Source: Amycolatopsis tolypomycina (GTDB lineage: Bacteria > Actinomycetota > Actinomycetes > Mycobacteriales > Pseudonocardiaceae). Taken from it: 64,000 nt of DNA. The translations under genes were made by a program, and so were the position numbers. The stretch covers positions 744,001-808,000 of the forward strand of contig NZ_FNSO01000003.1 of assembly GCF_900105945.1 (NCBI RefSeq). The letters run 5' to 3'. A model generated the notes under the pieces. It saw only the letters and a program-made list of their open reading frames with translations, had not been told where the DNA came from and made no database searches. This document shows, in pieces, positions 1 to 64,000 of this stretch. Each line of letters starts with the position of its first letter. The stretch's first letter is position 1.

Positions 1-150
1 TCCCAGATCCCCGACATCCTCACCTGGATCGGCGCCCACACGACGCCGCCGGCCCCGGCGGGCCGCAAGGTCGACACCACCGGCGGGGTGCAGCCGTGGC
101 CGCTGCCCCGGTCGGGCGCGGCCGGTGCCCTGGCGGACACCGACCAGTAG
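1..150 (+). CDS. C-terminal end of an unidentified protein (truncated by window edge)
   Basis: Frame 1 is open from the first base to a TAG at 148-150, giving 49 residues. The tail is rich in Pro, Ala and Thr and shows no recognisable motif. It converges with the minus-strand gene that ends six bases downstream. The family cannot be named from this fragment. Confidence 0.5.
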   Translation, partial: SQIPDILTWIGAHTTPPAPAGRKVDTTGGVQPWPLPRSGAAGALADTDQ

Positions 151-155
151 CCGGC

Positions 156-1055
156 TCAGCGGCCGCCGGCAGCTTCGCCGCTGCCCAGCAGCGTCGAGAC
201 GATTTCCGTGACCCGCCGCGAGCCGGTCGCGTAGTCCACCTTGGAGGGGTGCTCGGACAGCACCACCACGATCCTGTTGCCGACCACGCCCGAGGTGTGC
301 AGCATCCGCGTCGGCCGGCAGCACGACCAGCCCTGCTTCACCAGCCACTCCTGTCCCTTGGCGGCGTCCGGGATGCCGAAGTACTGCCGGAAGCCGTCGG
401 ACCCGCGCTCGGTGGCGTCGCGCAGGGCGTTCAGGATCGTCGTGGACTTGCGGTCCAGCAGGTACCGGTAGATCTTCACGACGTCCGCCGCGGTGATGCG
501 CGTGTCGCCCCAGCGGCCGGCGTCCTCGGGCGGCCGGGTGCCGGCGAGGCCCAGGTTCCTGGCCCAGCGCGTGACGATCGCCGGCCCGCCGTAGGCCGAC
601 CAGAACCGGCTCGCGAGGTCGTCGTCGCTGCGGGACAGCATCCGCTGCACATCCGCCGCGGGACCGCCCTGTTCGAGTGCGGAAAGCGCAATCAGCAGCT
701 TGACGATCGACGCGGAGGTGTAGCCGCGGTCCGCGCGCACCGAGACGGTCGTCTTGCCGCTGTCCCGGTCGAAGACGACGACGCTGGCGGTGCCGTCCCG
801 CATGATCTTGTCCAGCTTTCCGGCGTCCACCTCGACCGGATCGGCCTTCGTCGACGGCGTCGGCGTCGGCGTGGCGGACGTCGCCGTCGGCTCGGTCTTG
901 GCTGCCGGAGCCGACGTCGCGGGCGGCGTCGTCGCGATCTCCGTGACTGCGATCGGCTGGGTGGCGGCGGCGTCGCTGTGACTCGCCGTCACCACCACGG
1001 CGCCGATCGCCCCCAGGCACAGCCCCACCAGGAAGATGCCGCTCAGCTTGCGCAT
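156..1055 (-). CDS. Secreted or membrane-anchored serine hydrolase, beta-lactamase-like
   Basis: About 299 residues. The N-terminus is a signal peptide or anchor (MRKLSGIFLVG followed by a hydrophobic run to about residue 25), then a Pro/Thr/Ala-rich linker to about residue 75. The C-terminal domain has the active-site tetrad S116-I-V-K119 of class A beta-lactamase/PBP-like enzymes, a SDDDLAS stretch where an SDN-type motif would lie, and a late KQG resembling the KTG box. Start: the frame is open further upstream to 1163, but the ATG at 1055 directly precedes the signal sequence. The substrate is unknown; the variant second and third motifs make true beta-lactamase activity uncertain. Confidence 0.7.
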   Translation of the reverse strand: MRKLSGIFLVGLCLGAIGAVVVTASHSDAAATQPIAVTEIATTPPATSAPAAKTEPTATSATPTPTPSTKADPVEVDAGKLDKIMRDGTASVVVFDRDSGKTTVSVRADRGYTSASIVKLLIALSALEQGGPAADVQRMLSRSDDDLASRFWSAYGGPAIVTRWARNLGLAGTRPPEDAGRWGDTRITAADVVKIYRYLLDRKSTTILNALRDATERGSDGFRQYFGIPDAAKGQEWLVKQGWSCCRPTRMLHTSGVVGNRIVVVLSEHPSKVDYATGSRRVTEIVSTLLGSGEAAGGR

Positions 1056-1245
1056 GACCTGGATTGCCGGGAAGGCCGCGCGCTGTTCGCCCGAACGGGT
1101 CGGTTTGTGGGATAGGTCTCGAACAGGCCCCGATCCGGGAACGCACCGGGGCCCTGCGGGCAAGCGCCTTCGTTTCGCTCACCGTGTTCGCGGGGTACCC
1201 CAGCGCGGTGACGGTCGTCACCACCCGCTGGGAAGGACTGGAGTC

Positions 1246-1878
1246 ATGGTTCACGCGAAAGGCGCCCGCATCCGCGTCCGCGGCCTGCAGCCGGCGCAGG
1301 TGCTGGCCGGACTGGCCGGGATCGCGTTCCTCGTCGTCGGCATCATCGGTTTTTCAAGGACGGGCTTCGGCAACTTCGCCGGCCACCACGACGCCGGGTT
1401 CTGGCGGTTTTCCGCCAACCCGCTGATGAGCCTGGTCCGCGTCGTGACCGGCGTGGTCGGCCTGCTGCTGGCGTTCGGCTCGGGCCGCGCACGGACGTTC
1501 GGCTGGCTGCTGTTCATCGGCTACGGCCTGCTGTTCGTGTGGGGCCTGATGATCGACGGCCTCATTTCGACCAACCCCTTCGCCACGGCCGGCAACCCGA
1601 TGGATCTCGAGCCCGCCGACACGTGGCTGCACCTCGGCGTCGCCGCGCTCGGCCTGCTGATCGCGGTCCTGCCGGCCCGCCGCACCATCCTGCTGCCCGA
1701 GGACGAGACGGCCGACGAGCCGACGGTGGTCGAGCAGCGCACCGACCGCCCGGCCGTCGACCGCACCGACGACCGGGTTGCGGATGAACCGCGCCGCCGG
1801 TCGTTCCTGCGTCGTGACCACAAAGGGCGAGGCCCGGAGGTCACTCGCGAAGAGCGTCCGCCGGGCCTCGCCCACTAG
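1246..1878 (+). CDS. DUF4383-type membrane protein
   Basis: About 210 residues starting at the ATG preceded by a purine-rich GGAAGGA site. Four hydrophobic segments span about residues 15-35, 60-80, 85-105 and 125-145, with the Gly/Phe-rich loop (FGNFAGHHD) typical of the actinobacterial DUF4383 family. The C-terminal 60 residues are charged and cytoplasmic-looking (many Asp, Arg and Glu). The function of the family is unknown. The last 50 bases contain a perfect inverted repeat, annotated separately. Confidence 0.75.
   Translation: MVHAKGARIRVRGLQPAQVLAGLAGIAFLVVGIIGFSRTGFGNFAGHHDAGFWRFSANPLMSLVRVVTGVVGLLLAFGSGRARTFGWLLFIGYGLLFVWGLMIDGLISTNPFATAGNPMDLEPADTWLHLGVAALGLLIAVLPARRTILLPEDETADEPTVVEQRTDRPAVDRTDDRVADEPRRRSFLRRDHKGRGPEVTREERPPGLAH
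1825..1873. terminator. Perfect 13-bp inverted repeat, putative bidirectional terminator inside the 3' coding end
   Basis: GGGCGAGGCCCGG at 1825-1837 is matched exactly by CCGGGCCTCGCCC at 1861-1873 with a 23-base loop. It sits between two convergent genes (DUF4383 ending at 1878, lipoprotein ending at 1894) and lies within the last codons of the first. There is no U-tract, as is usual in GC-rich actinobacteria. Confidence 0.55.
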
Positions 1879-1893
1879 GGGGTTCGGGGTGGT

Positions 1894-2904
1894 TCAGTAG
1901 GTGGTGCCACCGGCACCCGAGGAGTCTTTGGTCCCCGCGCCGGCCGGCGCCTGCTGCTGCTGGCCGGACGCGGTGGCCGGGTTGCTGCCGAGCTTGCAGC
2001 CGGCGGGCTCGATGACGAACCAGGTGCCGTTGACGCCCTGACCGTTCGCATCGCCCGGCTTGGTGTCCTTCGAGAAGGTGTAGACGGGCCACCCGCCGAC
2101 GGTCACCTGCTCGGTGCCGTCCTGCCGCTTGATGCTGCCGAGCAGCTTCGAGTCGATGCCCTGCAGTTCGACCTTGCCGTTCGAGAGCACCGGCGGCCAG
2201 GTCTTGGCGCAGTCACCGTTGCAGGCGGAGGCCTTCTTCTTGGTGTCCTTCTGGAACAGGTAGAGCGTCATCCCGTTCTGGTCGACGATGGCGTCCCCGA
2301 GGCCGTCGATCTTGCTGGCGCTCAGCTTCACGCCACCGGCTTCGGACCCGGCCGCGGCGGCCTGCCCGGCCTTCCCGCCCTTGGCGTTCGCCGCGTACCA
2401 GGCGCCACCGACGCCCTGGCCGGTCGCATCGCCGGGCTTGGTGTCCTTGGCGTAGCGGTAGAGCGCCCACCCACCGACGGTGATCTGCTCGGTCCCGTCG
2501 GACCGGGTCACCTTGCCGACCTCGTTCTTGTCGACACCCTGGACTTGCACATCCCCGGTGGCCAACATGGGCGGCCAGGCCTTGGCGCAGTCACCGTCGC
2601 AGTTCGACTTCGGCGGCTTCGCGGTGTCCTTGTCGAACCGGTAGAGGGTCATCCCGTTCTGGTCGGTGAGCACCTGCCCGACATCAGCCACATCGGCGAC
2701 GACCAGTTTGGTTTCGTTCGAAGCCGGAGCGGCGTTGCCGACCTGGCCGTTGTTGGCGCCATTGGCGGCCTGGCCGCCCCCGGTCCCACCAGCCGCCGCA
2801 GGAGCGACAACGGGCTGAGCAGTCTCGACACCCGAGCAAGCGGTGAGCACTGCCAGCCCGGCTGCCGCCGCGGCGACGGAGACGGCGATGCGCGTGCGAA
2901 GCAT
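1894..2904 (-). CDS. Lipoprotein with two secreted COG4315-type repeats
   Basis: 336 residues. A lipobox (LTAC at residues 20-23) follows a classic signal peptide, so the protein is probably anchored on the outer face of the membrane. After a Gly/Asn/Ala-rich linker come two copies of the about 100-residue repeat of the Lipoprotein_15 family, each with the pattern DQNGMTLY, a Lys/Asp-rich stretch, a CxGDCAxxWPP motif and a later GGWxxYxxxKDTKPGDA motif. Each repeat keeps a Cys pair. A Gln-rich tail ends the protein. The biochemical role of the family is not established. Confidence 0.85.
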   Translation of the reverse strand: MLRTRIAVSVAAAAAGLAVLTACSGVETAQPVVAPAAAGGTGGGQAANGANNGQVGNAAPASNETKLVVADVADVGQVLTDQNGMTLYRFDKDTAKPPKSNCDGDCAKAWPPMLATGDVQVQGVDKNEVGKVTRSDGTEQITVGGWALYRYAKDTKPGDATGQGVGGAWYAANAKGGKAGQAAAAGSEAGGVKLSASKIDGLGDAIVDQNGMTLYLFQKDTKKKASACNGDCAKTWPPVLSNGKVELQGIDSKLLGSIKRQDGTEQVTVGGWPVYTFSKDTKPGDANGQGVNGTWFVIEPAGCKLGSNPATASGQQQQAPAGAGTKDSSGAGGTTY

Positions 2905-3407
2905 GGAAGTTCTCCTTGTGTCCGTTGGGGTTTCCCGCCGCTCGGTGCGGCTGCCTGATACCCACTACACGGACCCCCGGCGGAGGCGGTTCAAAGTATT
3001 TTCGCCGGGGTTGGGGAGGGGCCGGCCGGCGCTGACGGCCTCGGCGCCGGGGCGGCCCGGACACGGGCGGGTGCTGACCGGTGCTGACACGGGCGGGCGC
3101 TGGCCGGCGCTGACCGGCCCGGTCGTGCGTGTGGCGCCAGCTCGGCCGCGCGTGCGGCGCCGACCGGCCCAGCCGTGCGTGGTCCGGCGCCGATGCTCGG
3201 CAGAGCGGAGGCCGTTCAGGCCGCGGTGCTGCGGCTCCAGCCGCGCCCGGCCATCCTGCGTCGCCGGGCCGCGTTATGTCGGTTCCGCCGCGCACGGTCG
3301 CGCGGGCCGGCGTCGACCGGCTTGGCCGAGCGCGCGCGTCGACCGAGTGTGCTGCCGGTCGCCGTGTTGCCGGCTCCAGCCGCGCCCGTCCCGACAGTGG
3401 CGTCCCG
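2905..3407. other. Non-coding GC-rich gap with short imperfect repeats
   Basis: No convincing gene is seen. From about 3010 to 3200 there are many imperfect copies of short words such as GGCGCTGACCGG and CGGGCGGGTGCTG. The AT-richer patch around 2990-3002 lies upstream of the minus-strand lipoprotein and may hold its promoter. Confidence 0.4.
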
Positions 3408-4832
3408 CTACGCCGAGCCGTCCGGCTCCGGGCCGCCGCCACTGCCGAGGGCGTGGTCGACCAGGTCGGCCGCCGCGCCGGTGTAGCCCGCCGGGTCGAG
3501 CAGGTCGTCCAGGGCCGTCGGCGTCAGCACGTCGGTGATGGCCGGCAGCTCGTCCAGGACGTCCCGGAGCGGCCGGTCCTCGCGCACCGCCCGCCGGGAT
3601 GCCTCGCCCAGCAGCTCCTTCGCCTCGGCTTTGCCGAGCAGCGGCGCGAGCACGGCGGAGAGCCGCTCCGACACGATCAACCCGTGCGTCGACGCCACGT
3701 TCGCCCGCATCCGGCCGGGCTCCGCGGTGAGCCCGCGCGCCAGCTCGGCGGCCGTGTGCGCGGCGCCGCCGGTCAGCCGGAGGCACTCGCGGACCAGCTG
3801 CCACTCGGCGTGCCAGACCCCCGCCGACCGTTCGTCCTCGGCGAGCATCGACTGCGTGACCCCCGCGGCCAGCACCGGCACCTGCAGCGCGGCCGAGCGG
3901 ATCAGCGTCGCCAGCACCGGGTTCCGCTTGTGCGGCATCGCCGACGAACCGCCCCGCCCATCGGCGGACGGCTCGGCGACCTCGCCCAGCTCGGTCCGGC
4001 TGAGCGTCGCGACGTCGACGGCCAGCTTCCCCAGCGCCCCGGCGGTGAACGCCAGCGCCCCGGCGAGGTCGGCGACCGGCGTCCGCAGCGTGTGCCACGG
4101 CAGCACCGGCACGGCCAGCCCGGTCTCCTCGGCGAACGCGGCGGTCAGCCGTTCGGCATAGTCGCCCCCGCCCCCGCCCCCGCCCGCCTCGCCGGCCAGG
4201 CGCGCGTACTCGAGGTACGCCGCCAGCGTTCCGGCCGCGCCGCCCAGCGAGACCGGCAGCCCGCCGTCGAGCACGCCGCGGATGCGGACGGCCGCGTCCA
4301 GCACCAGCTGCCGCCAGCCCGCGGCCTTGAGCCCGAACGTCGTCGGCACCGCGTGCGCCGTCAGCGTCCGGCCGGCCATGGTCGTGTGCCGGTGCGCGCG
4401 GGCCAGCCCGGACAGCGCCTCGGCCGTCGCGTCGAGGTCGGCGGCGAGCGGCCGCAGCGTCCGGTCGGCGACCAGCATCATCGCGGTGTCGAAGATGTCC
4501 TGGCTGGTCGAGCCGCGGTGGACGTACTCGGCCGCACCGGGCGCGAGCTCGCCGACGGCCGACGTCAGCGCCTTCACCAGGCCGACGACGGGGTTCGCGG
4601 TCGCCCGCGCCCCTCGTGCCAGCTCGACGACGTCGATCCGCGCGCTTCCGGCGGCCTGCGTGATCGCCTCCGCGGCCTCCGGTGGCACCGTCCCGAGCCG
4701 CGCCTGCGCTCTCGCGAGCGCCGCCTCGGCGTCGAGCATCGCGCGCAACCAGGCTTCGTCGCCGGTCGACGCTTCGGCCGGCGTACCGGCCCGTACCGGG
4801 GACAGCAATCCGGAGTCGGGGTCGACGGTCAT
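3408..4832 (-). CDS. pcaB: 3-carboxy-cis,cis-muconate cycloisomerase
   Basis: 474 residues of the fumarase/aspartase/adenylosuccinate lyase superfamily. It shows the HRGSTSQDIFDTA segment, the GRTLTAHAVPTTFGLKAAGW segment diagnostic of PcaB, and the superfamily signature GSSAMPHKRNP with the catalytic-loop serine. PcaB lactonises 3-carboxymuconate in the protocatechuate branch of the beta-ketoadipate pathway. Start: ATG at 4832 rather than the longer frame, because the upstream part is shared with the divergent promoter region. A run of seven glycines before DYAERL is an unusual low-complexity insertion. No other pca genes are in view. Confidence 0.85.
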   Translation of the reverse strand: MTVDPDSGLLSPVRAGTPAEASTGDEAWLRAMLDAEAALARAQARLGTVPPEAAEAITQAAGSARIDVVELARGARATANPVVGLVKALTSAVGELAPGAAEYVHRGSTSQDIFDTAMMLVADRTLRPLAADLDATAEALSGLARAHRHTTMAGRTLTAHAVPTTFGLKAAGWRQLVLDAAVRIRGVLDGGLPVSLGGAAGTLAAYLEYARLAGEAGGGGGGGDYAERLTAAFAEETGLAVPVLPWHTLRTPVADLAGALAFTAGALGKLAVDVATLSRTELGEVAEPSADGRGGSSAMPHKRNPVLATLIRSAALQVPVLAAGVTQSMLAEDERSAGVWHAEWQLVRECLRLTGGAAHTAAELARGLTAEPGRMRANVASTHGLIVSERLSAVLAPLLGKAEAKELLGEASRRAVREDRPLRDVLDELPAITDVLTPTALDDLLDPAGYTGAAADLVDHALGSGGGPEPDGSA

Positions 4833-4900
4833 GGCGTCAGCATCGCACGCATCCGCCCTCACCGACGGCCGGACGACCGGGTCTGGCACGCTCACGCGCC

Positions 4901-5542
4901 ATGACCAGCGCCCCGTCCGCCGAGGACACAGCCGGCTCCGCAACCCGGGGAATCGCCGCCGAGCGGCTGACCTTCTTCTCGGACGCCGTCGTCGCCATCG
5001 CGATCACGCTGCTCGCGCTCGAGCTGCCGCTGCCGGAGGGCGCCACCAGCGCCGAACTGCTGCGGTCACTCGGTCATCACCAGTCCGAATACGTCTCCTT
5101 CCTGATCAGCTTCATCGTCATCGGCGGCCACTGGCGCGCCCACCACCGCCTGTTCAACTACGTCACCACGCTCGGCGGCGGACTCGCCCGGCTCACCTTC
5201 GGCTGGCTCCTGATGCAGGTGATCATGCCGTTCGCCACGAAGGTGATCGCCGAAGACGGAGCGTTCGAATTCCGCTTCGTCTTCTACGCCGTTGTGCAGA
5301 TTGTCGCGCTGACGTTGTTCCTCCTCATGGCCTGGCAGATCCAGCGGAACCACCTGTACCGCGTGGACACCCCACCGGAGCTCTTCGGCGCGGTGTACCG
5401 CGGAATCGGCGCGATGGCCGTCGCGTTCGCCGTCTCGATTCCGGTCGCCTTCTTCACGCACTGGGCCTACGCGTGCTGGCTCGTCGTTCCGTTCGTGGTC
5501 AACCTCCGTTCCCGCGTCCGCCGCCGGACGGCCGACGCCTGA
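4901..5542 (+). CDS. TMEM175-family membrane protein (DUF1211), probable potassium channel
   Basis: 213 residues with six hydrophobic segments. The first carries the family hallmark FSDAVVAIAITLL, where the FSD triplet contributes to the pore in characterised members. Bacterial TMEM175 proteins are K+-permeable tetrameric channels. It is divergent from pcaB (68 bases between the starts) and convergent with the DinB-fold gene just four bases downstream. The start ATG immediately precedes a short hydrophilic leader. Confidence 0.8.
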   Translation: MTSAPSAEDTAGSATRGIAAERLTFFSDAVVAIAITLLALELPLPEGATSAELLRSLGHHQSEYVSFLISFIVIGGHWRAHHRLFNYVTTLGGGLARLTFGWLLMQVIMPFATKVIAEDGAFEFRFVFYAVVQIVALTLFLLMAWQIQRNHLYRVDTPPELFGAVYRGIGAMAVAFAVSIPVAFFTHWAYACWLVVPFVVNLRSRVRRRTADA

Positions 5543-5546
5543 GCCG

Positions 5547-6089
5547 TCATTCGCCCGTCGCGCCGTCGATCCGCTCGCGGATCAGGTCGGCGTGGCCGAC
5601 GTGGCGCGCGTACTCGCCGATCATCCGCAGCAGCACCCAGCGCAGGGTGAACGGTTCGCCGGTGCTGCGCCGGATCCCGGTTTGCTCGAGTGAGCCGGCC
5701 GCGACGATCTCGCGTGCGTGCTCGCATTCCGCGTGCCACAAGGCGAACGCCTCGTCGACGTCACCGTCCAGTTCGTTGAAGTCCTGCTCCGGGTCGTCGT
5801 CGGAGTAGTAGAGGATCGGGACGTCTTCGCCCGCGAACTGCATCCGGAACCACCAGCGTTCGCAGCCGGTGAGGTGCCGCAGCAGCCCGTGCAGGGTCAA
5901 TGTGGACGGTGGTACCGAGCGTTCGGACAGTTGCGCCGGCTCCAGGCCGGCGCACTTCAGCTCGAAGGTGCGCCGGTAGTAGTCGAGGGTTTCGGTGAGC
6001 GCCTGGCGCTCGTCGGCGACCGGCGCCGGGTCGGTTCTGGCGCTGGTCAGGCGGGGCGTGAGCACCGCCGGGAGGGTGTGTTCGGTCAT
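5547..6089 (-). CDS. DinB-fold / DUF664 family protein
   Basis: 180 residues. The pattern is that of a four-helix DinB-like protein: LTLHGLLRHLTGCERWWFR in the middle and EYARHVGHADLIRERIDG at the end. Conserved His residues in the two motifs (HGLLRHLT and HVGHADL) probably bind a divalent metal. Related actinobacterial proteins are mycothiol-dependent transferases or uncharacterised. The start ATG at 6089 gives the full-length family product. Confidence 0.8.
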   Translation of the reverse strand: MTEHTLPAVLTPRLTSARTDPAPVADERQALTETLDYYRRTFELKCAGLEPAQLSERSVPPSTLTLHGLLRHLTGCERWWFRMQFAGEDVPILYYSDDDPEQDFNELDGDVDEAFALWHAECEHAREIVAAGSLEQTGIRRSTGEPFTLRWVLLRMIGEYARHVGHADLIRERIDGATGE

Positions 6090-6300
6090 GTGCGGAGCGT
6101 GCCACAGGGGTCCGACAATTTTCGGCTCGGTGCTGCGGTCGGTGACCGGGCAACTGGGTGAAAGCCCAGTTCAGGCACGGTTTGACGAACCCGGTAACGA
6201 ATTTTGAGGAGCGGCGATCTGATCTTCGTCACCCTGCTGCGCGCGCCCAGTTTCACCGGTCGGAGCGGCACCCCTCGGTTCGAACCAGGAGATCACGAAT

Positions 6301-7149
6301 ATGCAGCGAACCGGACGAAGAACCGCTCTGCTGGCCGCGCTGACGACCGCGGCCCTGTGCGCGGCCCCCGCCGTTGCGTCCGCGGCCCCGCCGGCGAGCA
6401 CGGTCGACGTCAGCGCGACCACCGTGCGCGCGGGCACCACGTTCACGGTCACCGAGCAGCTGACCAACCCGACGGACTTCACGGTCACGGGCGCGAAGGC
6501 GGCGCTCTACGTGAAGGAGAAGCCGATCGCCGACGTGGTCGACCTGGTGTCCTGCACCGGGGCGATCGCGCCGTGCGCGCCGTACCTCAGCAGCTTCCGC
6601 GGCGGCGTCGGCGACGTGGGTGCGGGCGAAAGCCGGAAGGTGACGTTCACCCTGCGCGTCAAGGACGACGTCGCCCCCGGCCAGTTCACGCTCCAGCACC
6701 AGTTCGCCGGCGACAACTACGCGTTCGGCGTGGAAGACGGCCCGGCCGTCACGATCGCCCCGCCGGACGAGGCCGACGTCAAGGTCGCGCTGACCGCCAC
6801 TCCGCGCGCCGGCCTGGTCGCCCGGGTCGACTACGTGATCAAGGTGTCGAACACCGGCCCGGCCACCGCGACCGGCGTCCGCGTGACGGCCAACGCGGGC
6901 ACTGGCCGCACGATCGTCTCGGCAACGGGCTGCACCCGCTCCGGCACGACCCTGAACTGCGCGATCGGCACCCTGGCCCCGGGCGCGTCGGCCACGGCGA
7001 AGTTCACGTCGGAAGGCGGCCTCTTCGCATGGGGCGCGTTCACGGCGACGGCCCAGCGGTCGGCGAGCGCACCGGCCGACCCCGATGCGGCCAACGACAA
7101 GGCGTCGAAGAAGTGCACCGCTTACACGGGCTTGTTCGTGCAGTGCTGA
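6301..7149 (+). CDS. Secreted DUF11-type protein
   Basis: 282 residues with a Sec signal peptide (cleavage near AVASAAPP, residue about 28). Two Ig-like beta domains follow: residues about 30-150 and a C-terminal DUF11-like repeat about 155-260 with the typical DVKVALTATPRAG and VSNTGPATATGVRV phrases. Cys pairs suggest disulphides, including one in the extreme tail. A GGAGAT ribosome site lies before the ATG. The role is unknown, probably at the cell surface. Confidence 0.75.
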   Translation: MQRTGRRTALLAALTTAALCAAPAVASAAPPASTVDVSATTVRAGTTFTVTEQLTNPTDFTVTGAKAALYVKEKPIADVVDLVSCTGAIAPCAPYLSSFRGGVGDVGAGESRKVTFTLRVKDDVAPGQFTLQHQFAGDNYAFGVEDGPAVTIAPPDEADVKVALTATPRAGLVARVDYVIKVSNTGPATATGVRVTANAGTGRTIVSATGCTRSGTTLNCAIGTLAPGASATAKFTSEGGLFAWGAFTATAQRSASAPADPDAANDKASKKCTAYTGLFVQC

Positions 7150-7210
7150 CGGCGTGACGCGCGGGGCCCGGCCGGGCTCCGCGCGTCCGTCCACGTTCGT
7201 CCACAGAGGA

Positions 7211-7689
7211 TCAGAGCGCGAACGCCGCCGAGCGCGCGTGGCGCCGCACCGCGTCGGCGGTCTCGTCGAGGGACTGCACGGTCGTGTCCATGACGTGGCG
7301 TTCCAGCCCGCCGAACGCGCCGACCTCGGCGTAAATGCTCTTCAACGGTTCCACCTCCGTGAGTTCCGCCGGGCCGCGGGCGGTCACCCTCGCGAGGGTG
7401 ACATCGAGGCTCGGCCGGAGCACGACGTAGTAGAGGTCCAGACCGTCCGCTTCGCAGCGTCTCGGAACGGCTCAAGCGCCCACGGACCGACAACACCGTC
7501 GAGCACGACGTTGTTCTGCCGGTCGGCCTCGGGCAGGTAGGGCGGCACGAGCCCTGTCCGGATCCAGGCGTAGAAGCTGTCGGTGTGCAGGTGCACGGTC
7601 GGCCGCGGCGCACCTGCGGCGATCACCCGTGCAACGCTCGACTTCCCGGCGCCGGGTGGCCCGGTGAGGATCAGCAGTGAACCAGGCAT
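7211..7689 (-). pseudogene. P-loop kinase/phosphotransferase-like gene with a one-base frameshift
   Basis: The first half (from the ATG at 7689) begins LLILTGPPGAGKSSVARV, a clear Walker A kinase start like chloramphenicol phosphotransferase or gluconate kinase-type proteins. The second half, in another frame, starts with YYVVLRPSLDVTLARV and ends ARSAAFAL. Joining them at about 7447 by restoring one G in the CGGAC stretch gives one continuous protein of about 160 residues with the expected order. This is either a real one-base deletion or a sequencing error. The gene is single and faces the tRNA. Confidence 0.7.
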
Positions 7690-7791
7690 GGAGGCATCAT
7701 GGCCAGCCTGCCTGCGGGAAGCCAGGCTCGGGAGCGCCAGCCGGACCCGGTGTGCAAGCGCCCGACCGGCACCTGGCTAAACTGGGGGCGC

Positions 7792-7864
7792 GGGCCGTTA
7801 GCTCAATTGGTAGAGCTGCGGACTTTTAATCCGTAGGTTCTGGGTTCGAGCCCCAGGCGGCCCA
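7792..7864 (+). tRNA. tRNA-Lys (UUU)
   Basis: Acceptor GGGCCGT (7792-7798) pairs with GCGGCCC (7857-7863) through one G-T pair. The D arm, an anticodon loop with TTT, and the T arm CTGGG-TTCGAGC-CCCAG are all complete. The discriminator is A; CCA is not encoded. Downstream the gene content becomes accessory, so this gene is a candidate integration site. Confidence 0.95.
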
Positions 7865-8137
7865 CTACCGTTTGACCGTTTGACCTGCACGTTTGCCGAG
7901 CATGTGGGCACTTTTGCTGTTGTAAATGGGTGCTGGGGGCTCCGTTGCGTCTCCGTTCTCACTGGCGTGCTGGACGACGGTGAGCCGACGTGCCGTCCAC
8001 CCCGGTTGTCCTTGTCATGTCCAACCGAACATTGCGGGTCCGGGGCTGGTTTGCGGTCGTCGACGGACGAAGCCTGCCGTGCATTGCCCTCGGCGCCGAG
8101 GGCTGATCTGGTCGCTTGTAGGCCGTCACCTGGGCAT
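7865..8137. other. Gap after tRNA-Lys; short direct repeats, no firm gene
   Basis: A tandem ACCGTTTG repeat lies at about 7866-7883 directly after the tRNA. On the minus strand an open stretch ends in TVKR and a TAG at the repeat, but it has no start and no recognisable domain. It may be the tail of a decayed gene. No integrase is seen here. Confidence 0.3.
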
Positions 8138-9235
8138 TTAGCCTTGTGGCGAATTCCCACAGCCGGACTCGTGCTGGGTGGTTGTGGAGATCTCGTTCTC
8201 CCGGCTGGTCTTGTATTTGGCCCGCCGGTGCAGCAGGTCGTACTGGCACCGCAACTCATGAGCCTGGTCCTCGTACTCACGCTTCGCCGCAAGGAACGGC
8301 CGGACGCTTTCGCTGTAGTGGCGCAGGTCGTCCTGCTCTAGCGAACCGTCGCGGAACGCCGTCCAGAACACCAGCGTCGCCGAGACGACCGTGACCAGCG
8401 CGACCAGCACCGCCAGCAACACGGCCAGGCCGTTCATCCCGGACAGCACGCCCTCGGCGTAGACCCGGACGAACATCACCACACCCCTCAATCCGGCCAG
8501 CAGCCCGATCGTGGCCAGGCTCAGCTTCGAACCGCTCGACACCTTCGCCCAGTCCAGCTGGCGCCGGTGGTTCTTGTTCTGGCGCAGGTTGTGCCCGAGG
8601 TAGTGCAACGCCGTCGCGGCGCCGCCGGTCGCGAGCACCGAGATGACAACACTGATCGCCAGTGGCAGCCCGACGGGGTTGCTCCAGTCGATGTTGAACA
8701 GCGAACTCGCCAGCCACAGCATGATCGGCAGGTCCACGACGACCACCGTGAGCAGGGTCAGCACCCGGGCCAGCCGGCCGACGCGCCGGTGGCGCAGGCT
8801 CCCGCGCAGCTGTTCCAGCTCGATCAGCCGGTCGATCAGCTCGGCGCGGGCCTGGGCCTCGCCAACGGTCAGGTTCTGGCCGTGCGGGCCCACCACGTGC
8901 CCGTCCAGCGCCCGGGCGGCTCGGTAGTCAAGCTCCTGGACCCGGGCCAGGAGCAGGTCGCCCGCCGGGGTTTCGCCGCGGGGCCGCGGCTTGGGCAGGG
9001 GCAGGTTGCGCGTTTGGTCGGTGCTGGTCATGGCCGCTTGGGGAGGAACGTCCTGGTCCGCAATGTTCTGCGGTTCGTGGTGATCGTGCACCAGGTGGAG
9101 TTCGGCGTCGTCTGTGTCGTCACTGAGCTGGGAGAGGTTGTAGGCGTCGGACACCGAGCGGTCGTAGGCGTTGTTGAGCCCCGACAGCCAGGCATCGAAC
9201 TCGCTGTCGCTGGCCTTCGAAGGATCGTCAACCAC
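8138..9235 (-). CDS. Four-TM membrane protein with long cytoplasmic N-terminus, partner of ECF sigma factor
   Basis: 365 residues from a GTG start with a strong GAAAGGGGG site. The first 150 residues are acidic and hydrophilic (SDSEFDAWLSGLNNAYDRS at the start). Four hydrophobic helices follow in pairs, at about 155-205 and 230-295, then a basic, possibly coiled C-terminal tail. Its start overlaps the end of the sigma-factor gene by eight bases, so the two are translationally coupled. The arrangement suggests a membrane regulator of the sigma factor, but it lacks a visible HxxxCxxC zinc anti-sigma motif. That role is inference. Confidence 0.65.
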   Translation of the reverse strand: MVDDPSKASDSEFDAWLSGLNNAYDRSVSDAYNLSQLSDDTDDAELHLVHDHHEPQNIADQDVPPQAAMTSTDQTRNLPLPKPRPRGETPAGDLLLARVQELDYRAARALDGHVVGPHGQNLTVGEAQARAELIDRLIELEQLRGSLRHRRVGRLARVLTLLTVVVVDLPIMLWLASSLFNIDWSNPVGLPLAISVVISVLATGGAATALHYLGHNLRQNKNHRRQLDWAKVSSGSKLSLATIGLLAGLRGVVMFVRVYAEGVLSGMNGLAVLLAVLVALVTVVSATLVFWTAFRDGSLEQDDLRHYSESVRPFLAAKREYEDQAHELRCQYDLLHRRAKYKTSRENEISTTTQHESGCGNSPQG

Positions 9236-9734
9236 GTAACTCCCCCTTTCGGCGATCGTAGATCGATTTGAGATGGGTGCGGGCGTGGCGCAGGTTCGAG
9301 CGCACAGTGTCGGTCGGGATCTTCAGCTCTTCGGCAATCTCGCTCGGAGAGAACCCATCGAATGTCCACGCCATCACTTCCCGCTGCCGGGGCGAGAGCA
9401 GCCTCAGCAACCAGTCCAGTTCCATCCGTGCCTCGAGTTCGGCGTACGGATCAGGGGCCTGCTGCGGCTGTTCGTGGCCCGCACGGACGTGACGTCGGAT
9501 GCGTTCCTGCTCGCGCTCGGTGGCAGCAACCGCGAGCCGCGTCGCGACCTTACGCACCCAGGCGGCTGGCGACTGAATCCCGTCCCAGCGCTCGAGTGCC
9601 GAGATCATCGCTTGCTGCGCGGCGTCCTGGGCGACGCCGCCGGCATGGCCAAGCTTGAGCAGGAATGAGATCAACCGAGGCAGGTCTTCGCGGTAGAACA
9701 CCCGGTAGTCCTCGGGAGCTTCACGTGGAAACAC
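9228..9734 (-). CDS. RNA polymerase sigma factor, ECF/sigma-70 type
   Basis: About 168 residues from a GTG at 9734 preceded by AAGGGAG; an in-frame ATG further upstream at 9893 is less likely. Region 2 covers about residues 15-75 (LPRLISFLLKLG, then an AQQAMISALERWDGI helix). Region 4 covers about 105-160, with LSPRQREVMAWTFDGFSPSE and LKIPTDTVRSNLRHAR as the helix-turn-helix that binds the -35 element. The gene overlaps the downstream membrane-protein gene, which probably controls it. Confidence 0.85.
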   Translation of the reverse strand: MFPREAPEDYRVFYREDLPRLISFLLKLGHAGGVAQDAAQQAMISALERWDGIQSPAAWVRKVATRLAVAATEREQERIRRHVRAGHEQPQQAPDPYAELEARMELDWLLRLLSPRQREVMAWTFDGFSPSEIAEELKIPTDTVRSNLRHARTHLKSIYDRRKGELRG

Positions 9735-9855
9735 CGCGTTCCACTCCCTTCGCCTCGACCCGTCAGATACCCGCCTAGTGTCATGAGGGATCGACGGAGG
9801 CGAAACGTGCAACAGCACAAGCCGAATTTCGCGCGAGTCGGGACAGCCGGCGTGG

Positions 9856-10137
9856 CTAGCGACGACGGGAGGCGGAGTGCAGATTCCGCACACACTTTAC
9901 GGTCGCCGTCGCGATCCCCATCCCGCCCGCGACCCACGGCCCCAGCGCACAGGCCATAACGGCTAGCGCACTCAAGGCCACCACGATCAGTACGACGACC
10001 CGCACGAACTGCTCTCGTTCGCTGCTCACCAGATCAACCAGGCGGAACACCAGCCGCCAGACCGGTGGATCACCGTGCGCCGCGCCCTGCGGCAAGGGAG
10101 CCGGTGGGGACTCCGCCCGAGGGGAGATCTCATCCAT
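9856..10137 (-). CDS. Small membrane protein of unknown function
   Basis: 93 residues from the ATG at 10137 (a longer frame exists but is less plausible). One or two hydrophobic segments lie at about 43-72 after a Pro-rich start. The tail is basic. It is upstream of and in the same direction as the sigma/membrane pair. No family is recognised. Confidence 0.4.
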   Translation of the reverse strand: MDEISPRAESPPAPLPQGAAHGDPPVWRLVFRLVDLVSSEREQFVRVVVLIVVALSALAVMACALGPWVAGGMGIATATVKCVRNLHSASRRR

Positions 10138-10187
10138 GTCCTGTTGAGGGCAGCAGCTGCGTTTCGCGTGCAACTGGAGTGGAAAAC

Positions 10188-10424
10188 GTGCGGGTTCCCG
10201 AACTCGCACTCGGCTGGCGGCTGTACCAGGACGCGGTCCTGGCGACGTCGGCCGGTACCGCCAGGCTGCGCGCGGTCCGGTCGTTCACCGCGAGCAGCAA
10301 GCTTGGCCGGGTGCACCAGGTCGTCGGCGTGGACCACCGGGCCTGTCGGTCGTCCGCGGCTGGCCGCCCGCGGAGGTCGGGCGGCTACCGGACGGTGGAG
10401 AAGAGCGGGCCGAACCCTGGCTGA
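10188..10424 (+). CDS. Possible small hypothetical protein or gene fragment
   Basis: 78 codons from a GTG with GGAG eight bases upstream. Third positions are strongly G/C, as in real genes here. The product is basic and has no recognised domain. It could be the remnant of a longer gene. Confidence 0.3.
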   Translation: MRVPELALGWRLYQDAVLATSAGTARLRAVRSFTASSKLGRVHQVVGVDHRACRSSAAGRPRRSGGYRTVEKSGPNPG

Positions 10425-10431
10425 GCAGCAG

Positions 10432-10878
10432 CTAGGACAGGTTCCCGGCCTGCCCCAGGGACTCCTCGGGTCCCTCCTGCGCCAGCTTGATGATCAGCTC
10501 CGCCACCTGCTTCGGCATGCGGAAGCGGTAGGAGTCGCTGTACTTCTCCTTCTCGAAGGGGACCGCGCCCTTCAGGCGCTTCTCGGCGGCTCCGAGTACC
10601 CCGGAGCCGACCTTGCGGGTAATCCCGGCCCCGTCGCAGAGCTTCTCCCAGCCCACCCAGCCGTCTGCCGCAGTCAGCGACTCGTGAGCCATGACCTTGA
10701 GGAACGCACGCCAGTGTTCGCTCGTGCTCTCCTCGTACGCCCGGACCACAGCCTCCGGTGACAGTGGTTCCTGAGATTCCTTGGCCTGTCCTTGCGCGGC
10801 GTAGGTCGCAGCGTGCTTGCTCATGGCCGGAACACTCCAATCCGGCACAGTGGCAGTGAAAGTCACCCAGTTCGTCAT
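10432..10878 (-). CDS. Hypothetical protein, possibly a small DNA-binding protein
   Basis: About 148 residues from the second of two adjacent ATGs; AAGGGAG fits the second better. The mid part (LKVMAHESLTAADGWVGWEKLCDGAG) and a Lys/Arg-rich RLKGAVPFEKEKY segment look like a winged-helix type fold, but I do not recognise the family. A palindromic element lies directly upstream. Confidence 0.55.
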   Translation of the reverse strand: MTNWVTFTATVPDWSVPAMSKHAATYAAQGQAKESQEPLSPEAVVRAYEESTSEHWRAFLKVMAHESLTAADGWVGWEKLCDGAGITRKVGSGVLGAAEKRLKGAVPFEKEKYSDSYRFRMPKQVAELIIKLAQEGPEESLGQAGNLS

Positions 10879-10909
10879 CATGTCTCCCTTCATGGACCCC
10901 ATCTAGTTG

Positions 10910-10937
10910 TGTACCTACAAGGTAGGCCCTGGGTACA
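10910..10937. promoter_or_regulatory. Nested inverted repeats, operator-like
   Basis: TACCT-ACA-AGGTA (10912-10924) is a perfect 5-bp palindrome. It lies inside a wider pair TGTACC (10910-10915) and GGTACA (10932-10937). The patch is AT-richer than its surroundings and sits upstream of the minus-strand gene starting at 10878. It is probably a regulator-binding site or promoter. Confidence 0.4.
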
Positions 10938-10962
10938 TAAACCGCAAGGGGATGAGGGGACG

Positions 10963-11370
10963 TTGGGTATCTCCGGCAGGCCGTCGAAGCCGGCCGCGTT
11001 GCGGCTGATCGACGGCAACCGCGCCAGCCGGATTGTGAAGGACGAGCCGATCCGCGCGGGGTCCCGCCGGTGTGCCCGGACGACGACGTGTCCGCCGAGG
11101 TTCGGGAGATCTGGGAGTACACGGTGCGGGAGCTGGAGCACATGGGCACCGTGTACGCCTGCGACCCGGACCCCCTGTGCTGCTACTGCGAGGCCGTGAT
11201 CAGCCATCGCCGGGCCTGAGCCGTCCTGGCGAAAAGCTCCGTGCTGATCAAGGGCCTGTACGGCGGCAAGGTCCGCAACCTGCGTTGCAGGTGCAGCACG
11301 ACGCCGCGCACACGATCAAGGGGTTCGCGCAGCAGTCCGGGCTCACGCCGTCCGCGCGTCCGCCGACTCG
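10963..11370 (+). pseudogene. Broken phage terminase small subunit, P27 family
   Basis: Three collinear pieces give a P27-type small terminase. The first is ISGRPSKPAALRLIDGNR in the frame of 10963. The second, from about 11061 in another frame, reads VPPVCPDDDVSAEVREIWEY and runs through YCEAVISHRRA to an in-frame TGA at 11217. The same frame then continues AVLAKSSVLIKG, and after another shift ALQVQHDAAHTIKGFAQQSG and LTPSAR. At least two frameshifts and one nonsense codon make it non-functional. P27 small subunits bind pac/cos DNA with the large terminase; no large terminase is seen nearby. Confidence 0.7.
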
Positions 11371-11390
11371 TGTTCCATCCGCAGTGTTGC

Positions 11391-11783
11391 TCATGGACCG
11401 TCGTGCAGGGTGATGGGTTCGTAGACGCCGCCGGTGATCAGACCTGCGGTGGCGAGGCGGTGGCGGAGTTCTTCGGCTTGGTCAGTCGCCTCGATGGCTG
11501 CATCGGAGCCTGTGGACTCGGCGATGAACCCGTGGATGACCGCTGCAGCGAGGTGGTTCCTGTCGACTTCGTGCGCCGGCAGGGTGTGGATGAGGGCGCC
11601 GCTGTCGGCGAGCCGGTGGGCGAGGTTGTCGGCCTGGTCGGTCACGGATTCGCCGGCGTCGAAGCCGGCGTTGCCGACGATGAAGTCCCGGATGATCGCC
11701 CGCGCTCGGTTGATGGCCAACGTCCGGTCATGGCTGTCCCGGGCAGGTAAGTCCGGGGCAGCACCGTGGCTGGAGTGGGTCAT
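11391..11783 (-). CDS. Hypothetical protein with two homologous halves
   Basis: 130 residues from the ATG at 11783. Two repeats are visible: one with VTDQADNLAHRLADSGALI and one with EATDQAEELRHRLATAGLI, each preceded by an IxxFIxxxxGxDA helix. The tail GGVYEPITLHDG is nearly identical to the tail encoded by a separate short gene at 37849-38049. The function is unknown; members of this type look like small helical actinobacterial proteins. Confidence 0.6.
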   Translation of the reverse strand: MTHSSHGAAPDLPARDSHDRTLAINRARAIIRDFIVGNAGFDAGESVTDQADNLAHRLADSGALIHTLPAHEVDRNHLAAAVIHGFIAESTGSDAAIEATDQAEELRHRLATAGLITGGVYEPITLHDGP

Positions 11784-11952
11784 AAGAAAGCTCCACAAGG
11801 GCTCCAGTTGCGCCTGTTGGTTTGGGCGCAGTGGACCGCATCGTACGGGCACTCCCGGTTGGAGGGTGCTGCGGACGCGTCACCACGGAGCCTGCTCGAT
11901 GTGCAGGAGCTTCGGGTGGTGCGCAGATGACGGCAGAAGGCCCTGAACGGCG

Positions 11953-14595
11953 CTAGGTTGAAGTCCCGACGCGCGGAGTCGGAGGCTCGGGGACTCCCAT
12001 GGTGGCGATGAGGCTCCGCCCTGCCACGAGATCGGCGTGCACATCAGTCGGCTCGCGCCTAGGGATCCGCGCGAGCCCGAAGTGTGCACGTGCTTGCTCG
12101 TCGAGGCATTGGGCGGTGAGCGCGTGGTCGAGGGCGCGCGCGAAGTGAGTCGTCGCGTCTGGGAATCTCGCGGTTGCGAAGGCGATCTCTCCGAGACTGT
12201 TCTCGGCGAATGCCAACTCGACCGTGCTGCCCACGCTTGCCGCCAATTCATGAACTCGACGCATGTGCGTCAGAGCTTGCTCGACGTCGCCCAGGGCGAG
12301 GTAGGTGAGCCCGAGGTCGTGGTGAGTGTGCGCTTCGCCCAGGACGTAACCCGACTCTTCGCGCAGTGTGAGAGCGCGCGACAGGAGGGTGAGTCCGGTT
12401 GCTGGGTCGCCGGCTTTGGTGTGGGCGATGCCGAGGTTCTCGAGCACGACGGTCTCGGCGAGGCGGTCCGGGTGCAGACGGAGGATGTCCAGTGCGGAGC
12501 GGTATTCGTCGATGGCGTCGGCGATGTGCCCTCGGCGGACGTGGATGATGCCGATGTCGCTGCGGGCTTTGGCCATGCTGCGCGGGTCGTCGAGTTCGGC
12601 AGCCAGGCGGAGGACCTCGTGGTAGCAGGCCAGCGCCTGGTCAAGATCGCCGAGAAGATCATGGGTGACGCCCAGGTTGCCGAAGGCGCTCAGCGTTTCC
12701 CTGCCGGCTCCCAGTTCGGAGGCCAGTTCGGCTGCCCGGGAGTGTTGCTGCTGGGCGTCTTCGACGCGGCCCTGGGCTCGGTAAGTGAGGCCGAGCTTGT
12801 TGAGCGTGGCGACCTGGCCGGTGACATTGCGGGTTGTGGTGTAGAAGCGCAGGGCTCGCATGTGCAGGGAGATCGCGAGATCGGTCTTGCCGAGTCGGCG
12901 CTGGGCCTGGCCGAGCTGATTGAGCGACTGCGCGTGCTGATCGGTGTGTGCGCAGTCGGCGTAGGCGGGCAGTGATGCCGACAGCAAGGTGGCGACGTCT
13001 CGGTAACGGGCCTGTTGCAGCAGATGCGGCACGACGATCGCGGCGAGATCGTGCGCTGAGCAGTGCAGATCGTCGGATGCGCCGCAGCTTCGGACGAGCC
13101 TGACGATGTTGGCCAATTCTGTCTGCACCCACGCCGCTGCGACGTCGTGGTCAGGTACACCTTCGGTGCTGGGCTGTTGCCCGGAGGTGCTCAGCGCCGT
13201 GGCCGCGCTGTTCAGGTAGTGGGTCATGACGCGCTGCATAGCCTGTCGGCGGGCCGTCGGGGACACGTCGTCGATGGCACGGCGCGCTGCGAACCCGCGA
13301 ACGATGTCGTGTGGCTCGTGGCGTCCGGGGACTGGGGCTGTCAGGAAGTGTGCCTCGGCGAGCTCGTTGAGTGCCGAGCGGGCGTGTTCTGCTGGCTGAC
13401 CGGTCAAGGCCGCGGCGGTAGCGTCATCGAAGTCGTGTCCGGGGTGGAGGCCCGTCAGGCAGACCAAGGTCTGCGCCGGAGAGCTGAGCGTCTGGTAGGA
13501 CAGCGCGAGTTGGGTCAGGATGGCCGCTTCGACCTCTGCCGGTCCGACCGCTGAGCCGGGATCTCGGCTGGCCGCGGCCGCGTTGGGCAGGAGTGTCTTC
13601 AGGCGGTCCAGGTGCTCGGTTGCGGACCAGTCGGTGTGTCCCTCGACATGGACGAGGAACGCGGCCAACGACATCGGCACATCGTGCAGCAGGGCGGCGA
13701 TCTGACGCAGCGTCGAGGTGTCAGTATCCCCGAAGGGTTGCACCGAGCGCAGCAGTTGGATCGCCTCGTCGCGTCGCAGGCCGGCGATGTTCAGTCGGAC
13801 GGCGTCGTTGAGGCTGCTGAGGCGGTTGCGGCTGGTGATCAGGGTGACGCATCCCGGCCCGTCGGCGATCAGCGGCTTGACCTGGTCTGCGTCCTTGGCG
13901 TTGTCGAGGAGGATCAACAGCCGGGTGCTTCGACTCAGACCTCGAAAGCGTGCGGTCTTCGAGTTGAGGTCGTGCGGGATCTTGCTGGGCGAGACGCCAA
14001 GTGAACGTAGGAACTGCTCGAGTACGGCGTTCGGCGCGACAGCGTGCAGTGATGGATCGTTGTCTACGGCGCGCAGGTTGACGAATAGCACTTTGTCGAA
14101 CGTCCGCCGACGATACATCTCGTGGGCAACATGTATCGCAAGCGTGGTTTTCCCCATCCCGGCGAGGCCGGTCAGAGCGAAACAGGCAGCCGCCGTGCGG
14201 CCGTCTGGTGACACGGACTGCAACATCCGGCGTATTACGGCGCCCCGGCCAACGAATAGTTCGGATTTATCCGGGAGTGACTGCTTGACGGTGACCGTGT
14301 TCTCGGCCCCGTGGAGACCGCGGAGATACCACCAGCGCCGCATCCAGGTCTCGTGATAGCCGGGGTCCTGGCACAACGCTGCGACGATGGCCGACACAGC
14401 GTCGTCGTTGGGAAACCGCCGATCTGGATTCAGTGCGTCGGCGATTGTGCTCTTCGCAATACCGGTGCGGTCCTCCAGTTCGCGTAAGCTGACTCCTAGC
14501 CGAACGCGAAACTTACTCATTTGTAGGATCAAGTCAGCCGAAGTTTCCGCATCCAGCGGATCGGGTGGTTCCGGACGGTTGACGTGGCGGGAAAT
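11953..14595 (-). CDS. STAND ATPase regulator: HTH, NB-ARC and TPR repeats
   Basis: About 880 residues. An XRE-like HTH comes first (GVSLRELEDRTGIAKSTIAD), then an NB-ARC ATPase with Walker A GLAGMGKTT and Walker B RLLILLDNA, then a long C-terminal array of TPR repeats (for example NKLGLTYRAQGRVEDAQQ and NLGVTHDLLGDLDQAL). This is the layout of actinobacterial signal-transducing regulators related to AfsR/SARP-type proteins without the BTAD part. Start: the only strong ribosome site (AAGGAGG) precedes an in-frame ATT at 14595. ATGs exist at 14520 (no ribosome site) and at 14751 (overlapping the divergent gene start). Confidence 0.75.
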   Translation of the reverse strand: MSRHVNRPEPPDPLDAETSADLILQMSKFRVRLGVSLRELEDRTGIAKSTIADALNPDRRFPNDDAVSAIVAALCQDPGYHETWMRRWWYLRGLHGAENTVTVKQSLPDKSELFVGRGAVIRRMLQSVSPDGRTAAACFALTGLAGMGKTTLAIHVAHEMYRRRTFDKVLFVNLRAVDNDPSLHAVAPNAVLEQFLRSLGVSPSKIPHDLNSKTARFRGLSRSTRLLILLDNAKDADQVKPLIADGPGCVTLITSRNRLSSLNDAVRLNIAGLRRDEAIQLLRSVQPFGDTDTSTLRQIAALLHDVPMSLAAFLVHVEGHTDWSATEHLDRLKTLLPNAAAASRDPGSAVGPAEVEAAILTQLALSYQTLSSPAQTLVCLTGLHPGHDFDDATAAALTGQPAEHARSALNELAEAHFLTAPVPGRHEPHDIVRGFAARRAIDDVSPTARRQAMQRVMTHYLNSAATALSTSGQQPSTEGVPDHDVAAAWVQTELANIVRLVRSCGASDDLHCSAHDLAAIVVPHLLQQARYRDVATLLSASLPAYADCAHTDQHAQSLNQLGQAQRRLGKTDLAISLHMRALRFYTTTRNVTGQVATLNKLGLTYRAQGRVEDAQQQHSRAAELASELGAGRETLSAFGNLGVTHDLLGDLDQALACYHEVLRLAAELDDPRSMAKARSDIGIIHVRRGHIADAIDEYRSALDILRLHPDRLAETVVLENLGIAHTKAGDPATGLTLLSRALTLREESGYVLGEAHTHHDLGLTYLALGDVEQALTHMRRVHELAASVGSTVELAFAENSLGEIAFATARFPDATTHFARALDHALTAQCLDEQARAHFGLARIPRREPTDVHADLVAGRSLIATMGVPEPPTPRVGTST

Positions 14596-14600
14596 GTCGG

Positions 14601-14607
14601 CCTCCTT
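14601..14607 (-). promoter_or_regulatory. Strong ribosome binding site before a non-standard ATT start
   Basis: AAGGAGG on the minus strand, five bases ahead of an in-frame ATT (14595-14593) of the STAND gene. No ATG, GTG or TTG is found at a usable distance in frame. Confidence 0.45.
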
Positions 14608-14750
14608 GTGCGCGTGCGTCTGGCCTTCCGCACTCGATACGCCTGAGAAGTGTCCGGGGTTGTCCGGGATTCCGTTTGCCCACGATGTCTGCGCGGATGC
14701 TCTTGCCCAGCCGGCCCGCAAAGTGTGCCGGATGGCCCGAGAGGGAGACA

Positions 14751-15365
14751 ATGAACAACCACACCATCGAGCACGCCGGCGCCGAGGTCAAGCGCCGCTG
14801 GCGGCTGCTCGCCACGGCGGCGATCGCCGCGCTGGCCACCGTGCTGGCCGTCGCGACCACGGGACCGGCCACGCTCCGCGGCTCGGCGGCCCCCGCCCCC
14901 GTGGCGAACGCGATCCAGTCCGTCCCGATGCAGCTGACCCCCGCTGAGCTGACCGCGTGGCGGGCGCAGACCGCTACGCCGGCCGGCCGCGCCGAAGTCG
15001 TCAGGCTGATGCGGGACGCCTTCGCGGGCGTCGCCACCGTGGGCACCGGCCCCAGGGACCTGCCCGGAACCACGACCCGCGAGGGACACATCCAGACGGC
15101 CGCTTACGCCGCCGGCATCCGGCCCGCCGTGGCCACCGGCATCACCGGCGACCACTTCTGGATCATCGTGTCCTACGCCGACGTGGTCAACGGCGCCATC
15201 TGGGGCGCCGTGCGCGCGTGCCAGACCCGCCTGCCCGGCTGGCTGTGCACCAGCGCGGGCAACCTCCTCGCCAGCTGGGCCCAAGGCTGGGGCACGGCCA
15301 GCAACCACGGCCTGTGGGCCGAGATCTACTGGGCGCCGCCGCACGTCAACGCCGGGCGCTGGTAA
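14751..15365 (+). CDS. Exported hypothetical protein, paralogue of the product at 20543-20977
   Basis: 204 residues. The N-terminus is a signal peptide or anchor (KRRWRLLATAAIAALATVLA). The mature C-terminal half has GDHFWIIVSYADVVNGAIWG, two Cys residues and SNHGLWAEIYW. The same ordered pattern occurs in the minus-strand gene 5 kb away. A GAGAGGGA site precedes the ATG. It is divergent from the STAND regulator, which may control it, and is followed by a strong hairpin. The function is unknown. Confidence 0.65.
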   Translation: MNNHTIEHAGAEVKRRWRLLATAAIAALATVLAVATTGPATLRGSAAPAPVANAIQSVPMQLTPAELTAWRAQTATPAGRAEVVRLMRDAFAGVATVGTGPRDLPGTTTREGHIQTAAYAAGIRPAVATGITGDHFWIIVSYADVVNGAIWGAVRACQTRLPGWLCTSAGNLLASWAQGWGTASNHGLWAEIYWAPPHVNAGRW

Positions 15366-15377
15366 CTGGCGAAACCA

Positions 15378-15414
15378 GCGGCCGGGGCCTGCCGCGACGG
15401 CAGGCCCCGGCCGC
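15378..15414 (+). terminator. Strong hairpin terminator
   Basis: A perfect 17-bp GC-rich stem (15378-15394 with 15398-15414) and a three-base loop, twelve bases after the stop codon of the exported protein. There is no U-tract. Confidence 0.75.
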
Positions 15415-15973
15415 CTCGGCGCCTTCGGCAGGCTGCAGTTGACCGCTCGTGCGTGAAGCGCTTGGCGGGCTTCATCCCGCACGACCAGGCGCACCACGAC
15501 GTGACCTTCGCGGACGAATAACCGATGCAGTCTGCATAGACGTTTCGTCGAGGTTCCGTTCGCATCTAGTCGAACTTCTGTTGCAGACGCCGTGCGACAA
15601 AACTGCGACAAGCGCAGTGAAGAATGGCAAAGATTGACGACACGATTTCCTGGGGATCGACGTCGAAGGGTTCTCACGCGAACCTGCCGACGCCGTGCCG
15701 CTCGTCGCCTCTTGTGCTGCGGCAGGGTGTTCGACGCGGCAAAAAGTGCCACCTCAGACGCCTGACCTGAGGAGACTGCGGCCCCCCAGGTCCGTGGTAG
15801 GTGCGTTTCGCATGGTGAGGGATGCACGGTCGGATGACGCGATTGTTGCATTGAGTAGTTGGGCTTGCCTAAATGTTCCCTAAGTCCGGCACATGCAGTT
15901 GCGCAAGCCATGGTTTCTCAGCACAGTAGCGATCAACTCCCGTGCCACCGACATTCAACACAAAGGTACTGTC
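15415..15973. other. Gap without a supported gene
   Basis: Only short open stretches are present. One at about 15450-15511 reads AGFIPHDQAHHDVTFADE before a stop and may be the tail of a lost gene. A small ACTGCG/CGCAGT inverted repeat lies near 15600-15620. The segment 15830-15970 is AT-richer and probably contains the promoter for the following three-gene set. Confidence 0.35.
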
Positions 15974-16327
15974 GTGGACCATTATCGACCTGATGTCGTC
16001 ACCGAACCCGTGCTCGGTATCCACCGGCCCGAGCCTGAACCGGCCATGCTCGAGGCAGCACCGGTGTATCTGCCGGCCCAACGGGTCGTCCGCCCGGACC
16101 AGCAAGCCCCCGTCGAAACCCGTGCGCTGGCGGACGGCACGCGAGCCGTGCTGGCCTACAGCACGCTCGAGCAGCTGATCGCCTGTTGCGGAGAACACCA
16201 GCCCTGGGCGCAGGTCCGCGGGCGAGATATGCACGACATCCAGCAGCAGTGCGAGGCGGACGTCGTCCTCTGGGACCACGCGCTTCCCGACGAACTGCGC
16301 CGGACGAAGGAGGACCTCGATGGCTGA
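15974..16327 (+). CDS. SAV_915-like / SseB-type protein, first gene of a WXG100 set
   Basis: About 117 residues from a GTG at 15974 with AAAGG upstream; an ATG at 15893 would add 27 residues. The core RALADGTRAVLAYSTLEQLI is typical of the small SseB-like actinobacterial proteins found next to WXG100 genes. Its end overlaps the next start by eight bases, so translation is probably coupled. The role within the set is unknown. Confidence 0.55.
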   Translation: MDHYRPDVVTEPVLGIHRPEPEPAMLEAAPVYLPAQRVVRPDQQAPVETRALADGTRAVLAYSTLEQLIACCGEHQPWAQVRGRDMHDIQQQCEADVVLWDHALPDELRRTKEDLDG

Positions 16328-16622
16328 GCACGGTTTCCGGGTCCAGCCCGCCACCCTGACTGCCGCAGCTGATCGTCTGCAGCACACGGCGGCCGACCTG
16401 AAGGCCGCCTCAGTGCAGCTCGACGATCTCGGCCGCATCAACCTCGGTGCGTCGACCGACGCGGTTGCCGCGGTCATCCGCGACATTCGTGACCGGGCTT
16501 CCGGTGCGGCGCGCGCGGTGGCGACCCACGCCGACAGTCTCCGCCAGGCACACCACCGGTACACGACTTACGAGCGCGCATGCACCGCAAGCCTCCGCGG
16601 CCTAGTGAAGGACGAACCGTGA
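16320..16622 (+). CDS. WXG100-like ESX family protein
   Basis: 100 residues, all-helical and without Cys. A helix-turn-helix hairpin is suggested by heptads around residues 10-40 and 48-85; the turn lies near LGRINLGAST. The size and the N-terminal RVQPATLTAAADRLQ match type VII substrates or partners, although the WXG turn itself is replaced. It sits between an SseB-like gene and a larger helical protein with GTGA overlap to the latter. Confidence 0.6.
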   Translation: MAEHGFRVQPATLTAAADRLQHTAADLKAASVQLDDLGRINLGASTDAVAAVIRDIRDRASGAARAVATHADSLRQAHHRYTTYERACTASLRGLVKDEP

Positions 16623-17575
16623 TCATCACCTTCTCCACCCGCGTCGACGCCGACCCCTGTGCTAGCCGGCGGGCCGCCGACACCTTGGGCGCAGTACAGC
16701 GGCAGAGCACGACCAGCGCCACGGACATCTTCGACCAGCGCAACCGCCTCGCCCCGGACTGGGTGTGCGCCGCCGCCGACCGTTCGGCGAACACCCTGAC
16801 CGCCAACGGCGGCCTCGCCGACCAGGTCGCCGACGACGCATCGACCCTCGTCACGGCGCTGATGGTCTTCGCCGACGCCATCGATGCCGTCCGTGCTCGG
16901 ATGGCCGACATCAGACGCGACGCCCGAGCCGCAGGTCTGCCCGTCGTCGCCGACGTCGTCCAGGTCACCCGCCCCGAACTGTCCGGGCAGTTCAGCAGCC
17001 GCATCGCGGCCGCCAGGTCAGCCGAGCGAACGGCTCACCAAGACCTCATCCAGGCGCTGCTGCACTTCCAGTCGTTCATCGCCTACGCCGCGGCGGCTCC
17101 TTGGACGCGGACGGCCGGGTATGTGCGCGCCGCCGGCGCCAAGCTCTCCGGCGACGTCCGCCAGGTCGCCGACCTACTCAAGAACGACAGGCTGCGTACG
17201 GCAGTGACCGGGAAGGGAACCGAAGCGCTGACTGCCGCGCAAGCCTTCGCCCGGGACTCCGAGATCAGCAAGGTCGCCTCTCAGGCCAACGACGTCCTGG
17301 GAAGAGGTTTTGGCGCCGGGGCGCTGAAGGTGTCCTACATCGGAGCGGCCCTGACCGGGATCGGGGTTGTGTCGTCCATCCATGACGGAAAGCCAGCCGA
17401 CAAGGCCATCGCCAGTGGCGGCGCCAGCCTCGTTGCCGGCGCGCTCGCGACCGCCGCGGTCGCGTCCGGGCCGCCCGGCTGGGTGGCGATCGGCGTGGGA
17501 GCCGCGGTCTCCATGGGCGTCGGCTACCTTGTCGATCATCACTGGGACAACTGGAAGCACGGCAAGCTCTGGTGA
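16619..17575 (+). CDS. Large helical WXG/LXG-type protein with glycine-zipper C-terminus
   Basis: 318 residues from a GTG that overlaps the previous stop (GTGA). Residues 1-180 are helical and resemble a WXG100-like N-terminal module (VDADPCASRRAADTLGAVQR). Residues about 235-310 are Gly/Ala-rich membrane-active segments (GGASLVAGALATAAVAS and GWVAIGVGAAVSMGVGYLV). No enzymatic toxin domain is seen. It is probably an exported or membrane-inserting type VII-like substrate; no EccC-type ATPase is encoded in the window. Confidence 0.6.
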   Translation: MIITFSTRVDADPCASRRAADTLGAVQRQSTTSATDIFDQRNRLAPDWVCAAADRSANTLTANGGLADQVADDASTLVTALMVFADAIDAVRARMADIRRDARAAGLPVVADVVQVTRPELSGQFSSRIAAARSAERTAHQDLIQALLHFQSFIAYAAAAPWTRTAGYVRAAGAKLSGDVRQVADLLKNDRLRTAVTGKGTEALTAAQAFARDSEISKVASQANDVLGRGFGAGALKVSYIGAALTGIGVVSSIHDGKPADKAIASGGASLVAGALATAAVASGPPGWVAIGVGAAVSMGVGYLVDHHWDNWKHGKLW

Positions 17576-17582
17576 CCGTGCT

Positions 17583-17624
17583 CGACGGAGATCGTCGTGG
17601 CGTCCAGCCCGATGATCTCCGTCG
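17583..17624. terminator. 11-bp inverted repeat after the WXG set
   Basis: CGACGGAGATC (17583-17593) is matched by GATCTCCGTCG (17614-17624) with a 20-base loop. It is eight bases past the stop and between convergent genes. Confidence 0.55.
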
Positions 17625-17741
17625 TGTTCGCCCGAGTCGCGATCCGCGAAACGGCTGGCGCGCGCCAGCCGGGTGACAATGCTCGACGTCAGTACGGCCG
17701 AGCGGCCCCGCGCTAACCGGCTGTGAGACTGCCCGCCTGGG

Positions 17742-18743
17742 TCATGCATCACGTGGACGGCGTATCCGTCCGGCGGGGAACTCCCAGCGGAACCCGACGA
17801 TGCCCTGCAGGTCGTCGACGTGACGGTGGACGCACCCGTCCTGACGCAGCGTGACCGGCTCTTGGTGGACTGGCCGGGATGCGTGCAAGTCGTCCCACTC
17901 GGCCCACCACACGCGCGTAGGCAGGAGCTCCGCGTCGAACTGGACGTCGATGGTGACGTTCTCAATGGGATTGACCGCTGCCCGCCGGAACTCCGGTGGT
18001 GGAGCCTCGGTGTAGTGCAGCACGGTCCGGTACTCGAACGATTCAGTCGCGCCGGGTGCGACCGGTTCGTGGAAGTTGATGTCGACCGCGTAGATCCCGT
18101 CGTCGCCGGTCCTCGAGAGTGGCCCGGCGGTGCCGCCGCGCACCACGTCCACGGACGCGGCGCTGGTGTCGAAGCGGTAGCGGTAGCTGCGGAGTTCGTC
18201 GATGGCGCGCACGACGTGGAAGGTGCGATGCCAGGCAGGAAGGCCGTCGGGGCCGACGACGTGGAACTCATGCAGCGAGACTGTCTGATACCGCGCGCGG
18301 GACCCTGGCGTCTCAGTGGTGATCTGTGCCGGCCGAACGATCTGGACCCTGGCGGGGTGATTGCCCGCACGCAGCGCCCGCAGTGCGTCGATGTCCGCTT
18401 CGCTCATGTCGAAGGCGTCGGTGAACCACCGAAGCGTCCGGTTGGACAGCACCTTGCCGGTCAGCGCGCGGCTGATGATGTCTTTGAGCCCACGCGAAGG
18501 GGAGCTGCCGATGTCCCGCTCGAGGCTGGGATGGCCCTCCCCGAGTTGGCGCAGGTGGTCGTAGATCACGTGTGCCACAGCCGCCTGGTTGATGGCGGAA
18601 CCGCGGTGCTGAACGACCTCGGCGTGGCGTTCCCAGCGCCGACGATAGCGAGCCTGACTGCTCAGCAGGTGCACGAGGTAGGCCGACGCGTCCGCGACGT
18701 GCTGTGCCCGTAGGCGCGAACTCGAGTCATCCGGTGACGACAT
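17742..18743 (-). CDS. Hypothetical regulator-like protein with N-terminal HTH-like domain
   Basis: 333 residues from the ATG at 18743. The first 150 residues are helical, and SNRTLRWFTDAFDMSEADID resembles the XRE-type domain of actinobacterial proteins. The C-terminal 180 residues look all-beta, with FHVVGPDGLPAWHRTFHVVR and several Trp/Tyr strands. I know no named function. It is divergent from the secreted DUF2690 gene. Confidence 0.55.
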   Translation of the reverse strand: MSSPDDSSSRLRAQHVADASAYLVHLLSSQARYRRRWERHAEVVQHRGSAINQAAVAHVIYDHLRQLGEGHPSLERDIGSSPSRGLKDIISRALTGKVLSNRTLRWFTDAFDMSEADIDALRALRAGNHPARVQIVRPAQITTETPGSRARYQTVSLHEFHVVGPDGLPAWHRTFHVVRAIDELRSYRYRFDTSAASVDVVRGGTAGPLSRTGDDGIYAVDINFHEPVAPGATESFEYRTVLHYTEAPPPEFRRAAVNPIENVTIDVQFDAELLPTRVWWAEWDDLHASRPVHQEPVTLRQDGCVHRHVDDLQGIVGFRWEFPAGRIRRPRDA

Positions 18744-18900
18744 AGCGGATATCAGCTCCCCTGAGGACGAGGCATCGACCGGTGGTGGTCGCGCAGGCGC
18801 GATCGGGGCCCGGTCGCCTGCGACAGCGCTGCGACACGACGGCGGTATGACGGAGCAAGGAGTCGGACACGTCCGGTCCACCAGCGAGAAGGAGATGCTG

Positions 18901-19395
18901 ATGTTCACACGGATGAAGGCCGTCGGGGTCGCCGTGCTGGCCGCGGCGGGGTTGGCAGGCGTGATCCCGGCCACATCGGCCGAGGCCTCCGTCGGCTGCT
19001 ACGGCGACTACTGCTCGGGACAGGACCCACAGGCCACCGGCTGCGCTGCGGACGCCCAGACGGTGGCGTTCGAAGACTTGAGCGGTGCGCGGATCGAAGT
19101 GCGCTGGTCTCCGACGTGCAAGACGAACTGGGCACGCTGGCAGCAGTACCCGGTCGGCTTCAAGTCCGACCTCGCGCTGTCGCTCGTCGCCATCCAGGAC
19201 ACCGGCTACAGCCAGAGCGCGTCCGGGATCGACGACGTCAACGGCACACGGGCGGGCACGTACTGGACGCCGATGATCTACTCGCCGGTACACAAGGTGA
19301 AGGCAGCCGCCAACCTCATGTGCGGCGACGCCACCCTCATCGGAGCGGCGTTCGACTGCGCCACCAACGGCAAGATCGAGACGCGAGCCGTGTGA
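18901..19395 (+). CDS. Secreted DUF2690 protein
   Basis: 164 residues. Start: ATG at 18901 with AAGGAG six bases upstream; other ATGs occur just before. A signal peptide ends near SAEASVG. The mature part has the DUF2690 features GCYGDYCSGQDPQATGC and EVRWSPTCKTNWARW, with conserved Cys pairs. The family is secreted and common in streptomycetes and relatives; its function is unknown. Confidence 0.8.
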   Translation: MFTRMKAVGVAVLAAAGLAGVIPATSAEASVGCYGDYCSGQDPQATGCAADAQTVAFEDLSGARIEVRWSPTCKTNWARWQQYPVGFKSDLALSLVAIQDTGYSQSASGIDDVNGTRAGTYWTPMIYSPVHKVKAAANLMCGDATLIGAAFDCATNGKIETRAV

Positions 19396-19637
19396 TGGCC
19401 AGGCAGCCGTAGCGCCACGCCCGGTGTGGGGTCGCCGCGATGGCGATGACCTCATACCGGGCAGTCGGCCTGGGGCGAGACAGTCGTTGACTACGGGCTG
19501 GTGCAATCCGGTCCAGCAGCTGTCCGGCCTGTGCCCGGGGGCAAGCGGGAGCGAGGGGCGCAGCCCCGACCCGGCTGCCGTAGCTAGCCTGACTTGAGGC
19601 CGAGCAAGGCGCTCCAATGGGGTGCGCGTCTCTATCT

Positions 19638-20294
19638 TTATCGGATTGCTCCCTGGCAGGTAGCGAGGGTGACTGCGGGGAGACCGCCATCAGGTGAGTG
19701 ACCGGTGGGGTCTTCGTCGGTCGGGACGGCGCGGACGCCGGCGAACGTCACCCAGCCGGTGTTGTCGGCCAGGTGGAAGTAGACGTCGGAGTTCCACGGC
19801 GGGGTGTTCAATGGATACGCCACAGGGCCGTGGACCCAGCCATCCACGTAGATCGTCTTGTTGGGCGCGATCGGTCCGATGACGCGGGACTGCAGGTTCG
19901 GGCCCGCAAGCTGCCGAGCGCCGTAGGGCAGCCAGCGATTCTGCGCGAACACTTGGAACGGAGGGCAGCCGCCAGTCATTGCGGTGACGTCACTGGCGGC
20001 TGGTGACGCCCAGGACTTCACCCGATCAGGCCCGATCAGAACCACTGCCAATGCCACGGCGCCGATGAGGAGAACCAGGAGCCCGACTCGCAGGGCGCCA
20101 CGCAGGCGCGTCGTGATGAGCCGGATCCCGGCCACGAGTGCAACAGCGCAGGTGACGACAGCGAGTGCGGTGGGACCTTGTGTGGCCAGCGTGACGATTG
20201 CCGAGACGTCCGCGACAAGACCGATCGCGCCCCACCACCCGAGACCGGCACGTGCATTCGGCGTCGGATTCGGGTTGGGGGCGGAGCTGATCAT
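19638..20294 (-). CDS. Membrane protein with extracytoplasmic domain
   Basis: 218 residues. Three hydrophobic segments lie within residues 18-88, followed by a 125-residue outside domain with a Cys at each end (TGGCPPFQVFAQNRW and LATCQGAIR). The domain resembles an SH3-like or lectin-like small beta fold, but I do not recognise a named family. It is separated from its neighbours by non-coding DNA on both sides. Confidence 0.6.
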   Translation of the reverse strand: MISSAPNPNPTPNARAGLGWWGAIGLVADVSAIVTLATQGPTALAVVTCAVALVAGIRLITTRLRGALRVGLLVLLIGAVALAVVLIGPDRVKSWASPAASDVTAMTGGCPPFQVFAQNRWLPYGARQLAGPNLQSRVIGPIAPNKTIYVDGWVHGPVAYPLNTPPWNSDVYFHLADNTGWVTFAGVRAVPTDEDPTGHSPDGGLPAVTLATCQGAIR

Positions 20295-20542
20295 GTGCGG
20301 GTCCGTTCCTGCGGGTGCAAGTTCGACGCGGTCATGTGCCGCGGCAGCGGGCTAGCTTCATGAAGGCGTGGGGTGATCGGGCGGCTTTCGTGGCTCAAGG
20401 TCGTGACCGTAGCGCTCGGCGTTACGACATCTCGGGGTTGACGGCGACCTCGGCTGCGTGACTCGGCTGTATTCGACGATGGCTGTGTCGCCAGCGAGGG
20501 GCGTCGGACAAACGTGCTGCCGACGTTGGTGATGCCGCCCGG

Positions 20543-20977
20543 TTACCAGGTACCGCTGGTCGTGACGCTGCGCCAGATGTAGCGCGCTACCCAGATGCCG
20601 TGGTTGGTCAGTGCCGGGTGGCCGGCGACGAGCTGGCCGATGACCTGCCTGACGGCCCGGCTGCACGCCATCGCGACGGGGTTGGGGAAGCCGGGCTCCC
20701 CGGACGCCGCGCTGCAGAGCGCACCCGCCACGACGCCGGCGCCGAGGCGCAGGACGGTTCCGTAGCTGGCGATCGCCCAAGCGTGGTCGTGGGTCCAGCC
20801 GATCTCCACCCCAGAGACGTTCTTCGACCAGTCCGACGGGGTGTTGGCCGAGGCCGGACCGGCGAGCACCCCCGCGAGGAGCAGGGCACCGACCAGCGGC
20901 GCGAGGATGGTCCGGCCCCACCTGCTCACCCGCTGCGGCGTCAGTGTCGGGCTGGTGGCGCTGACGTTCGTCATCAT
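20543..20977 (-). CDS. Exported hypothetical protein, paralogue of the product at 14751-15365
   Basis: About 144 residues. The signal peptide ends near AGPASANTP. The mature part shows HDHAWAIASYGTVLRLGAG, two Cys residues and TNHGIWVARYIW, in the same order and spacing as the other copy. The start is one of several adjacent candidates (GTG 20983, ATG 20977, ATG 20974). It is divergent from the double-HTH regulator at 21114. The function is unknown. Confidence 0.65.
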   Translation of the reverse strand: MMTNVSATSPTLTPQRVSRWGRTILAPLVGALLLAGVLAGPASANTPSDWSKNVSGVEIGWTHDHAWAIASYGTVLRLGAGVVAGALCSAASGEPGFPNPVAMACSRAVRQVIGQLVAGHPALTNHGIWVARYIWRSVTTSGTW

Positions 20978-21113
20978 GTTCACCTCACCGTCGAGGCCCG
21001 GAAGGCCTGTGGACCCTCATGGTCGGGTCAGTGGCACCGACCGCGCTCTCGGTGGGGAATTTGCGTTAACGATCCGCCTTGTACCCGACAGTGCCGGAGG
21101 CGATGCTGCCTCG

Positions 21114-22592
21114 ATGACCGAACCCTCGTCCCGCGTCACACCCGGCCAAGTGCTGCAGGCCTGGCGTGCCTACCGAGATGTATCTGGCGCCGAGGTCGCC
21201 CGGCGCATCGGCGTCCAGCCCCCAGCGCTGTCACAGTGGGAGACCGGCAAACGGACGCCAGAACATCCGTACGCCGTGACCGCGATCGGCAAGGCCCTGC
21301 AGCTACCTGCGGACGAGGCCACCGCGATGGAGGGGATGTGGCGGACCGCGGCGTCGGTGACGGCCCTGCCTCCGCAAGGGGCCTGGTTCCACAACTTCCC
21401 GATCCCCTCTGGCCCCGTCTGGGCCTGGATGCGCAGCCACCCCGGCAGCGGCGATCACCAGGTCGTGCTGGAATTCGGTCCGTTCAATGAAAGCTTCACC
21501 ATTCCCGCAGACAGCGGCGGTCTCATCGTGCACTCGCCCACCAGCCTGCCCAACCCGCCATTGAAAGTGATCTTCGACGGCGAAGGGTGGACCGACTTCG
21601 GCCGCGGCGTCATCCCGGAGCAAGTCGCGACCAAGCTGGGCATCACCATGATCGCGGCACGCGACGTCATCGGCGGCAACAGCCCCATGTTCCGGCCATT
21701 GAAGGACGACGAGAGCGCCGAATCGCGCACCATGCTCGCCAACATCCGCCACGCCGCGAGCTGGTTCAACCTCGCCTGGAGCCGCGTCTCCGCGCACTTC
21801 GGGGTCCTCAGGCCTACCGTCCCGACCGCCCGGGCCCTCGAAGCCGAAACGATCGCGACCACCCGCCGCCCCGGAACAAGCGTCACCGACACCGCCGGGC
21901 AACTGGTCAGCCAGTTGATGATGACCCCCGAGCAGATCCGCGCCATCCGCCAGGCCCGCGGCTTCACCCGCGCCGAGGCCGCGCAGGAGGCCACCAATCG
22001 CAACCCGCGCAGCCCGGTCACACCCAAGATGCTGGAGACGCTCGAAACCACCGGCCGGATTCCCGCCGCCGCACATGCGCTGGCGCGGCTGGACATGATC
22101 TACCAGACCGACGGTCGGCTCGGCATCGACCGCGTAGAGGACTTCGACACCGCCACCCGCACCCCGACCGGCGCATTCTCACCGGACTTCCCCTGGTACT
22201 GGCAGGGACACGTGTGGCTACAGGTACACGGTCCCCGACCGGACGACACCTGCGTGATGGAGCTGATCTGGGGACCATGGCGGCGGCGAGTCCGCGTCCG
22301 CTCGCTCGACGTTGTCACCACCCGCAAAGCCGTTCTCGGGCCTGACCCGGCACGACCGGCTCCGCCGCCTCCGCATCGCCCGGGCCGCCGGAAACCGCTC
22401 GAACTCAACCCTCGGCTGGTCGTCACCCTGCCCCGAGGATGGCGCCTCGGCGCTGGTATGGGTGCAGTGCCCACCGCCCTCGACATCAACGTGGGCTGGC
22501 GCCCGGTCAACCTGCGCGCCGCCGCCGAACTCGTCCGCGAAAGCGTCCGGGCTATCGAGCTAACACGGCCACGATCTCCCGACCGAAAATGA
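21114..22592 (+). CDS. XRE-family regulator with two HTH-type domains
   Basis: 492 residues. The N-terminal HTH (residues about 10-65) contains GAEVARRIGVQPPALSQWET. A second HTH-like region in the middle (about residues 275-330) begins MTPEQIRAIRQARGFTRAEA. The segment between and the C-terminus form Trp-rich domains of unknown role (WYWQGHVWLQVHGP). Start: ATG at 21114, chosen because it directly precedes the first HTH. Divergent with the secreted paralogue gene, which it may regulate. Confidence 0.65.
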   Translation: MTEPSSRVTPGQVLQAWRAYRDVSGAEVARRIGVQPPALSQWETGKRTPEHPYAVTAIGKALQLPADEATAMEGMWRTAASVTALPPQGAWFHNFPIPSGPVWAWMRSHPGSGDHQVVLEFGPFNESFTIPADSGGLIVHSPTSLPNPPLKVIFDGEGWTDFGRGVIPEQVATKLGITMIAARDVIGGNSPMFRPLKDDESAESRTMLANIRHAASWFNLAWSRVSAHFGVLRPTVPTARALEAETIATTRRPGTSVTDTAGQLVSQLMMTPEQIRAIRQARGFTRAEAAQEATNRNPRSPVTPKMLETLETTGRIPAAAHALARLDMIYQTDGRLGIDRVEDFDTATRTPTGAFSPDFPWYWQGHVWLQVHGPRPDDTCVMELIWGPWRRRVRVRSLDVVTTRKAVLGPDPARPAPPPPHRPGRRKPLELNPRLVVTLPRGWRLGAGMGAVPTALDINVGWRPVNLRAAAELVRESVRAIELTRPRSPDRK

Positions 22593-23639
22593 CGGAGGAC
22601 ACGAGGCCGTGTGCGGGCCCGGCCGTTCTTCCCCAGGTCGCCGAGCAGCCACTGGAAGCGGGTTTGGCCGCGGCCCGGCTCGCCCAGGATCGTCGCACAG
22701 GTCGAGGACGTAGATCTTGTCACTGCTCGCGTGCCCATAGCGACCATCGTGCTCGCCTCCGGCACCTTCCCCGAGGCCAGGCACGGAGGCGGTGCCGGGC
22801 TCGCTGCAGGGCAGGCTAAGCGCGGGGCGAGCTCCGGCCGCTCTGCAGTGCATGGCGCGGCCGCTCCAGTGTGGCTCAGCCTGGCAGGTCGGCGAGGAAG
22901 ACGGCGGGGCCGCCGCCGGCGCCGCAGCCGAGGCAGTGGAATGTGCTGTGGCGTGGCCGGACGATCAGGGCCGGGTAACCGCAGCCCGGGCAGACGCCGC
23001 CCAGCTGATGCACGTGCGCTCATACGGTCTAGCCCACCCACGACCCAAAGAACTTCCTCATCGTCGCGCCAGGTAGTGACGGATGCGACGTGGACGCCGA
23101 GCGCGACGGCGACGATCAGCCACCACAGCCTGACCGTGACCGCACCGGTCGTCACCAGCTCGGCACCGAGGGCGCCAATCCCACTGAGCAGGTGGAAGGT
23201 CAGTCAGCGCACCACCACGTTGTGCAGCAGCAGGTAAAGCCCCGCTCTGTCGGTGGCGTTGGCGGACGCCCGGGCCGTCAACTTCGTGCCGGCGAAGGTA
23301 GCCTTGTCGATTCCGCTCGCCGCTCACGCCCGTTGTCTGAGCCGAACGGCGGTTTCACGGCCGACGACGCGGAGTTCGAGCTGGACATGCTCGTAGTGGA
23401 GTTCGGCCTGTCGCGCGTCGGCCCCGACGGTGATGCAATGTCGGGGCCGAGCATGTCCGCGAGCTAGGTCACTGTGACGTGTCACGCGCGGTGGTGCCTG
23501 GGTCAGGCCTTGGTGGTGATGCAGGCGATGGATCGGCTGCCGTGACTCCAGCGGTAGGCACCGCAGATTCCGGAGTCGGCTTTGATTCACTAGTTGATCG
23601 CCCAGGTGAACCCGGTGCCCTGGCCGGTTTGCCGTTGCC
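22593..23639. other. Decayed region between the regulator and the IS21 relic
   Basis: Short coding relics are visible on the minus strand. At about 22610-22700 there is ILGEPGRGQTRFQWLLGDLG, similar to the start of an actinobacterial nuclease-like family and truncated. At about 23500-23580 there is ICGAYRWSHGSRSIACITT, preceded by two stop codons. Between them lies the TM/zinc-ribbon pair annotated separately. No intact gene was found on the plus strand. Confidence 0.4.
22876..23155 (-). pseudogene. Small membrane segment plus zinc ribbon, probably one frameshifted gene
   Basis: From a GTG at 23155 the frame encodes one TM helix (LWWLIVAVALGVHVA). The adjacent frame then gives HQLGGVCPGCGYPALIVRP and FHCLGCGAGGGP to a stop at 22876, a CPxC/CxxC zinc ribbon. 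Reading both with one shift near 23015 gives an about 90-residue protein. Alternatively the ribbon is a separate 45-residue gene from a GTG at 23013. Small ribbons of this kind occur on actinobacterial mobile elements. Confidence 0.45.
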
Positions 23640-23880
23640 GCGCTGAGATTCGGCAAGCAGCCAACCTGCTGGTTCTGGAACGTCACCGGGAGGCCGCCAC
23701 CATCATCACCTCCAAGCGGGCGCCGCCGGAGATCCTCGCGATGATGGCCGACCCCCTGCTCGCGCAGTCCGCGATCGACCGGTTCCAGTCCGCCGCCTTC
23801 GAGCTCGTCATCGAAGGCGAGAGTCTATCGGAAGCCCACCACCGTCACCCTTGTCGACCAGCACGAGGACACCCCGTAGT
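23640..23880 (+). pseudogene. IS21-family helper (IstB-like) C-terminal relic
   Basis: The segment AMMADPLLAQSAIDRFQSAA followed by FELVIEGES is the C-terminal signature of IstB-like ATP-binding proteins of IS21 elements. After GES a one-base shift leads into YRKPTTVTLVDQHEDTP and a stop. The N-terminal ATPase part and the IstA transposase are missing. Confidence 0.65.
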
Positions 23881-24121
23881 TGACCGTTGGCACCGTCTGG
23901 CTCACCATCAACACGCGGCCCGCGACCGCCGGTCCGAGCTGGTCCCTAGCTCGCGGAAACGGTGGTCCCATGCTCGTGGCAGGCGGCAGAACGGGCGTCA
24001 GTGGCTTCGGCGCTCTTCGCGCGGATCGACAAGATAGCAGATGCCTGGCAACAAGGACGGCTTGCGCACGGCGGGTCGGATAGGCGACTGAGCTTCAAAG
24101 TACTATCTTGATCGTGGAGCC

Positions 24122-26152
24122 ATGTATCGTCAAGTCAACTCGAAGGTGAAGACACTGAGCACGCCACAGTCGTTTGCAGCCCCAGTCACGATCGGTACGA
24201 CCTCAGTGCCGGATGGCAAGGTCAGCGACTTTTTGACCGGGCGGCTATTCAAGGACACACCCGAGGAGTACGTGCGACAGAACGTCGAGAAGGCCTTGAT
24301 ACGCGGTTATCGCTACACGCCGAGAGACTGCGCCCCGGAGTTTCCCATCAAGGTCGGTTCGTCGCGCCGCAGGGTCGACATAGTTGTGTTCGCGCCTGGA
24401 CTTGAGCACGCTCAGGAAAATGCGTGGTTGCTGGTAGAGACAAAGAAGCGTGGCACTAGTGCGAGCAACAAGACCGAGGGAGTCGAACAGCTCAAGTCGT
24501 ACATGGCCGCTTGCTTGAACGTGCAGTATGGTATGTGGACCAATGGCGACGAGCAGCTCTTCTATGCCAAGAGGCAATCCGCACGCGGGTTCAAAATCGA
24601 AGAGATCATCGAAATCCCCGCCGCAGGCCAAACAGAGGCCGACGCTCAGAGGCCGAAGAGGAAAGATCTAAAGCCGGCGACGGCCGACAATCTATTGTTC
24701 GCTTTTCGGCGGTGTCACAACTATATTGCTGGAACTGAAGGAAAACAAAAATCAGACGCCTTCTGGGAGTTGCTCAAGCTCATCTTTTGCAAGATTGAAG
24801 ATGAACGCTCGAAGGTGCTGGATTTTTACGCCACGGCGGCGGAGCGTAATTCGGCTACCGCCGCCATCGCGGCCAAAAAGCGTATTCAAAAGGTCTTTAT
24901 CGACAAAGTCGTAAATAAGTATCCTGCTATCTTCCCCGGCTCAGATCGAGAGATCGATCTCAAGCCTGCCGTCGTTGCATTTGTCGCAACTCAATTGCAG
25001 GGGTTCTCTCTACTTGCTTCGCCTGTGGACGTTAAGGGCGTTGCCTACGAAGAGGTCGTTGGCAGCAATCTTCGGGGCGACCGCGGTGAGTTCTTTACCC
25101 CTCGGAATGCTTGCCGCATGGCAGTAACCATGCTGAACCCTCAGCCCGATGAGCGACTCATTGATCCGGCTTGCGGTACGGGTGGCTTTCTTATTACGGC
25201 CATGAATGCTGCCCTTGACCATATTGAAGCGGAAGAGCGCGCGGAATGGGTGGACCCGGCCAATGGTACAGACGCCGAGCGTCAGCAACTGTGGACTAGG
25301 CGAAACGAGTACCTGTCACGGTGCGTCCACGGCGCGGATCTAAACCCAGGTCTAGTCCGTGCGGCGAAGATGAATATGGTCATGAATAATGACGGTTCCG
25401 GCGGCCTTTTTCAGGCAAACAGTCTTGCCAATCCACACTTATGGGACCCAAAGGCAACCGACGCAATTCGCTTGGGATCATTCGACGTTGTGGTCAGTAA
25501 TCCGCCGTTTGGTGCAAATATTCTCATTGATGACGAAGAGGTATTGCGGCAGTACGATTTGGCGGCCATGTGGGACCGTGACGAAGCTGGTGGATGGAAA
25601 CTCCGAAAAGACTCTAGCGGGCAAGCGGTTTTGCAGAAGTCGCAGCCGCCGGAGATCCTCTTCATCGAGCGATGTGTTCAACTACTCCGTCCGGGGACCG
25701 GACGGATGGCAATGGTCATTCCTAATGGAATCTTGAATAACCCCGCACTTGGCTACGTACGCCACTGGATCATGACGAACACACAAGTGCTTGCTGTCGT
25801 CGACATGTCACGAGAACTCTTTCAGCCCAAGAATGACACGCAAACCAGCATGGTTCTGCTTCGCCGATTGTCCGACGACGAACGCCAACAGGCCGAAAAC
25901 GGCGCCCTTGACTATCCAATCTTTATGGCCGTTACTCGATCGATCGGACACGACAAGCGGGGAAACGTCACATTTCGCCGCACTGAGACCGGCGAAGACG
26001 TCGTCGTGAAGCGCATTGATACGATAGCCGAGATTGACCCAGAGTCGGGAAATGAGGTTCTGCGTCAGGTCGAGACGGAAGAGCGATTGATCGACGACGA
26101 ACTTCCCGATGTCGCTCGGGAATACCTTCACTGGCTGGGAGAGCAGTCGTGA
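24122..26152 (+). CDS. Nuclease-methylase fusion of a BcgI/type I-like restriction-modification system
   Basis: 676 residues. Residues about 35-160 form an HsdR_N-like PD-(D/E)XK domain with D86, E106 and K108 (RRVDIVVF and LLVETKK). Residues about 290-640 are an N6-adenine methylase of HsdM type with motif I DPACGTGGFL (348-357) and motif IV NPPF (460-463). The same order occurs in the A subunit of type IIB enzymes such as BcgI. Its stop overlaps the specificity gene start (GTGA). The base composition is visibly less GC-rich than neighbouring genes, a sign of transfer. No separate HsdR translocase is present. Confidence 0.85.
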   Translation: MYRQVNSKVKTLSTPQSFAAPVTIGTTSVPDGKVSDFLTGRLFKDTPEEYVRQNVEKALIRGYRYTPRDCAPEFPIKVGSSRRRVDIVVFAPGLEHAQENAWLLVETKKRGTSASNKTEGVEQLKSYMAACLNVQYGMWTNGDEQLFYAKRQSARGFKIEEIIEIPAAGQTEADAQRPKRKDLKPATADNLLFAFRRCHNYIAGTEGKQKSDAFWELLKLIFCKIEDERSKVLDFYATAAERNSATAAIAAKKRIQKVFIDKVVNKYPAIFPGSDREIDLKPAVVAFVATQLQGFSLLASPVDVKGVAYEEVVGSNLRGDRGEFFTPRNACRMAVTMLNPQPDERLIDPACGTGGFLITAMNAALDHIEAEERAEWVDPANGTDAERQQLWTRRNEYLSRCVHGADLNPGLVRAAKMNMVMNNDGSGGLFQANSLANPHLWDPKATDAIRLGSFDVVVSNPPFGANILIDDEEVLRQYDLAAMWDRDEAGGWKLRKDSSGQAVLQKSQPPEILFIERCVQLLRPGTGRMAMVIPNGILNNPALGYVRHWIMTNTQVLAVVDMSRELFQPKNDTQTSMVLLRRLSDDERQQAENGALDYPIFMAVTRSIGHDKRGNVTFRRTETGEDVVVKRIDTIAEIDPESGNEVLRQVETEERLIDDELPDVAREYLHWLGEQS

Positions 26153-27519
26153 AAGGGATGAAGGAATTCGGGGTATCAATACGCTCGCGTTCGATCCGAG
26201 CGTACGATCGCCTCGATGCCGCCTTTTATTCGACTGATTCGATCCTTGCGACTGAGCGTATTGCATTACTAGAGGCATCGGGGATGGCGATCAGGCAGAT
26301 CGGGGCCATTGGATCTGCGTCGATGCCACCACGGACAGCGCTTGCGCGCGCGGCACCTCAGGAATCCTCGCTCCCCTACCTGCGGCCCTACGATGTGTTT
26401 GACTATTTGCCCACCGCCGCGGATCACGTTTCCGTCCCACGAAACGCCAACGTCGATACATTCCAGATTACGGCTGGCGACATCCTGCAAACGCGATCTG
26501 GTCGAAATCTCGGCCCTTGTACCATTGCTGACAACGAACTGGCGAAATTCGCACTGTCCGACGACATGATTCGAATCAAGGTCGATGACAAAAATGAGCG
26601 TTTGCTCCTGCTTGCTTACCTGAAAACATCGCTAGGGCAAGCGCTTATACGTCGAGGGCGAAGCGGATCGGTAATCGACCATCTCACAGTTCCCGATGTG
26701 GAAGCTGTTCCTGTGCCGGTATTTCCCAAAGAAGTGGTGCATACTGTCAGCGGCTTGGTTGGCAAGGCCATTGAATGCCGGGAGCGTGGCCGCAGTCTGC
26801 TAAATGAGCTCCTGCGCAGGCTCATGGATCAGTATCCTCACTCTGAAAGTCAGCGTTGGACGTGGTGGTCCATGCAGGCCCGGGACCTTGGGGAGCGCTT
26901 GGATTCAGGGCATCATCACCCGGTAGTGGCTCATGGTCGACGGCAATTGCACGCATCCAACGGTGTCGCTTTGGGCGCTATGGCGAAGGCGATACTTCCG
27001 ATCCGATATAAGCGGTATTATGTCGAAGAAGGTCATGGTCGACCAATCGTCAGTGGGCGTCAACTTTTGCAACCGGAGCCAATTAATCTTCGATACGTAT
27101 CTGACAGATCATTTCGCAATCCTGAGGACTATGAGATTCATGCGGGCTGTACTGTCTTCGGTGCAGTAGGTCGCGCTGAGGGGCGCCAGGCATGGCCCGC
27201 TCTCGTCACCAGTGATCGTGATGGATGGCTCGCGAGCAATGACGTAATGCGGCTCGTGCCGCGACGAGGTGTTCGCCCGGGTGCAGTATGGCTTGCGGTT
27301 GCAACACCTCAGGTTCAAGCGCAAATTAAGGCACTCTCATTCGGTAGCGTTGTCGACCACATGAACCCTTGGGATGTTGAGCAAGTGATTGTCCCCGACA
27401 TAGAAGATCCGCTCGCGAAAAAGGCAGAGTCGGCGTGGGAGGACTTCGCCCGCAGCACCGAGTTGATAGGCCAGGCAGTCGCCCGGCTCGAACAGAGCCT
27501 TGAAGAATTTACACGCTGA
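26149..27519 (+). CDS. Specificity subunit (HsdS-like)
   Basis: 456 residues from a GTG overlapping the methylase stop. Two target-recognition halves are seen. Each ends in a SGSVIDHLTVPDVEAVPVP-like phrase (about 180-200; the second is FGSVVDHMNPWDVEQVIVP near residue 405) followed by a helical spacer (LLNELLRRL and RLEQSLEEF). This is the two-TRD layout of type I and type IIB S subunits that recognise a bipartite site. It acts with the upstream fusion protein. AT-rich codon use matches its partner. Confidence 0.85.
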   Translation: MKGMKEFGVSIRSRSIRAYDRLDAAFYSTDSILATERIALLEASGMAIRQIGAIGSASMPPRTALARAAPQESSLPYLRPYDVFDYLPTAADHVSVPRNANVDTFQITAGDILQTRSGRNLGPCTIADNELAKFALSDDMIRIKVDDKNERLLLLAYLKTSLGQALIRRGRSGSVIDHLTVPDVEAVPVPVFPKEVVHTVSGLVGKAIECRERGRSLLNELLRRLMDQYPHSESQRWTWWSMQARDLGERLDSGHHHPVVAHGRRQLHASNGVALGAMAKAILPIRYKRYYVEEGHGRPIVSGRQLLQPEPINLRYVSDRSFRNPEDYEIHAGCTVFGAVGRAEGRQAWPALVTSDRDGWLASNDVMRLVPRRGVRPGAVWLAVATPQVQAQIKALSFGSVVDHMNPWDVEQVIVPDIEDPLAKKAESAWEDFARSTELIGQAVARLEQSLEEFTR

Positions 27520-27584
27520 AGTGTCGTCGTTTCGTGCTGCTGGCCTGGAATAGGGGGTACTGCTAACCTGACGTCACGCGCACG

Positions 27585-27602
27585 GAGTAACGGGAGTTAC
27601 TC
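27585..27602. repeat. Small perfect inverted repeat downstream of the R-M genes
   Basis: GAGTAAC at 27585-27591 and GTTACTC at 27596-27602 with a four-base loop. It could be a weak terminator or operator for the R-M pair. Confidence 0.35.
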
Positions 27603-27670
27603 AGCATCGGAGACGCGCGTGGGCTTTCTGTCGGCGTCGGCGCGAGACCTCGTAACCCGTCTTAGCTGAC

Positions 27671-28020
27671 CTCGTGGGTCGGTCTGAGGACTCGCTGAGC
27701 AAGATCCAGCGTGGTGAGCACGATATCCGTAGGCTGGACGTCATGGCGGGAGTTAAGGCGCTTCGTGACGCCCGGGGATCTGCTCGGTGAGCTGCCCTCA
27801 TGGAAGACAAAGAACGCAACGACGACGTTCCCGCCGTCCGTGACGCGTTGATGGCTTCCCGTCGCGTGTCCCCAGACGTTGTTTGCGTCAGCGGGCGTCC
27901 TGGGCGGATCAAACCGGCCTCGGGTGTCGCGCTGGTCGAAAGTGCCTGGTTAAGCTATCAGGTCGGCGACATCGGGCACGTGATCCGGGCGGTGCGGGGC
28001 TGATCAAGACCGGTGCCGAC
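27671..28020 (+). pseudogene. Relic of an actinobacterial XRE-family regulator
   Basis: Pieces in different frames give LVGRSEDSLSKIQRGEHDIR, then MEDKERNDDVPAVRDALMAS, then VESAWLSYQVGDIGHVIRAV. These match in order the HTH end, linker and TPR-like start of a common actinobacterial XRE regulator (WLSKIERGER type). Several frameshifts and a stop separate them. The 5' part of the HTH is missing. Confidence 0.6.
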
Positions 28021-28042
28021 CACGTCACCGAGCGTGCCCCGG

Positions 28043-28625
28043 GACCAAGCCTGGAAACGGCGCTCAGCCGGCGACGGCGCGAAAGGGCGACGGCTGACGA
28101 TTGGGCAGTGGCGGCGTTGCCCGCTGGCGAACACACCCCGCCCGAGTGGACATGGTGGCCGCTCATCCGGCGCCAGATCACCACCGCGGGAAAGGAACCC
28201 GAACTCGCCTTCTACCCCTGCTGCGCCCCGAAGCCGCCACCGACGCCGAGATCGTGCGCGTCGCCGGAGCCTGCTGGTGCCATCGAGGAATGCTTCCAGA
28301 GCGCGCCAAAAATACGAGGTCGGCCTCGGCCACTTCCAAGTGCGCCACTACGACTCCTGATACCAGGACATCACCCTCGCCTCGCTTGTCCACACGTACC
28401 CCGCCGTCGACGTAGCGTTGACCCAAAAGCTCTGGCCGTGGCTTCATTTCACTCACCCTCGCCGAAATCAGCCGTCTCTTGGCACACTGACATGGCTGTC
28501 CGATCGCGTCCGCACCTGGGTCTGGTCGGGCTGGCGCCGACGTCGCCACAACCGAGCGGAACTGGCCACCATTGGCGACGACATCCCGTCATCGACAGCT
28601 GGCGATGCCTGAGGTGTGCGTTCCA
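28043..28625 (+). pseudogene. IS701-family transposase relic
   Basis: Collinear pieces in changing frames read AWKRRSAGDGAKGRR, then WAVAALPAGEHTPPEWTWW, LIRRQITTAGKEPELAFYPC, EIVRVAGACW, IEECFQSA, then EVGLGHFQVRHYDS. The last ones are the C-terminal DDE-domain signature of IS701/IS4-like transposases (the glutamate lies in IEECFQ). The end reads GWRRRRHNRAEL, also typical. Multiple frameshifts; no terminal inverted repeats were located. Confidence 0.65.
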
Positions 28626-28749
28626 GCCTGGGCCAATTGAGTGATCCGTGGCGTTGTGACTCACGAGTGGTGATCGCCTCAATATGATGTCACGTCGTGC
28701 GGATAGTCCATCACCACCCGTTCTTTTGGCGTGCCGCGCGGGGTCGTGA

Positions 28750-30408
28750 ATGAGTGCCGAGGAGGCCCCGCCGCAGAACGAGCCGCTGCCGGTGCTCGAT
28801 CTTGTTCGCGTGGCAGCTGGGGCAGGCCGTGGGGGTGAGTGGACGTGTCCGTCGTCGTTGGGATGGAAGTCGCGACCGAGAGCAGCCTCGGTAAGCCGCT
28901 TCCCCTACGAGCACTTGGACGATTTCGTTCTTCGCCCGGTGATGGCCGCCCTGGACAAGGTCGAGTTCGACAAGTCGTCGGCCGACGAGGCTCTGGCGGA
29001 GGTTCAGCGCCGGGGCAAGCCGACCCATCCTGGGGTCAGCCGGTTTGCCGAACATGCGACCCGTATGTATCTCGCGTCGCATCAGCAACGTGACGACACC
29101 ATGAGGCCAGTACGCGAGTTCTGGGTCGCCCAGCGGATCACGACCTCGGTGGTGTGGGAGCTGTACGGGTGGGGACGTCGGTACGAGTCGACGGACGGCC
29201 GGCTACGGGAGTTCCGATTCCTGCGGCTCGGCGCTGTGGATTCTCGTGATCGGGACCCGGCTGAGATCGCGCTCGCGGCCTACGCTGCGGCCTTCGGCGC
29301 GCCGGCGGCCTGGCCGGATCCGTGGTCGCAACCCTTCAGCCCGAGCGGCCGCGCGGGCGCAGAGCGTGTGCGGGTGGTGGACGTCGGGTTGCTCGATGGC
29401 TCGACGGTGCAGTGCTTCGATGGCACAGCGGACGAGGTCGAGGAGTATTTCGCCGAGCACGGTCGGCGCCAGGTCAGCACGATCGTGGCGGGCAGTGACG
29501 CGGTCCCGGGCTCGGGGTGCGCCAGTTGCAAGCGAGTCACGGTGTGCGATGGACCGGTCCGGACTCCGGGGCTACTGGGTCTTGAGGCGTCGCAGGGGCC
29601 GTTGCGGACGGTGTCGATCAGTGGGCTTCGGTACTACCGTAAGTGTCCGGCGCAGGCGTACCTGCGTTCGGTTCACCTGCCGCGCGCGTACGAGTACAGC
29701 GCCGAGGCGGAGCTGGGGCAGGCGGTGCATGCGTGGCTGGAGGCGGCGCACGAGGCTCAGCTGGTCCCGTGCGGCCGGGATGATCTGCCGGCGCTCGGCT
29801 CGAGTTGGTTCGCCGGAAAGTGGTACGTCGCGGCTGGCGACCTGGCGGACGCCGGTATCCGCATGCTGGCTCACCACGTCGAGGTGTGCCCGTTTCGCGA
29901 GGCTCCGGAGATCGATTCAGTCCAGGTCGAGCCGCGGTTGACCTTTGCGGACACGACGGCGCGTGCGATCGTGCTGGCGAGGCCTGATCTGGTGTACCGG
30001 GAGGCCGGGCAGTGGGTCTGGCGCGAGCTCAAGACAACTCAGAAGGCGCCGGAGTCGTTCGGCGACCCGTTGCGGAAATTCCCTCAGCTCGCGCTCGGCG
30101 TGGCGGTGCTGGCTGCCGGTGGGCTCGGTCCCGGCGGCGCGGGCCGGGTCGAGTTGGAGATCTTGCGTCCGACGGGCGCGGAGATCGTGCTGATCGACCC
30201 CACCGACGACGAGCGGGTCGAGACGGCACGCGCGGTGCTGCGCGAATGGGCCGCCGCGTGGCGTGCGGACCACTCGTTCGAGGCACGAGCGGGCCGAAAC
30301 TGTCGGTGGTGTCCGGTATCACTGTGGTGTCCGAGCTACCCCGGCCCGGACGGGAACGGGAAGGACCACCCCAGTGGTGCCGCGTCAGCAACAGCAGCCG
30401 AGAGCTGA
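28750..30408 (+). CDS. Cas4/AddB-like PD-(D/E)XK nuclease with Fe-S cluster, first gene of the pPIWI-RE operon
   Basis: 552 residues. The C-terminal half carries a complete RecB/Cas4-type site: H327 in GQAVHAWLEA, D413 in RPDLVY, E426 and K428 in RELKTT, Q446 in KFPQLAL. Cys299 (KCPAQAYLR) with Cys518, Cys521 and Cys527 (CRWCPVSLWC) form the split four-Cys iron-sulphur arrangement of AddB/Cas4 nucleases. An additional Cys set (CASCKRVTVC, 257-266) is in the middle. The N-terminal 250 residues are not recognised. The gene overlaps the next one by 35 bases. It is probably a single-strand exonuclease/endonuclease working with the downstream helicase and PIWI. Confidence 0.8.
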   Translation: MSAEEAPPQNEPLPVLDLVRVAAGAGRGGEWTCPSSLGWKSRPRAASVSRFPYEHLDDFVLRPVMAALDKVEFDKSSADEALAEVQRRGKPTHPGVSRFAEHATRMYLASHQQRDDTMRPVREFWVAQRITTSVVWELYGWGRRYESTDGRLREFRFLRLGAVDSRDRDPAEIALAAYAAAFGAPAAWPDPWSQPFSPSGRAGAERVRVVDVGLLDGSTVQCFDGTADEVEEYFAEHGRRQVSTIVAGSDAVPGSGCASCKRVTVCDGPVRTPGLLGLEASQGPLRTVSISGLRYYRKCPAQAYLRSVHLPRAYEYSAEAELGQAVHAWLEAAHEAQLVPCGRDDLPALGSSWFAGKWYVAAGDLADAGIRMLAHHVEVCPFREAPEIDSVQVEPRLTFADTTARAIVLARPDLVYREAGQWVWRELKTTQKAPESFGDPLRKFPQLALGVAVLAAGGLGPGGAGRVELEILRPTGAEIVLIDPTDDERVETARAVLREWAAAWRADHSFEARAGRNCRWCPVSLWCPSYPGPDGNGKDHPSGAASATAAES

Positions 30409-31552
30409 ATCCGTTTTCGAGGGCGAGCCCCTGGTGAAGATGGTGGCCAGCGCCATCGTGCGGCTCTCGCAGCAACAGGGTCCGCAGGAGCCCGTCTACG
30501 ACGCCACGGTGCAGAACACCTACAACCAGCTCGTGTTGCTGTGCCTGCGGAAAGGACAGACACCGCCGGCGAGCGTGCCAGAAATGGTCAGGTGGGCGGC
30601 ACAGCACCCGATCGGTGAGGACCCGTGGCCCTGGACGTTGCCGGAGGACTTCGACGGCGGCGGGGCCGTGCTGGTCGACGACCAGACGCACACCCCGACC
30701 CAGCAGTGCTGGGAGTGGCGGGTCGCGGCACGCGACGTCGCCGCCGAACAGGTCGAGAACCAGCTGATGCTGACGGCGATTGCCGAGTGCCGGGCCGCGA
30801 ACGCCCCCGAGTCCTACACCGCGTTCCGTCGGCTGCTGATCCGGCAGCCGGTGCTGACCGGTGCCGAACGCGCCGCGATCGCCGACGACGACCTGGACCT
30901 GGAGCTGCTGCACGACACGATCAAGCGCTGCTACGAGCTCGCACCGGCGTCGTACCTGCGCGACGGTGCGTACGCGCTGTGCGCGCGGTGCGGGTGTCTG
31001 CTGGCGCCGATCGGCCGGGACCGCTACGTCTGCGAACTGGACCGATGCCGGCGCGACCAGCATCCCCGGGTCGGCCAGCTGGTCGAGGCGCGCCGGGGCG
31101 GTGGCCTGTACCAGCTCAACCGGCCGATGCGGATGTTCATCACCGGCCCCGGCCTGGCGGAGACCGATCTCGAAGCCGAGCTGCTTAAGCGCGGGCTCCG
31201 CCCGCAGATGTGGCCCAACTTCGACGCCTACGACCTGCGCATCACCCTGCCACGCGGGCGCGTGTGGGCGATCGACGTGAAGGACCGGGCCAATCCCGCG
31301 CTGCTCGGCCGCGGCGCTGCGCCGCTGCGGCACGACCCGCCCTACGACGAGGGTTTCCTGGTCGCGCCGCAGTACCGATTCGACGAGCGCGAGGACTACG
31401 GCCGGGTGTTCGCCCACCACCGTCCCGACGAGCTGACCGGCAAGGTCGGCCTGATCTCCGACCGCGAGCTCCTGGCCCGGGTGGATCGAGAACTTCGCCG
31501 CGCCGGCCGCAGCGCAGTCACCGCGACGATTGAGGGGGCAGCCGATGCGTGA
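30374..31552 (+). CDS. REase-fold protein with embedded zinc ribbon (pPIWI-RE-associated REase)
   Basis: About 392 residues from a GTG at 30374 with AAGGA upstream; the next codon is also GTG. The N-terminal 190 residues are helical. A zinc ribbon follows (Cys203, Cys206, Cys220, Cys225; CARCGC and CELDRC). The restriction-endonuclease-like domain has D287 (DAYDLRI) and D301-V-K303 (WAIDVKD), a PD-(D/E)XK core. In the published pPIWI-RE islands a REase gene of this kind accompanies the helicase and PIWI. It overlaps both its upstream gene (35 bases) and the helicase gene (8 bases). Confidence 0.8.
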   Translation: MVPRQQQQPRAESVFEGEPLVKMVASAIVRLSQQQGPQEPVYDATVQNTYNQLVLLCLRKGQTPPASVPEMVRWAAQHPIGEDPWPWTLPEDFDGGGAVLVDDQTHTPTQQCWEWRVAARDVAAEQVENQLMLTAIAECRAANAPESYTAFRRLLIRQPVLTGAERAAIADDDLDLELLHDTIKRCYELAPASYLRDGAYALCARCGCLLAPIGRDRYVCELDRCRRDQHPRVGQLVEARRGGGLYQLNRPMRMFITGPGLAETDLEAELLKRGLRPQMWPNFDAYDLRITLPRGRVWAIDVKDRANPALLGRGAAPLRHDPPYDEGFLVAPQYRFDEREDYGRVFAHHRPDELTGKVGLISDRELLARVDRELRRAGRSAVTATIEGAADA

Positions 31553-34500
31553 ACGGAGTGGATGGAACGCCCGTCTGCTGGGCCAGCTCACCCCGGTCTG
31601 GCCGGAGACCCTCGCGGATTTCCGGCCGGGGCAGATGCTCGACGTGGAGCTCGGGCTCTACCTGCTCTGCTCGGCGACGCCGGGACACACCGCGCAGGAT
31701 GCCTGGACACTGTTCGGCGGTTACCCCTACAGCGAGGTGTTCGGCGCCCAGGCCGCCGATACACACCTTCGGGTGATGCACGGCCGGCACTACCTGTGGG
31801 ACATGCGCCGCCGCCGGGAATGGATCCGCGCGGTCGAGGCCTACCTGCGCGTGCCCGAGGAACTCCGCGGCTACCGCCTCACCGGCGTCGACAGCACACC
31901 GGAGCAGCGCGAGCCCAGCCGCGCGGCGGACCGGTTCGAGGTGTACGAAGCGCTGCTGACCACCCCGCCGGCCTTCGCTCGCCAGCCGCTGCCGCTCGCG
32001 GGGCCGGGCGAGTACGAGTTTTATGTGCGTGACCGGCGCTACTCGGTCACCTTCCCGGCAGAGCTGCTCGCGGACATCCCGGCACCGATCGGGCACGACC
32101 TCGATGGGATGCCTCCGTGCGGCGGCGCGCCGGTGGAGGTCACGTGGGAAGAGCTGGAAGACGCTGCGGCCAAGATGGACGCGATCGAGCAGAACCTGCC
32201 CGGCAAGCCCAACGAGTGGGCGCGTCGCCTGCGCCGTGTGCAGCTGCTGATCCGCGACGACGCTCGCGGTAAGTTCGCCGAGCCCGAGGATGGGCGCCTG
32301 CGGGTCGATCGGCTGATGAACCTGGTCGGCATGGTGGGCGCCGGCAAATCGACGCTGCGCGACATCCTGGCCTTCTGGGCTGCCACCGAGACCGGACGGC
32401 GCATCACGATCGTCGTCGGTGACGTCGCCGAAACCCTCGCGATCGTCGACCAGTTCACCCGCCTCGGAGTCGACGCAGCCCCGGTCCTGGGCCACTCCAC
32501 GCGCGAGCGCAACCTCGAACGGTTGCACCGCCGGATGGCCTCAGCCGGAGCCGACACCATGCTCGGCCACGACCACCCCAGCTTCGACTACCTCAGCAGC
32601 GCCTGCCCGCTGGACGCGCTGCGCGGAGTGGAAGCGCGCCAGCCTCTGCGGATCGCCGAAGCACCCTGCACCGCGCTCTACCCCGTCCAGCGCCCCGATC
32701 CCGACGCGGACGACTTCCTCGCCACCGCCGGCAACGACACTGCCCGTTCGACCGGAACCGGGCGCCGGAAGCGGCACGGCTGCCCGCTGTGGACGGTGTG
32801 TCCCCGCCACCACGGCGCCCGCCGCCTGGTCGATGCCCAGATTTGGGTCGCCACCCCGGCGAGCCTCGTCCACAGCGGCCTTCCGCCGACTCTGCAAGCC
32901 GAGCGTCTCCGCCACCTGGAGGCAGCGTGCCGGCTGAGCGATCTCGTCATCGTGGATGAAGCTGACCGGGTCCAGATGCAGCTCGACCGCGCCTTCGCCC
33001 CGGCCACCACGCTGGCGGGACGGTCGCCGAACTCGTGGCTGGACGAGGTCGCCGGCCACAAGGTGGCCGAGCTGGCTCGCCGCGGACGACTGCAGCTGTC
33101 GGCCCAGGACGTGGACGACTGGACCGGCGCCATCGACACCGTCTCGGCGGCCACCGACCGGCTCTACTCCCTGCTCATCGGCACCCCACCGCTGCGCAGC
33201 TGGATCACCGCGGACTACTTCAACGCGATGACGCTGCACCAGTGGCTGATCCGATCGTGGTTTCCCGACCTCATCGGGCACGCCGACGATCTCGCTGCGG
33301 CAGGCCCCGTGGCACCGGACCGCGACCAGCGGCAGGCCCGGATGGATCATGTCGAGGCCGTCCTCGACCAGTTCCGCGACGACCCGCTCGAGGAAACTGC
33401 GCCGCGTGATCAGGCCGATCGAGTCACGCCTGCAGCGAACACCCTGGTGCACCTGACCTTGCAGCTGCTGCACGCACACCGCGACTCCTTGATCCGCCAG
33501 CGGCTGCGAGAGGTCGTGCTCGAGCTCGTCGAGCACGACCCCGCCATCGCCGACGACCTGGAAACCCACGCCAAGCGCTTCGAACTCACCCTCATCCTCG
33601 CGGCCCTGCACCATCGGCTGGACCGGATGACGATCCTGTGGCCCCGGGTGGAGGCCGCGCTCAACCTGGAAGCCACGTCCAACGTGCTCTCCCGGCGCCC
33701 GCCCAAGGACTACGAGCCGGTCATACCGGAATCGCCCATGGGCAACGTCCTGGGGTTCCAGTTCCAGCTCGGTGAACGCACCGCCGACGGCGACCAGAGC
33801 GGCGAGCTGCGGTTCTTCCGCTGCAGCGGCGTCGGCCGCGAGCTGCTGCTCGGCCTGCCCGACCTGCCCATCGTCGACGACAGGCCCGGCCCGAACGTCC
33901 TGCTCATGTCAGCGACCAGCTGGGCAGGCACCTCCACCCGCTACCACGTCCACGCCCCGGTCGACGCCGTCCTGCGACCGCACGACGACGAAGTCACCGC
34001 GATCCTCGACACCACGATGCGGACCCAGTTCCTGTACTGGCCCGGCACCACGCCGCCGAGGCCCCTGCGGCTGTCCGGAAGCGGCCCGGACGATCGCGAG
34101 AAGGTCCTCGAGCAGATGCTCAATCAGCTGGCGATCCCGGACCGCAGCCTCGGCGACGCCCCGAGCATGCTCGACGCGGAACTGGCCGACATCGACGACT
34201 CGGACCGGCGCCGGATCCTGCTGCTCGTCGGCAGCTACGCCGAAGCGAAGCACGCTGCGCGGCATCTGGACAGCATCCCGGAATGGAGCGGCCGGGTCAC
34301 GCAGCTCGTCTCCGATGACGCCGATCTCGACAACAGCTGGATGGTGCTGCGCCGCGGCGAGCTGACCAAGTTTCCCGACCTCGGCAGCGAAATCCTCGTG
34401 GCGCCCCTGCTGGCGGTCGAGCGCGGCCACAACATCGTCCTGCCCGGCGGCAAGGCCGCCATCGGCAGCGTCTACTTCCTCGCCCGGCCACACCCTCGAC

Positions 34501-34985
34501 CGGACGACATCGCCCTGGCCATCCACGCGATCAACGACTGGGCCGTCCGGCAGATCCGTAACCCCGCCCGCACCTTCCATACCGACGCCCGCGCCGCCGG
34601 CACCCCCGACCAGGCGGCGCTGGCGTTCCGCAGGCGAGCACGCCAGGAGTGGAACCGGTTCCTCACCCGCCAAGTGGCATGGAGCAGCCTGACCCCGACC
34701 GAGAAGATCAGCTTCACCTGGGACCAACTGGTCGTCATGTGGCAGGTGATCGGCCGCCTGGTCCGCGGCGGTGTCCCCGCCCGGGTGGTCTGCGTCGACG
34801 CGGCCTTCGCGCCCCGCCAGGCCGGATTCCACGCCGCCGACACCCCCGACACCAGCCTGCTGGCCAGCATGCGCGCCGTCCTCCACCCGTACTTCACCGA
34901 CGACCCGACGACCACCCCACTCGACCGGTCCCTCGTGCAAGCCCTCTACGAGCCGCTCTACCGGGCGCTCGGCGACCTCGACTGA
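31545..34985 (+). CDS. DinG-type Fe-S superfamily 2 helicase of the pPIWI-RE island
   Basis: 1146 residues from the ATG with GAGGGGG six bases upstream. The N-terminal 240 residues are an island-specific region. Walker A is VGMVGAGKST (261-270). Four cysteines (354, 375, 413, 419; ending GCPLWTVCP) lie between motifs I and II as in XPD/DinG Fe-S helicases. Motif II is VDEADR (DEAD at 471-474), and a late QVIGRLVRGG is motif VI-like. DinG helicases unwind D-loops, R-loops and RNA-DNA hybrids. It lies between the REase and PIWI genes, 24 bases before the latter. Confidence 0.85.
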   Translation: MRERSGWNARLLGQLTPVWPETLADFRPGQMLDVELGLYLLCSATPGHTAQDAWTLFGGYPYSEVFGAQAADTHLRVMHGRHYLWDMRRRREWIRAVEAYLRVPEELRGYRLTGVDSTPEQREPSRAADRFEVYEALLTTPPAFARQPLPLAGPGEYEFYVRDRRYSVTFPAELLADIPAPIGHDLDGMPPCGGAPVEVTWEELEDAAAKMDAIEQNLPGKPNEWARRLRRVQLLIRDDARGKFAEPEDGRLRVDRLMNLVGMVGAGKSTLRDILAFWAATETGRRITIVVGDVAETLAIVDQFTRLGVDAAPVLGHSTRERNLERLHRRMASAGADTMLGHDHPSFDYLSSACPLDALRGVEARQPLRIAEAPCTALYPVQRPDPDADDFLATAGNDTARSTGTGRRKRHGCPLWTVCPRHHGARRLVDAQIWVATPASLVHSGLPPTLQAERLRHLEAACRLSDLVIVDEADRVQMQLDRAFAPATTLAGRSPNSWLDEVAGHKVAELARRGRLQLSAQDVDDWTGAIDTVSAATDRLYSLLIGTPPLRSWITADYFNAMTLHQWLIRSWFPDLIGHADDLAAAGPVAPDRDQRQARMDHVEAVLDQFRDDPLEETAPRDQADRVTPAANTLVHLTLQLLHAHRDSLIRQRLREVVLELVEHDPAIADDLETHAKRFELTLILAALHHRLDRMTILWPRVEAALNLEATSNVLSRRPPKDYEPVIPESPMGNVLGFQFQLGERTADGDQSGELRFFRCSGVGRELLLGLPDLPIVDDRPGPNVLLMSATSWAGTSTRYHVHAPVDAVLRPHDDEVTAILDTTMRTQFLYWPGTTPPRPLRLSGSGPDDREKVLEQMLNQLAIPDRSLGDAPSMLDAELADIDDSDRRRILLLVGSYAEAKHAARHLDSIPEWSGRVTQLVSDDADLDNSWMVLRRGELTKFPDLGSEILVAPLLAVERGHNIVLPGGKAAIGSVYFLARPHPRPDDIALAIHAINDWAVRQIRNPARTFHTDARAAGTPDQAALAFRRRARQEWNRFLTRQVAWSSLTPTEKISFTWDQLVVMWQVIGRLVRGGVPARVVCVDAAFAPRQAGFHAADTPDTSLLASMRAVLHPYFTDDPTTTPLDRSLVQALYEPLYRALGDLD

Positions 34986-35009
34986 CCCGCGACCACAACA
35001 GGGAACCCC

Positions 35010-37784
35010 ATGGTCTTCAACGAAATCCAACCTGCCGCGCTCATCCCCGACCCCGACAACGGGCCCTACGAGCTCGACCTGCACACCCTGGCCTTCCCCG
35101 CGGCGTGGCGCGACCCCGTCCTCGACCTGTACAAGTTCGGCAAGTCCGACGCGAAACAGGCCAAGATCAAAGAAGTGCCGATCAAGTCGCTCAACGCGCT
35201 GATCCGCACCGTCGCGCCGGACTTGGTCACCGTCGACGCCAACGCCTCCTTCGACGCCACGCAGCCCTGGCTCTACAGCCGGACCGACTACCCACCACGC
35301 ATCCTCGCCCGGCTGGTACATGCGTGGCTGCGCAACCTGCAACCCACCCCCGAGGGCTTCCAACGGTTCCGGGAGACCGCGCGGATGCTCGACGTGGACT
35401 CCTTGTGCTGGCAGTCGGAGACCGTGGACCTGCTCGAGCACGAACTCTCGCCGGGCGGCACCTGCGTCCCGGCCTCACGGCTCTACCGGGTCCTGCCGGA
35501 GATCCTGGCCGACCGCATCGCCGCCCAGCCGGCCTACGAATTCTGCGGCGAACACGTGAAGTTCCACCGGGTCGCCGTCGACGCCCGCGCGAACGGCGCC
35601 GAACTGATGTCCTGGCCGCCGCTGAAGCACACCACCAAGGTCACCGACAAGGACGCCCGCAACCGCTACGGCAGCCACCGGGACTGGCGGTACTCCGCGG
35701 TGATCAGCGTCTCGCTGCGCACCGTGCCGTTCTCACCGAACCCGCGGATCTACCTGAGCACCCGGATCCGCCGATGGGTCGCCGGCCAGGTGTCGATGTC
35801 CGGCACCCAACGAGTGTCGGCCTACCTGCTCACGAAGGAACCATTCATCGAAGACGGTCAGCAGCCCGGCCGGTTCGCCGTCGCCCAGTTCGCCTGGAAC
35901 CCCCGCACCCGCCAGATCGAGTGGGTCCAAGGGGGACCGGAGGGCATGCTCGCTCGCGTCGGCGCCATCGACAACCTCCCCGCCGCCGATGTGTTCGCCA
36001 AGGAACCCGACACCTGGATCGACGAACGCGACGGCATCCAAGGGGCCGCCAGCTACCACACCATGATGGGCTGGCACGGTGTCGGCGCTGGGCTCATGCC
36101 CGCCGAACGACGCCGGCTGACCGAATGGGCCGCCGCCGCGCTCGAGCCCGAACTCATCCCGGCACCGGCACTGGTGCGCAGCAAGGTCAAACAGAACCCG
36201 GCGAAGCTCCTCACTCCGAAAGTGCCTGTTCCGAAGCAGAACGCGACGGACGACGAGATCGAACAGGCCGTCGCAACGAACCGACTCATCGACTTCGACA
36301 ACTCCGTGCGCCGCCGCGAGTACGCGGCACTCGCCCTCGACGACCGGGACCTCACCGCCGTCCTGCTGTACCAGTCCAGCCACATGCGGAACCAGCTCAT
36401 CCAGGCCGCAGAGGCCAGCCTCGGACTCGCCGACTACCGCGAAGCAGCCGGACCGGACGTGTGGAGCTGGAACGCCCCCGACCTCCGCGTGCGCATCCAC
36501 GCCCGCGAGCTCGGGGCGCTGGGAGCACCACTGGGCACCAGCGAACGAGCGCCCCGGAAAGGCCAGGAACACATCGACGCGATCGGCCACCGCCGCTCCG
36601 CCGTCGCCGCCCACCTCCGCACCCTCGCCGCCGAACTCGGCGAGGCAACCGTCATCACCTTCGTCGAGCTCGACGGGCGCGACAAGTTCAAGCCACGAAC
36701 AACCGACCCGAAATTCGCCGTCCGGCTCGGCTGCGCCGACGCCGGCATGGTCAGCCAATTCTTCACCCCCGGGAACCCGAACGACCCCGATGACGATGCG
36801 GAGTTCCGTGTCGCGGCAGCCTGGGCAGACGGACTCCGCCAGCTCGGCATGCGTCTCATCCCCGAACACACCGTCGGCGACAAGATCCCTGACGGCCTCA
36901 ACCAGCTCGCGTTCTGGATCGTCAAACGCCAGGCCACCGGCGAGACACATCGGCCACAATTCACCCCGGTCGCGGTCCTCATCCGCCCCGGGCAGAAGTG
37001 CATCCTCGGCCGGACACCTGAGATGACCGAGTGGGTCCCCTACCCGCAGCTGCTCATCGCCCTCACCGGCCAGGTACGGCCCCAAGACCTCTCCACAGCC
37101 GACCAGCAGACCAAGGCCGTCGCCGCCTTCGTCCAGAACACGATCTACGCCATGCGAGGCACCCCCACCCTGGTCGTCACCCACGCCCAGAACACCCGCA
37201 ACCGGTGGCCCTGGCTGACCAACAGCGGCCTCATCGCCGACCGCATCAAGCTCGGCAACGGCCCGGCCCAGCGCATCCGGCTCTTCGGCTCCAACCTCCA
37301 CATCGCACGTATCGCCACCAACGACCGCGACGAAACCCCTCAATGGTGGGCGCCAAAGAACGACGAATCCGGCGGCATCAGCAAGGGTCTGTGGAAGCTC
37401 ACGAACATCGACAAGAACAGTCACGTCTTCTACAGCACGAGCGACAAGAGCGGAACCCACACGCTCTCCGTGGAAGCAACGAAACTCACTCACCGAATCA
37501 ACCCGAAAGGGAAGGAAGAAATCCGTCCGGACAAGAACGCCTGGAACCCGGAACTCTTGGAAATCACCATGATCGGCTTCTCGGATGCTGCCGAAGCCGA
37601 ACATTGGGCCATGTTCCTGCACCAGCAGCGATCTGCCGAGGACTACCGTGACGCACTCGCTCTTCCGCTGATCCAGCACATCGCCGAACTCACCTCCCAG
37701 TACGGACTGCCGCACGACGACGAACCCGACGACACGCCCGACACCCAACCCGATCAAGCCGAGGCGACCGCAGCCGGCAGTTAG
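35010..37784 (+). CDS. Prokaryotic PIWI protein, pPIWI-RE family
   Basis: 924 residues. The layout follows pPIWI-RE: an N-terminal X-type module (about 1-280), a MID-like region (about 290-510) and a C-terminal RNase H-fold PIWI domain (about 520-890). In the last, FVELDGRD (E553, D555), AVRLGCADAGMVSQF and RLIPEHTVGDKIPDGLNQLA (E619) are the most recognisable family stretches. The family is named for conserved Arg and Glu residues and has been proposed to bind RNA-DNA hybrids; which residues are those cannot be fixed without an alignment. No PAZ domain is evident. Last gene of a four-gene operon; the C-terminal 25 residues are acidic. Confidence 0.88.
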   Translation: MVFNEIQPAALIPDPDNGPYELDLHTLAFPAAWRDPVLDLYKFGKSDAKQAKIKEVPIKSLNALIRTVAPDLVTVDANASFDATQPWLYSRTDYPPRILARLVHAWLRNLQPTPEGFQRFRETARMLDVDSLCWQSETVDLLEHELSPGGTCVPASRLYRVLPEILADRIAAQPAYEFCGEHVKFHRVAVDARANGAELMSWPPLKHTTKVTDKDARNRYGSHRDWRYSAVISVSLRTVPFSPNPRIYLSTRIRRWVAGQVSMSGTQRVSAYLLTKEPFIEDGQQPGRFAVAQFAWNPRTRQIEWVQGGPEGMLARVGAIDNLPAADVFAKEPDTWIDERDGIQGAASYHTMMGWHGVGAGLMPAERRRLTEWAAAALEPELIPAPALVRSKVKQNPAKLLTPKVPVPKQNATDDEIEQAVATNRLIDFDNSVRRREYAALALDDRDLTAVLLYQSSHMRNQLIQAAEASLGLADYREAAGPDVWSWNAPDLRVRIHARELGALGAPLGTSERAPRKGQEHIDAIGHRRSAVAAHLRTLAAELGEATVITFVELDGRDKFKPRTTDPKFAVRLGCADAGMVSQFFTPGNPNDPDDDAEFRVAAAWADGLRQLGMRLIPEHTVGDKIPDGLNQLAFWIVKRQATGETHRPQFTPVAVLIRPGQKCILGRTPEMTEWVPYPQLLIALTGQVRPQDLSTADQQTKAVAAFVQNTIYAMRGTPTLVVTHAQNTRNRWPWLTNSGLIADRIKLGNGPAQRIRLFGSNLHIARIATNDRDETPQWWAPKNDESGGISKGLWKLTNIDKNSHVFYSTSDKSGTHTLSVEATKLTHRINPKGKEEIRPDKNAWNPELLEITMIGFSDAAEAEHWAMFLHQQRSAEDYRDALALPLIQHIAELTSQYGLPHDDEPDDTPDTQPDQAEATAAGS

Positions 37785-37848
37785 GCTACGCACCCCGAGC
37801 GTCGGCCAAGTCGGGCCACGCCTGGCGCACGTCGCATGCGCCGCGCGC

Positions 37849-38049
37849 TCATCGCTCGTCGTGCAAGGAGATGGGTTCGTAGACGCCGCCGGCGAGCAGG
37901 CCTGCAGCGGCGAGGCGGTGGCGGAGCTGTTCTGTTTGGTCAGTCGCCTCATCGTCGATCTTGATGCCGTCAAGGCGTACTCCGAAGACGGCAAAATCAC
38001 GGTCGACTTCTCTACGGAGCAGTCCGAGACCCTGATCCAAGTTTGTCAT
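37849..38049 (-). CDS. Short paralogue of the product at 11391-11783
   Basis: 66 residues. The last 33 residues (EATDQTEQLRHRL, then LAGGVYEPISLHDE) match the C-terminus of the protein encoded at 11391-11783 with few changes, and the DNA is also similar. The first 30 residues are unrelated, so this is probably a truncated copy with a new start. It is convergent with the PIWI gene. Confidence 0.5.
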   Translation of the reverse strand: MTNLDQGLGLLRREVDRDFAVFGVRLDGIKIDDEATDQTEQLRHRLAAAGLLAGGVYEPISLHDER

Positions 38050-38194
38050 CGACTACACACGGCAGCTGGCCCAGGCGACCTCGATCGATCTGGATGAGTT
38101 ACCGGAGTCGACCTCGACTTCGGTGGACGCTCCCGCCGTGGACCTGCGTCGCTACCTTGAGGTCCGGCGGAGAATCTTCAACGACGCAGCCTGA
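38039..38194 (+). pseudogene. C-terminal gene fragment
   Basis: An open frame without start reads KFVIDYTRQLAQATSIDLDE and ends RRYLEVRRRIFNDAA before TGA. Its composition is protein-like and the upstream frame is interrupted by a stop. The parent family is not recognised. The following 38195-38480 holds no gene. Confidence 0.35.
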
Positions 38195-38480
38195 TCGACC
38201 CAGCCCAGGCCGGCCGATCTACAGGTCTCAAGCATTACTCGAACTGGGCTTGTGCGTCCATGCATGTGCGCTGTGAAACTTCGGCACCCCACTGCAACGT
38301 CCACCGAAATCTTCGGTGGCGCCGACACCAGGTCACCGAGGACCGACGCCGCCGAGGCGAGAACCGGGATGCGGCGCTCCGCGATGACCATCGGGAAACC
38401 CCTGGGATGACCGGGGGCTAACCTGCGTCTGGAGCGTTGTCGCCGACGGACGAACCTGCGACGAAGGACGGGGAAGCATC

Positions 38481-39032
38481 GTGACGGTGGACACCGAGAA
38501 GTTGGCCTCCGTCTGCATAGAAGGCTCCATTGCGGATGAAGGTGCAAGGCAGTGGCCACGACCGCGAGTACCCTGCATCGCCGACCTTGACCACGCCGGA
38601 GCCCAGCTCCCGCAACGTCCAGCGACTCGGCCACAACCGTGGCTTGCCGCCAGGGATGCCCTAGGCAGGCGCGTCGCAGGATGGGATCCCTGGAAATTCG
38701 ACAGCCACCGCGCCCACCGCATGCGGTGCGAGGACCGGTGCCAGGTCTGCGGGACGCCACGGTCCGATGTCGTGTACGTCCTGGCGCCGGTCGGGCAGGT
38801 CAACACTCTGGTCGAGATGTACGGCGGCGCCGTGTGCTCGCTGAGGTGCGCACGGCTGACAGCCGCGGTGTGCCCGCACTACACCGACACCATTGGCTCG
38901 CCGATCGCGATCCACGCCGTTCCCCGACACGAACGGGTCGACCTGGTCGGCTGCGACCTGGCCAACGACGACGAGTACGACATCGCTGACCTTGGCCCGA
39001 TCACCGTGGTCGCCGCTGCCCGACGTCTGTGA
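38481..39032 (+). CDS. Hypothetical protein with Cys-rich zinc-binding region
   Basis: 183 residues from a GTG with GGGGAAG upstream. The N-terminal 80 residues are Pro/Arg-rich. The middle has CQVCG (about residue 88) and CSLRCARLTAAVCPHY (about 119-134), a likely zinc-binding module. The C-terminus is acidic with beta strands. I do not recognise a named family; similar Cys-rich small proteins are frequent on actinobacterial mobile elements. Confidence 0.6.
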   Translation: MTVDTEKLASVCIEGSIADEGARQWPRPRVPCIADLDHAGAQLPQRPATRPQPWLAARDALGRRVAGWDPWKFDSHRAHRMRCEDRCQVCGTPRSDVVYVLAPVGQVNTLVEMYGGAVCSLRCARLTAAVCPHYTDTIGSPIAIHAVPRHERVDLVGCDLANDDEYDIADLGPITVVAAARRL

Positions 39033-39174
39033 CGGCGTTGCGGAGGTGCGTCGTGCTGGCGGCCGGCGGACACCGCTGGCTCGGTGATTGCGGCGGCATG
39101 CATCACGGAGCGGAAGCGACATCGCGCCGTCTGCGCCCGCCGCATCTGCGGCCGCTCGACATCATCGACGGTTG

Positions 39175-39423
39175 CTATCCGCGGTGTTCACCCTTGGTCG
39201 CCCGCTGTCCTGGGCGGCCGTCCGGGGCGCCGACAACCGCCTCGTCGAGGACGTGAAGCTCGAATCGAGCTGTGTCGTAGCCGCCGATGTCCCAGGCAAG
39301 ATCACTGTTCCCGACGCGCCACTCGTGCCCGGTGGCCCGCTCCCGCAACAACCAAGCCACGTGCCCTCCCGCTGACGGCCTGACCGCACCCGACTCCGAC
39401 AACGGTATCAAAACGTGGAACAT
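39175..39423 (-). CDS. Possible small hypothetical protein
   Basis: 82 residues from the ATG at 39423. The segment GHVAWLLRERATGHEWRVGN followed by SDLAWDIGGYD looks like real protein, but no ribosome site is visible and the family is unknown. It lies in the otherwise gene-poor gap 39033-39472. Confidence 0.35.
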   Translation of the reverse strand: MFHVLIPLSESGAVRPSAGGHVAWLLRERATGHEWRVGNSDLAWDIGGYDTARFELHVLDEAVVGAPDGRPGQRATKGEHRG

Positions 39424-39472
39424 ACGTTCGACCAGGGCGAGGTGGTTCGTGGCCGGAGGCGGGAGCTGTGTG

Positions 39473-40063
39473 TCAGCTGCCGGTGAGCATTGCGAGGGTG
39501 ACGTCGGTGCCGGGGTTGGCGTTGTCCCTGGTGAGCTGATGCAGGATCTCGGCGGTGACGATGCGGGAGAGCGCGGTGCAGTGGCGTTCCCAGTCGTCGA
39601 AGGCTGCGGCCGCGGTGCTGTCGGCGACGCTCATCCGCCTCCGCAGTTCCTGATAGACGCCATAGCCGGGATCGTCCGGTCGTGGTTCGCACCCCTGCTC
39701 GATGAGGAGGAACTCCTTGAACAAGGCTCCTGCCGGGAGGTGATTGCGGGACAGGTCCGTCAACGACACGTCGGCCAGCGCCGCGGGCCCCTCCACGACT
39801 ATCTCGCGGGCCCGGGGGACGATCCTGGCGGCGGTCGTCGTCGCGGTGATCGCGTACGAGAGCATCACCAGCTCTATCGCACGTTCCTTGCGGTCGACGG
39901 AGCCCTCGGGCAGCGGGCCTGGGCGCCGATCGAACCGATCGAAAAGCACCTCGGCGTGGTGATAGGCCGCGCGCCACAGACTCGTCGGCTGCACCCCGAG
40001 CGCCCCTTGTTCGGCCAACTCGGCCGGCTCTTCCGCTTGACGATCCCGCTGTTGCCCGCTCAT
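39473..40063 (-). CDS. Hypothetical helical protein
   Basis: 196 residues from the ATG at 40063, with an excellent GGGAGGAAT site. The first 30 residues are Gln/Glu-rich; the rest is predicted helical (RAIELVMLSYAITATTTAAR, then YQELRRRMSVADSTAAAAFD). No motif is recognised. The stop is 50 bases beyond the divergent short candidate gene. Confidence 0.55.
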   Translation of the reverse strand: MSGQQRDRQAEEPAELAEQGALGVQPTSLWRAAYHHAEVLFDRFDRRPGPLPEGSVDRKERAIELVMLSYAITATTTAARIVPRAREIVVEGPAALADVSLTDLSRNHLPAGALFKEFLLIEQGCEPRPDDPGYGVYQELRRRMSVADSTAAAAFDDWERHCTALSRIVTAEILHQLTRDNANPGTDVTLAMLTGS

Positions 40064-40231
40064 CGATTCCTCCCCTTCCCCCGTTGCGTGTGAGTCCACC
40101 GGTCGGCATCCGACGAGCCCCTGGCGACCTGCGCGCGTGTCCCTGACCTGCGCGCCGTTCAGCCGGTCTCCGGACAGATCGGCGATCTCCAGCATGTCAT
40201 CACGCACGCGCGTCCGACGGTCAATCGCTGC

Positions 40232-40480
40232 CTAAAGCCACCGAAGTGATCGAACGGAGGTTCGGTTCGCTCGGAGATCGCCCGCCTTGCGGACGATCTT
40301 GCCGGCCTGGATGACAAGTCGTCCGGATATCGATCGGTTGGCCGGCGCCAGCGGGCGGGGAAGAGCCGCATGTGCCTCGACGAAGACCAGTTCGCATTCG
40401 GTGCCGTGCGTCGCCAGTGTCCGCTCGACGTCCAGCACGGCGTGCCCCGTGCTGATCCGGCGGCGAAGGTTCGTCCCCAC
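40232..40480 (-). CDS. Possible small protein or gene fragment
   Basis: 82 residues from a GTG. The stretch ECELVFVEAHAALPRPLAPA then ISGRLVIQAGKIVRKAGDL is protein-like with good codon usage. No ribosome site or family is recognised. It may be the tail of a degraded gene. Confidence 0.3.
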   Translation of the reverse strand: MGTNLRRRISTGHAVLDVERTLATHGTECELVFVEAHAALPRPLAPANRSISGRLVIQAGKIVRKAGDLRANRTSVRSLRWL

Positions 40481-40535
40481 CTCGCTGCGGGACGTGCGCG
40501 AATCCGGTCAGCACATCCCGCAGCACTGGCTGCGT

Positions 40536-40946
40536 TTACCTCTTGGCTGCGGCGACCTTTTTCCGCGAACCACGCTTTGGCTTCGTCGGTGCTTGTTCGG
40601 TTTCCTGGGCGCGCTCGTACAGGTCGACGATCTCCGTGGAGAGCCTGCCGCGATCCGAGATCTCGTAGCCCTCGGCCTTGGCCCACGCGCGGACCTTCTT
40701 CGAGTACTCACGGCTGGTCGAGCTGCTCGGCGTGCTGGTCGCCCCCGTGGCCGACTTCATGCGCTTGCGGCCACCGGTTCGCCGCGCAGCCTCGATATAA
40801 CCGGCGAGTTCCGTGCGGAGCCCTTCGGCGTTCTCGTCGGACAGGTCGATCTCGTACTCGATGCCATCCAGGGCGAACGTCACGGTTTGAGCCGCCGTGG
40901 TTCCGTCGATGTCGTCCAGTAGTTCTACTTTTACGTTTCGGGCCAT
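40536..40946 (-). CDS. lsr2: Lsr2 nucleoid-associated xenogeneic silencer
   Basis: 136 residues from the ATG at 40946. The N-terminal dimerisation domain starts MARNVKVELLDDIDGT and has the typical LDGIEYEIDLSDENAEGLR segment. The C-terminal DNA-binding domain contains the RGR AT-hook-like motif in ISDRGRLSTEIVDLYERA, followed by a Lys-rich tail. Lsr2 is the actinobacterial H-NS functional analogue that coats AT-rich acquired DNA. Its location inside an accessory region suggests an extra copy in addition to a chromosomal one, which cannot be checked here. Confidence 0.92.
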   Translation of the reverse strand: MARNVKVELLDDIDGTTAAQTVTFALDGIEYEIDLSDENAEGLRTELAGYIEAARRTGGRKRMKSATGATSTPSSSTSREYSKKVRAWAKAEGYEISDRGRLSTEIVDLYERAQETEQAPTKPKRGSRKKVAAAKR

Positions 40947-41273
40947 GGCATGACTCCAGAGTGATCGCCTTGATGCTTGGACGCTGTCGAATATAGCGCA
41001 CACCGAAAGCAGTTAACGGGCAATCCGGTGGCTTGTGCTGCCGCATGGTGTCTGGTTTAGAGAAACCTTTGCGAATTCGGGAATGCGGGCTTGAATGCCT
41101 GCCGTCCCAGCCCTACGGTTTCGGTGGTAGCGCGGTGACGTGTAGTAGCCGGAGTCGCGGCGCTGACGGCAAGCGGGGGTTCGGTCATTCTCAAGTTGCC
41201 CCTGCCTGCCCGATTCCGGCCGCGATCGATTGTGGACGTCCTGGTGGCGTCCCGGGTATTGAGGGGTGATGGC
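40947..41273. other. Divergent intergenic region between lsr2 and a membrane protein gene
   Basis: No gene is seen. The first 120 bases are AT-richer than the surroundings (for example GCGAATTCGGGAATG near 41070) and probably contain the lsr2 promoter. The last 50 bases contain a GAGGGGTGAT ribosome site for the next gene. Confidence 0.35.
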
Positions 41274-41795
41274 ATGAAGACGCGGACCCTGTGGGCCGCC
41301 TTGCTTGCCGGTGAACCGGGCGTCATTTTCGGGGTATCGGTCTTGGCGTTCGTGGTCATCGTGACTGTCGTACTCGTGTTCTGTGACCTGGCGCCGCGGC
41401 GGGCCGAGGTTTCTGATGGCCGCCCGACGGTGTGGCAGCTTCAGCAGCAGAATCCTCGGAATAGGGAGGAATGGCTGCGACAACGAGTTGAGGCCTACCG
41501 AGACGCGGTCCGTCCACGGGCTGCGGAGGCTGTGCGGCAGGAGGCCGCCGAGCTGACGGATCGGGACGCGCAGCTGGTGGCACTGGTCACCGAAGACGAC
41601 TGGCCGACCCTGGAGGACCTGAACGCGGCAGAACACGCGTCCGCCGATGTCGGGGCCGGGGCCTCCAGTGTCGCTGCGCAGGCGTGCGAACCCCGGCCGA
41701 TCGCTCCCCAGGTCTCGAGCCGCAGCCGTTTGCGTGGACTGGCACAGCGCGAACCCCGGCCGTTGTTATACGGTCGGCCGGAGATCGCCGCGTGA
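41274..41795 (+). CDS. Single-pass membrane protein of unknown function
   Basis: 173 residues. One TM helix at about 17-37 (VIFGVSVLAFVVIVTVVLVF) follows a short N-terminus. The rest is a charged cytoplasmic helix-rich domain with many Arg and Glu (REEWLRQRVEAYRDAVRPRA). Start chosen by the GAGGGGTGAT site before the ATG. No family is recognised. Confidence 0.55.
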   Translation: MKTRTLWAALLAGEPGVIFGVSVLAFVVIVTVVLVFCDLAPRRAEVSDGRPTVWQLQQQNPRNREEWLRQRVEAYRDAVRPRAAEAVRQEAAELTDRDAQLVALVTEDDWPTLEDLNAAEHASADVGAGASSVAAQACEPRPIAPQVSSRSRLRGLAQREPRPLLYGRPEIAA

Positions 41796-41899
41796 GGCAC
41801 CCGACGTTGCCACCTCCGGCGGTCTCGACCGGGCGTCGCTGGCGGAGCCGCGTCGACCGATGCCTCGGGATGTTCTACGCCGGTCGGCGTGGTCGTATT

Positions 41900-42403
41900 T
41901 CAGCGGCCGAGAACGGAGACCATCCGGGTCAGCAGGTAGGTGCACGCCCACCGCGCCTCAGTACCCTTCGGGTTGATCGCGCCCTTCGCGAGCTTCAGGG
42001 CGAGCTTCCGTGGCTCCGGGATCGTCGTCGGATCATCGGCGCCCTGCAGCGCGATCTGCCAGTCGAGTTGGGTCAGCCGGGAAATCTCGCTCCCGACGAT
42101 CAGACGCCGGACCTTCGGGTCGTTCTCCAGCACCTGCACCACGAGGTCGGCGTTCTCCTGCCCGGGAAGCTTGGCGATCACGCTGAGGGAGTTCGTGCGC
42201 AGCGCCGCCGTGTCGCCCTCGATCGCCCACTTGCGGAACCACGCGACGGCCTTGTCGGACACGACGCTGCCCAGGCTGACGTCCGTGCAGTGTGCGGTCG
42301 GTGTGATGCGCAGCGGGCCGGGGTCGCCCTGCTCGACGCCGGCCAGCAGCTGCGCGCGGCTGGCCTTGTCGACGATCAGCAGGTTCGAGTACGTGCGAGG
42401 CAT
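41900..42403 (-). CDS. Hypothetical protein
   Basis: 167 residues from the ATG at 42403. The text MPRTYSNLLIVDKASRAQLL, then helical repeats such as KLPGQENADLVVQVLENDP, is protein-like with no known domain. Its start is only three bases from the GTG of the divergent gene, so at least one of these starts or their promoters must lie inside coding DNA. Confidence 0.5.
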   Translation of the reverse strand: MPRTYSNLLIVDKASRAQLLAGVEQGDPGPLRITPTAHCTDVSLGSVVSDKAVAWFRKWAIEGDTAALRTNSLSVIAKLPGQENADLVVQVLENDPKVRRLIVGSEISRLTQLDWQIALQGADDPTTIPEPRKLALKLAKGAINPKGTEARWACTYLLTRMVSVLGR

Positions 42404-42406
42404 TCG

Positions 42407-42760
42407 GTGACCGCGCTTGTCGACCGGCCGCTGGGCTGCGCGTCGCCGCCGGACCGTGTCCGATGGGAGTGGCACCTGTTCGAGGCCGACGAGCTGGTGC
42501 ACCTCTACCGGATCGCCGAGCTGCGAAACACGCGGCTGTACCTGCTGCGCCCGTGGTGCGTGCTGGACGATCCGTACCCCCTCGATCATGACCGGCCGAG
42601 CATCGACCCGCGCAACGTGATCCCCAGGCAGGACGGGACTTGCCTGAAGTGCGCGGGCCACGCCTCGGTCGTCATCCCCCATCCCCGAACCGGAACGCCG
42701 GTCGCCGGTGAGTTTGCCGGCGAGTTGTTCGAGGTGGTGACCCGCCATGGACACCCTTGA
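42407..42760 (+). CDS. Hypothetical protein with a CxxC pair
   Basis: 117 residues from a GTG at 42407. It contains VRWEWHLFEADELVHLYRIA, a run of aromatic and acidic residues, then CLKCAGH near residue 88. The frame is open far upstream, but the coding pattern begins near 42407. It overlaps the next gene by four bases (TTGA). Confidence 0.5.
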   Translation: MTALVDRPLGCASPPDRVRWEWHLFEADELVHLYRIAELRNTRLYLLRPWCVLDDPYPLDHDRPSIDPRNVIPRQDGTCLKCAGHASVVIPHPRTGTPVAGEFAGELFEVVTRHGHP

Positions 42761-43071
42761 CCGAACACATCCCGGGCAGGCCGATCCTCGGCAGGCTGGC
42801 CTGGTCGGTGGGCGTGTGCCCGGGGCGGAACACGGAACAGCGGCGCAGAACATGTGCAGCCGGCCCCAGCCCGCGCGGGTTGATCACCTGGCTGGCGAGC
42901 ACACCCCCGGCTCCGCGCGAGGTGTTCCCTCGCGCTCGTCACGCGGAGCCGGGCTTCCCCACGCAGCCAGTCCACAACGTCCGCAGCGTCAACCGACCGA
43001 CCGAAGGCACGACGATGGCCGTATTCACCCTCCCTGCGGTTCCGGCAGCGATCCCCAGCACGATCACGTGA
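42757..43071 (+). CDS. Hypothetical small protein with a TTG start overlapping the previous stop
   Basis: 104 residues. TTGA overlap suggests coupling to the previous gene. The N-terminus (TEHIPGRPILGRLAWSVGVC) is well formed; the middle is Pro/Arg-rich. No family is recognised. An internal ATG at 43015 would encode only the last 18 residues. Confidence 0.4.
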   Translation: MTEHIPGRPILGRLAWSVGVCPGRNTEQRRRTCAAGPSPRGLITWLASTPPAPREVFPRARHAEPGFPTQPVHNVRSVNRPTEGTTMAVFTLPAVPAAIPSTIT

Positions 43072-43135
43072 CGGGAGCGTTCGGAAGGTGTCGCCGGAGC
43101 GACCTTCGGCCAGGCCGTCCGATCGAGGCGGAGCG

Positions 43136-43432
43136 ATGATGCCGGAGCACGACGACGCCGACGCGGGCATCGAGGCACGCATTGCTGACGGCGGCTGGGC
43201 AGTACGCCCACACGAGTGGGCCGCCGTCGACGGCCTGCCCGTTGCGGACTGGCGAGCCGACGTCCGGCGCCGGTGCGTGGAGGCCGGTGTTCCGTACGCG
43301 TTCCAGATCGACCTGGAGCACGGCGTGACCGCGGTGATCAACCCTCGGAATCCGCCGGACGAGACCGCGATTGCCGCCCGGATCGCCGAGCTGACGAGGA
43401 TTCCAGGGCCCGGTGATCACGATCGGCGTTAG
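43136..43432 (+). CDS. Hypothetical protein
   Basis: 98 residues from the first of two adjacent ATGs with GGCGGAGCG upstream. The protein is acidic and ends VTAVINPRNPPDETAIAARI with an Arg-rich tail. No family is recognised. It is the last small gene of the cluster that begins at 42407. Confidence 0.5.
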   Translation: MMPEHDDADAGIEARIADGGWAVRPHEWAAVDGLPVADWRADVRRRCVEAGVPYAFQIDLEHGVTAVINPRNPPDETAIAARIAELTRIPGPGDHDRR

Positions 43433-43582
43433 GACTCCCGGGTTCGCCGTTGTGCCCACTACCTGTGATCGGCTGGGGCTGTTCGAGTGAATCGCCGGCG
43501 GGACAGCTGCGTCGTTCGTGATCTCCTTTAGGCTGCGGTGACTGTCGTGAAAATCGTTTACGTGCACGTGGGGACGGGAGTC

Positions 43583-44926
43583 ATGGCTCGTCGGAGGGGG
43601 ACGAGGCCGGACCGGGTTCGCCTGCCGCGCGGTGGCGAGTTCGCTGCTGTGTGGGTGGGTGAGCTGGGCTCGGTCGCTGGGGATCAGCTGGCCAAGGTGG
43701 CTGTCGCACTGCTGGTTTTCGATCGCACCGGCTCGGCGGCGTGGACCGGCGCGGCATACGCGGCGAACTTCCTGGCACCGCTGGTGGCCGGACCGTTGCT
43801 GGCGGGCCTGGCCGATCGCTATCGGCGGCGTGAGCTGATGGTGGCTTGTCTGCTGCTGCAGGCTCTGTTCGTTGCCCTGATGGCGATTCCGGCGGCCCCG
43901 ATCGCGTTCCTGTTCGCGGGGACGATGGCGGTCGCGTTGCTGCAAGTGCCGTTCAAAGGCGCTCAGGGTGCAGTGGTGCGCCAGATCCTCGCCGACTACA
44001 TGATCGGCGAGCGAGGCGTGGAGCCGGACGACCCGGCGCGCGACGACCTCAACGGGCCGGGCCGGGCGCGGTTGGTGATGCTGAGGGAGGTCGGTCAGCT
44101 CGCCGGCCTCGGCGGCGCCGCGGCCGTGGTCCTGGTCATCGGGACCAGCTGGGCTCTCACCGCTGACGTTGCGACCTTCGTGGCCGCTGCGATCCTGCTG
44201 CGCAGCGGGCTGCGCGACCGGGTGGCGCCAGCTGGTCCCGCCTCGTCGGGCGGCTCCACCGTGGCGAGCCTGTTCACGCAGCTGCGGACAGCTGCCAGCC
44301 TCGTGCGTGACGACCAGGCGGTGCGGCTGCTCGTCGGGTTCATCGCCCTGATCGGCTGCACTGCCGCGGCGGACGCCGTCATCGTGCCTTTGGTAGCCGA
44401 GCTCGGCGCACCGCGGTGGGTGGTCGGCCCGCTGCTGGCGGCGGACTGCGTCGGGATGGTCATCGGGGCCCGCTGGCTGGAGGGACAGCCGGGAAGCCGC
44501 AAGACGCGGTGGATGGGGCCGATGGCCGTGCTCAGCGTTCTGCCGCTGGCCCTGTTCTGGCTCGAGCCCGCCGGCACGGCGGTGGTTGCCCGTGATCCGG
44601 GCTCCTGGCCATGGTTGGTGATCGGCGTGGGCGTGCTGCTGGTCATCTCGGGCGCGTGCAGCAACTACTACATCGCGGCGAACGCCGATCTGACCGAGCG
44701 TGTCGCCGACAGTGTCGCCGGTACGGCGAATGGTCTAACGAGCACGATCTTGCGTGCCGGCCAAGGCATAGGTGCGATCACGGCTGGTGCGATCGCGCAG
44801 TTTTCCAGTGCCGGAATGGCTGTTGCGCTCGTGGGCAGCCTCGGGGTACTCCTGACAGGGGCGGCTGGTGTCCAATGGCGACGGTTTCAGCGGTCGCCGC
44901 AGGTCAGGAGTACCGCGCAGGCATGA
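43583..44926 (+). CDS. MFS transporter, DHA3-like
   Basis: 447 residues with about 12 hydrophobic helices. The first loop contains LADRYRRRELMVACLLLQAL, the GxxxDRxxRR signature between TM2 and TM3. The family exports drugs or siderophores; the substrate is unknown. Start: ATG at 43583 with GGGGACGGGAG upstream. A short hydrophilic insertion (GVEPDDPARDDLNGP) in the middle is typical of actinobacterial members. It is monocistronic in this window. Confidence 0.8.
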   Translation: MARRRGTRPDRVRLPRGGEFAAVWVGELGSVAGDQLAKVAVALLVFDRTGSAAWTGAAYAANFLAPLVAGPLLAGLADRYRRRELMVACLLLQALFVALMAIPAAPIAFLFAGTMAVALLQVPFKGAQGAVVRQILADYMIGERGVEPDDPARDDLNGPGRARLVMLREVGQLAGLGGAAAVVLVIGTSWALTADVATFVAAAILLRSGLRDRVAPAGPASSGGSTVASLFTQLRTAASLVRDDQAVRLLVGFIALIGCTAAADAVIVPLVAELGAPRWVVGPLLAADCVGMVIGARWLEGQPGSRKTRWMGPMAVLSVLPLALFWLEPAGTAVVARDPGSWPWLVIGVGVLLVISGACSNYYIAANADLTERVADSVAGTANGLTSTILRAGQGIGAITAGAIAQFSSAGMAVALVGSLGVLLTGAAGVQWRRFQRSPQVRSTAQA

Positions 44927-45120
44927 CGTGTGCTCAGGTCTCGCGATCGCCAGGTACGAGGGAAAGGGGCATGGTTCACCTCCACACAAAGGGAAGACGG
45001 GAGTCGCCTGCGGACAGGAGACGGTGACTCAGAATTCCCAGGTGGACTCAGGTTTCGCGGTCGCCACAATTGCGCACGACGCACCTCCGCATGTCGATGG
45101 GCCAAGGGGAGGAGACGGGC

Positions 45121-46716
45121 ATGAGGAAGTCCCGGGCGGACAAACACCCGGTTGAATCGACATCGTCATCACCTCCGCGAGCGGGCAGTCCCGCGGTCCT
45201 CCAGCAGCCGAGCAGAGCAGGGGAGTCCACCCAGCGTGCTGTGCTGAGGGTAATGCAGCGCGTGGCGATCTGTCTCACCCGCATGATCAGCCAGGTGCGC
45301 TACGCCGCTCGTGTGATCTCCCATCCGCGGTCCCGGTGGCGCCTGTGGGAGTGGGGTCGCCGCCCGGTGACGTGGGCATTGATCGCCGAGCCGCTGGTCC
45401 TCGCCTGGGCCGCAGTCGAATCCGTCGATGCGTTCGGCGCCGGTATCGATGCGGTGGCCTGGGTCCGCTTCGCTTTCTTGTGTGTTGCGGCTGTCGTCTA
45501 CGTGATCGGCACGAACGTTGCCGAGGAGCGCCGGCGTGGCCGCGCCGGCGACAAGACGCACGTCGACCACACCAGCCTCGTGTTCTTCGCCGCGGCGGTC
45601 GTCCTGCCGGTGCCGCTGGCGATCGTGCTGATCGCGCTGGTGCGGTTCCATCGATGGTGGATTGCCCGCAAGCCGGTCCATAAGTTCGTGCACAGTTCCG
45701 TCGCCATCTGCTGTTCGGCGCTCGGGGTGCATGGCGTCGCGGGCCTGACGCCGTTGCGCGAGTGGGTCGGAGGAGTGCAGGTCGGCCTGGGGGCACCGGT
45801 GGCGCTCGGTCTGGTGGGAGCGGTTGCGGCCTACTACGCCGCGCAGACGGTCATGGTGGGCGCGGCACGCGGGCTGGCGTCGTCGGTGTGGGACCAGGCG
45901 CCGGCCGAGCGCGAGGACGGCTGGCGGGGTCGCCTGTGGGTCCACATGGTCGGTGACCGGTCCGACAATGCCGAGATCGTGGTGACCTTGCTGATCGCTG
46001 CGATGATCACGTGGTGGGCGCTCGCCTGGTTGCCGGTCCTGCTGTTCGTCATCCCGGTGGGCGCCTACCTCACCATCCGCGGCCAGCGGCTCGAGGAGAA
46101 GCAGCAGGAGATCGACGACCTGGCCCGTACCGCGGAGATCGACACGCGTACCGGGCTCCTGATGGTCGCTGCCTTCGAGAAAGCGACCGCCAAAGTTCTT
46201 TCCCGAGCTGTCCGCGGCGGGGAGCCGACATCGCTGCTGATCATCGACATCGACCACTTCAAGAAGGTCAACGACACCTTCGGGCACACCACCGGCGACG
46301 AGGTTCTCGCCGCGATCGGCGAGCTGCTACGCGATGTGTCGCGGCCGTCGGACCTTGCTTGCCGATGGGGCGGCGAGGAGATGGTGCTCCTGCTGCCGGA
46401 CACTGACCTCGTCACCGCTCTCGCTGTGGCCGAGCGGATCCGGGCTGCGGTCGAAGCCATGACGATCCCGATCACCAAAGCTGCCGGTGGCGACGTGTGG
46501 TACATGGGTCTCGCTGACCACAATGGCGTCCGGAAGCCGGAGGAGATCCGCACCGTGTCCATCGGCGTCGCCAGCATCCCGGTGCACGGTGACCACTTCG
46601 GTGAGGCGTTCGAACGAGCCGACCAGGCTCTGTATGCCGCGAAGGCAGGCGGCCGGAACCGCGTCCGTGCCGCCGAGGCCGTGCGCTTGACCGAGACGGA
46701 CCAGGTGGTCACCTGA
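45121..46716 (+). CDS. Diguanylate cyclase-like membrane protein (GGDEF domain, GGEEM variant)
   Basis: 531 residues. The N-terminal 70 residues are polar. A membrane module of about seven helices follows (about 75-325), as in actinobacterial GGDEF proteins, then a short coiled linker (LEEKQQEIDDLARTAEID) and the GGDEF domain. IDIDHFKKVNDTFGHTTGDE holds the metal-binding Asp and the substrate-binding region. The active-site loop reads G417-G-E-E-M421 instead of GG(D/E)EF. Catalysis may still occur, as the acidic residues are kept. No EAL domain is present. Start: GGAGGAG lies six bases before the ATG. Confidence 0.85.
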   Translation: MRKSRADKHPVESTSSSPPRAGSPAVLQQPSRAGESTQRAVLRVMQRVAICLTRMISQVRYAARVISHPRSRWRLWEWGRRPVTWALIAEPLVLAWAAVESVDAFGAGIDAVAWVRFAFLCVAAVVYVIGTNVAEERRRGRAGDKTHVDHTSLVFFAAAVVLPVPLAIVLIALVRFHRWWIARKPVHKFVHSSVAICCSALGVHGVAGLTPLREWVGGVQVGLGAPVALGLVGAVAAYYAAQTVMVGAARGLASSVWDQAPAEREDGWRGRLWVHMVGDRSDNAEIVVTLLIAAMITWWALAWLPVLLFVIPVGAYLTIRGQRLEEKQQEIDDLARTAEIDTRTGLLMVAAFEKATAKVLSRAVRGGEPTSLLIIDIDHFKKVNDTFGHTTGDEVLAAIGELLRDVSRPSDLACRWGGEEMVLLLPDTDLVTALAVAERIRAAVEAMTIPITKAAGGDVWYMGLADHNGVRKPEEIRTVSIGVASIPVHGDHFGEAFERADQALYAAKAGGRNRVRAAEAVRLTETDQVVT

Positions 46717-47249
46717 TCGCCGCCGCAGTCGGTGCCGTGGTTCGTCGGGCCACACGTCATCCGCTCCGCCGACGGCCGATCGCCCCGGCAGCGTTTCTGA
46801 TCAGCGGTCGCGGCTGACGGCTCGGTGGGCGAACCAGCGCTCCAGTGAACTCGACAAGTAACTCTAAGTAGCAACATGTTAGGCCAAATGAGTGGTTCGG
46901 CTCCCGAGGTTCATTTAGGCACAGGCTGGTGTACCGCGTTCGCTGGAGTGTCGGTTAGGCTTTCACGAGGTGTCATGGAAGTGAGTCTGCGCAGTTCACG
47001 GGTTTGCGCCAGGTGCTGCGAAGATCGGATTGAAGCTGGTTCGCCGCTCGAGTGTCGCCGCTCGGGCGGTGGGCCCCGATCGGTCGATAGATACGTTGGG
47101 TAACTGATCGCTCCGACTGCACGGTGACGTCAGGCACGCCGGGGCGAGCAGTGTAGGGGTGAGCGAGCTGTCCTGGCCTGATCGGCGAGGACGGGGGCGG
47201 GTGGCGCCAGGCGCGCGACCGCCGCGCTCGAAGCACGGGGCGGGGATGG
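46717..47249. promoter_or_regulatory. Intergenic region with three TTAGGC repeats, upstream of the LuxR-type gene
   Basis: TTAGGC occurs at 46879-46884, 46915-46920 and 46955-46960, spaced 36 and 40 bases, in an AT-richer patch. They may be regulator sites or part of promoters. No gene is seen in the gap. Confidence 0.4.
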
Positions 47250-49622
47250 ATGACCGAGAGCGGCCGCAGCGTCGAGCCGGCGGACTCCGAGGGCGGAACG
47301 GACGAGTGGCGAGGCGACGCCTCGCCATCGGTGGAGGCCGCGGAGATAACCAGCTTCGTCGGCCGAGCCAAGCTGATCAGCGAGACGAAGAGCCTGCTGC
47401 GCACCGCACGCCTGATCACCCTGTTCGGGCCCGGCGGCGTCGGGAAGAGCCGCCTGTTGCGCCGGCTTTCCACGGAACACGCACTCGCCGACGGCTTCCC
47501 GGACGGGGTGTGGGTTGTCGAGCTGGCCGACATACCGGCACGGGAGAACCTGCTCGCCGCAGGGTGCGCGGACCAGCTCGGCATCGGCGACAACGCGGAC
47601 GGCCCGTCCGAAGCCCGGCTGATCGAATTTTTCCGGCAGCGCCGCGCTCTGCTGATGCTGGACAACTGCGAGCACCTCATCGACGACGTGCGCTCAGGTC
47701 AAGTTCCTGCGCTACTGACAACGCTGCTGCCGGCCGCGCCGGCACTGACGGTGGTGACGACCAGCCGAGTTCGACTGGGAGTGTCCGGCGAACACATCGT
47801 GAAGATCCACCCGCTGCTGCCCACGGAAGCCCTGTACCTGCTGCTCGACCGCGCCCGCGCAGCCGGGACCGCGATCAGCGAACCGGAGTACCCGCTCGCC
47901 CTCCGCTTGTGCGAAATGCTCGACGGCTTGCCCTTGGCCATCGAACTGGCTGCTGGTCAGCTCGACGTGATGACGCTGAGGGAGATCGTTGACCACCCCG
48001 AACTCCTGCGCCTGCTGGTCGACGGACCTTACGAGCAGCACCACCACCGTACGATGCATGCCACCATCAAGTGGTCCTATGACCTGCTGGGCGAACGAGA
48101 GCAGCGGATGCTGACGCTCGTGTCGATCTTCGAAGGTGGGTTCGACCTCGAGGCGGCGACCTCGGTCTGTGCCGACAACGGCATCGACACCTCGGATGTG
48201 CCGTCGCTGCTGAAATGCCTCGTCCGGAAGTCCTTGCTGCTGACCGAGTCCGCAAGCGGCCGGACCCGCTATCGCATGCTCGAGCTCGTCCGCCGTTTCG
48301 GCCTGCAGATCACCGCTACGTCAGGCATGGAACCGGAAATCCGCACCGCGCACGCGCACCACTTCCTCGCTCTCGCGTCGCGCGCCCGGAAGGACTGGTT
48401 CAGTGCGCGCCAGACGGACTTGATGCGCCAGCTGCGCGCCGAGCTTCCGAACTTTCGTGCAGCGCAAGTGCACTTCCTCTCGGCCAACCGCACTGTCGGC
48501 CATGGGATCACGCTGTCGGTTGACATCGGCGCCTCGTGCGCGTTCGTGTACGCCGGCGTCCTGAACGACAGCCGGCGCATGCTGACTCGCGGGCTTGAGC
48601 GGCATCCGGCCGAGCCGAGCATGGGGCAGCTGGCAGCCCTGTGCCTGATCTCGTGGATGGCACAGATCCAGGGCAGTGAAGCGGCCGGCGCCGCACAGGC
48701 CGAAGCCGAGGACGTCGCCCGTCAGCTGGGTTGCTCCGACTCGTTCGGCCCCTTGCTCTACAGCCGCGGCACCCGGCTCTGGCTGGCCGAGCCCGACCCC
48801 GTTCGCGCGCGAGACAGCATCGCGCTGATGGCCCGCGCGGAGGAGGCGTTCCGGGAAGCCGGCGAGGAGGGGTTGGAGTTCATGGCCGCGCTCTACGGGG
48901 CGATGTCCACAGTGTTCCTCAGCGGCCCCGAGGCGGCGTTCGCTGCGAGCGCGCGGGTGCTGGAGCTGGCGAGGGCAGCCGAGGCGCAGTGGTGCATCTC
49001 ATGGGCGAAGTGGACCTGCGGGCTCGCCGAGCTGCTGCATGGGGACGCGAAGGCCGCAGCTGCGCATACGCAGGAAGCGCTGCAGCTGCAGCTGGAGATC
49101 AACGACAAGTGGGGACCGCCCTGGTCGCTGTGGCAGATCGCGTTGATCGCACTGCGGCTCGGCGACTACGAGCGTGGTGCGCGGCTGCTCGGCGGCGCTC
49201 GCGTGGCGCAGCGGCTGACCCAGACCAGCGTGCTGGGCATGCGGCCGTTCCTGCTCCTTCAGCAGCAGATCGAGTCGACCGCCCGGCAGCGCTTCGGCAA
49301 CGAGTTCGAGATCCAGATCGCTGTCGGTGAATCCCTCGCGCGGTCGATGGACGAGGTGTACGACCTGGCCAAGGAACCGTTCGCCGCGGCCGAGGACGCC
49401 CCGGTCGCGTCGCAGCATGCCGAAATGCTGACGAAGCGGGAGCTGGAGGTCGCCGAGCTGGTCGCCAAGGCGCTGACGAACCCGGCGATCGGGCAGGCCC
49501 TGGGAATCTCCTCGAGGACGGTCGAGAAGCACGTCGAGAACATCTTGCTCAAGTGGGGCTTGACCTCGCGAACGGAGATTGCCGTCCGGTACCTGCGCGA
49601 CGTCGCGCCGGCCAACGGATGA
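47250..49622 (+). CDS. Large ATPase regulator with C-terminal LuxR HTH (LAL-like)
   Basis: 790 residues. Residues about 30-330 form an ATPase domain with Walker A LFGPGGVGKS (59-68) and Walker B LLMLDNCEHL. The middle 400 residues are TPR-like helices. The C-terminal 60 residues are a GerE/LuxR HTH: LTKRELEVAELVAKALTNPA then ISSRTVEKHVENILLKWGL. These regulators integrate a small ligand and nucleotide binding to activate nearby genes. The convergent P450 gene overlaps the last 74 bases of this gene on the opposite strand. Confidence 0.85.
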   Translation: MTESGRSVEPADSEGGTDEWRGDASPSVEAAEITSFVGRAKLISETKSLLRTARLITLFGPGGVGKSRLLRRLSTEHALADGFPDGVWVVELADIPARENLLAAGCADQLGIGDNADGPSEARLIEFFRQRRALLMLDNCEHLIDDVRSGQVPALLTTLLPAAPALTVVTTSRVRLGVSGEHIVKIHPLLPTEALYLLLDRARAAGTAISEPEYPLALRLCEMLDGLPLAIELAAGQLDVMTLREIVDHPELLRLLVDGPYEQHHHRTMHATIKWSYDLLGEREQRMLTLVSIFEGGFDLEAATSVCADNGIDTSDVPSLLKCLVRKSLLLTESASGRTRYRMLELVRRFGLQITATSGMEPEIRTAHAHHFLALASRARKDWFSARQTDLMRQLRAELPNFRAAQVHFLSANRTVGHGITLSVDIGASCAFVYAGVLNDSRRMLTRGLERHPAEPSMGQLAALCLISWMAQIQGSEAAGAAQAEAEDVARQLGCSDSFGPLLYSRGTRLWLAEPDPVRARDSIALMARAEEAFREAGEEGLEFMAALYGAMSTVFLSGPEAAFAASARVLELARAAEAQWCISWAKWTCGLAELLHGDAKAAAAHTQEALQLQLEINDKWGPPWSLWQIALIALRLGDYERGARLLGGARVAQRLTQTSVLGMRPFLLLQQQIESTARQRFGNEFEIQIAVGESLARSMDEVYDLAKEPFAAAEDAPVASQHAEMLTKRELEVAELVAKALTNPAIGQALGISSRTVEKHVENILLKWGLTSRTEIAVRYLRDVAPANG

Positions 49623-50859
49623 GACGGCGCAGCCCGCCCGTCAGTGCGTCCCAAGGCGACGTCCGCCCACCGAGCAGCACGGGCAAGCGGACGAGACCAT
49701 GCATGATCACACTCGGTTTGTGCCGCAGCTGCGACTCGTCGATCGCCAGGCGGGCGCGCGGAAACGCACGCGTCAGCGCGGTGAACACGATCTCGGCTTC
49801 CAGCCGCGCGAGCGGCGCGCCCAGGCAGTAGTGGATCCCCTGCCCGAAGGACAGGTGCTTCGCGTCCCGGTACACGTCCAGCTCGTCGGGCTGCGGATAC
49901 TGCGCGGGATCGCGGCCCGCGCTCAGCAGGGACACAAGCACGATCTCACCGGCCGGAATGACGACGTCCCCGTAGCGGACCGGCTCTGTGGTCCGTCGAT
50001 AGGGCGCCATCCGGATCGGGCAGTCGTAGCGCAGCATCTCCTCGACCGCCCTGGGGATCAGGGCCGGACGTTGCCCAAGCAGCCGCCACCGGGCGGGATC
50101 GGCGAGCAGGTGCCGCATGCCGTTGCCGACCAGGTTGGTCGAGGCCTCATGACCGGCGACGAACAGCAAGAACACCATGTCCATCAGCTCATCGCCGCTG
50201 ATATCGCCGCTGTCGCATAACTGCACCAACGCTGAGAGCAGGCCGTCGTCCGGGGCTTCTCGTTTGGCAACGATCAGCTTGTCGAAACGGTCCTGCATCG
50301 CATGCGAGGCCGGAAGGACCCGATCGGGATCGTCTTCCATCAAGGCCGCGGTCCACTCGCGCATCGGGTCGCGCTCGTCCAGCGGGATGCCGAGCAGTTC
50401 GCAGATCACGATGAGCGGCAGCGGGAACGCGACGTGTTCGATCACGTCAACCGGCTCCCGGCGGGGGAGCTCCTCGAGCATTTCGGCGACCAGACGCTCG
50501 ATCCGGGGTCGGAGCAGCTGGATGCGGCCCGGTGTGAAGAGCGGGGAGACCAGGCTGCGCAGCTCGGCGTGGCGGGGGTCGTCCATCATGAGCATGCTGT
50601 CGCCGAACATCCGCGATTGCTCGGGATCCTTGCCGAGCTTCACCAGCTGCTCGCCGAGGACCCGGCGCAGCCCTGCGCCGTCCTTGCTGAGCCGCTTGTC
50701 GGCGAGAGCAGCCCGGGCGTCGGCATAGTCGCTGATCACCCACGCGGACACACCGCTGGGCAGCGTCACCCGTTGCGCCGAACCTCGCTCGCGGAGCGCT
50801 GTGGCGGACTCGTGCGCCTGCTCCCAATAGTCCGGACCGCAGAACAGCTCAGGCGCCAT
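49549..50859 (-). CDS. Cytochrome P450 with extended C-terminus
   Basis: 436 residues from the ATG at 50859 with GGGAGG upstream (another ATG at 50919 has no good site). It has the I-helix motif LLFVAGHEASTN, the ExxR motif EEMLRYDCPIR and the heme loop FGQGIHYCLGAPLARLE with Cys near 345. It is a soluble CYP of the actinobacterial type requiring ferredoxin, none of which is adjacent. The chain continues about 40 residues beyond the usual end; that tail is rich in Arg and Trp and is encoded opposite the LuxR HTH codons, so it may be a late stop-codon loss. Confidence 0.88.
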   Translation of the reverse strand: MAPELFCGPDYWEQAHESATALRERGSAQRVTLPSGVSAWVISDYADARAALADKRLSKDGAGLRRVLGEQLVKLGKDPEQSRMFGDSMLMMDDPRHAELRSLVSPLFTPGRIQLLRPRIERLVAEMLEELPRREPVDVIEHVAFPLPLIVICELLGIPLDERDPMREWTAALMEDDPDRVLPASHAMQDRFDKLIVAKREAPDDGLLSALVQLCDSGDISGDELMDMVFLLFVAGHEASTNLVGNGMRHLLADPARWRLLGQRPALIPRAVEEMLRYDCPIRMAPYRRTTEPVRYGDVVIPAGEIVLVSLLSAGRDPAQYPQPDELDVYRDAKHLSFGQGIHYCLGAPLARLEAEIVFTALTRAFPRARLAIDESQLRHKPSVIMHGLVRLPVLLGGRTSPWDALTGGLRRLIRWPARRRAGTGRQSPFARSSPT

Positions 50860-51835
50860 GCGGCCCTCCCAGTACAGTTCCTCGCCCGTTCGCCCGTCCT
50901 GGCGCGCTCGCGCCGACATGGCCGACGAGATGGGTGTCCGCCATCGCAGACAGCAGACGGGGTCGTTGTGGTCAGGGCTGATCCGTTTCACCGGTGGGCC
51001 TCAGGCCACCGGTGAAAGAGGACGTGTCGCACTCCCAGCATCGTCGACCGTGGCCGTCGCGACATCAGTGTGCACACGTAGATTCCTGCGCCGAGGGTAC
51101 GTAGCCGTTGCGGCAACTACGTACTCGAAGGCACGTGCTCGTACTCGGAGGTGGTGCTCTATTCGTCGACCAGCGACTCAATTGAAATAGGTCGATCGAT
51201 CGAAAAGAACGCTATACTCCGACGGTGGTGAGGCCGGCGGCGTCGCGCTGTCCGACGTGTGCGACGGTCGCGGCGCATGGCCCCAGCTGCGAATACTGTT
51301 CCCAGTGACCGGCTACGTGGTCACGTGGGACGGCGCTACGTATCTGCCCGTACTTCGATCGCAGGAATTCGACACCGGCGGTCGCGAGTGCGGGTTTTCC
51401 CGCATTGACACCACCGCGCACGACCGGCCTATTGTTGCCGTGTCGATGGAGATCCGGACCACCATTCACGGCTGGACCGGATCGGGTCCTCCCCATTCGC
51501 GACACATAGCCGGAACCCGGCATCGCGTGTCACCCGGGGTGGCCCACGGCAGGGGAGCACGACCTGGAGTCGCGATCGGCGCGCGTGCACCGCACCCAAG
51601 GGCTGGGCAGGCCCGTCGGTGCCACGCGTCGACAACGGCCGCTCGCGCGGCACTCCAGCGTGCACGCCTCATCGGCCGACGCGGTCGGCCATGAGGTCGA
51701 GCCGGACGGCGCCGCCCGGGCAGGGCGCGCCGTCCGGTCACGCGAACACCCGAGCGCCGAGGCGCAGAGGCACCCCGATGCGCGTCGTCGACACCGACCT
51801 TGAATCCCCACGAGATGACAGCATCGAGGCAACGC
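50860..51835. other. Gap with an 8-bp inverted repeat; no firm gene
   Basis: GTACGTAG (51097-51104) and CTACGTAC (51117-51124) form a perfect inverted repeat with a 12-base loop, in the upstream direction of the P450 gene. A TATACT hexamer lies near 51214. A possible plus-strand frame from a GTG at 51257 begins protein-like (LRILFPVTGYVVTWDGATYL) but becomes Arg-rich and non-typical; I do not call it. Confidence 0.4.
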
Positions 51836-52159
51836 ATGATCGCCCACGACAGCGAACACGGTGCCCAGCCGGTCGCGACCACCGTGCTCGTCGTCCGCGA
51901 CGACGAGACAGGCTGGTCGCACGTGGCCCACGACATCGATCCACGACGACGGCCACGATTCGCCGGATTCATCCAGATCGACACCGAACGTGCGCTGGTC
52001 GCCGGCCTGGCCGCGGCGGACTTCCGCCTGGCAGCCGCATACCGGATCGACGAGTACTCGACGGCGTTCCTCTTCGGCCGAGTCGCCGCCCGCGACGGCG
52101 GGCCGCCGGCACTGGTCGTTGATCGACGAACTACCGGAGCCGCCATGTCCCGCGCATAG
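51836..52159 (+). CDS. Hypothetical small protein
   Basis: 107 residues from the ATG at 51836 with GAGG six bases upstream; longer versions start at 51815 or a TTG at 51800. The pattern (HDIDPRRRPRFAGFIQIDTE) suggests an alpha-beta protein; no known domain was recognised. Confidence 0.5.
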   Translation: MIAHDSEHGAQPVATTVLVVRDDETGWSHVAHDIDPRRRPRFAGFIQIDTERALVAGLAAADFRLAAAYRIDEYSTAFLFGRVAARDGGPPALVVDRRTTGAAMSRA

Positions 52160-52528
52160 CTCGGCGGCCGGTCACCCACGGCCACCCGCCACACCGATAC
52201 AAAATACGACGTCCAACATTCACTGAAGCTCGTTTTCTTCGCGAAAACGGGCCATTTGTGCTGTCCAAAACCGCTCGGAAGCCCGGCAGAAAATGGTCCA
52301 CCAAAAGGGTTGACACCTACGCAGAGTGACGTGCACTCTTGCGGTAGATCGAATCAAAGCCGCAGCTAGAGAGCAGATGCGCGGCAGCTTTGAGAGCGCA
52401 AGTCGAAACTGACTGGTAACTGAAAGTAGTTACCTCGATCGGTTGGCTGGGCTCCAACGGAATTATCGCTGCAGGTGTCCCTGTATTTCCGGACGGAGCT
52501 GCAGAAGGCATCAGGGAAGGGTGAACCC
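52160..52528. other. AT-richer intergenic region with a hairpin
   Basis: CGTTTTC (52231-52237) and GAAAACG (52243-52249) form a 7-bp hairpin with a five-base loop, 72 bases after the stop of the previous gene. A TTGACA hexamer is at 52310-52315, but no matching -10 hexamer was identified. The ribosome site GGGAAGGG precedes the next gene. Confidence 0.4.
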
Positions 52529-53296
52529 ATGGCGACACATGTTTTGCGGGCACGGCGAGCCGCGGTGATCAGCGATTATCGGCTGATCGCTCGGGTGGGT
52601 GCACTCGCGGCCGGTACCACCGCGATGGGCGGCGGCATCAGCCTGCTGGTGTGGTCCAGACTGGGAATGCTCCCCATGGACGTGCTCCATCTCGGCGTCA
52701 GCCGCGCGTCCGGCTGGACGTTCGGCGAGAGCCTCCTCGCGTGCCAGTTCCTGCTGGCGCTGACCTTCATTCCGCTGCGCATCCGTCCCGGACTCGGGAC
52801 TGCGGCCGCCTTGGTGATTCCCGCAGCCGTCGCCGACATCCTCCTGGCGATCCTGCCGAGTCCCGACGGCCTGCCGTTGCGCGTGGCCGCGTTCCTGATC
52901 GGCGCACCCCTCTTCTGTGGCGGTGTCGCCGTCTACTTGCTGGCCAACCTTGGCTGGCTGCCCCGAGACGGGATCATGCTCGCCCTGGCCGGAGCGCGCG
53001 ACGACATCGGCCGCACACGATCCTGGCGCACCGCGCTGGTGCGCATGGGCCTCGACGCGGCATTCGTCGCCGCCGGCGCCGCGCTGCTCGGCCCCGCGAA
53101 CGCACTGCGCGCAGGGGCGCTGGCGCCGGGCACGGTGCTGCTCGCGCTCGTATCCGGCCCACTGATCGTGCTCTTCCGGCGCCTAATCGCTCGAGTTTCA
53201 GGATTCTCGCCGCAGTCCACTCAGGCCGCACCTCGCCACGGAACCGGTCGTCACCGGCGCACTCAGCCCACCCATGCCCGCAGCGACAGCGCATGA
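52529..53296 (+). CDS. YczE/YitT-type membrane protein
   Basis: 255 residues with about five or six hydrophobic helices. It has the MPMDVLHLGVSRASGWTFGE phrase near residue 52 and an NLGWLPRDGIMLAL phrase near residue 145, both typical of the YczE-like family. The tail is polar and basic (about 25 residues). In bacilli a member sits near surfactin genes, but the function is unknown. It is followed by a cupin gene 60 bases later. Confidence 0.7.
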   Translation: MATHVLRARRAAVISDYRLIARVGALAAGTTAMGGGISLLVWSRLGMLPMDVLHLGVSRASGWTFGESLLACQFLLALTFIPLRIRPGLGTAAALVIPAAVADILLAILPSPDGLPLRVAAFLIGAPLFCGGVAVYLLANLGWLPRDGIMLALAGARDDIGRTRSWRTALVRMGLDAAFVAAGAALLGPANALRAGALAPGTVLLALVSGPLIVLFRRLIARVSGFSPQSTQAAPRHGTGRHRRTQPTHARSDSA

Positions 53297-53356
53297 CCCC
53301 GGACCAGTTCCAGCCGTTCAGTCAGAACCGGAAACCCACACGCAGAGGAAACGATC

Positions 53357-53863
53357 ATGACTCAGCTCAAGCCGCACAACGACATCCAGATCGCAACCGG
53401 GCAACTCGGCGAACCCGTCATGGGACCCCAGCGTCAGCAGCTCACCGTCGCGGTCCATTCCGGCCTGGCCCCGATCCGGACCCTGTCGTCCGGGTTCGTG
53501 CGGATGCCCGGCGGCCACCACGCGCTCGCGCACATCCATGCCGAATCCGAGATCCAGGTCTACGTCGTACGCGGCAGGATCGCGTCCCTGGTCGGCCCCG
53601 ACATGACGCCGACCCTGCATGGCCCCGGATCCCTGGTCTACATCGCGCCAGGAGTGGAGCACGTGGGCGTGAACCTCGATCCGCACGAGCCGGCCGAGTT
53701 GGTGGAGTTCCGCACCGATCCGGCGTTCAACACGGACGTGGTCCCCATCACCGGCTTGGACGCGCTCGCCGAAACCCGCGTCACCCAGCTGCGCCGTGAG
53801 TACCTGCTCGGCCGCTGCGACAAGCAGCTGGCCATCCCGTCCGTGCACGCCGTGACCCGCTGA
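53357..53863 (+). CDS. Cupin-fold protein
   Basis: 168 residues. The first cupin motif is visible as HALAHIHAESEIQVYVVRG (His, His and Glu metal ligands), and a second as GSLVYIAPGVEHVGVN (about residues 95-110). Metal binding is probable; enzymatic role unknown. A GAGGAAACG site precedes the ATG. It is probably co-transcribed with the YczE-type gene. Confidence 0.75.
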   Translation: MTQLKPHNDIQIATGQLGEPVMGPQRQQLTVAVHSGLAPIRTLSSGFVRMPGGHHALAHIHAESEIQVYVVRGRIASLVGPDMTPTLHGPGSLVYIAPGVEHVGVNLDPHEPAELVEFRTDPAFNTDVVPITGLDALAETRVTQLRREYLLGRCDKQLAIPSVHAVTR

Positions 53864-53959
53864 GCCCCACGGCCAACCACAGGCACCCGCGCGTGAATCC
53901 GTGCGGGCATCGGAAACACATCACCGCGGCCACCGCCGCACCACCGAAAGGAACTCCTC

Positions 53960-54175
53960 ATGCAGAACGTCCAGATCGTCCGGGCCATCCTCGCCGGAAC
54001 ATTCATCGTCGCCGGGATCGTGGCCGGCGCGGGCGCCGCGTCCGCCACAACAACGCACCAGTCCGCCCCGGCCGCCGTCACGGTCAGCCCCGACACCCGC
54101 GAGGGCGCGATCACCGACGCATCCCCGGGCGGGGCACCGGTAGTGGCTCCCGACGGCACCCGGATCTGGTGGTAG
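53960..54175 (+). CDS. Small secreted peptide ending in an APDGTRIW motif
   Basis: 71 residues. Signal peptide with cleavage near GAASATTT; the mature part is about 42 residues, Ala/Thr/Pro-rich, ending PVVAPDGTRIWW. GAAAGGAAC precedes the ATG. The motif PV(V/T)APDGTRIW recurs in the secreted protein encoded at 54590-55144. Function unknown. Confidence 0.6.
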   Translation: MQNVQIVRAILAGTFIVAGIVAGAGAASATTTHQSAPAAVTVSPDTREGAITDASPGGAPVVAPDGTRIWW

Positions 54176-54589
54176 AGCCCCACGGTCAACCACCACCTCG
54201 AGCCGAATCTCTCCCGCCGGTCACGGCCAGGGCGCCGAAACACCAGCGATTCTCGTCACGCAATCCACACGTCTACCGACAATCAATGCTGCCCTTAAAC
54301 GGGTGGTCCGACAAAACAAAATATCTGCCTCGTTGCCCTTGACTTCGACTGTTTTCCTGGGCAGCGTGGACGGCATCAGCAAACACAGGCGCTGATCGTG
54401 GGGTCACCACAGTAAGTCTGAGCCTCTGCGTGTGCCGACAGGTTGGGGAACCTGGCAGCACGGTGCACGCGACCCAGAGTTGGATCACAACTCTCCTCCG
54501 CCGGAGAACAGAATCAGTTTTCCGCGAACCATGGGGCTCGGGTGGGACTCCTCGAATTTCGGTCAAGAAATTCCACCAGAGGAGCAGAA

Positions 54590-55144
54590 ATGATGTTGTC
54601 TCATCGAGTTCGACTCGGGCTCGTGGCCGCCGCCGCGGCGGCAACCACGGTCGGCGGGGCCGGCCTCGCCGACGCGGCCACCGGCCACGCCCCGGTGCCA
54701 GCACCGGCCGCGCACAGCGCGGCCAAGGACGTCGGGGTCCCGAGCGAGGTCGATTCCTCGGCGCCGGTGACCGCACCGGACGGCACCCGCATCTGGGGGC
54801 TGACGGCCCTCCCGTTCGGCGGCCACGCCACCCGCACCCGCCAGGCGACCCGCGAGGGCCGGGCGGCCTCGACGCAGAGCGCGATCGAGGTCGACATCCT
54901 CGCCTCGGGCGCCCGGCTGCGCGCGTCGGTGCCCCGCGGCACGGTGATCGGCCTGGCCTACCCCGGGCAGACCGCCTGGGGTGGCTGCCAGATCCCCGGT
55001 TCCGACGGCTACGTGTGGGGCTGGCTGAGCGTGCAGACCTCGGCCGGCTGGCGATCCGGCTGGATGCGCCACGACCTGTGGTCGATCACCCAGCACACCT
55101 ACCCGGGCGGCGGGTCGGATCCGAGCAGCCTGCCCTGGTGCTGA
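54590..55144 (+). CDS. Secreted protein with APDGTRIW motif and SH3-like C-terminus
   Basis: 184 residues from the first of two ATGs behind GAGGAGC. Signal peptide cleavage is near GLADAATG. The mature N-terminus has SSAPVTAPDGTRIWGLT, like the small peptide upstream. The C-terminal half resembles a bacterial SH3-like wall-binding domain (VIGLAYPGQTAWGGCQI and GYVWGWLSVQ with a Trp-rich end). Two Cys residues may form a disulphide. Role unknown. Confidence 0.6.
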   Translation: MMLSHRVRLGLVAAAAAATTVGGAGLADAATGHAPVPAPAAHSAAKDVGVPSEVDSSAPVTAPDGTRIWGLTALPFGGHATRTRQATREGRAASTQSAIEVDILASGARLRASVPRGTVIGLAYPGQTAWGGCQIPGSDGYVWGWLSVQTSAGWRSGWMRHDLWSITQHTYPGGGSDPSSLPWC

Positions 55145-55516
55145 CCCGCCGAGGTCGATGACTCACCGGCCACGGTGACATCACCCCAGGGCTTGTGAGC
55201 CCGGCGGCCACCGCCTCCCCACGTCGATAGGTGGCCGCCTCCCCGGGAGGCGGCCGGCGCAACCACCCTCCAGCGTCGGCCGCCTCCCCAACCCTTCTTC
55301 AGCGAAAGCGCAGCCATGAACGAACCACGCCGCCACCCCGCTCCCGAGCAGCAGCCGCTGACGCGACCCGCCGAACCGGTGCTCGCCGCGCCAGCGGCCT
55401 CGCGAGAGTCGACGTCGGTTCTCCGCCCCGTGGTGCGTATCGCGCGCGTGACGGTGCGGCACCTGCACATCGTGCGCGCGCGGACGGACACACGAGGCAG
55501 CGTTGCCGCGGTCGGC
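55145..55516. other. Gap with a GC-rich palindrome, between the secreted genes and the pilus locus
   Basis: GGCCGCCTCCC (55233-55243) and GGGAGGCGGCC (55245-55255) are an almost continuous palindrome able to form a terminator-like stem. A plus-strand frame starts at an ATG at 55316 but runs without a stop antisense through the peptidase gene, so I do not call it as a gene. Confidence 0.4.
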
Positions 55517-56155
55517 TCAGCCGCCGGTCAGGATCATGATGAGCGCGCCACCGAACAGGCAGGGCCCGAACGGCACGGTGGCGTGGCCCCGCTCGTCGCC
55601 GCGGTGGGCTCCGGGGACGACGATCAGCAGCAATGCCAGTACGGCGGCCATCACCAGTGCGCCGGCTACCTGGGGCCAGCCGGTCCAGCCGGTCAGGGTG
55701 CCGGCGACGGCCGCGATGACGATGTCCCCGGCCCCGACGCCGCCGTTGGTGAGCACGGCCAGCACGAGGACCAGGCCACCGGCGGCCAGCAGAGCGCCGA
55801 CAGCGCGCACCCCCGGCTCCAGGTCGTGACGAGCCAGGCACAAGGCCCCGAAACCGGCGACGACGCCCGCCAGTTGCGGCCAGGCCAGCTGTCGCGGCAG
55901 GCGGTGCTCGCACCAGTCCACGACCGCCAGCGGCACGCCAAGCACCGCCGCGAACCCGTACACCGCGAACGCGCCGCGGTCACCGACCCGCCACGCCAAC
56001 AGTGCCAGCAGCGCCGCGGTGACCACGGCACCCAGCCACCACGACCCGGCGATCTCGTGCTCCTTCCGCAGCAGCCGACGAGTGACCGCGCTCGAGGCGG
56101 CGCCGAGCCCCAGCCCGACCGCAGCGGCGCCGAGGACCCACCAGAGGCCGTTCAT
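55517..56155 (-). CDS. Prepilin peptidase (A24 family, TadV/CpaA-like)
   Basis: 212 residues with about six to seven TM helices. The two aspartate motifs of type IV prepilin peptidases are visible: AVVDWCEHRLP (about residue 78) and GGVGAGDIVI (GxGD, about residue 145). It processes the leader of the Flp pilin encoded at 62828. Start: ATG at 56155; an AGGAGGGG site is farther upstream, so a TTG at 56161 or a GTG at 56167 is possible. Divergent from the rest of the Tad cluster. Confidence 0.8.
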   Translation of the reverse strand: MNGLWWVLGAAAVGLGLGAASSAVTRRLLRKEHEIAGSWWLGAVVTAALLALLAWRVGDRGAFAVYGFAAVLGVPLAVVDWCEHRLPRQLAWPQLAGVVAGFGALCLARHDLEPGVRAVGALLAAGGLVLVLAVLTNGGVGAGDIVIAAVAGTLTGWTGWPQVAGALVMAAVLALLLIVVPGAHRGDERGHATVPFGPCLFGGALIMILTGG

Positions 56156-56185
56156 CGACAATTGCACGACCCCTCCTGCTCTCGC

Positions 56186-56824
56186 ATGATCACTGTGCCC
56201 GCCATCTTGCCTGGTCGCATGGTCATCTCGCTCGCGCGCAACCCGCGGGGGAGCGCACCGACGCGCAGCCGGAGGCGCCTCGTCGCTGTCGCCGCTGCGG
56301 TATTCGGGTTCGCCGTGAGCGCCTGCAGCGCGGGCGGCGCCGACGTCCCGGCCTCCTCGGCGAGCACGCCGATGGCCGTGGATCCGACCGCCACGACCGC
56401 ATCGCCGGCCAGTGCGGCGAAGCAGAAGGCCGTCGACGCGTACCTGGGCATGTGGCGGGATGTCGCCGCCGTGGCCACCACCTCGGACTGGCAGTCGCCC
56501 CGGCTGGCCGAGCACGCCACCGGCGACGCGCTCTCGGTGCTCGCGCGCCAGCTCTACGCCGATCACTACAACGGCGTGGTCAGCAAAGGCGCTCCGGCCA
56601 ATTCGCCAGTCGCCCAGTCCGTCGATTCGCAGTACGAGCCCAAAACAGTCGTGATCCGCGACTGTTCGGATGCGAGCACCTGGCTGAAGTACCGGACGGA
56701 CAACGGAAAACCGGCCGATGACGAACCTGGCGGCAAACACTTGATCCACGCCGAAGTCAAACTGGCCGTCGACGGTTCCTGGCGCGTGACCCGGTTCGCC
56801 GTGGAACGGACCGGATCATGCTGA
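56186..56824 (+). CDS. Lipoprotein at the start of the Tad cluster
   Basis: 212 residues from the ATG at 56186; a second ATG at 56219 is possible, neither with a good ribosome site. The signal peptide ends in a lipobox VSAC (about residue 47). The mature domain (DAYLGMWRDVAAVATTSDWQ to KLAVDGSWRVTRFAVERTGS) resembles the NTF2-like/Mce-associated style fold of small actinobacterial lipoproteins. It overlaps the next gene by seven bases. Confidence 0.65.
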   Translation: MITVPAILPGRMVISLARNPRGSAPTRSRRRLVAVAAAVFGFAVSACSAGGADVPASSASTPMAVDPTATTASPASAAKQKAVDAYLGMWRDVAAVATTSDWQSPRLAEHATGDALSVLARQLYADHYNGVVSKGAPANSPVAQSVDSQYEPKTVVIRDCSDASTWLKYRTDNGKPADDEPGGKHLIHAEVKLAVDGSWRVTRFAVERTGSC

Positions 56825-57837
56825 CCACGGTACGCCGGTTCGGCATCGTCGCCACCGCAACCTCAGCGGTGATGTTCGCGAGCATCAACGCGGCGCTCGC
56901 GGGGGACTGGTACGGCGACATCGACTGTGGACAGTCCTCTTACCCCGGCTGTGAACTCGGCGCGGGCCAACGTGGCCACGACGCGCCCGCACCCCGGCCG
57001 GACCCGCGCTCCGGCGCGCCGAAAACCCACGACGGTCAGCGCGACACAACGTCGCCGCCGGGAGACCGGATTGTCGGCGGCGAGGACACCCGGGCGGACT
57101 GCTCGTATGTCCGCAGCGACTACCAGCCACCGTCCAACGGAATCCAGACCGCGAGCCACCGCTCCGGCCACTCGGCGTCCGCCGACGTGCGGTTCGCCTC
57201 CCTGGCACGGTCCACCCCGCACGGGCCCCGGCTGGTGCAGGCGCCCGGTCAGGCCGGGGCGTGGTACGTCTACCGGTGCTCGGGGCCGGGCTCGCGCGAT
57301 GCGCTGTTCCGGGCGCCGGTGTGGTTCGCCGACGGGCAAGCGCCAGGCGTGGCTCCGGTGCCCTCGCCGCAGCAGCTGGCCGAGCAGGCCCGCTCGCAGC
57401 TGCGGCTGCCGAGCCCGGTGATCGCCTCGAGTCCGGTAGGCACGCAGCTGGTCCGGTTGCCGACGTGGCTGTGGCTGGATCGGGCGATGTGGCAGCCGCG
57501 CTCGGCGATGGCGTCGGTGCCCGCGGTGTCGGTCACCGCGACCGCGATCCCGACATCGGTGTCGTGGTCCACCGGCGACGGAGCCACGGTGACCTGTACT
57601 GGTCCCGGAACCCCGTTCCCGGCCGGCGGTGCAGCGCAGGCCACGTCGCCGGATTGCGGACACACCTACCAGAGATCCTCGGCCGGCAGCCCCGGTGACC
57701 GGTTCCCGATCACCGCCACGGTGTCCTGGCGCATCACCTGGGCCGGCGGCGGAGCCGCAGGCGCGTTCCCGGACCTGACCACCAGCGCCGCCGCTGCACT
57801 GCGGGTCGCGGAAGCGCAGGCGCTCGGCACCGGATAA
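56818..57837 (+). CDS. Secreted protein with a PKD-like C-terminal domain
   Basis: 339 residues. The signal peptide is cleaved near INAALAGDW. A Cys-rich start (DIDCGQSSYPGC) is followed by a disordered linker. The domain about 240-325 has Ig/PKD-like strands (SVSWSTGDGATVTCTGPG and CGHTY), common in secreted proteins of actinobacterial Tad and conjugation loci. It overlaps the lipoprotein gene end. Possibly extracellular assembly of the pilus; inference. Confidence 0.65.
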   Translation: MLTTVRRFGIVATATSAVMFASINAALAGDWYGDIDCGQSSYPGCELGAGQRGHDAPAPRPDPRSGAPKTHDGQRDTTSPPGDRIVGGEDTRADCSYVRSDYQPPSNGIQTASHRSGHSASADVRFASLARSTPHGPRLVQAPGQAGAWYVYRCSGPGSRDALFRAPVWFADGQAPGVAPVPSPQQLAEQARSQLRLPSPVIASSPVGTQLVRLPTWLWLDRAMWQPRSAMASVPAVSVTATAIPTSVSWSTGDGATVTCTGPGTPFPAGGAAQATSPDCGHTYQRSSAGSPGDRFPITATVSWRITWAGGGAAGAFPDLTTSAAAALRVAEAQALGTG

Positions 57838-57945
57838 GTCCCGCGCACCGTCCCCGCACCACCCGACTTCCGTTTCCTGATCCCGTTTTCGCGCACACCG
57901 CAGATTCCACGGGCACGGGCGAGCTACACCTGGAGGGACCTCATC

Positions 57946-58653
57946 GTGAACAGCACCGACACTCCCGCGCGCGGCCAGAAACGCGTCGGTGCATCGGCGC
58001 CGGCGTCGTGGCTGGACCGCACCGGCGCACCCGCCACACCGACGTCCCGGCGCCCGCGGAAAGTGCCGCATCTGGCTGCCGGGGCACTGCTCGTCGTGCT
58101 CTGCGCCGGCGGAACCGTCTGGTGGACCACCAGCACCCAGGACCGGACGCCGACCCTGGCCGTGGCCAGGCCGGTCACCGTCGGGCACGTGCTGACCAGC
58201 GCTGACCTGCGCACCGTCGACGTCTCCGCATCGCCGGGCACCGCACTCGTCCCGGCCGATGAGGCTGCCAGCGTTCTCGGGCGGCCGATGGCGACCAACC
58301 TCGGGCCCGGAGCCCTGTTGACCCCGGACGCCGTCGGCGCCGCCCAGCTACCCGCACCCGGGCGCGCGATCGTCGCGGTCGGGGTCAAGCCCGGCCAATT
58401 CCCGCCCGCACTGACCGCCGGCACCCCGATCACCGTGATCGTCACTGCCGCCCCGACGCAGCCTGCGACTACCGCGCAGGGACCGGCGGCGGGCACGACC
58501 TGGCGCGCCACCGTGGTCGATGTCGCACCGGCGGCTACGGACCAGACCAGTGTGGTCTCGCTCGACCTCACGACCACCGACGCCGAGGCGCTGGCCCAGG
58601 TCCCGGCCGGTCAGCTCGCCCTGGTGATGCAGCCCGCGGGCGGTGGCCGCTGA
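57946..58653 (+). CDS. cpaB: CpaB/RcpC-like SAF-domain pilus assembly protein
   Basis: 235 residues from a GTG with GGAGGGA seven bases upstream. One TM helix at about 47-65. An SAF domain follows (ARPVTVGHVLTSADLRTVDV to GPGALLTPDAV). Flp pilus assembly CpaB proteins have this layout and act in the periplasm or outside. The stop overlaps the next start (TGATG). Confidence 0.75.
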   Translation: MNSTDTPARGQKRVGASAPASWLDRTGAPATPTSRRPRKVPHLAAGALLVVLCAGGTVWWTTSTQDRTPTLAVARPVTVGHVLTSADLRTVDVSASPGTALVPADEAASVLGRPMATNLGPGALLTPDAVGAAQLPAPGRAIVAVGVKPGQFPPALTAGTPITVIVTAAPTQPATTAQGPAAGTTWRATVVDVAPAATDQTSVVSLDLTTTDAEALAQVPAGQLALVMQPAGGGR

Positions 58654-59576
58654 TGCTGATCGCGTTGTGCTCCGTCCACGGCTCGCCGGGCGTGACCACC
58701 CTGGCCGTCGCCCTCGCCACCCACTGGCCCGAGGTCGCCCATAGCCGCCGGCTGGTCGCCGAGATCGACCCGGCCGGCGGCGACCTGGCGATGCGGTTAC
58801 ATCTGCCGACCACGCCCGGACTGGCCAGCCTCGCCGCCGCCGCACGCCGGCAGCCGCGCCCCGAACTCGTCTGGGAACACACCCACGCACTGGCTAGTGG
58901 CGCGCGGGTGCTCCTCGCCCCGCCCGGCAGCGGGCACGCGCGCGCCGCCCTGCACATCCTGACCGGCGCCGCCCAGCAGCTGCTGCCCGCCGCCGCCCGC
59001 CAGCCCGGAGTCGTGGTGCTGGCCGACTGCGGCCGTGTTGATCCCGGCACCCCGGCCGAGGCGATCGCGCGCCAGGCGGACGCCCTCGTTCTTCTCACGG
59101 GTACTCGCGGCGAGGACCTCGCCCACACCGCGGCACGGCTGAGCGAGCTGGCTCGCTGGACGCCACGGCCTGGCCTGCTGCTCACCGGCGACGGCTACCC
59201 GACCGCCGAGGTCGAACGCGAGCTCGGCGTGCCGACCATCGGGCGCCTCCCCCACGATCCGGCCGCCGCGGCCACCCTGACCGGCCACCAACCACCACAC
59301 ACGCGCCGCCGCCGAACCGACGGACTCGCCCGCCACGTCGCCGCGCTCGCACGCAGTCTGGCAACACCCGCCTCCGCTGCCGTTGCGCCGGCTGCCACGG
59401 CCGCAGACATGACCGGTTCGGCTGGTGCGGCTGCCGGTCAGCAGCGCACGGCCGATGGGACCATCGTCCCGCCTTCCCGCGCCGACCTGTCTCGCGGGCG
59501 TCGGCAGCCACCAGCCGGTGACCTGTCCCGCGGCAGCAGTCCGTCGTCCCCGACCGGGCCGGAGCCGCGGCCATGA
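58653..59576 (+). CDS. CpaE/TadZ-like ParA family ATPase with atypical Walker A
   Basis: 307 residues. The N-terminal P-loop reads HGSPGVTT (residues 9-16) in place of KGGxGKTT; the lysine is missing as in several actinobacterial TadZ/CpaE-like proteins. The fold continues with EIDPAGGDLAMR and VVVLADCGRVDPG. The C-terminal 80 residues are Arg/Ala/Pro-rich and disordered. It probably places the pilus machine at the cell pole or membrane. It overlaps TadA by four bases. Confidence 0.7.
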   Translation: MLIALCSVHGSPGVTTLAVALATHWPEVAHSRRLVAEIDPAGGDLAMRLHLPTTPGLASLAAAARRQPRPELVWEHTHALASGARVLLAPPGSGHARAALHILTGAAQQLLPAAARQPGVVVLADCGRVDPGTPAEAIARQADALVLLTGTRGEDLAHTAARLSELARWTPRPGLLLTGDGYPTAEVERELGVPTIGRLPHDPAAAATLTGHQPPHTRRRRTDGLARHVAALARSLATPASAAVAPAATAADMTGSAGAAAGQQRTADGTIVPPSRADLSRGRRQPPAGDLSRGSSPSSPTGPEPRP

Positions 59577-60943
59577 CGGCGAGCAGGCGCCCCACTGAAC
59601 CGTCCACGGCCGCCATCGGCGCCGAGCAGCGGCTGCACACGCGGCTGCGGCGGGCCCTCGCCTCGGAGCTGCCCGCACGCGTCGAGGCCGAGACGGGGCC
59701 GGCAGCGGGTCCGCTTCCGCTGGCGCGGCGGCGAGAGATCGGCCGCGAGGTCCTCGACGGCGCGATCGCCGCGCACAGCGAGGCCGAGCTGGTCGCCGGT
59801 CGCGAACTGGTGGACTCCGGCAAGGAGCAGGGGCTCGTCGAGCAGGTGCTGGACGAGGTGTTCGGCCTCGGCGGCCTGCAGCCGCTGCTGGACGACCCGA
59901 CGGTGGAGACGATCGCGGTCAACCGCTACGACCGGGTCTTCCTCCAGCACACCGACGGCCGCCGCACGGCGGCCGCCCCGGTCGCGGCCTCCAACGACGA
60001 GCTGACGGACCTGATCCGGACTTTGGCCGCGCGGGCGTCTTCGGAGGAGCGCCGCTTCGATCGCGGCTCACCCGCCCTGAACCTCCAGTTGCCGGGTGGC
60101 GAAAGGCTTTTCGCCGTGCTCGGGCTGACCGCGGGCGGGGTGACGGCGTGCACGATCCGCCGGCACGGCTACCTGACCGCAACCCTCGCCCAGCTGCGCC
60201 GCCGCGGCACCCTCGATGCCGGCTTGGAGCGCTTCCTGCGCGCGATCGTGCGGGCCCGCAAGAACACGCTGATCACCGGCGGCACCGGCGTCGGGAAAAC
60301 CACGATGCTGCGCGCGCTGGCCGACGAGATGGATCCGCTGGAACGCCTCGTCACCATCGAGGACGCCTTCGAGCTCGGCCTCGGGCTGGATCCCGTGCGG
60401 CACGCCGACGTCACCGCGTTGCAGGCGCGCGAGGCCAATGTGGAGGGCGAGGGCGCGATCGATCAGGCCGAGCTCGTTCGCTGGGGCCTGCGGATGAGCC
60501 CGGACCGGGTGATCGTCGGCGAGATCCGCGGGCCAGAGGTCATCCCGATGTGCAACGCCATGTCCCAGGGCAACGACGGCTCCATGGCCACCCTCCACGC
60601 GAGCAGCTCGAAGATCGCGTTCACCCGGCTCGCCTCTTACGCCGCGCAGGGGCCCGAGCGGCTGCCGCTGGAAGCCACCGCCCTGCTCGTCGCCTCGGCG
60701 GTGCACTTCGTCGTGCACCTCGATCGCGCTGCCGACCGCACGACCCGGGTCATCTCGTCCATCCGCGAGGTCGTCGACGCCGAGGCCGGTTCGGTGATCT
60801 CCAACGAGGTCTACCGCCGCGGCCCGGACCGCCGCGCGGCGCCGGTGGCCGGGGCGTTGCGCGCGGACACCCTCGACGACCTGGTCGCGGCCGGATTCGA
60901 CCCCGACCTGCTCTGCCGCCCGGAGGGCTGGTGGACGCCATGA
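59573..60943 (+). CDS. tadA: TadA/CpaF-type secretion ATPase
   Basis: 456 residues of the T2SS/T4P ATPase family. Walker A GGTGVGKTT (236-244), an Asp box (TIEDAFELGLG), Walker B-like RVIVGEIRG, and a His box region SMATLHASSS. It powers Flp pilus assembly. ATGA overlaps with the following TadB gene. The N-terminal 80 residues include the usual helical region. Confidence 0.9.
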   Translation: MTASRRPTEPSTAAIGAEQRLHTRLRRALASELPARVEAETGPAAGPLPLARRREIGREVLDGAIAAHSEAELVAGRELVDSGKEQGLVEQVLDEVFGLGGLQPLLDDPTVETIAVNRYDRVFLQHTDGRRTAAAPVAASNDELTDLIRTLAARASSEERRFDRGSPALNLQLPGGERLFAVLGLTAGGVTACTIRRHGYLTATLAQLRRRGTLDAGLERFLRAIVRARKNTLITGGTGVGKTTMLRALADEMDPLERLVTIEDAFELGLGLDPVRHADVTALQAREANVEGEGAIDQAELVRWGLRMSPDRVIVGEIRGPEVIPMCNAMSQGNDGSMATLHASSSKIAFTRLASYAAQGPERLPLEATALLVASAVHFVVHLDRAADRTTRVISSIREVVDAEAGSVISNEVYRRGPDRRAAPVAGALRADTLDDLVAAGFDPDLLCRPEGWWTP

Positions 60944-61872
60944 GCCCCGCCACCACCACGATCACCGCCGCCACCCTCGGGCTGGGGACCGCCGCCGGCG
61001 TCATCCTGATCGTCGCCGCCTGGCGCCGAACCCCGTCGCCATCGGCACCTTCGCGCGGTGCCCGGCTGGTTCGTGCCCTCCGGGGCCGGGCCGACGACCG
61101 CCGCGCCCTGGCGCGCCTGACGACGGCGGTCGCCGCGGGCACGGGGACCGGGGCCGTGACCGGGTGGGTGGCCGGCGCGGTGCTGGCCGCCGCGGCCGTC
61201 TGGTTCCTGCCGCGGCTGGTCGGCCCGGACCGCGCCCATCACCGGCGGGTCGCGCGGATCGAGGCGATCGCCTCCTGGACGGAGATGCTGCGCGACGTGC
61301 TCTCTGCGGCGGCCGGGCTCGAGCAAGCCATCCTCGCCACGGCCCCGCTCGCACCCGCGGCGATCCGCGGCGAGGTTGCCACCCTCACCGCGCGCCTGGA
61401 AAGCGGGCAGCGCCTTGCGCCGGCGCTGCGGGCCCTGGCGGGCGAGCTGGACGACCCGACCGCCGACCTCGTCCTCGCCGCCCTCATCCTCGCCGCCGAG
61501 CACCAGGCCCGCCAGCTCGGCGACCTGCTCAGCTCCCTGGCCACCACCGCCCGCGGGCAAGCCGCGATGCGGATGCGGGTCGAGACTGGGCGGGCCCGGA
61601 GCCGCACCTCGGTGCGGGTCATCGTCGCCACCACCGTCGCCTTCGCCGCCGCGGTCGTGCTGTTCAACCGCGCCTACCTCGACGTCTACAACACCGCCAC
61701 CGGCCAGGTCGTCCTGCTGCTCATCGGCGGCCTGTTCGCCGCCGGATTCGCCTGGCTCGCCCGCATCGCCACCAGCGGCCGACAGACCCGGGTACTGGCC
61801 ATGGACGCCCCGGACGCGACCGGAACACGCGACGGCGACGAGCCGATCGCTGGGGGAGGTGAGCGCTCGTGA
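60940..61872 (+). CDS. tadB: TadB-like inner-membrane pilus protein
   Basis: 310 residues from the ATG overlapping the TadA stop. It has the T2SSF-like core: hydrophobic N-terminal helices at about 5-25 and 70-90, a cytoplasmic domain with WTEMLRDVLSAAAGLEQAIL, and two C-terminal helices at about 225-285. TadB and TadC form the platform of the Tad machine. Charged tail with Asp/Glu. The TadC start overlaps the stop. Confidence 0.8.
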   Translation: MSPATTTITAATLGLGTAAGVILIVAAWRRTPSPSAPSRGARLVRALRGRADDRRALARLTTAVAAGTGTGAVTGWVAGAVLAAAAVWFLPRLVGPDRAHHRRVARIEAIASWTEMLRDVLSAAAGLEQAILATAPLAPAAIRGEVATLTARLESGQRLAPALRALAGELDDPTADLVLAALILAAEHQARQLGDLLSSLATTARGQAAMRMRVETGRARSRTSVRVIVATTVAFAAAVVLFNRAYLDVYNTATGQVVLLLIGGLFAAGFAWLARIATSGRQTRVLAMDAPDATGTRDGDEPIAGGGERS

Positions 61873-62762
61873 TCCCCGCACTCCTGCTGGGCGCCGGTGC
61901 CGGCGTCGGCTGGTGGCTGCTGCTGACCTGGATCCTGCCTGTCCGCCCGGCCCTGCACGACCGGCTCGCCCAGCTGCGCACCCGAACACCGGCCGCGCCG
62001 ATCGTCGTTGCGGACGACGCCTCCTGGGCCATTGCCTGGGTGCGGATGTTCGCGCCTGGCCTGCGGAAGCTCGGACTGCCTGGCGCACGGATCGAGGCCG
62101 ATCTGCGGATCACCGGCCGCGGCACCGACACCCACCTCGCCGCCAAAGCCCTGCTCACCATCGCCGGGCTACTGACCCCGTGGCTCCTGCAAGCCCTCCT
62201 CGCCCTCGGTGAACTCTCGCTGGACGTCGAGGTTCCGCTGCTGGCCGGGCTGGTACTCGCCGCCCTGGGGTTCCTGACCCCTGATCTCGACGTCCGCGCC
62301 AAGGCCACCCGGCTGCGGCGCGAGTTCCGCGACGCGCTCTCGGCGTTCCTCGACCTCGTCGGAATCACCCTCGCCGGCGGCGCTGGCGTCGAAGCCGCCC
62401 TCGGCGACGCCTCGGCTGTGGGAGCGGGCCCCGCATTCGAGGCGATCCGCCGCGCCCTGCGCACCGCACAGCTGACCCGCACCACCCCGTGGACCACACT
62501 GCGCCGGCTCGGCGAGGAACTCGACATCACCGAACTGGCCGAACTCGCCGCATCGATCTCCCTGGCCGGTACCGAAGGCGCCCGCGTCCGTGCCTCGCTG
62601 GCCGCGAAAGCCCAAGCCCTGCGCACCCACCAGGTCACCGACGCCGAAACCGACGCCCAGGCCGCCACCGAACGCATGGCCCTACCGGTCACGGTGCTGT
62701 TCCTCGGATTCCTGGGATTTATCGCCTACCCCGCGGTGATCCAAGTCCTCAATGGCCTCTGA
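61869..62762 (+). CDS. tadC: TadC-like inner-membrane pilus protein
   Basis: 297 residues from a GTG overlapping the previous stop (GTGA). T2SSF-like domain with LSAFLDLVGITLAGGAGVEA, and TM helices at about 2-25, 95-140 and 270-295. The role is as the second platform component. It is followed by a gap of 65 bases and then the pilin gene. Confidence 0.8.
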   Translation: MIPALLLGAGAGVGWWLLLTWILPVRPALHDRLAQLRTRTPAAPIVVADDASWAIAWVRMFAPGLRKLGLPGARIEADLRITGRGTDTHLAAKALLTIAGLLTPWLLQALLALGELSLDVEVPLLAGLVLAALGFLTPDLDVRAKATRLRREFRDALSAFLDLVGITLAGGAGVEAALGDASAVGAGPAFEAIRRALRTAQLTRTTPWTTLRRLGEELDITELAELAASISLAGTEGARVRASLAAKAQALRTHQVTDAETDAQAATERMALPVTVLFLGFLGFIAYPAVIQVLNGL

Positions 62763-62827
62763 CCGCTCCGTGTCCCCACCTCGACCCCGCGAAAGGCATT
62801 GAACCACAACGGAAAGAAGACACCACC

Positions 62828-63025
62828 ATGTTGCACCACATCCGGACACTCTGGGAACTGACACGAGCACGCATCACCCTGCTGCGCGCCGAGCCGGAAC
62901 GCGGAGAGATCACCACCACGGTCATCGTCACCGCCCTGATGGCCATCGCCGCGATCGCCATCATCGCGATCATTGTGGCGAAATTGGTCCAAAAGGCGGA
63001 ATCCATCGACCTCGGGCTGGGCTGA
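62828..63025 (+). CDS. flp: Flp-type pilin
   Basis: 65 residues. A short basic leader ends at G-E in ERGEITT (residues 24-30). A long hydrophobic helix of about 24 residues follows (VIVTALMAIAAIAIIAII). A G/E cut before the helix is the prepilin peptidase site of Flp pilins. Ribosome site GGAAAGAAG before the ATG. Probably highly expressed as the pilus subunit. Confidence 0.75.
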   Translation: MLHHIRTLWELTRARITLLRAEPERGEITTTVIVTALMAIAAIAIIAIIVAKLVQKAESIDLGLG

Positions 63026-63026
63026 C

Positions 63027-63470
63027 ATGCTCGGCAGGCCCGCCCGAGTCCCGCGCTTGCCGGCTCGAGTGCGGCGCGCTGTTGCGGGCGATCGGGGATC
63101 GGTGACCGTCGAGCTGGTGATCGCGACGCCATTGCTGCTGCTGGCGCTGCTGACGATCATCCAGTTCGCGCTGTGGTCCCACGCCACCCACGTCGCGCAG
63201 GCCGCCGCGTCCCAGGCGCTGGCGGCGGCTCGCGTGCAGGACGGCAGCAGCAGCGCCGGACACGCCGCGGGGCAGAGGCTGCTCGACGATCTCGCCGCGG
63301 GCCCGCTGCGCGACCCGCAGATCGACCTCACGCGGACCGCGACCTCGGCGACGGTGAGCATCCACGGCGAGGCGACCGCCGTCCTGCCCGGTGTGCACCT
63401 GCCCGTGCACGCCGAAGCCGCTGGGCCCCTGGAGAGGTTTGTCGGCACGCGGGCTGACGCCGTGTCCTGA
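63027..63470 (+). CDS. tadE: TadE-like pseudopilin
   Basis: 147 residues. The N-terminal TM signal after a basic leader (GDRGSVTVELVIATPLLLLA) is the TadE-type class III start. The rest is a small extracellular domain. The start ATG is one base after the pilin stop. TadE-like proteins are minor pilins in the Tad system. Confidence 0.8.
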   Translation: MLGRPARVPRLPARVRRAVAGDRGSVTVELVIATPLLLLALLTIIQFALWSHATHVAQAAASQALAAARVQDGSSSAGHAAGQRLLDDLAAGPLRDPQIDLTRTATSATVSIHGEATAVLPGVHLPVHAEAAGPLERFVGTRADAVS

Positions 63471-63520
63471 GACCCCGTGTTGCGGCAGACATTCGACGCT
63501 TGGCCGAAAGGAAAGACCCG

Positions 63521-64000
63521 ATGACACAGCAAGAACTGCGCACGACAGGGTCACCGGTGCAGGCAGCCATGTTTCCGGACGGGCCGGATTCGGTGCTGCG
63601 CAACCCCGATGTCTCCGAGACGCAATGGCACCGGGAACTTGTCCGCGCCGCGGTGTATCCGTGGCTCTTCCTCACCGAACTCGCCGGGATTCTGCTGCTC
63701 GTGCTCGCCGGGGTGCTCGGCGACGGTGTCGCCTCGGTGCTCGCGCTGAGCGCGGGAATCCTGACCGTGAGCGGGAGCGTGCTGGCCGGCTGGCATCGTG
63801 CCAGCCGCATCGAGTCCGACCACCGGCACGGCCCGGCGCGTCCCTGTCGTCTGGACCGGGTGCGGGGAGAGTTCTTTCTCCGTAGCCGCGACTTCAGCGG
63901 CCTCGGCACCGCGAGTGTGGCGGCACGGACGCTGTTCGCCGGCGTGGACGAGCTCTACCGCAGCCCGGCTCGCGACTGGATCGACCCGGCGCTGTGCGCC
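63521..64000 (+). CDS. Membrane protein of the Tad locus, truncated by window end
   Basis: 160 residues visible from the ATG at 63521 (GAAAGGAAAG upstream), no stop. Two TM helices at about 48-68 and 72-92 follow a polar start. The remaining part has VRGEFFLRSRDFSGLG and no known motif. It may be linked to the pilus genes by its position, but no family is recognised. Confidence 0.5.
   Translation, partial: MTQQELRTTGSPVQAAMFPDGPDSVLRNPDVSETQWHRELVRAAVYPWLFLTELAGILLLVLAGVLGDGVASVLALSAGILTVSGSVLAGWHRASRIESDHRHGPARPCRLDRVRGEFFLRSRDFSGLGTASVAARTLFAGVDELYRSPARDWIDPALCA

Follow-up and report, generated by a model that had tools for sequence, protein, structure and literature searches.

The 64,000-nucleotide stretch of Amycolatopsis tolypomycina DNA that was analyzed (the window) contains at positions 28750–37784 an intact operon of four open reading frames, all in the same direction on the forward strand. 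The first gene encodes PprPDDEXK (28750–30408, 552 aa), a Cas4/AdnA-like PD-(D/E)XK nuclease recognized by Pfam, PADLOC, and a fold search. It is followed by PprRE (30263–31552), which consists of the pPIWI_RE_Y helical domain, a zinc ribbon and an REase domain, and by PprDinG (31530–34985), which consists of a Z domain and a DinG-type SF2 helicase, both recognized by Pfam and PADLOC. The last gene encodes PprPIWI (35010–37784), with pPIWI_RE X, MID, and RNaseH domains, recognized by Pfam, PADLOC, and a structure model. The PADLOC profiles were matched over most of their length (PprPDDEXK 1.3e-91, PprRE 2e-77, PprDinG 6.9e-257, PprPIWI 2.2e-181), and the Ppr four-gene set was complete by content. 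Pfam matches, counted only above the curated cut-off, agreed with these assignments, while none of the four proteins matched NCBIfam at E 0.01. The operon, with its genes in the order PDDEXK, RE, DinG, PIWI, is a PDDEXK-bearing four-gene pPIWI-RE system, and its last three genes have the order and the overlapping or close ends of pPIWI-RE genes. The overlaps of 35 and 8 bases and the gap of 24 bases, which the sequence-only reading had reported, were reproduced with the RE start at GTG 30374 and the DinG start at ATG 31545. All starts are predicted, and the longest RE and DinG frames begin earlier; GTG 30374 is as likely as 30263, ATG 31545 is a possible start, and PprPDDEXK could also start at GTG 28810, the database record of the same protein having 532 aa. 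Hence, the four genes, their identities and their tight packing were upheld as the sequence-only reading had given them, as was the placement of 35010–37784 in the pPIWI_RE X, MID, and RNaseH families. The window copy was the single match of its own genome to the pPIWI-RE RNase H family.

Active sites of the four proteins

The C-terminal RecB-type domain of PprPDDEXK (Pfam PDDEXK_1, 1.2e-28) contains H334, D413, E426, and K428, and a four-cysteine set with C299 before the domain and C518/C521/C527 (CxxCx5C) after it, a pattern consistent with the H...D...E/D-x-K plus cysteine signature of Cas4/RecB-type Fe-S nucleases. The catalytic stretch D413 ... E426-x-K428 (29986–30033, forward strand) was invariant in all 38 loci that carry this gene and in 52/52 aligned sequences. 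The protein matched the PADLOC Cas4 profile at 4.1e-4, and its nearest solved structures in the fold search, which covered mainly the C-terminal half, include ACE1 and Cas4 of Cas4–Cas1–Cas2 complexes; neither cas1 nor cas2 was found among the operon genes and the Pfam-scanned neighbors. The N-terminal half contains a second four-cysteine set (C33/C257/C260/C266) and no corresponding active site; the catalytic residues and all eight cluster-type cysteines are kept in 38/38 loci. The two halves have a similar order of strands and helices, each with a C/CxxCx5C set, and their local profile score was 27.7–27.8, while 18 unrelated comparisons scored no higher than 18.0, though the corresponding probability was just 9–10%. 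Their global alignment gave no signal (score −0.4, P 0.98). The N-terminal half is possibly a degenerate tandem copy.

PprRE (Pfam pPIWI_RE_Y 7.4e-39, pPIWI_RE_REase 1.8e-34) has the helical Y domain, conserved arginine and zinc ribbon that define the pPIWI-RE REase proteins. Its catalytic stretch D321/D324 ... D338-x-K340 (31223–31282, forward strand) is intact in the window. The zinc-ribbon residues C240, C243, and C257 are present in 68, 67, and 68 of 68 loci, respectively, and R189 in 66/68. PprDinG (pPIWI_RE_Z 6.5e-42) has complete helicase motifs, which are Walker A K273, the DEAD box D476-E477-A-D479, and Q1072/R1076/R1079, which we take to be motif VI. Together with the Z domain, the cysteines C359/C380/C418/C424 of its putative iron-binding region place it in the DinG clade.

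All three Pfam matches of PprPIWI (pPIWI_RE_X 2.4e-96, MID 1.8e-26, RNaseH 9.4e-64) were above cut-off, and its predicted structure resembles Argonautes over residues 2–901. The MID residues R528, K568, Q583, and R610 are retained. The RNase H stretch (36984–37184, forward strand) has R659, just after strand 650–658, and H725, at the end of strand 720–725, at the positions at which two aspartates would be expected in a slicing Argonaute, these columns having been set by alignment and strand ends rather than against a cutting or solved pPIWI-RE protein. PprPIWI thus differs from slicing Argonautes, in which aspartates of the DEDX tetrad end RNase H strands 1 and 4. The PIWI alignment contained 69 rows, the short rows L058, L075, L093, L104, and L114 being omitted; both aspartates were present in the slicer columns of none of the 37 PDDEXK-bearing rows. 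When an aspartate was tolerated within two residues of both columns, 15/69 rows had such a pair, with only 2/37 among the PDDEXK-bearing rows and none in the clade of the window, whose own PIWI has no aspartate within this distance of both. The arginine and glutamate that are conserved in the RNase H domain of pPIWI-RE proteins are retained, with R730 being arginine in 67/69 rows and E851 glutamate in 65/69; the published arginine corresponds to R730 or R767, both of which the window has. Hence, the cutting site of PprPIWI itself appears to be lost, and therefore cutting is expected from the partner proteins. No PDB chain matched PprPIWI by sequence. The P. stutzeri PIWI-RE protein was absent from its sequence matches, and those named were mostly cyanobacterial; a search for the classical Piwi family found 1 genome in 100. 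A 1231-aa metagenome protein (P0100) has, by precomputed annotation, a pPIWI-RE PIWI fused directly to BTAD (PF03704) and TPR domains.

Recruitment of the Cas4-like nuclease and decay of the REase site

The pPIWI-RE RNase H family was found in 65/297 genomes of the window's family and 6/396 genomes of the phylum sample, its own genome being included in both counts. The four relatives with 75–78% PIWI identity come from records of Actinophytocola (two), Amycolatopsis, and Prauserella, Actinophytocola being a member of Pseudonocardiaceae. The window and 73 fetched pPIWI-RE loci were compared as a set of 74, with 11 fragmentary PF13032 places (10 from the family, 1 from the phylum) omitted. The comparison showed that 38 loci have PDDEXK, RE, and DinG genes, the PDDEXK gene always lying upstream of RE, while 30 have RE and DinG only and six have no detected RE. 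The expectation that helicase and REase genes are conserved beside pPIWI-RE genes in other genomes was thus borne out in 68/74 loci. The Cas4-like nuclease, which had been described as extra, is indeed present in the operon; the label does not fit, as PADLOC-DB models this gene and 38/74 loci carry it. Two genomes (G184 and G290) each contain two four-gene loci, and in one of the 38 loci (L058) the DinG and PIWI frames are split. Split or shortened PIWI frames were observed in L058, L075, and L104, and likewise DinG frames in L058 and L104, the last lying close to a contig end.

The history of the four-gene form was followed on a DinG tree of 67/74 loci and six plasmid loci, from which seven loci without a DinG frame longer than 900 aa were left off; this large tree is of a "quick" type, and a number of its branches (L111, L077, L113, and others) are long. 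The 37 PDDEXK-bearing rows fell into two separate clades, one of 32 rows that includes the window (SH-aLRT 100) and one of five rows, so that PDDEXK presence requires two changes on the tree, a number that was reached in 0/500 shuffles. Within the 32-row clade the PDDEXK and DinG distances were strongly correlated (Mantel r 0.89, with 0/2000 permutations as high), while over all 37 rows r was 0.39. The Cas4-like gene marks the 32-row clade as a stable subtype. The two clades are about 12 changes per site apart in DinG, a saturated distance, and on average 2.9 apart in PDDEXK, little above the 2.4 inside the large clade. Because PDDEXK is far closer than DinG between the clades, the nuclease is likely to have moved between two old lineages, and hence to have been recruited at least two times.

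PDDEXK-family genes were rarely found elsewhere, as 36 of the 42 places detected in the 297 genomes (E ≤ 1e-20) were at a pPIWI-RE locus. The other six (L131–L136), which are the lowest-scoring complete ones, had no RE, DinG, or PIWI genes in the fetched stretches, two of which run into the end of a contig after no more than a few kilobases; the enzyme may therefore work without PIWI. These nucleases are also a possible stand-alone source of the recruited one. Eight plasmid records had a match (seven cyanobacterial and one from Streptomyces), and the six that were examined had RE, DinG, and PIWI genes by size, order, and annotation, with no Cas4-like gene in first place. Five of them (L115, L116, L117, L119, and L120) are three-gene sets on cyanobacterial plasmids, 4/5 of which were typed as conjugative or mobilizable, and so a putative anti-plasmid system is here borne by plasmids themselves. 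Searches of phage records with the PDDEXK and DinG proteins gave no match.

The RE catalytic site (columns 324, 338, and 340 of D...DxK) was intact in 30/30 loci without PDDEXK, while in the 38 four-gene loci it was intact in 18 and lost in 20 (Fisher p 4e-7, with the loci treated as independent). The 19 of the 20 RE-dead loci that are on the DinG tree require just two losses, and every RE-dead row there carries PDDEXK. The data are suggestive of a link between RE loss and PDDEXK, which comes down to two events and is statistically insecure when counted by event. Since the RE site is intact where PDDEXK is missing and the PDDEXK site is intact in 38/38 loci, each locus with RE and DinG (68/68) retains at least one intact PD-(D/E)XK partner. 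The zinc-ribbon cysteines are kept as if the RE protein were still required as an adaptor, even where its site is dead. These observations suggest that the Cas4-like nuclease is a standing partner able to outlive the REase.

Genes beside the operon

An AfsR-like BTAD/NB-ARC/TPR STAND gene lies beside the operon in 20/38 four-gene loci (L043–L049, L052, L057, L062, L066, L074, L076, L078–L083, and L085), downstream and convergent in L043–L049 and upstream in the others. It was present in 19/20 RE-dead and 1/18 RE-intact four-gene loci. Because there were only two independent losses, and the two independent pairs on the tree cannot reach significance, this association is a lead rather than a result. 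A Ser/Thr kinase gene lies directly upstream of PDDEXK and divergent from it in 17/38 four-gene loci (L042, L044, L047, L048, L049, L052, L062, L066, L074, L076, L078, L080–L083, L085, and L109). Pfam confirmed 7/7 tested members of the kinase family, six of them from those 17 loci, and 3/3 tested members of the STAND family. Eleven loci (L050, L065, L084, L089, L095, L097, L102, L103, L105, L106, and L108; Pfam on L089 only) have a fusion of a caspase (Peptidase_C14) with a DEAD helicase in divergent orientation to the operon, and a SEFIR/TIR protein lies near six loci, five of which also have the caspase–helicase. These counts are approximate, the neighbor families being single-linkage clusters from a GC3-based gene caller. 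A HerA-like ATPase and an AIPR protein were observed downstream of PIWI in L080, L082, L085, and L106, which belong to two pPIWI-RE clades. None of the STAND, kinase, caspase–helicase, and SEFIR/TIR families was found beside the operon of the window in the stretch compared. About 14 kb upstream of it, at 11953–14751 on the reverse strand, the window encodes a 932-aa NB-ARC/TPR STAND-type protein with a weak HTH.

A closer neighbor, an N6 DNA methyltransferase with an HSDR_N domain together with a specificity-like protein (24122–27519), was considered as a self-marking module of the restriction–modification kind and rejected as an unrelated insert. The pair is closest to MAD2 and MAD5 of MADS, below the NCBIfam cut-offs (612.5 of 720 bits and 180.7 of 400 bits, respectively), and its GC content is 0.55–0.58, compared to 0.67–0.69 in the adjoining 2-kb windows. 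It was rejected because the 73 other loci had only weak methyltransferase matches in 3 (33–50 bits) and no specificity gene, because IS701-like DNA (~28015–28557) separates it from the operon, and because relatives of the methyltransferase sit in other operons; IstB-like DNA (~23678–23821) lies upstream. A 23% identical methyltransferase stretch is located further away in L005. An 84% identical methyltransferase was observed in L127, with no specificity gene detected, and relatives at 35–39% identity in L128 and L129, followed by specificity-like and very large genes. A search for guide or other RNA genes in 23000–40000 gave no Rfam hit that reached the gathering score, and sigma-70 and terminator scans were at chance level, which is uninformative for an actinomycete.

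Proposed mechanism and relation to known systems

We propose, with a probability of about one half, that the four proteins form a machine in which a non-cutting PIWI marks, DinG unwinds, and the partner nucleases degrade, probably for the removal of invaders. PIWI, loaded with a small guide or bound to an RNA–DNA hybrid or R-loop, would mark invading DNA without cutting it, and the DinG helicase would be loaded at the marked DNA and unwind it. The Cas4/AdnA-like nuclease would then degrade the exposed strand, paired with the helicase by analogy to the nuclease domains of AdnA and AddB. The REase protein would either add a cut or act as a zinc-ribbon adaptor, and in the window RE probably cuts too. 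The Cas4-like enzyme would be the main, constant cutting subunit of the PDDEXK-bearing subtype, because none of the loci compared varies at its site, while some of them show decay of the REase site. The operon would likely rid the cell of plasmids, conjugative elements, or phage DNA, and so we infer a defence role of the operon. What is seen in the sequence is a PIWI without slicer aspartates, a DinG with complete motifs, two PD-(D/E)XK nucleases with complete motifs, and their co-inheritance. The earlier suggestion of two nucleases and a guided PIWI in one machine is thus kept as to the two intact-motif nucleases and changed as to PIWI, which lacks both slicer aspartates. Its statement that no mechanism had been established needs qualification, since cleavage and ciprofloxacin data were reported for a PIWI-RE protein, one that has both aspartates (PMC10991935). 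The available parts of that report speak against the proposed machine in two ways: the protein, the one biochemically studied PIWI-RE found in the literature searched, cuts unaided, and its loss alters ciprofloxacin survival, which points to replication over defence (PMC10991935).

Three other explanations have to be weighed against this machine. The Cas4-like nuclease could make PIWI guides from foreign DNA ends, with DinG and REase or other partners as the effectors, much as CRISPR Cas4 trims prespacers. The closeness to the Argonaute-associated ACE1 and to Cas4 of Cas4–Cas1–Cas2 would fit such a role, as would the occasional clustering of long-A pAgo genes with Cas4-like genes and the observation that RSF1010 replicons in S. 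elongatus are held down by a Cas4-like nuclease, as they are by SeAgo, both described in the accessible text of PMC10653904. We consider this rather unlikely, as RE is dead in 20/38 loci and no PIWI of the 37 has both aspartates, which leaves PDDEXK as the sole intact nuclease of those operons; besides, 30 loci do without PDDEXK. In RE-dead loci, however, the STAND protein or kinase next to the operon could still be the effector, in keeping with guide-making by PDDEXK. The patchy, transferable-looking spread over 65/297 family and 6/396 phylum genomes, the three-gene forms on five cyanobacterial plasmids, the doubled four-gene loci of G184 and G290, and broken copies such as L058 make it quite improbable that the operon clears R-loops or replication–transcription conflicts, of host or foreign origin, in genome maintenance or replication stress rather than in defence. 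This explanation draws on the action of DinG-like helicases on R-loops, as stated in the available sections of PMC3702460, and on P. stutzeri, where, according to the portions of the report at hand, survival of ciprofloxacin was ~15-fold better in the wild type than in a piwi-re deletion strain, which became filamentous after the treatment (PMC10991935).

Abortive infection, in which guided recognition would unleash unspecific nucleases so that DNA is degraded and the cell killed, has a precedent in SPARDA, which acts through unspecific DNA degradation. Its probability appears similarly low, given that a dedicated helicase suits processive degradation of a target better, and that neighbors of the STAND, kinase, caspase–helicase, and SEFIR/TIR kinds were not found in the stretches compared beside the window operon and the nine further members of its 10-row clade.

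There is also a broader view, whose chances we judge to be even. The pPIWI-RE loci would be Argonaute systems with an outsourced nuclease, in which PIWI has for the most part ceased to cut and the task moves among exchangeable PD-(D/E)XK partners. Very distant lineages would have acquired a Cas4-like enzyme, perhaps a tandem protein with two metal clusters, on at least two occasions. In one of these lineages it would have twice displaced the REase, which would persist as a dead adaptor in operons with a STAND gene and often a kinase; the window would be an intermediate with both nucleases intact. The machine predicts that PIWI binds without cutting, that K428 of PDDEXK is essential, and that some relatives, at least, can do without K340 of RE. 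The three-gene loci with live RE, the four-gene loci with both enzymes live, such as the window, and the four-gene loci with dead RE form a natural series in which the division of labor can be compared. If the nuclease role was indeed handed over, the window is a place to test its passing. If the proposed machine is true, an AdnAB-kind helicase–nuclease machine is joined there to PIWI guidance, near DdmDE in logic and made of other parts.

Prediction of the pPIWI-RE system dates from 2013, when Burroughs, Iyer, and Aravind proposed that PIWI senses RNA–DNA hybrids and recruits DinG, and that the REase cleaves (PMC3702460). By the available text of that paper, the window operon shares with the three-gene system the X-MID-RNaseH PIWI, the Y plus zinc-ribbon REase, and the Z-DinG, as well as the RE-DinG-PIWI order, tight packing, and patchy spread, while it differs in beginning with a fourth gene, the Cas4-like nuclease. 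Section 6, as far as available, lists three-gene and standalone contexts, and the main text of the paper contains neither "cas4" nor "recb" (PMC3702460). The four-gene set is already known to at least one database, as all four window proteins match the Ppr models of PADLOC-DB 2.0.0, and no discrepancy in gene content was noticed. A written description of these models did not turn up in the literature searched; the accessible part of the PADLOC web-server paper shows that the 2013 paper is among its references (PMC9252829). The literature searched contained pPIWI-RE by name in the 2013 paper alone, and neither a study of the four-gene form nor a description of the outsourced-nuclease pattern was found in it; the matches listed for the wider PIWI-RE literature since 2021 were mostly eukaryotic PIWI/piRNA work. 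A link of PIWI-RE to modified bases through PMC7641849 was rejected, as in 12/14 places shown that source has "Piwi-related" only.

The PIWI-RE of Pseudomonas stutzeri belongs to the same PIWI family, performs RNA-guided cleavage of single-stranded DNA and DNA-guided cleavage of RNA, and its gene co-occurs with those of a DinG helicase and an "RNase", as given in the available text of PMC10991935. It differs in cutting via D525 and D610, where the window has R659 and H725 (the equivalence is presumed, not directly aligned), and in that no Cas4-like partner is mentioned in that text (PMC10991935). ACE1 (PDB 9iab, 9iac), an Argonaute-associated protein of the Cas4 family, has chains of 266–269 residues, half the size of PprPDDEXK. 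The nuclease and helicase of AdnAB and AddAB are fused, and these machines have no PIWI. DdmDE, a pAgo plus helicase–nuclease system directed against plasmids, consists of two proteins, not four, and its helicase and nuclease families differ from those of pPIWI-RE. Nevertheless, the logic is alike in that an Argonaute guided by DNA and devoid of catalytic activity brings in a partner that unwinds and cuts, as described in the accessible text of PMC12904381, in which the DdmDE subunit names are swapped between table and text.
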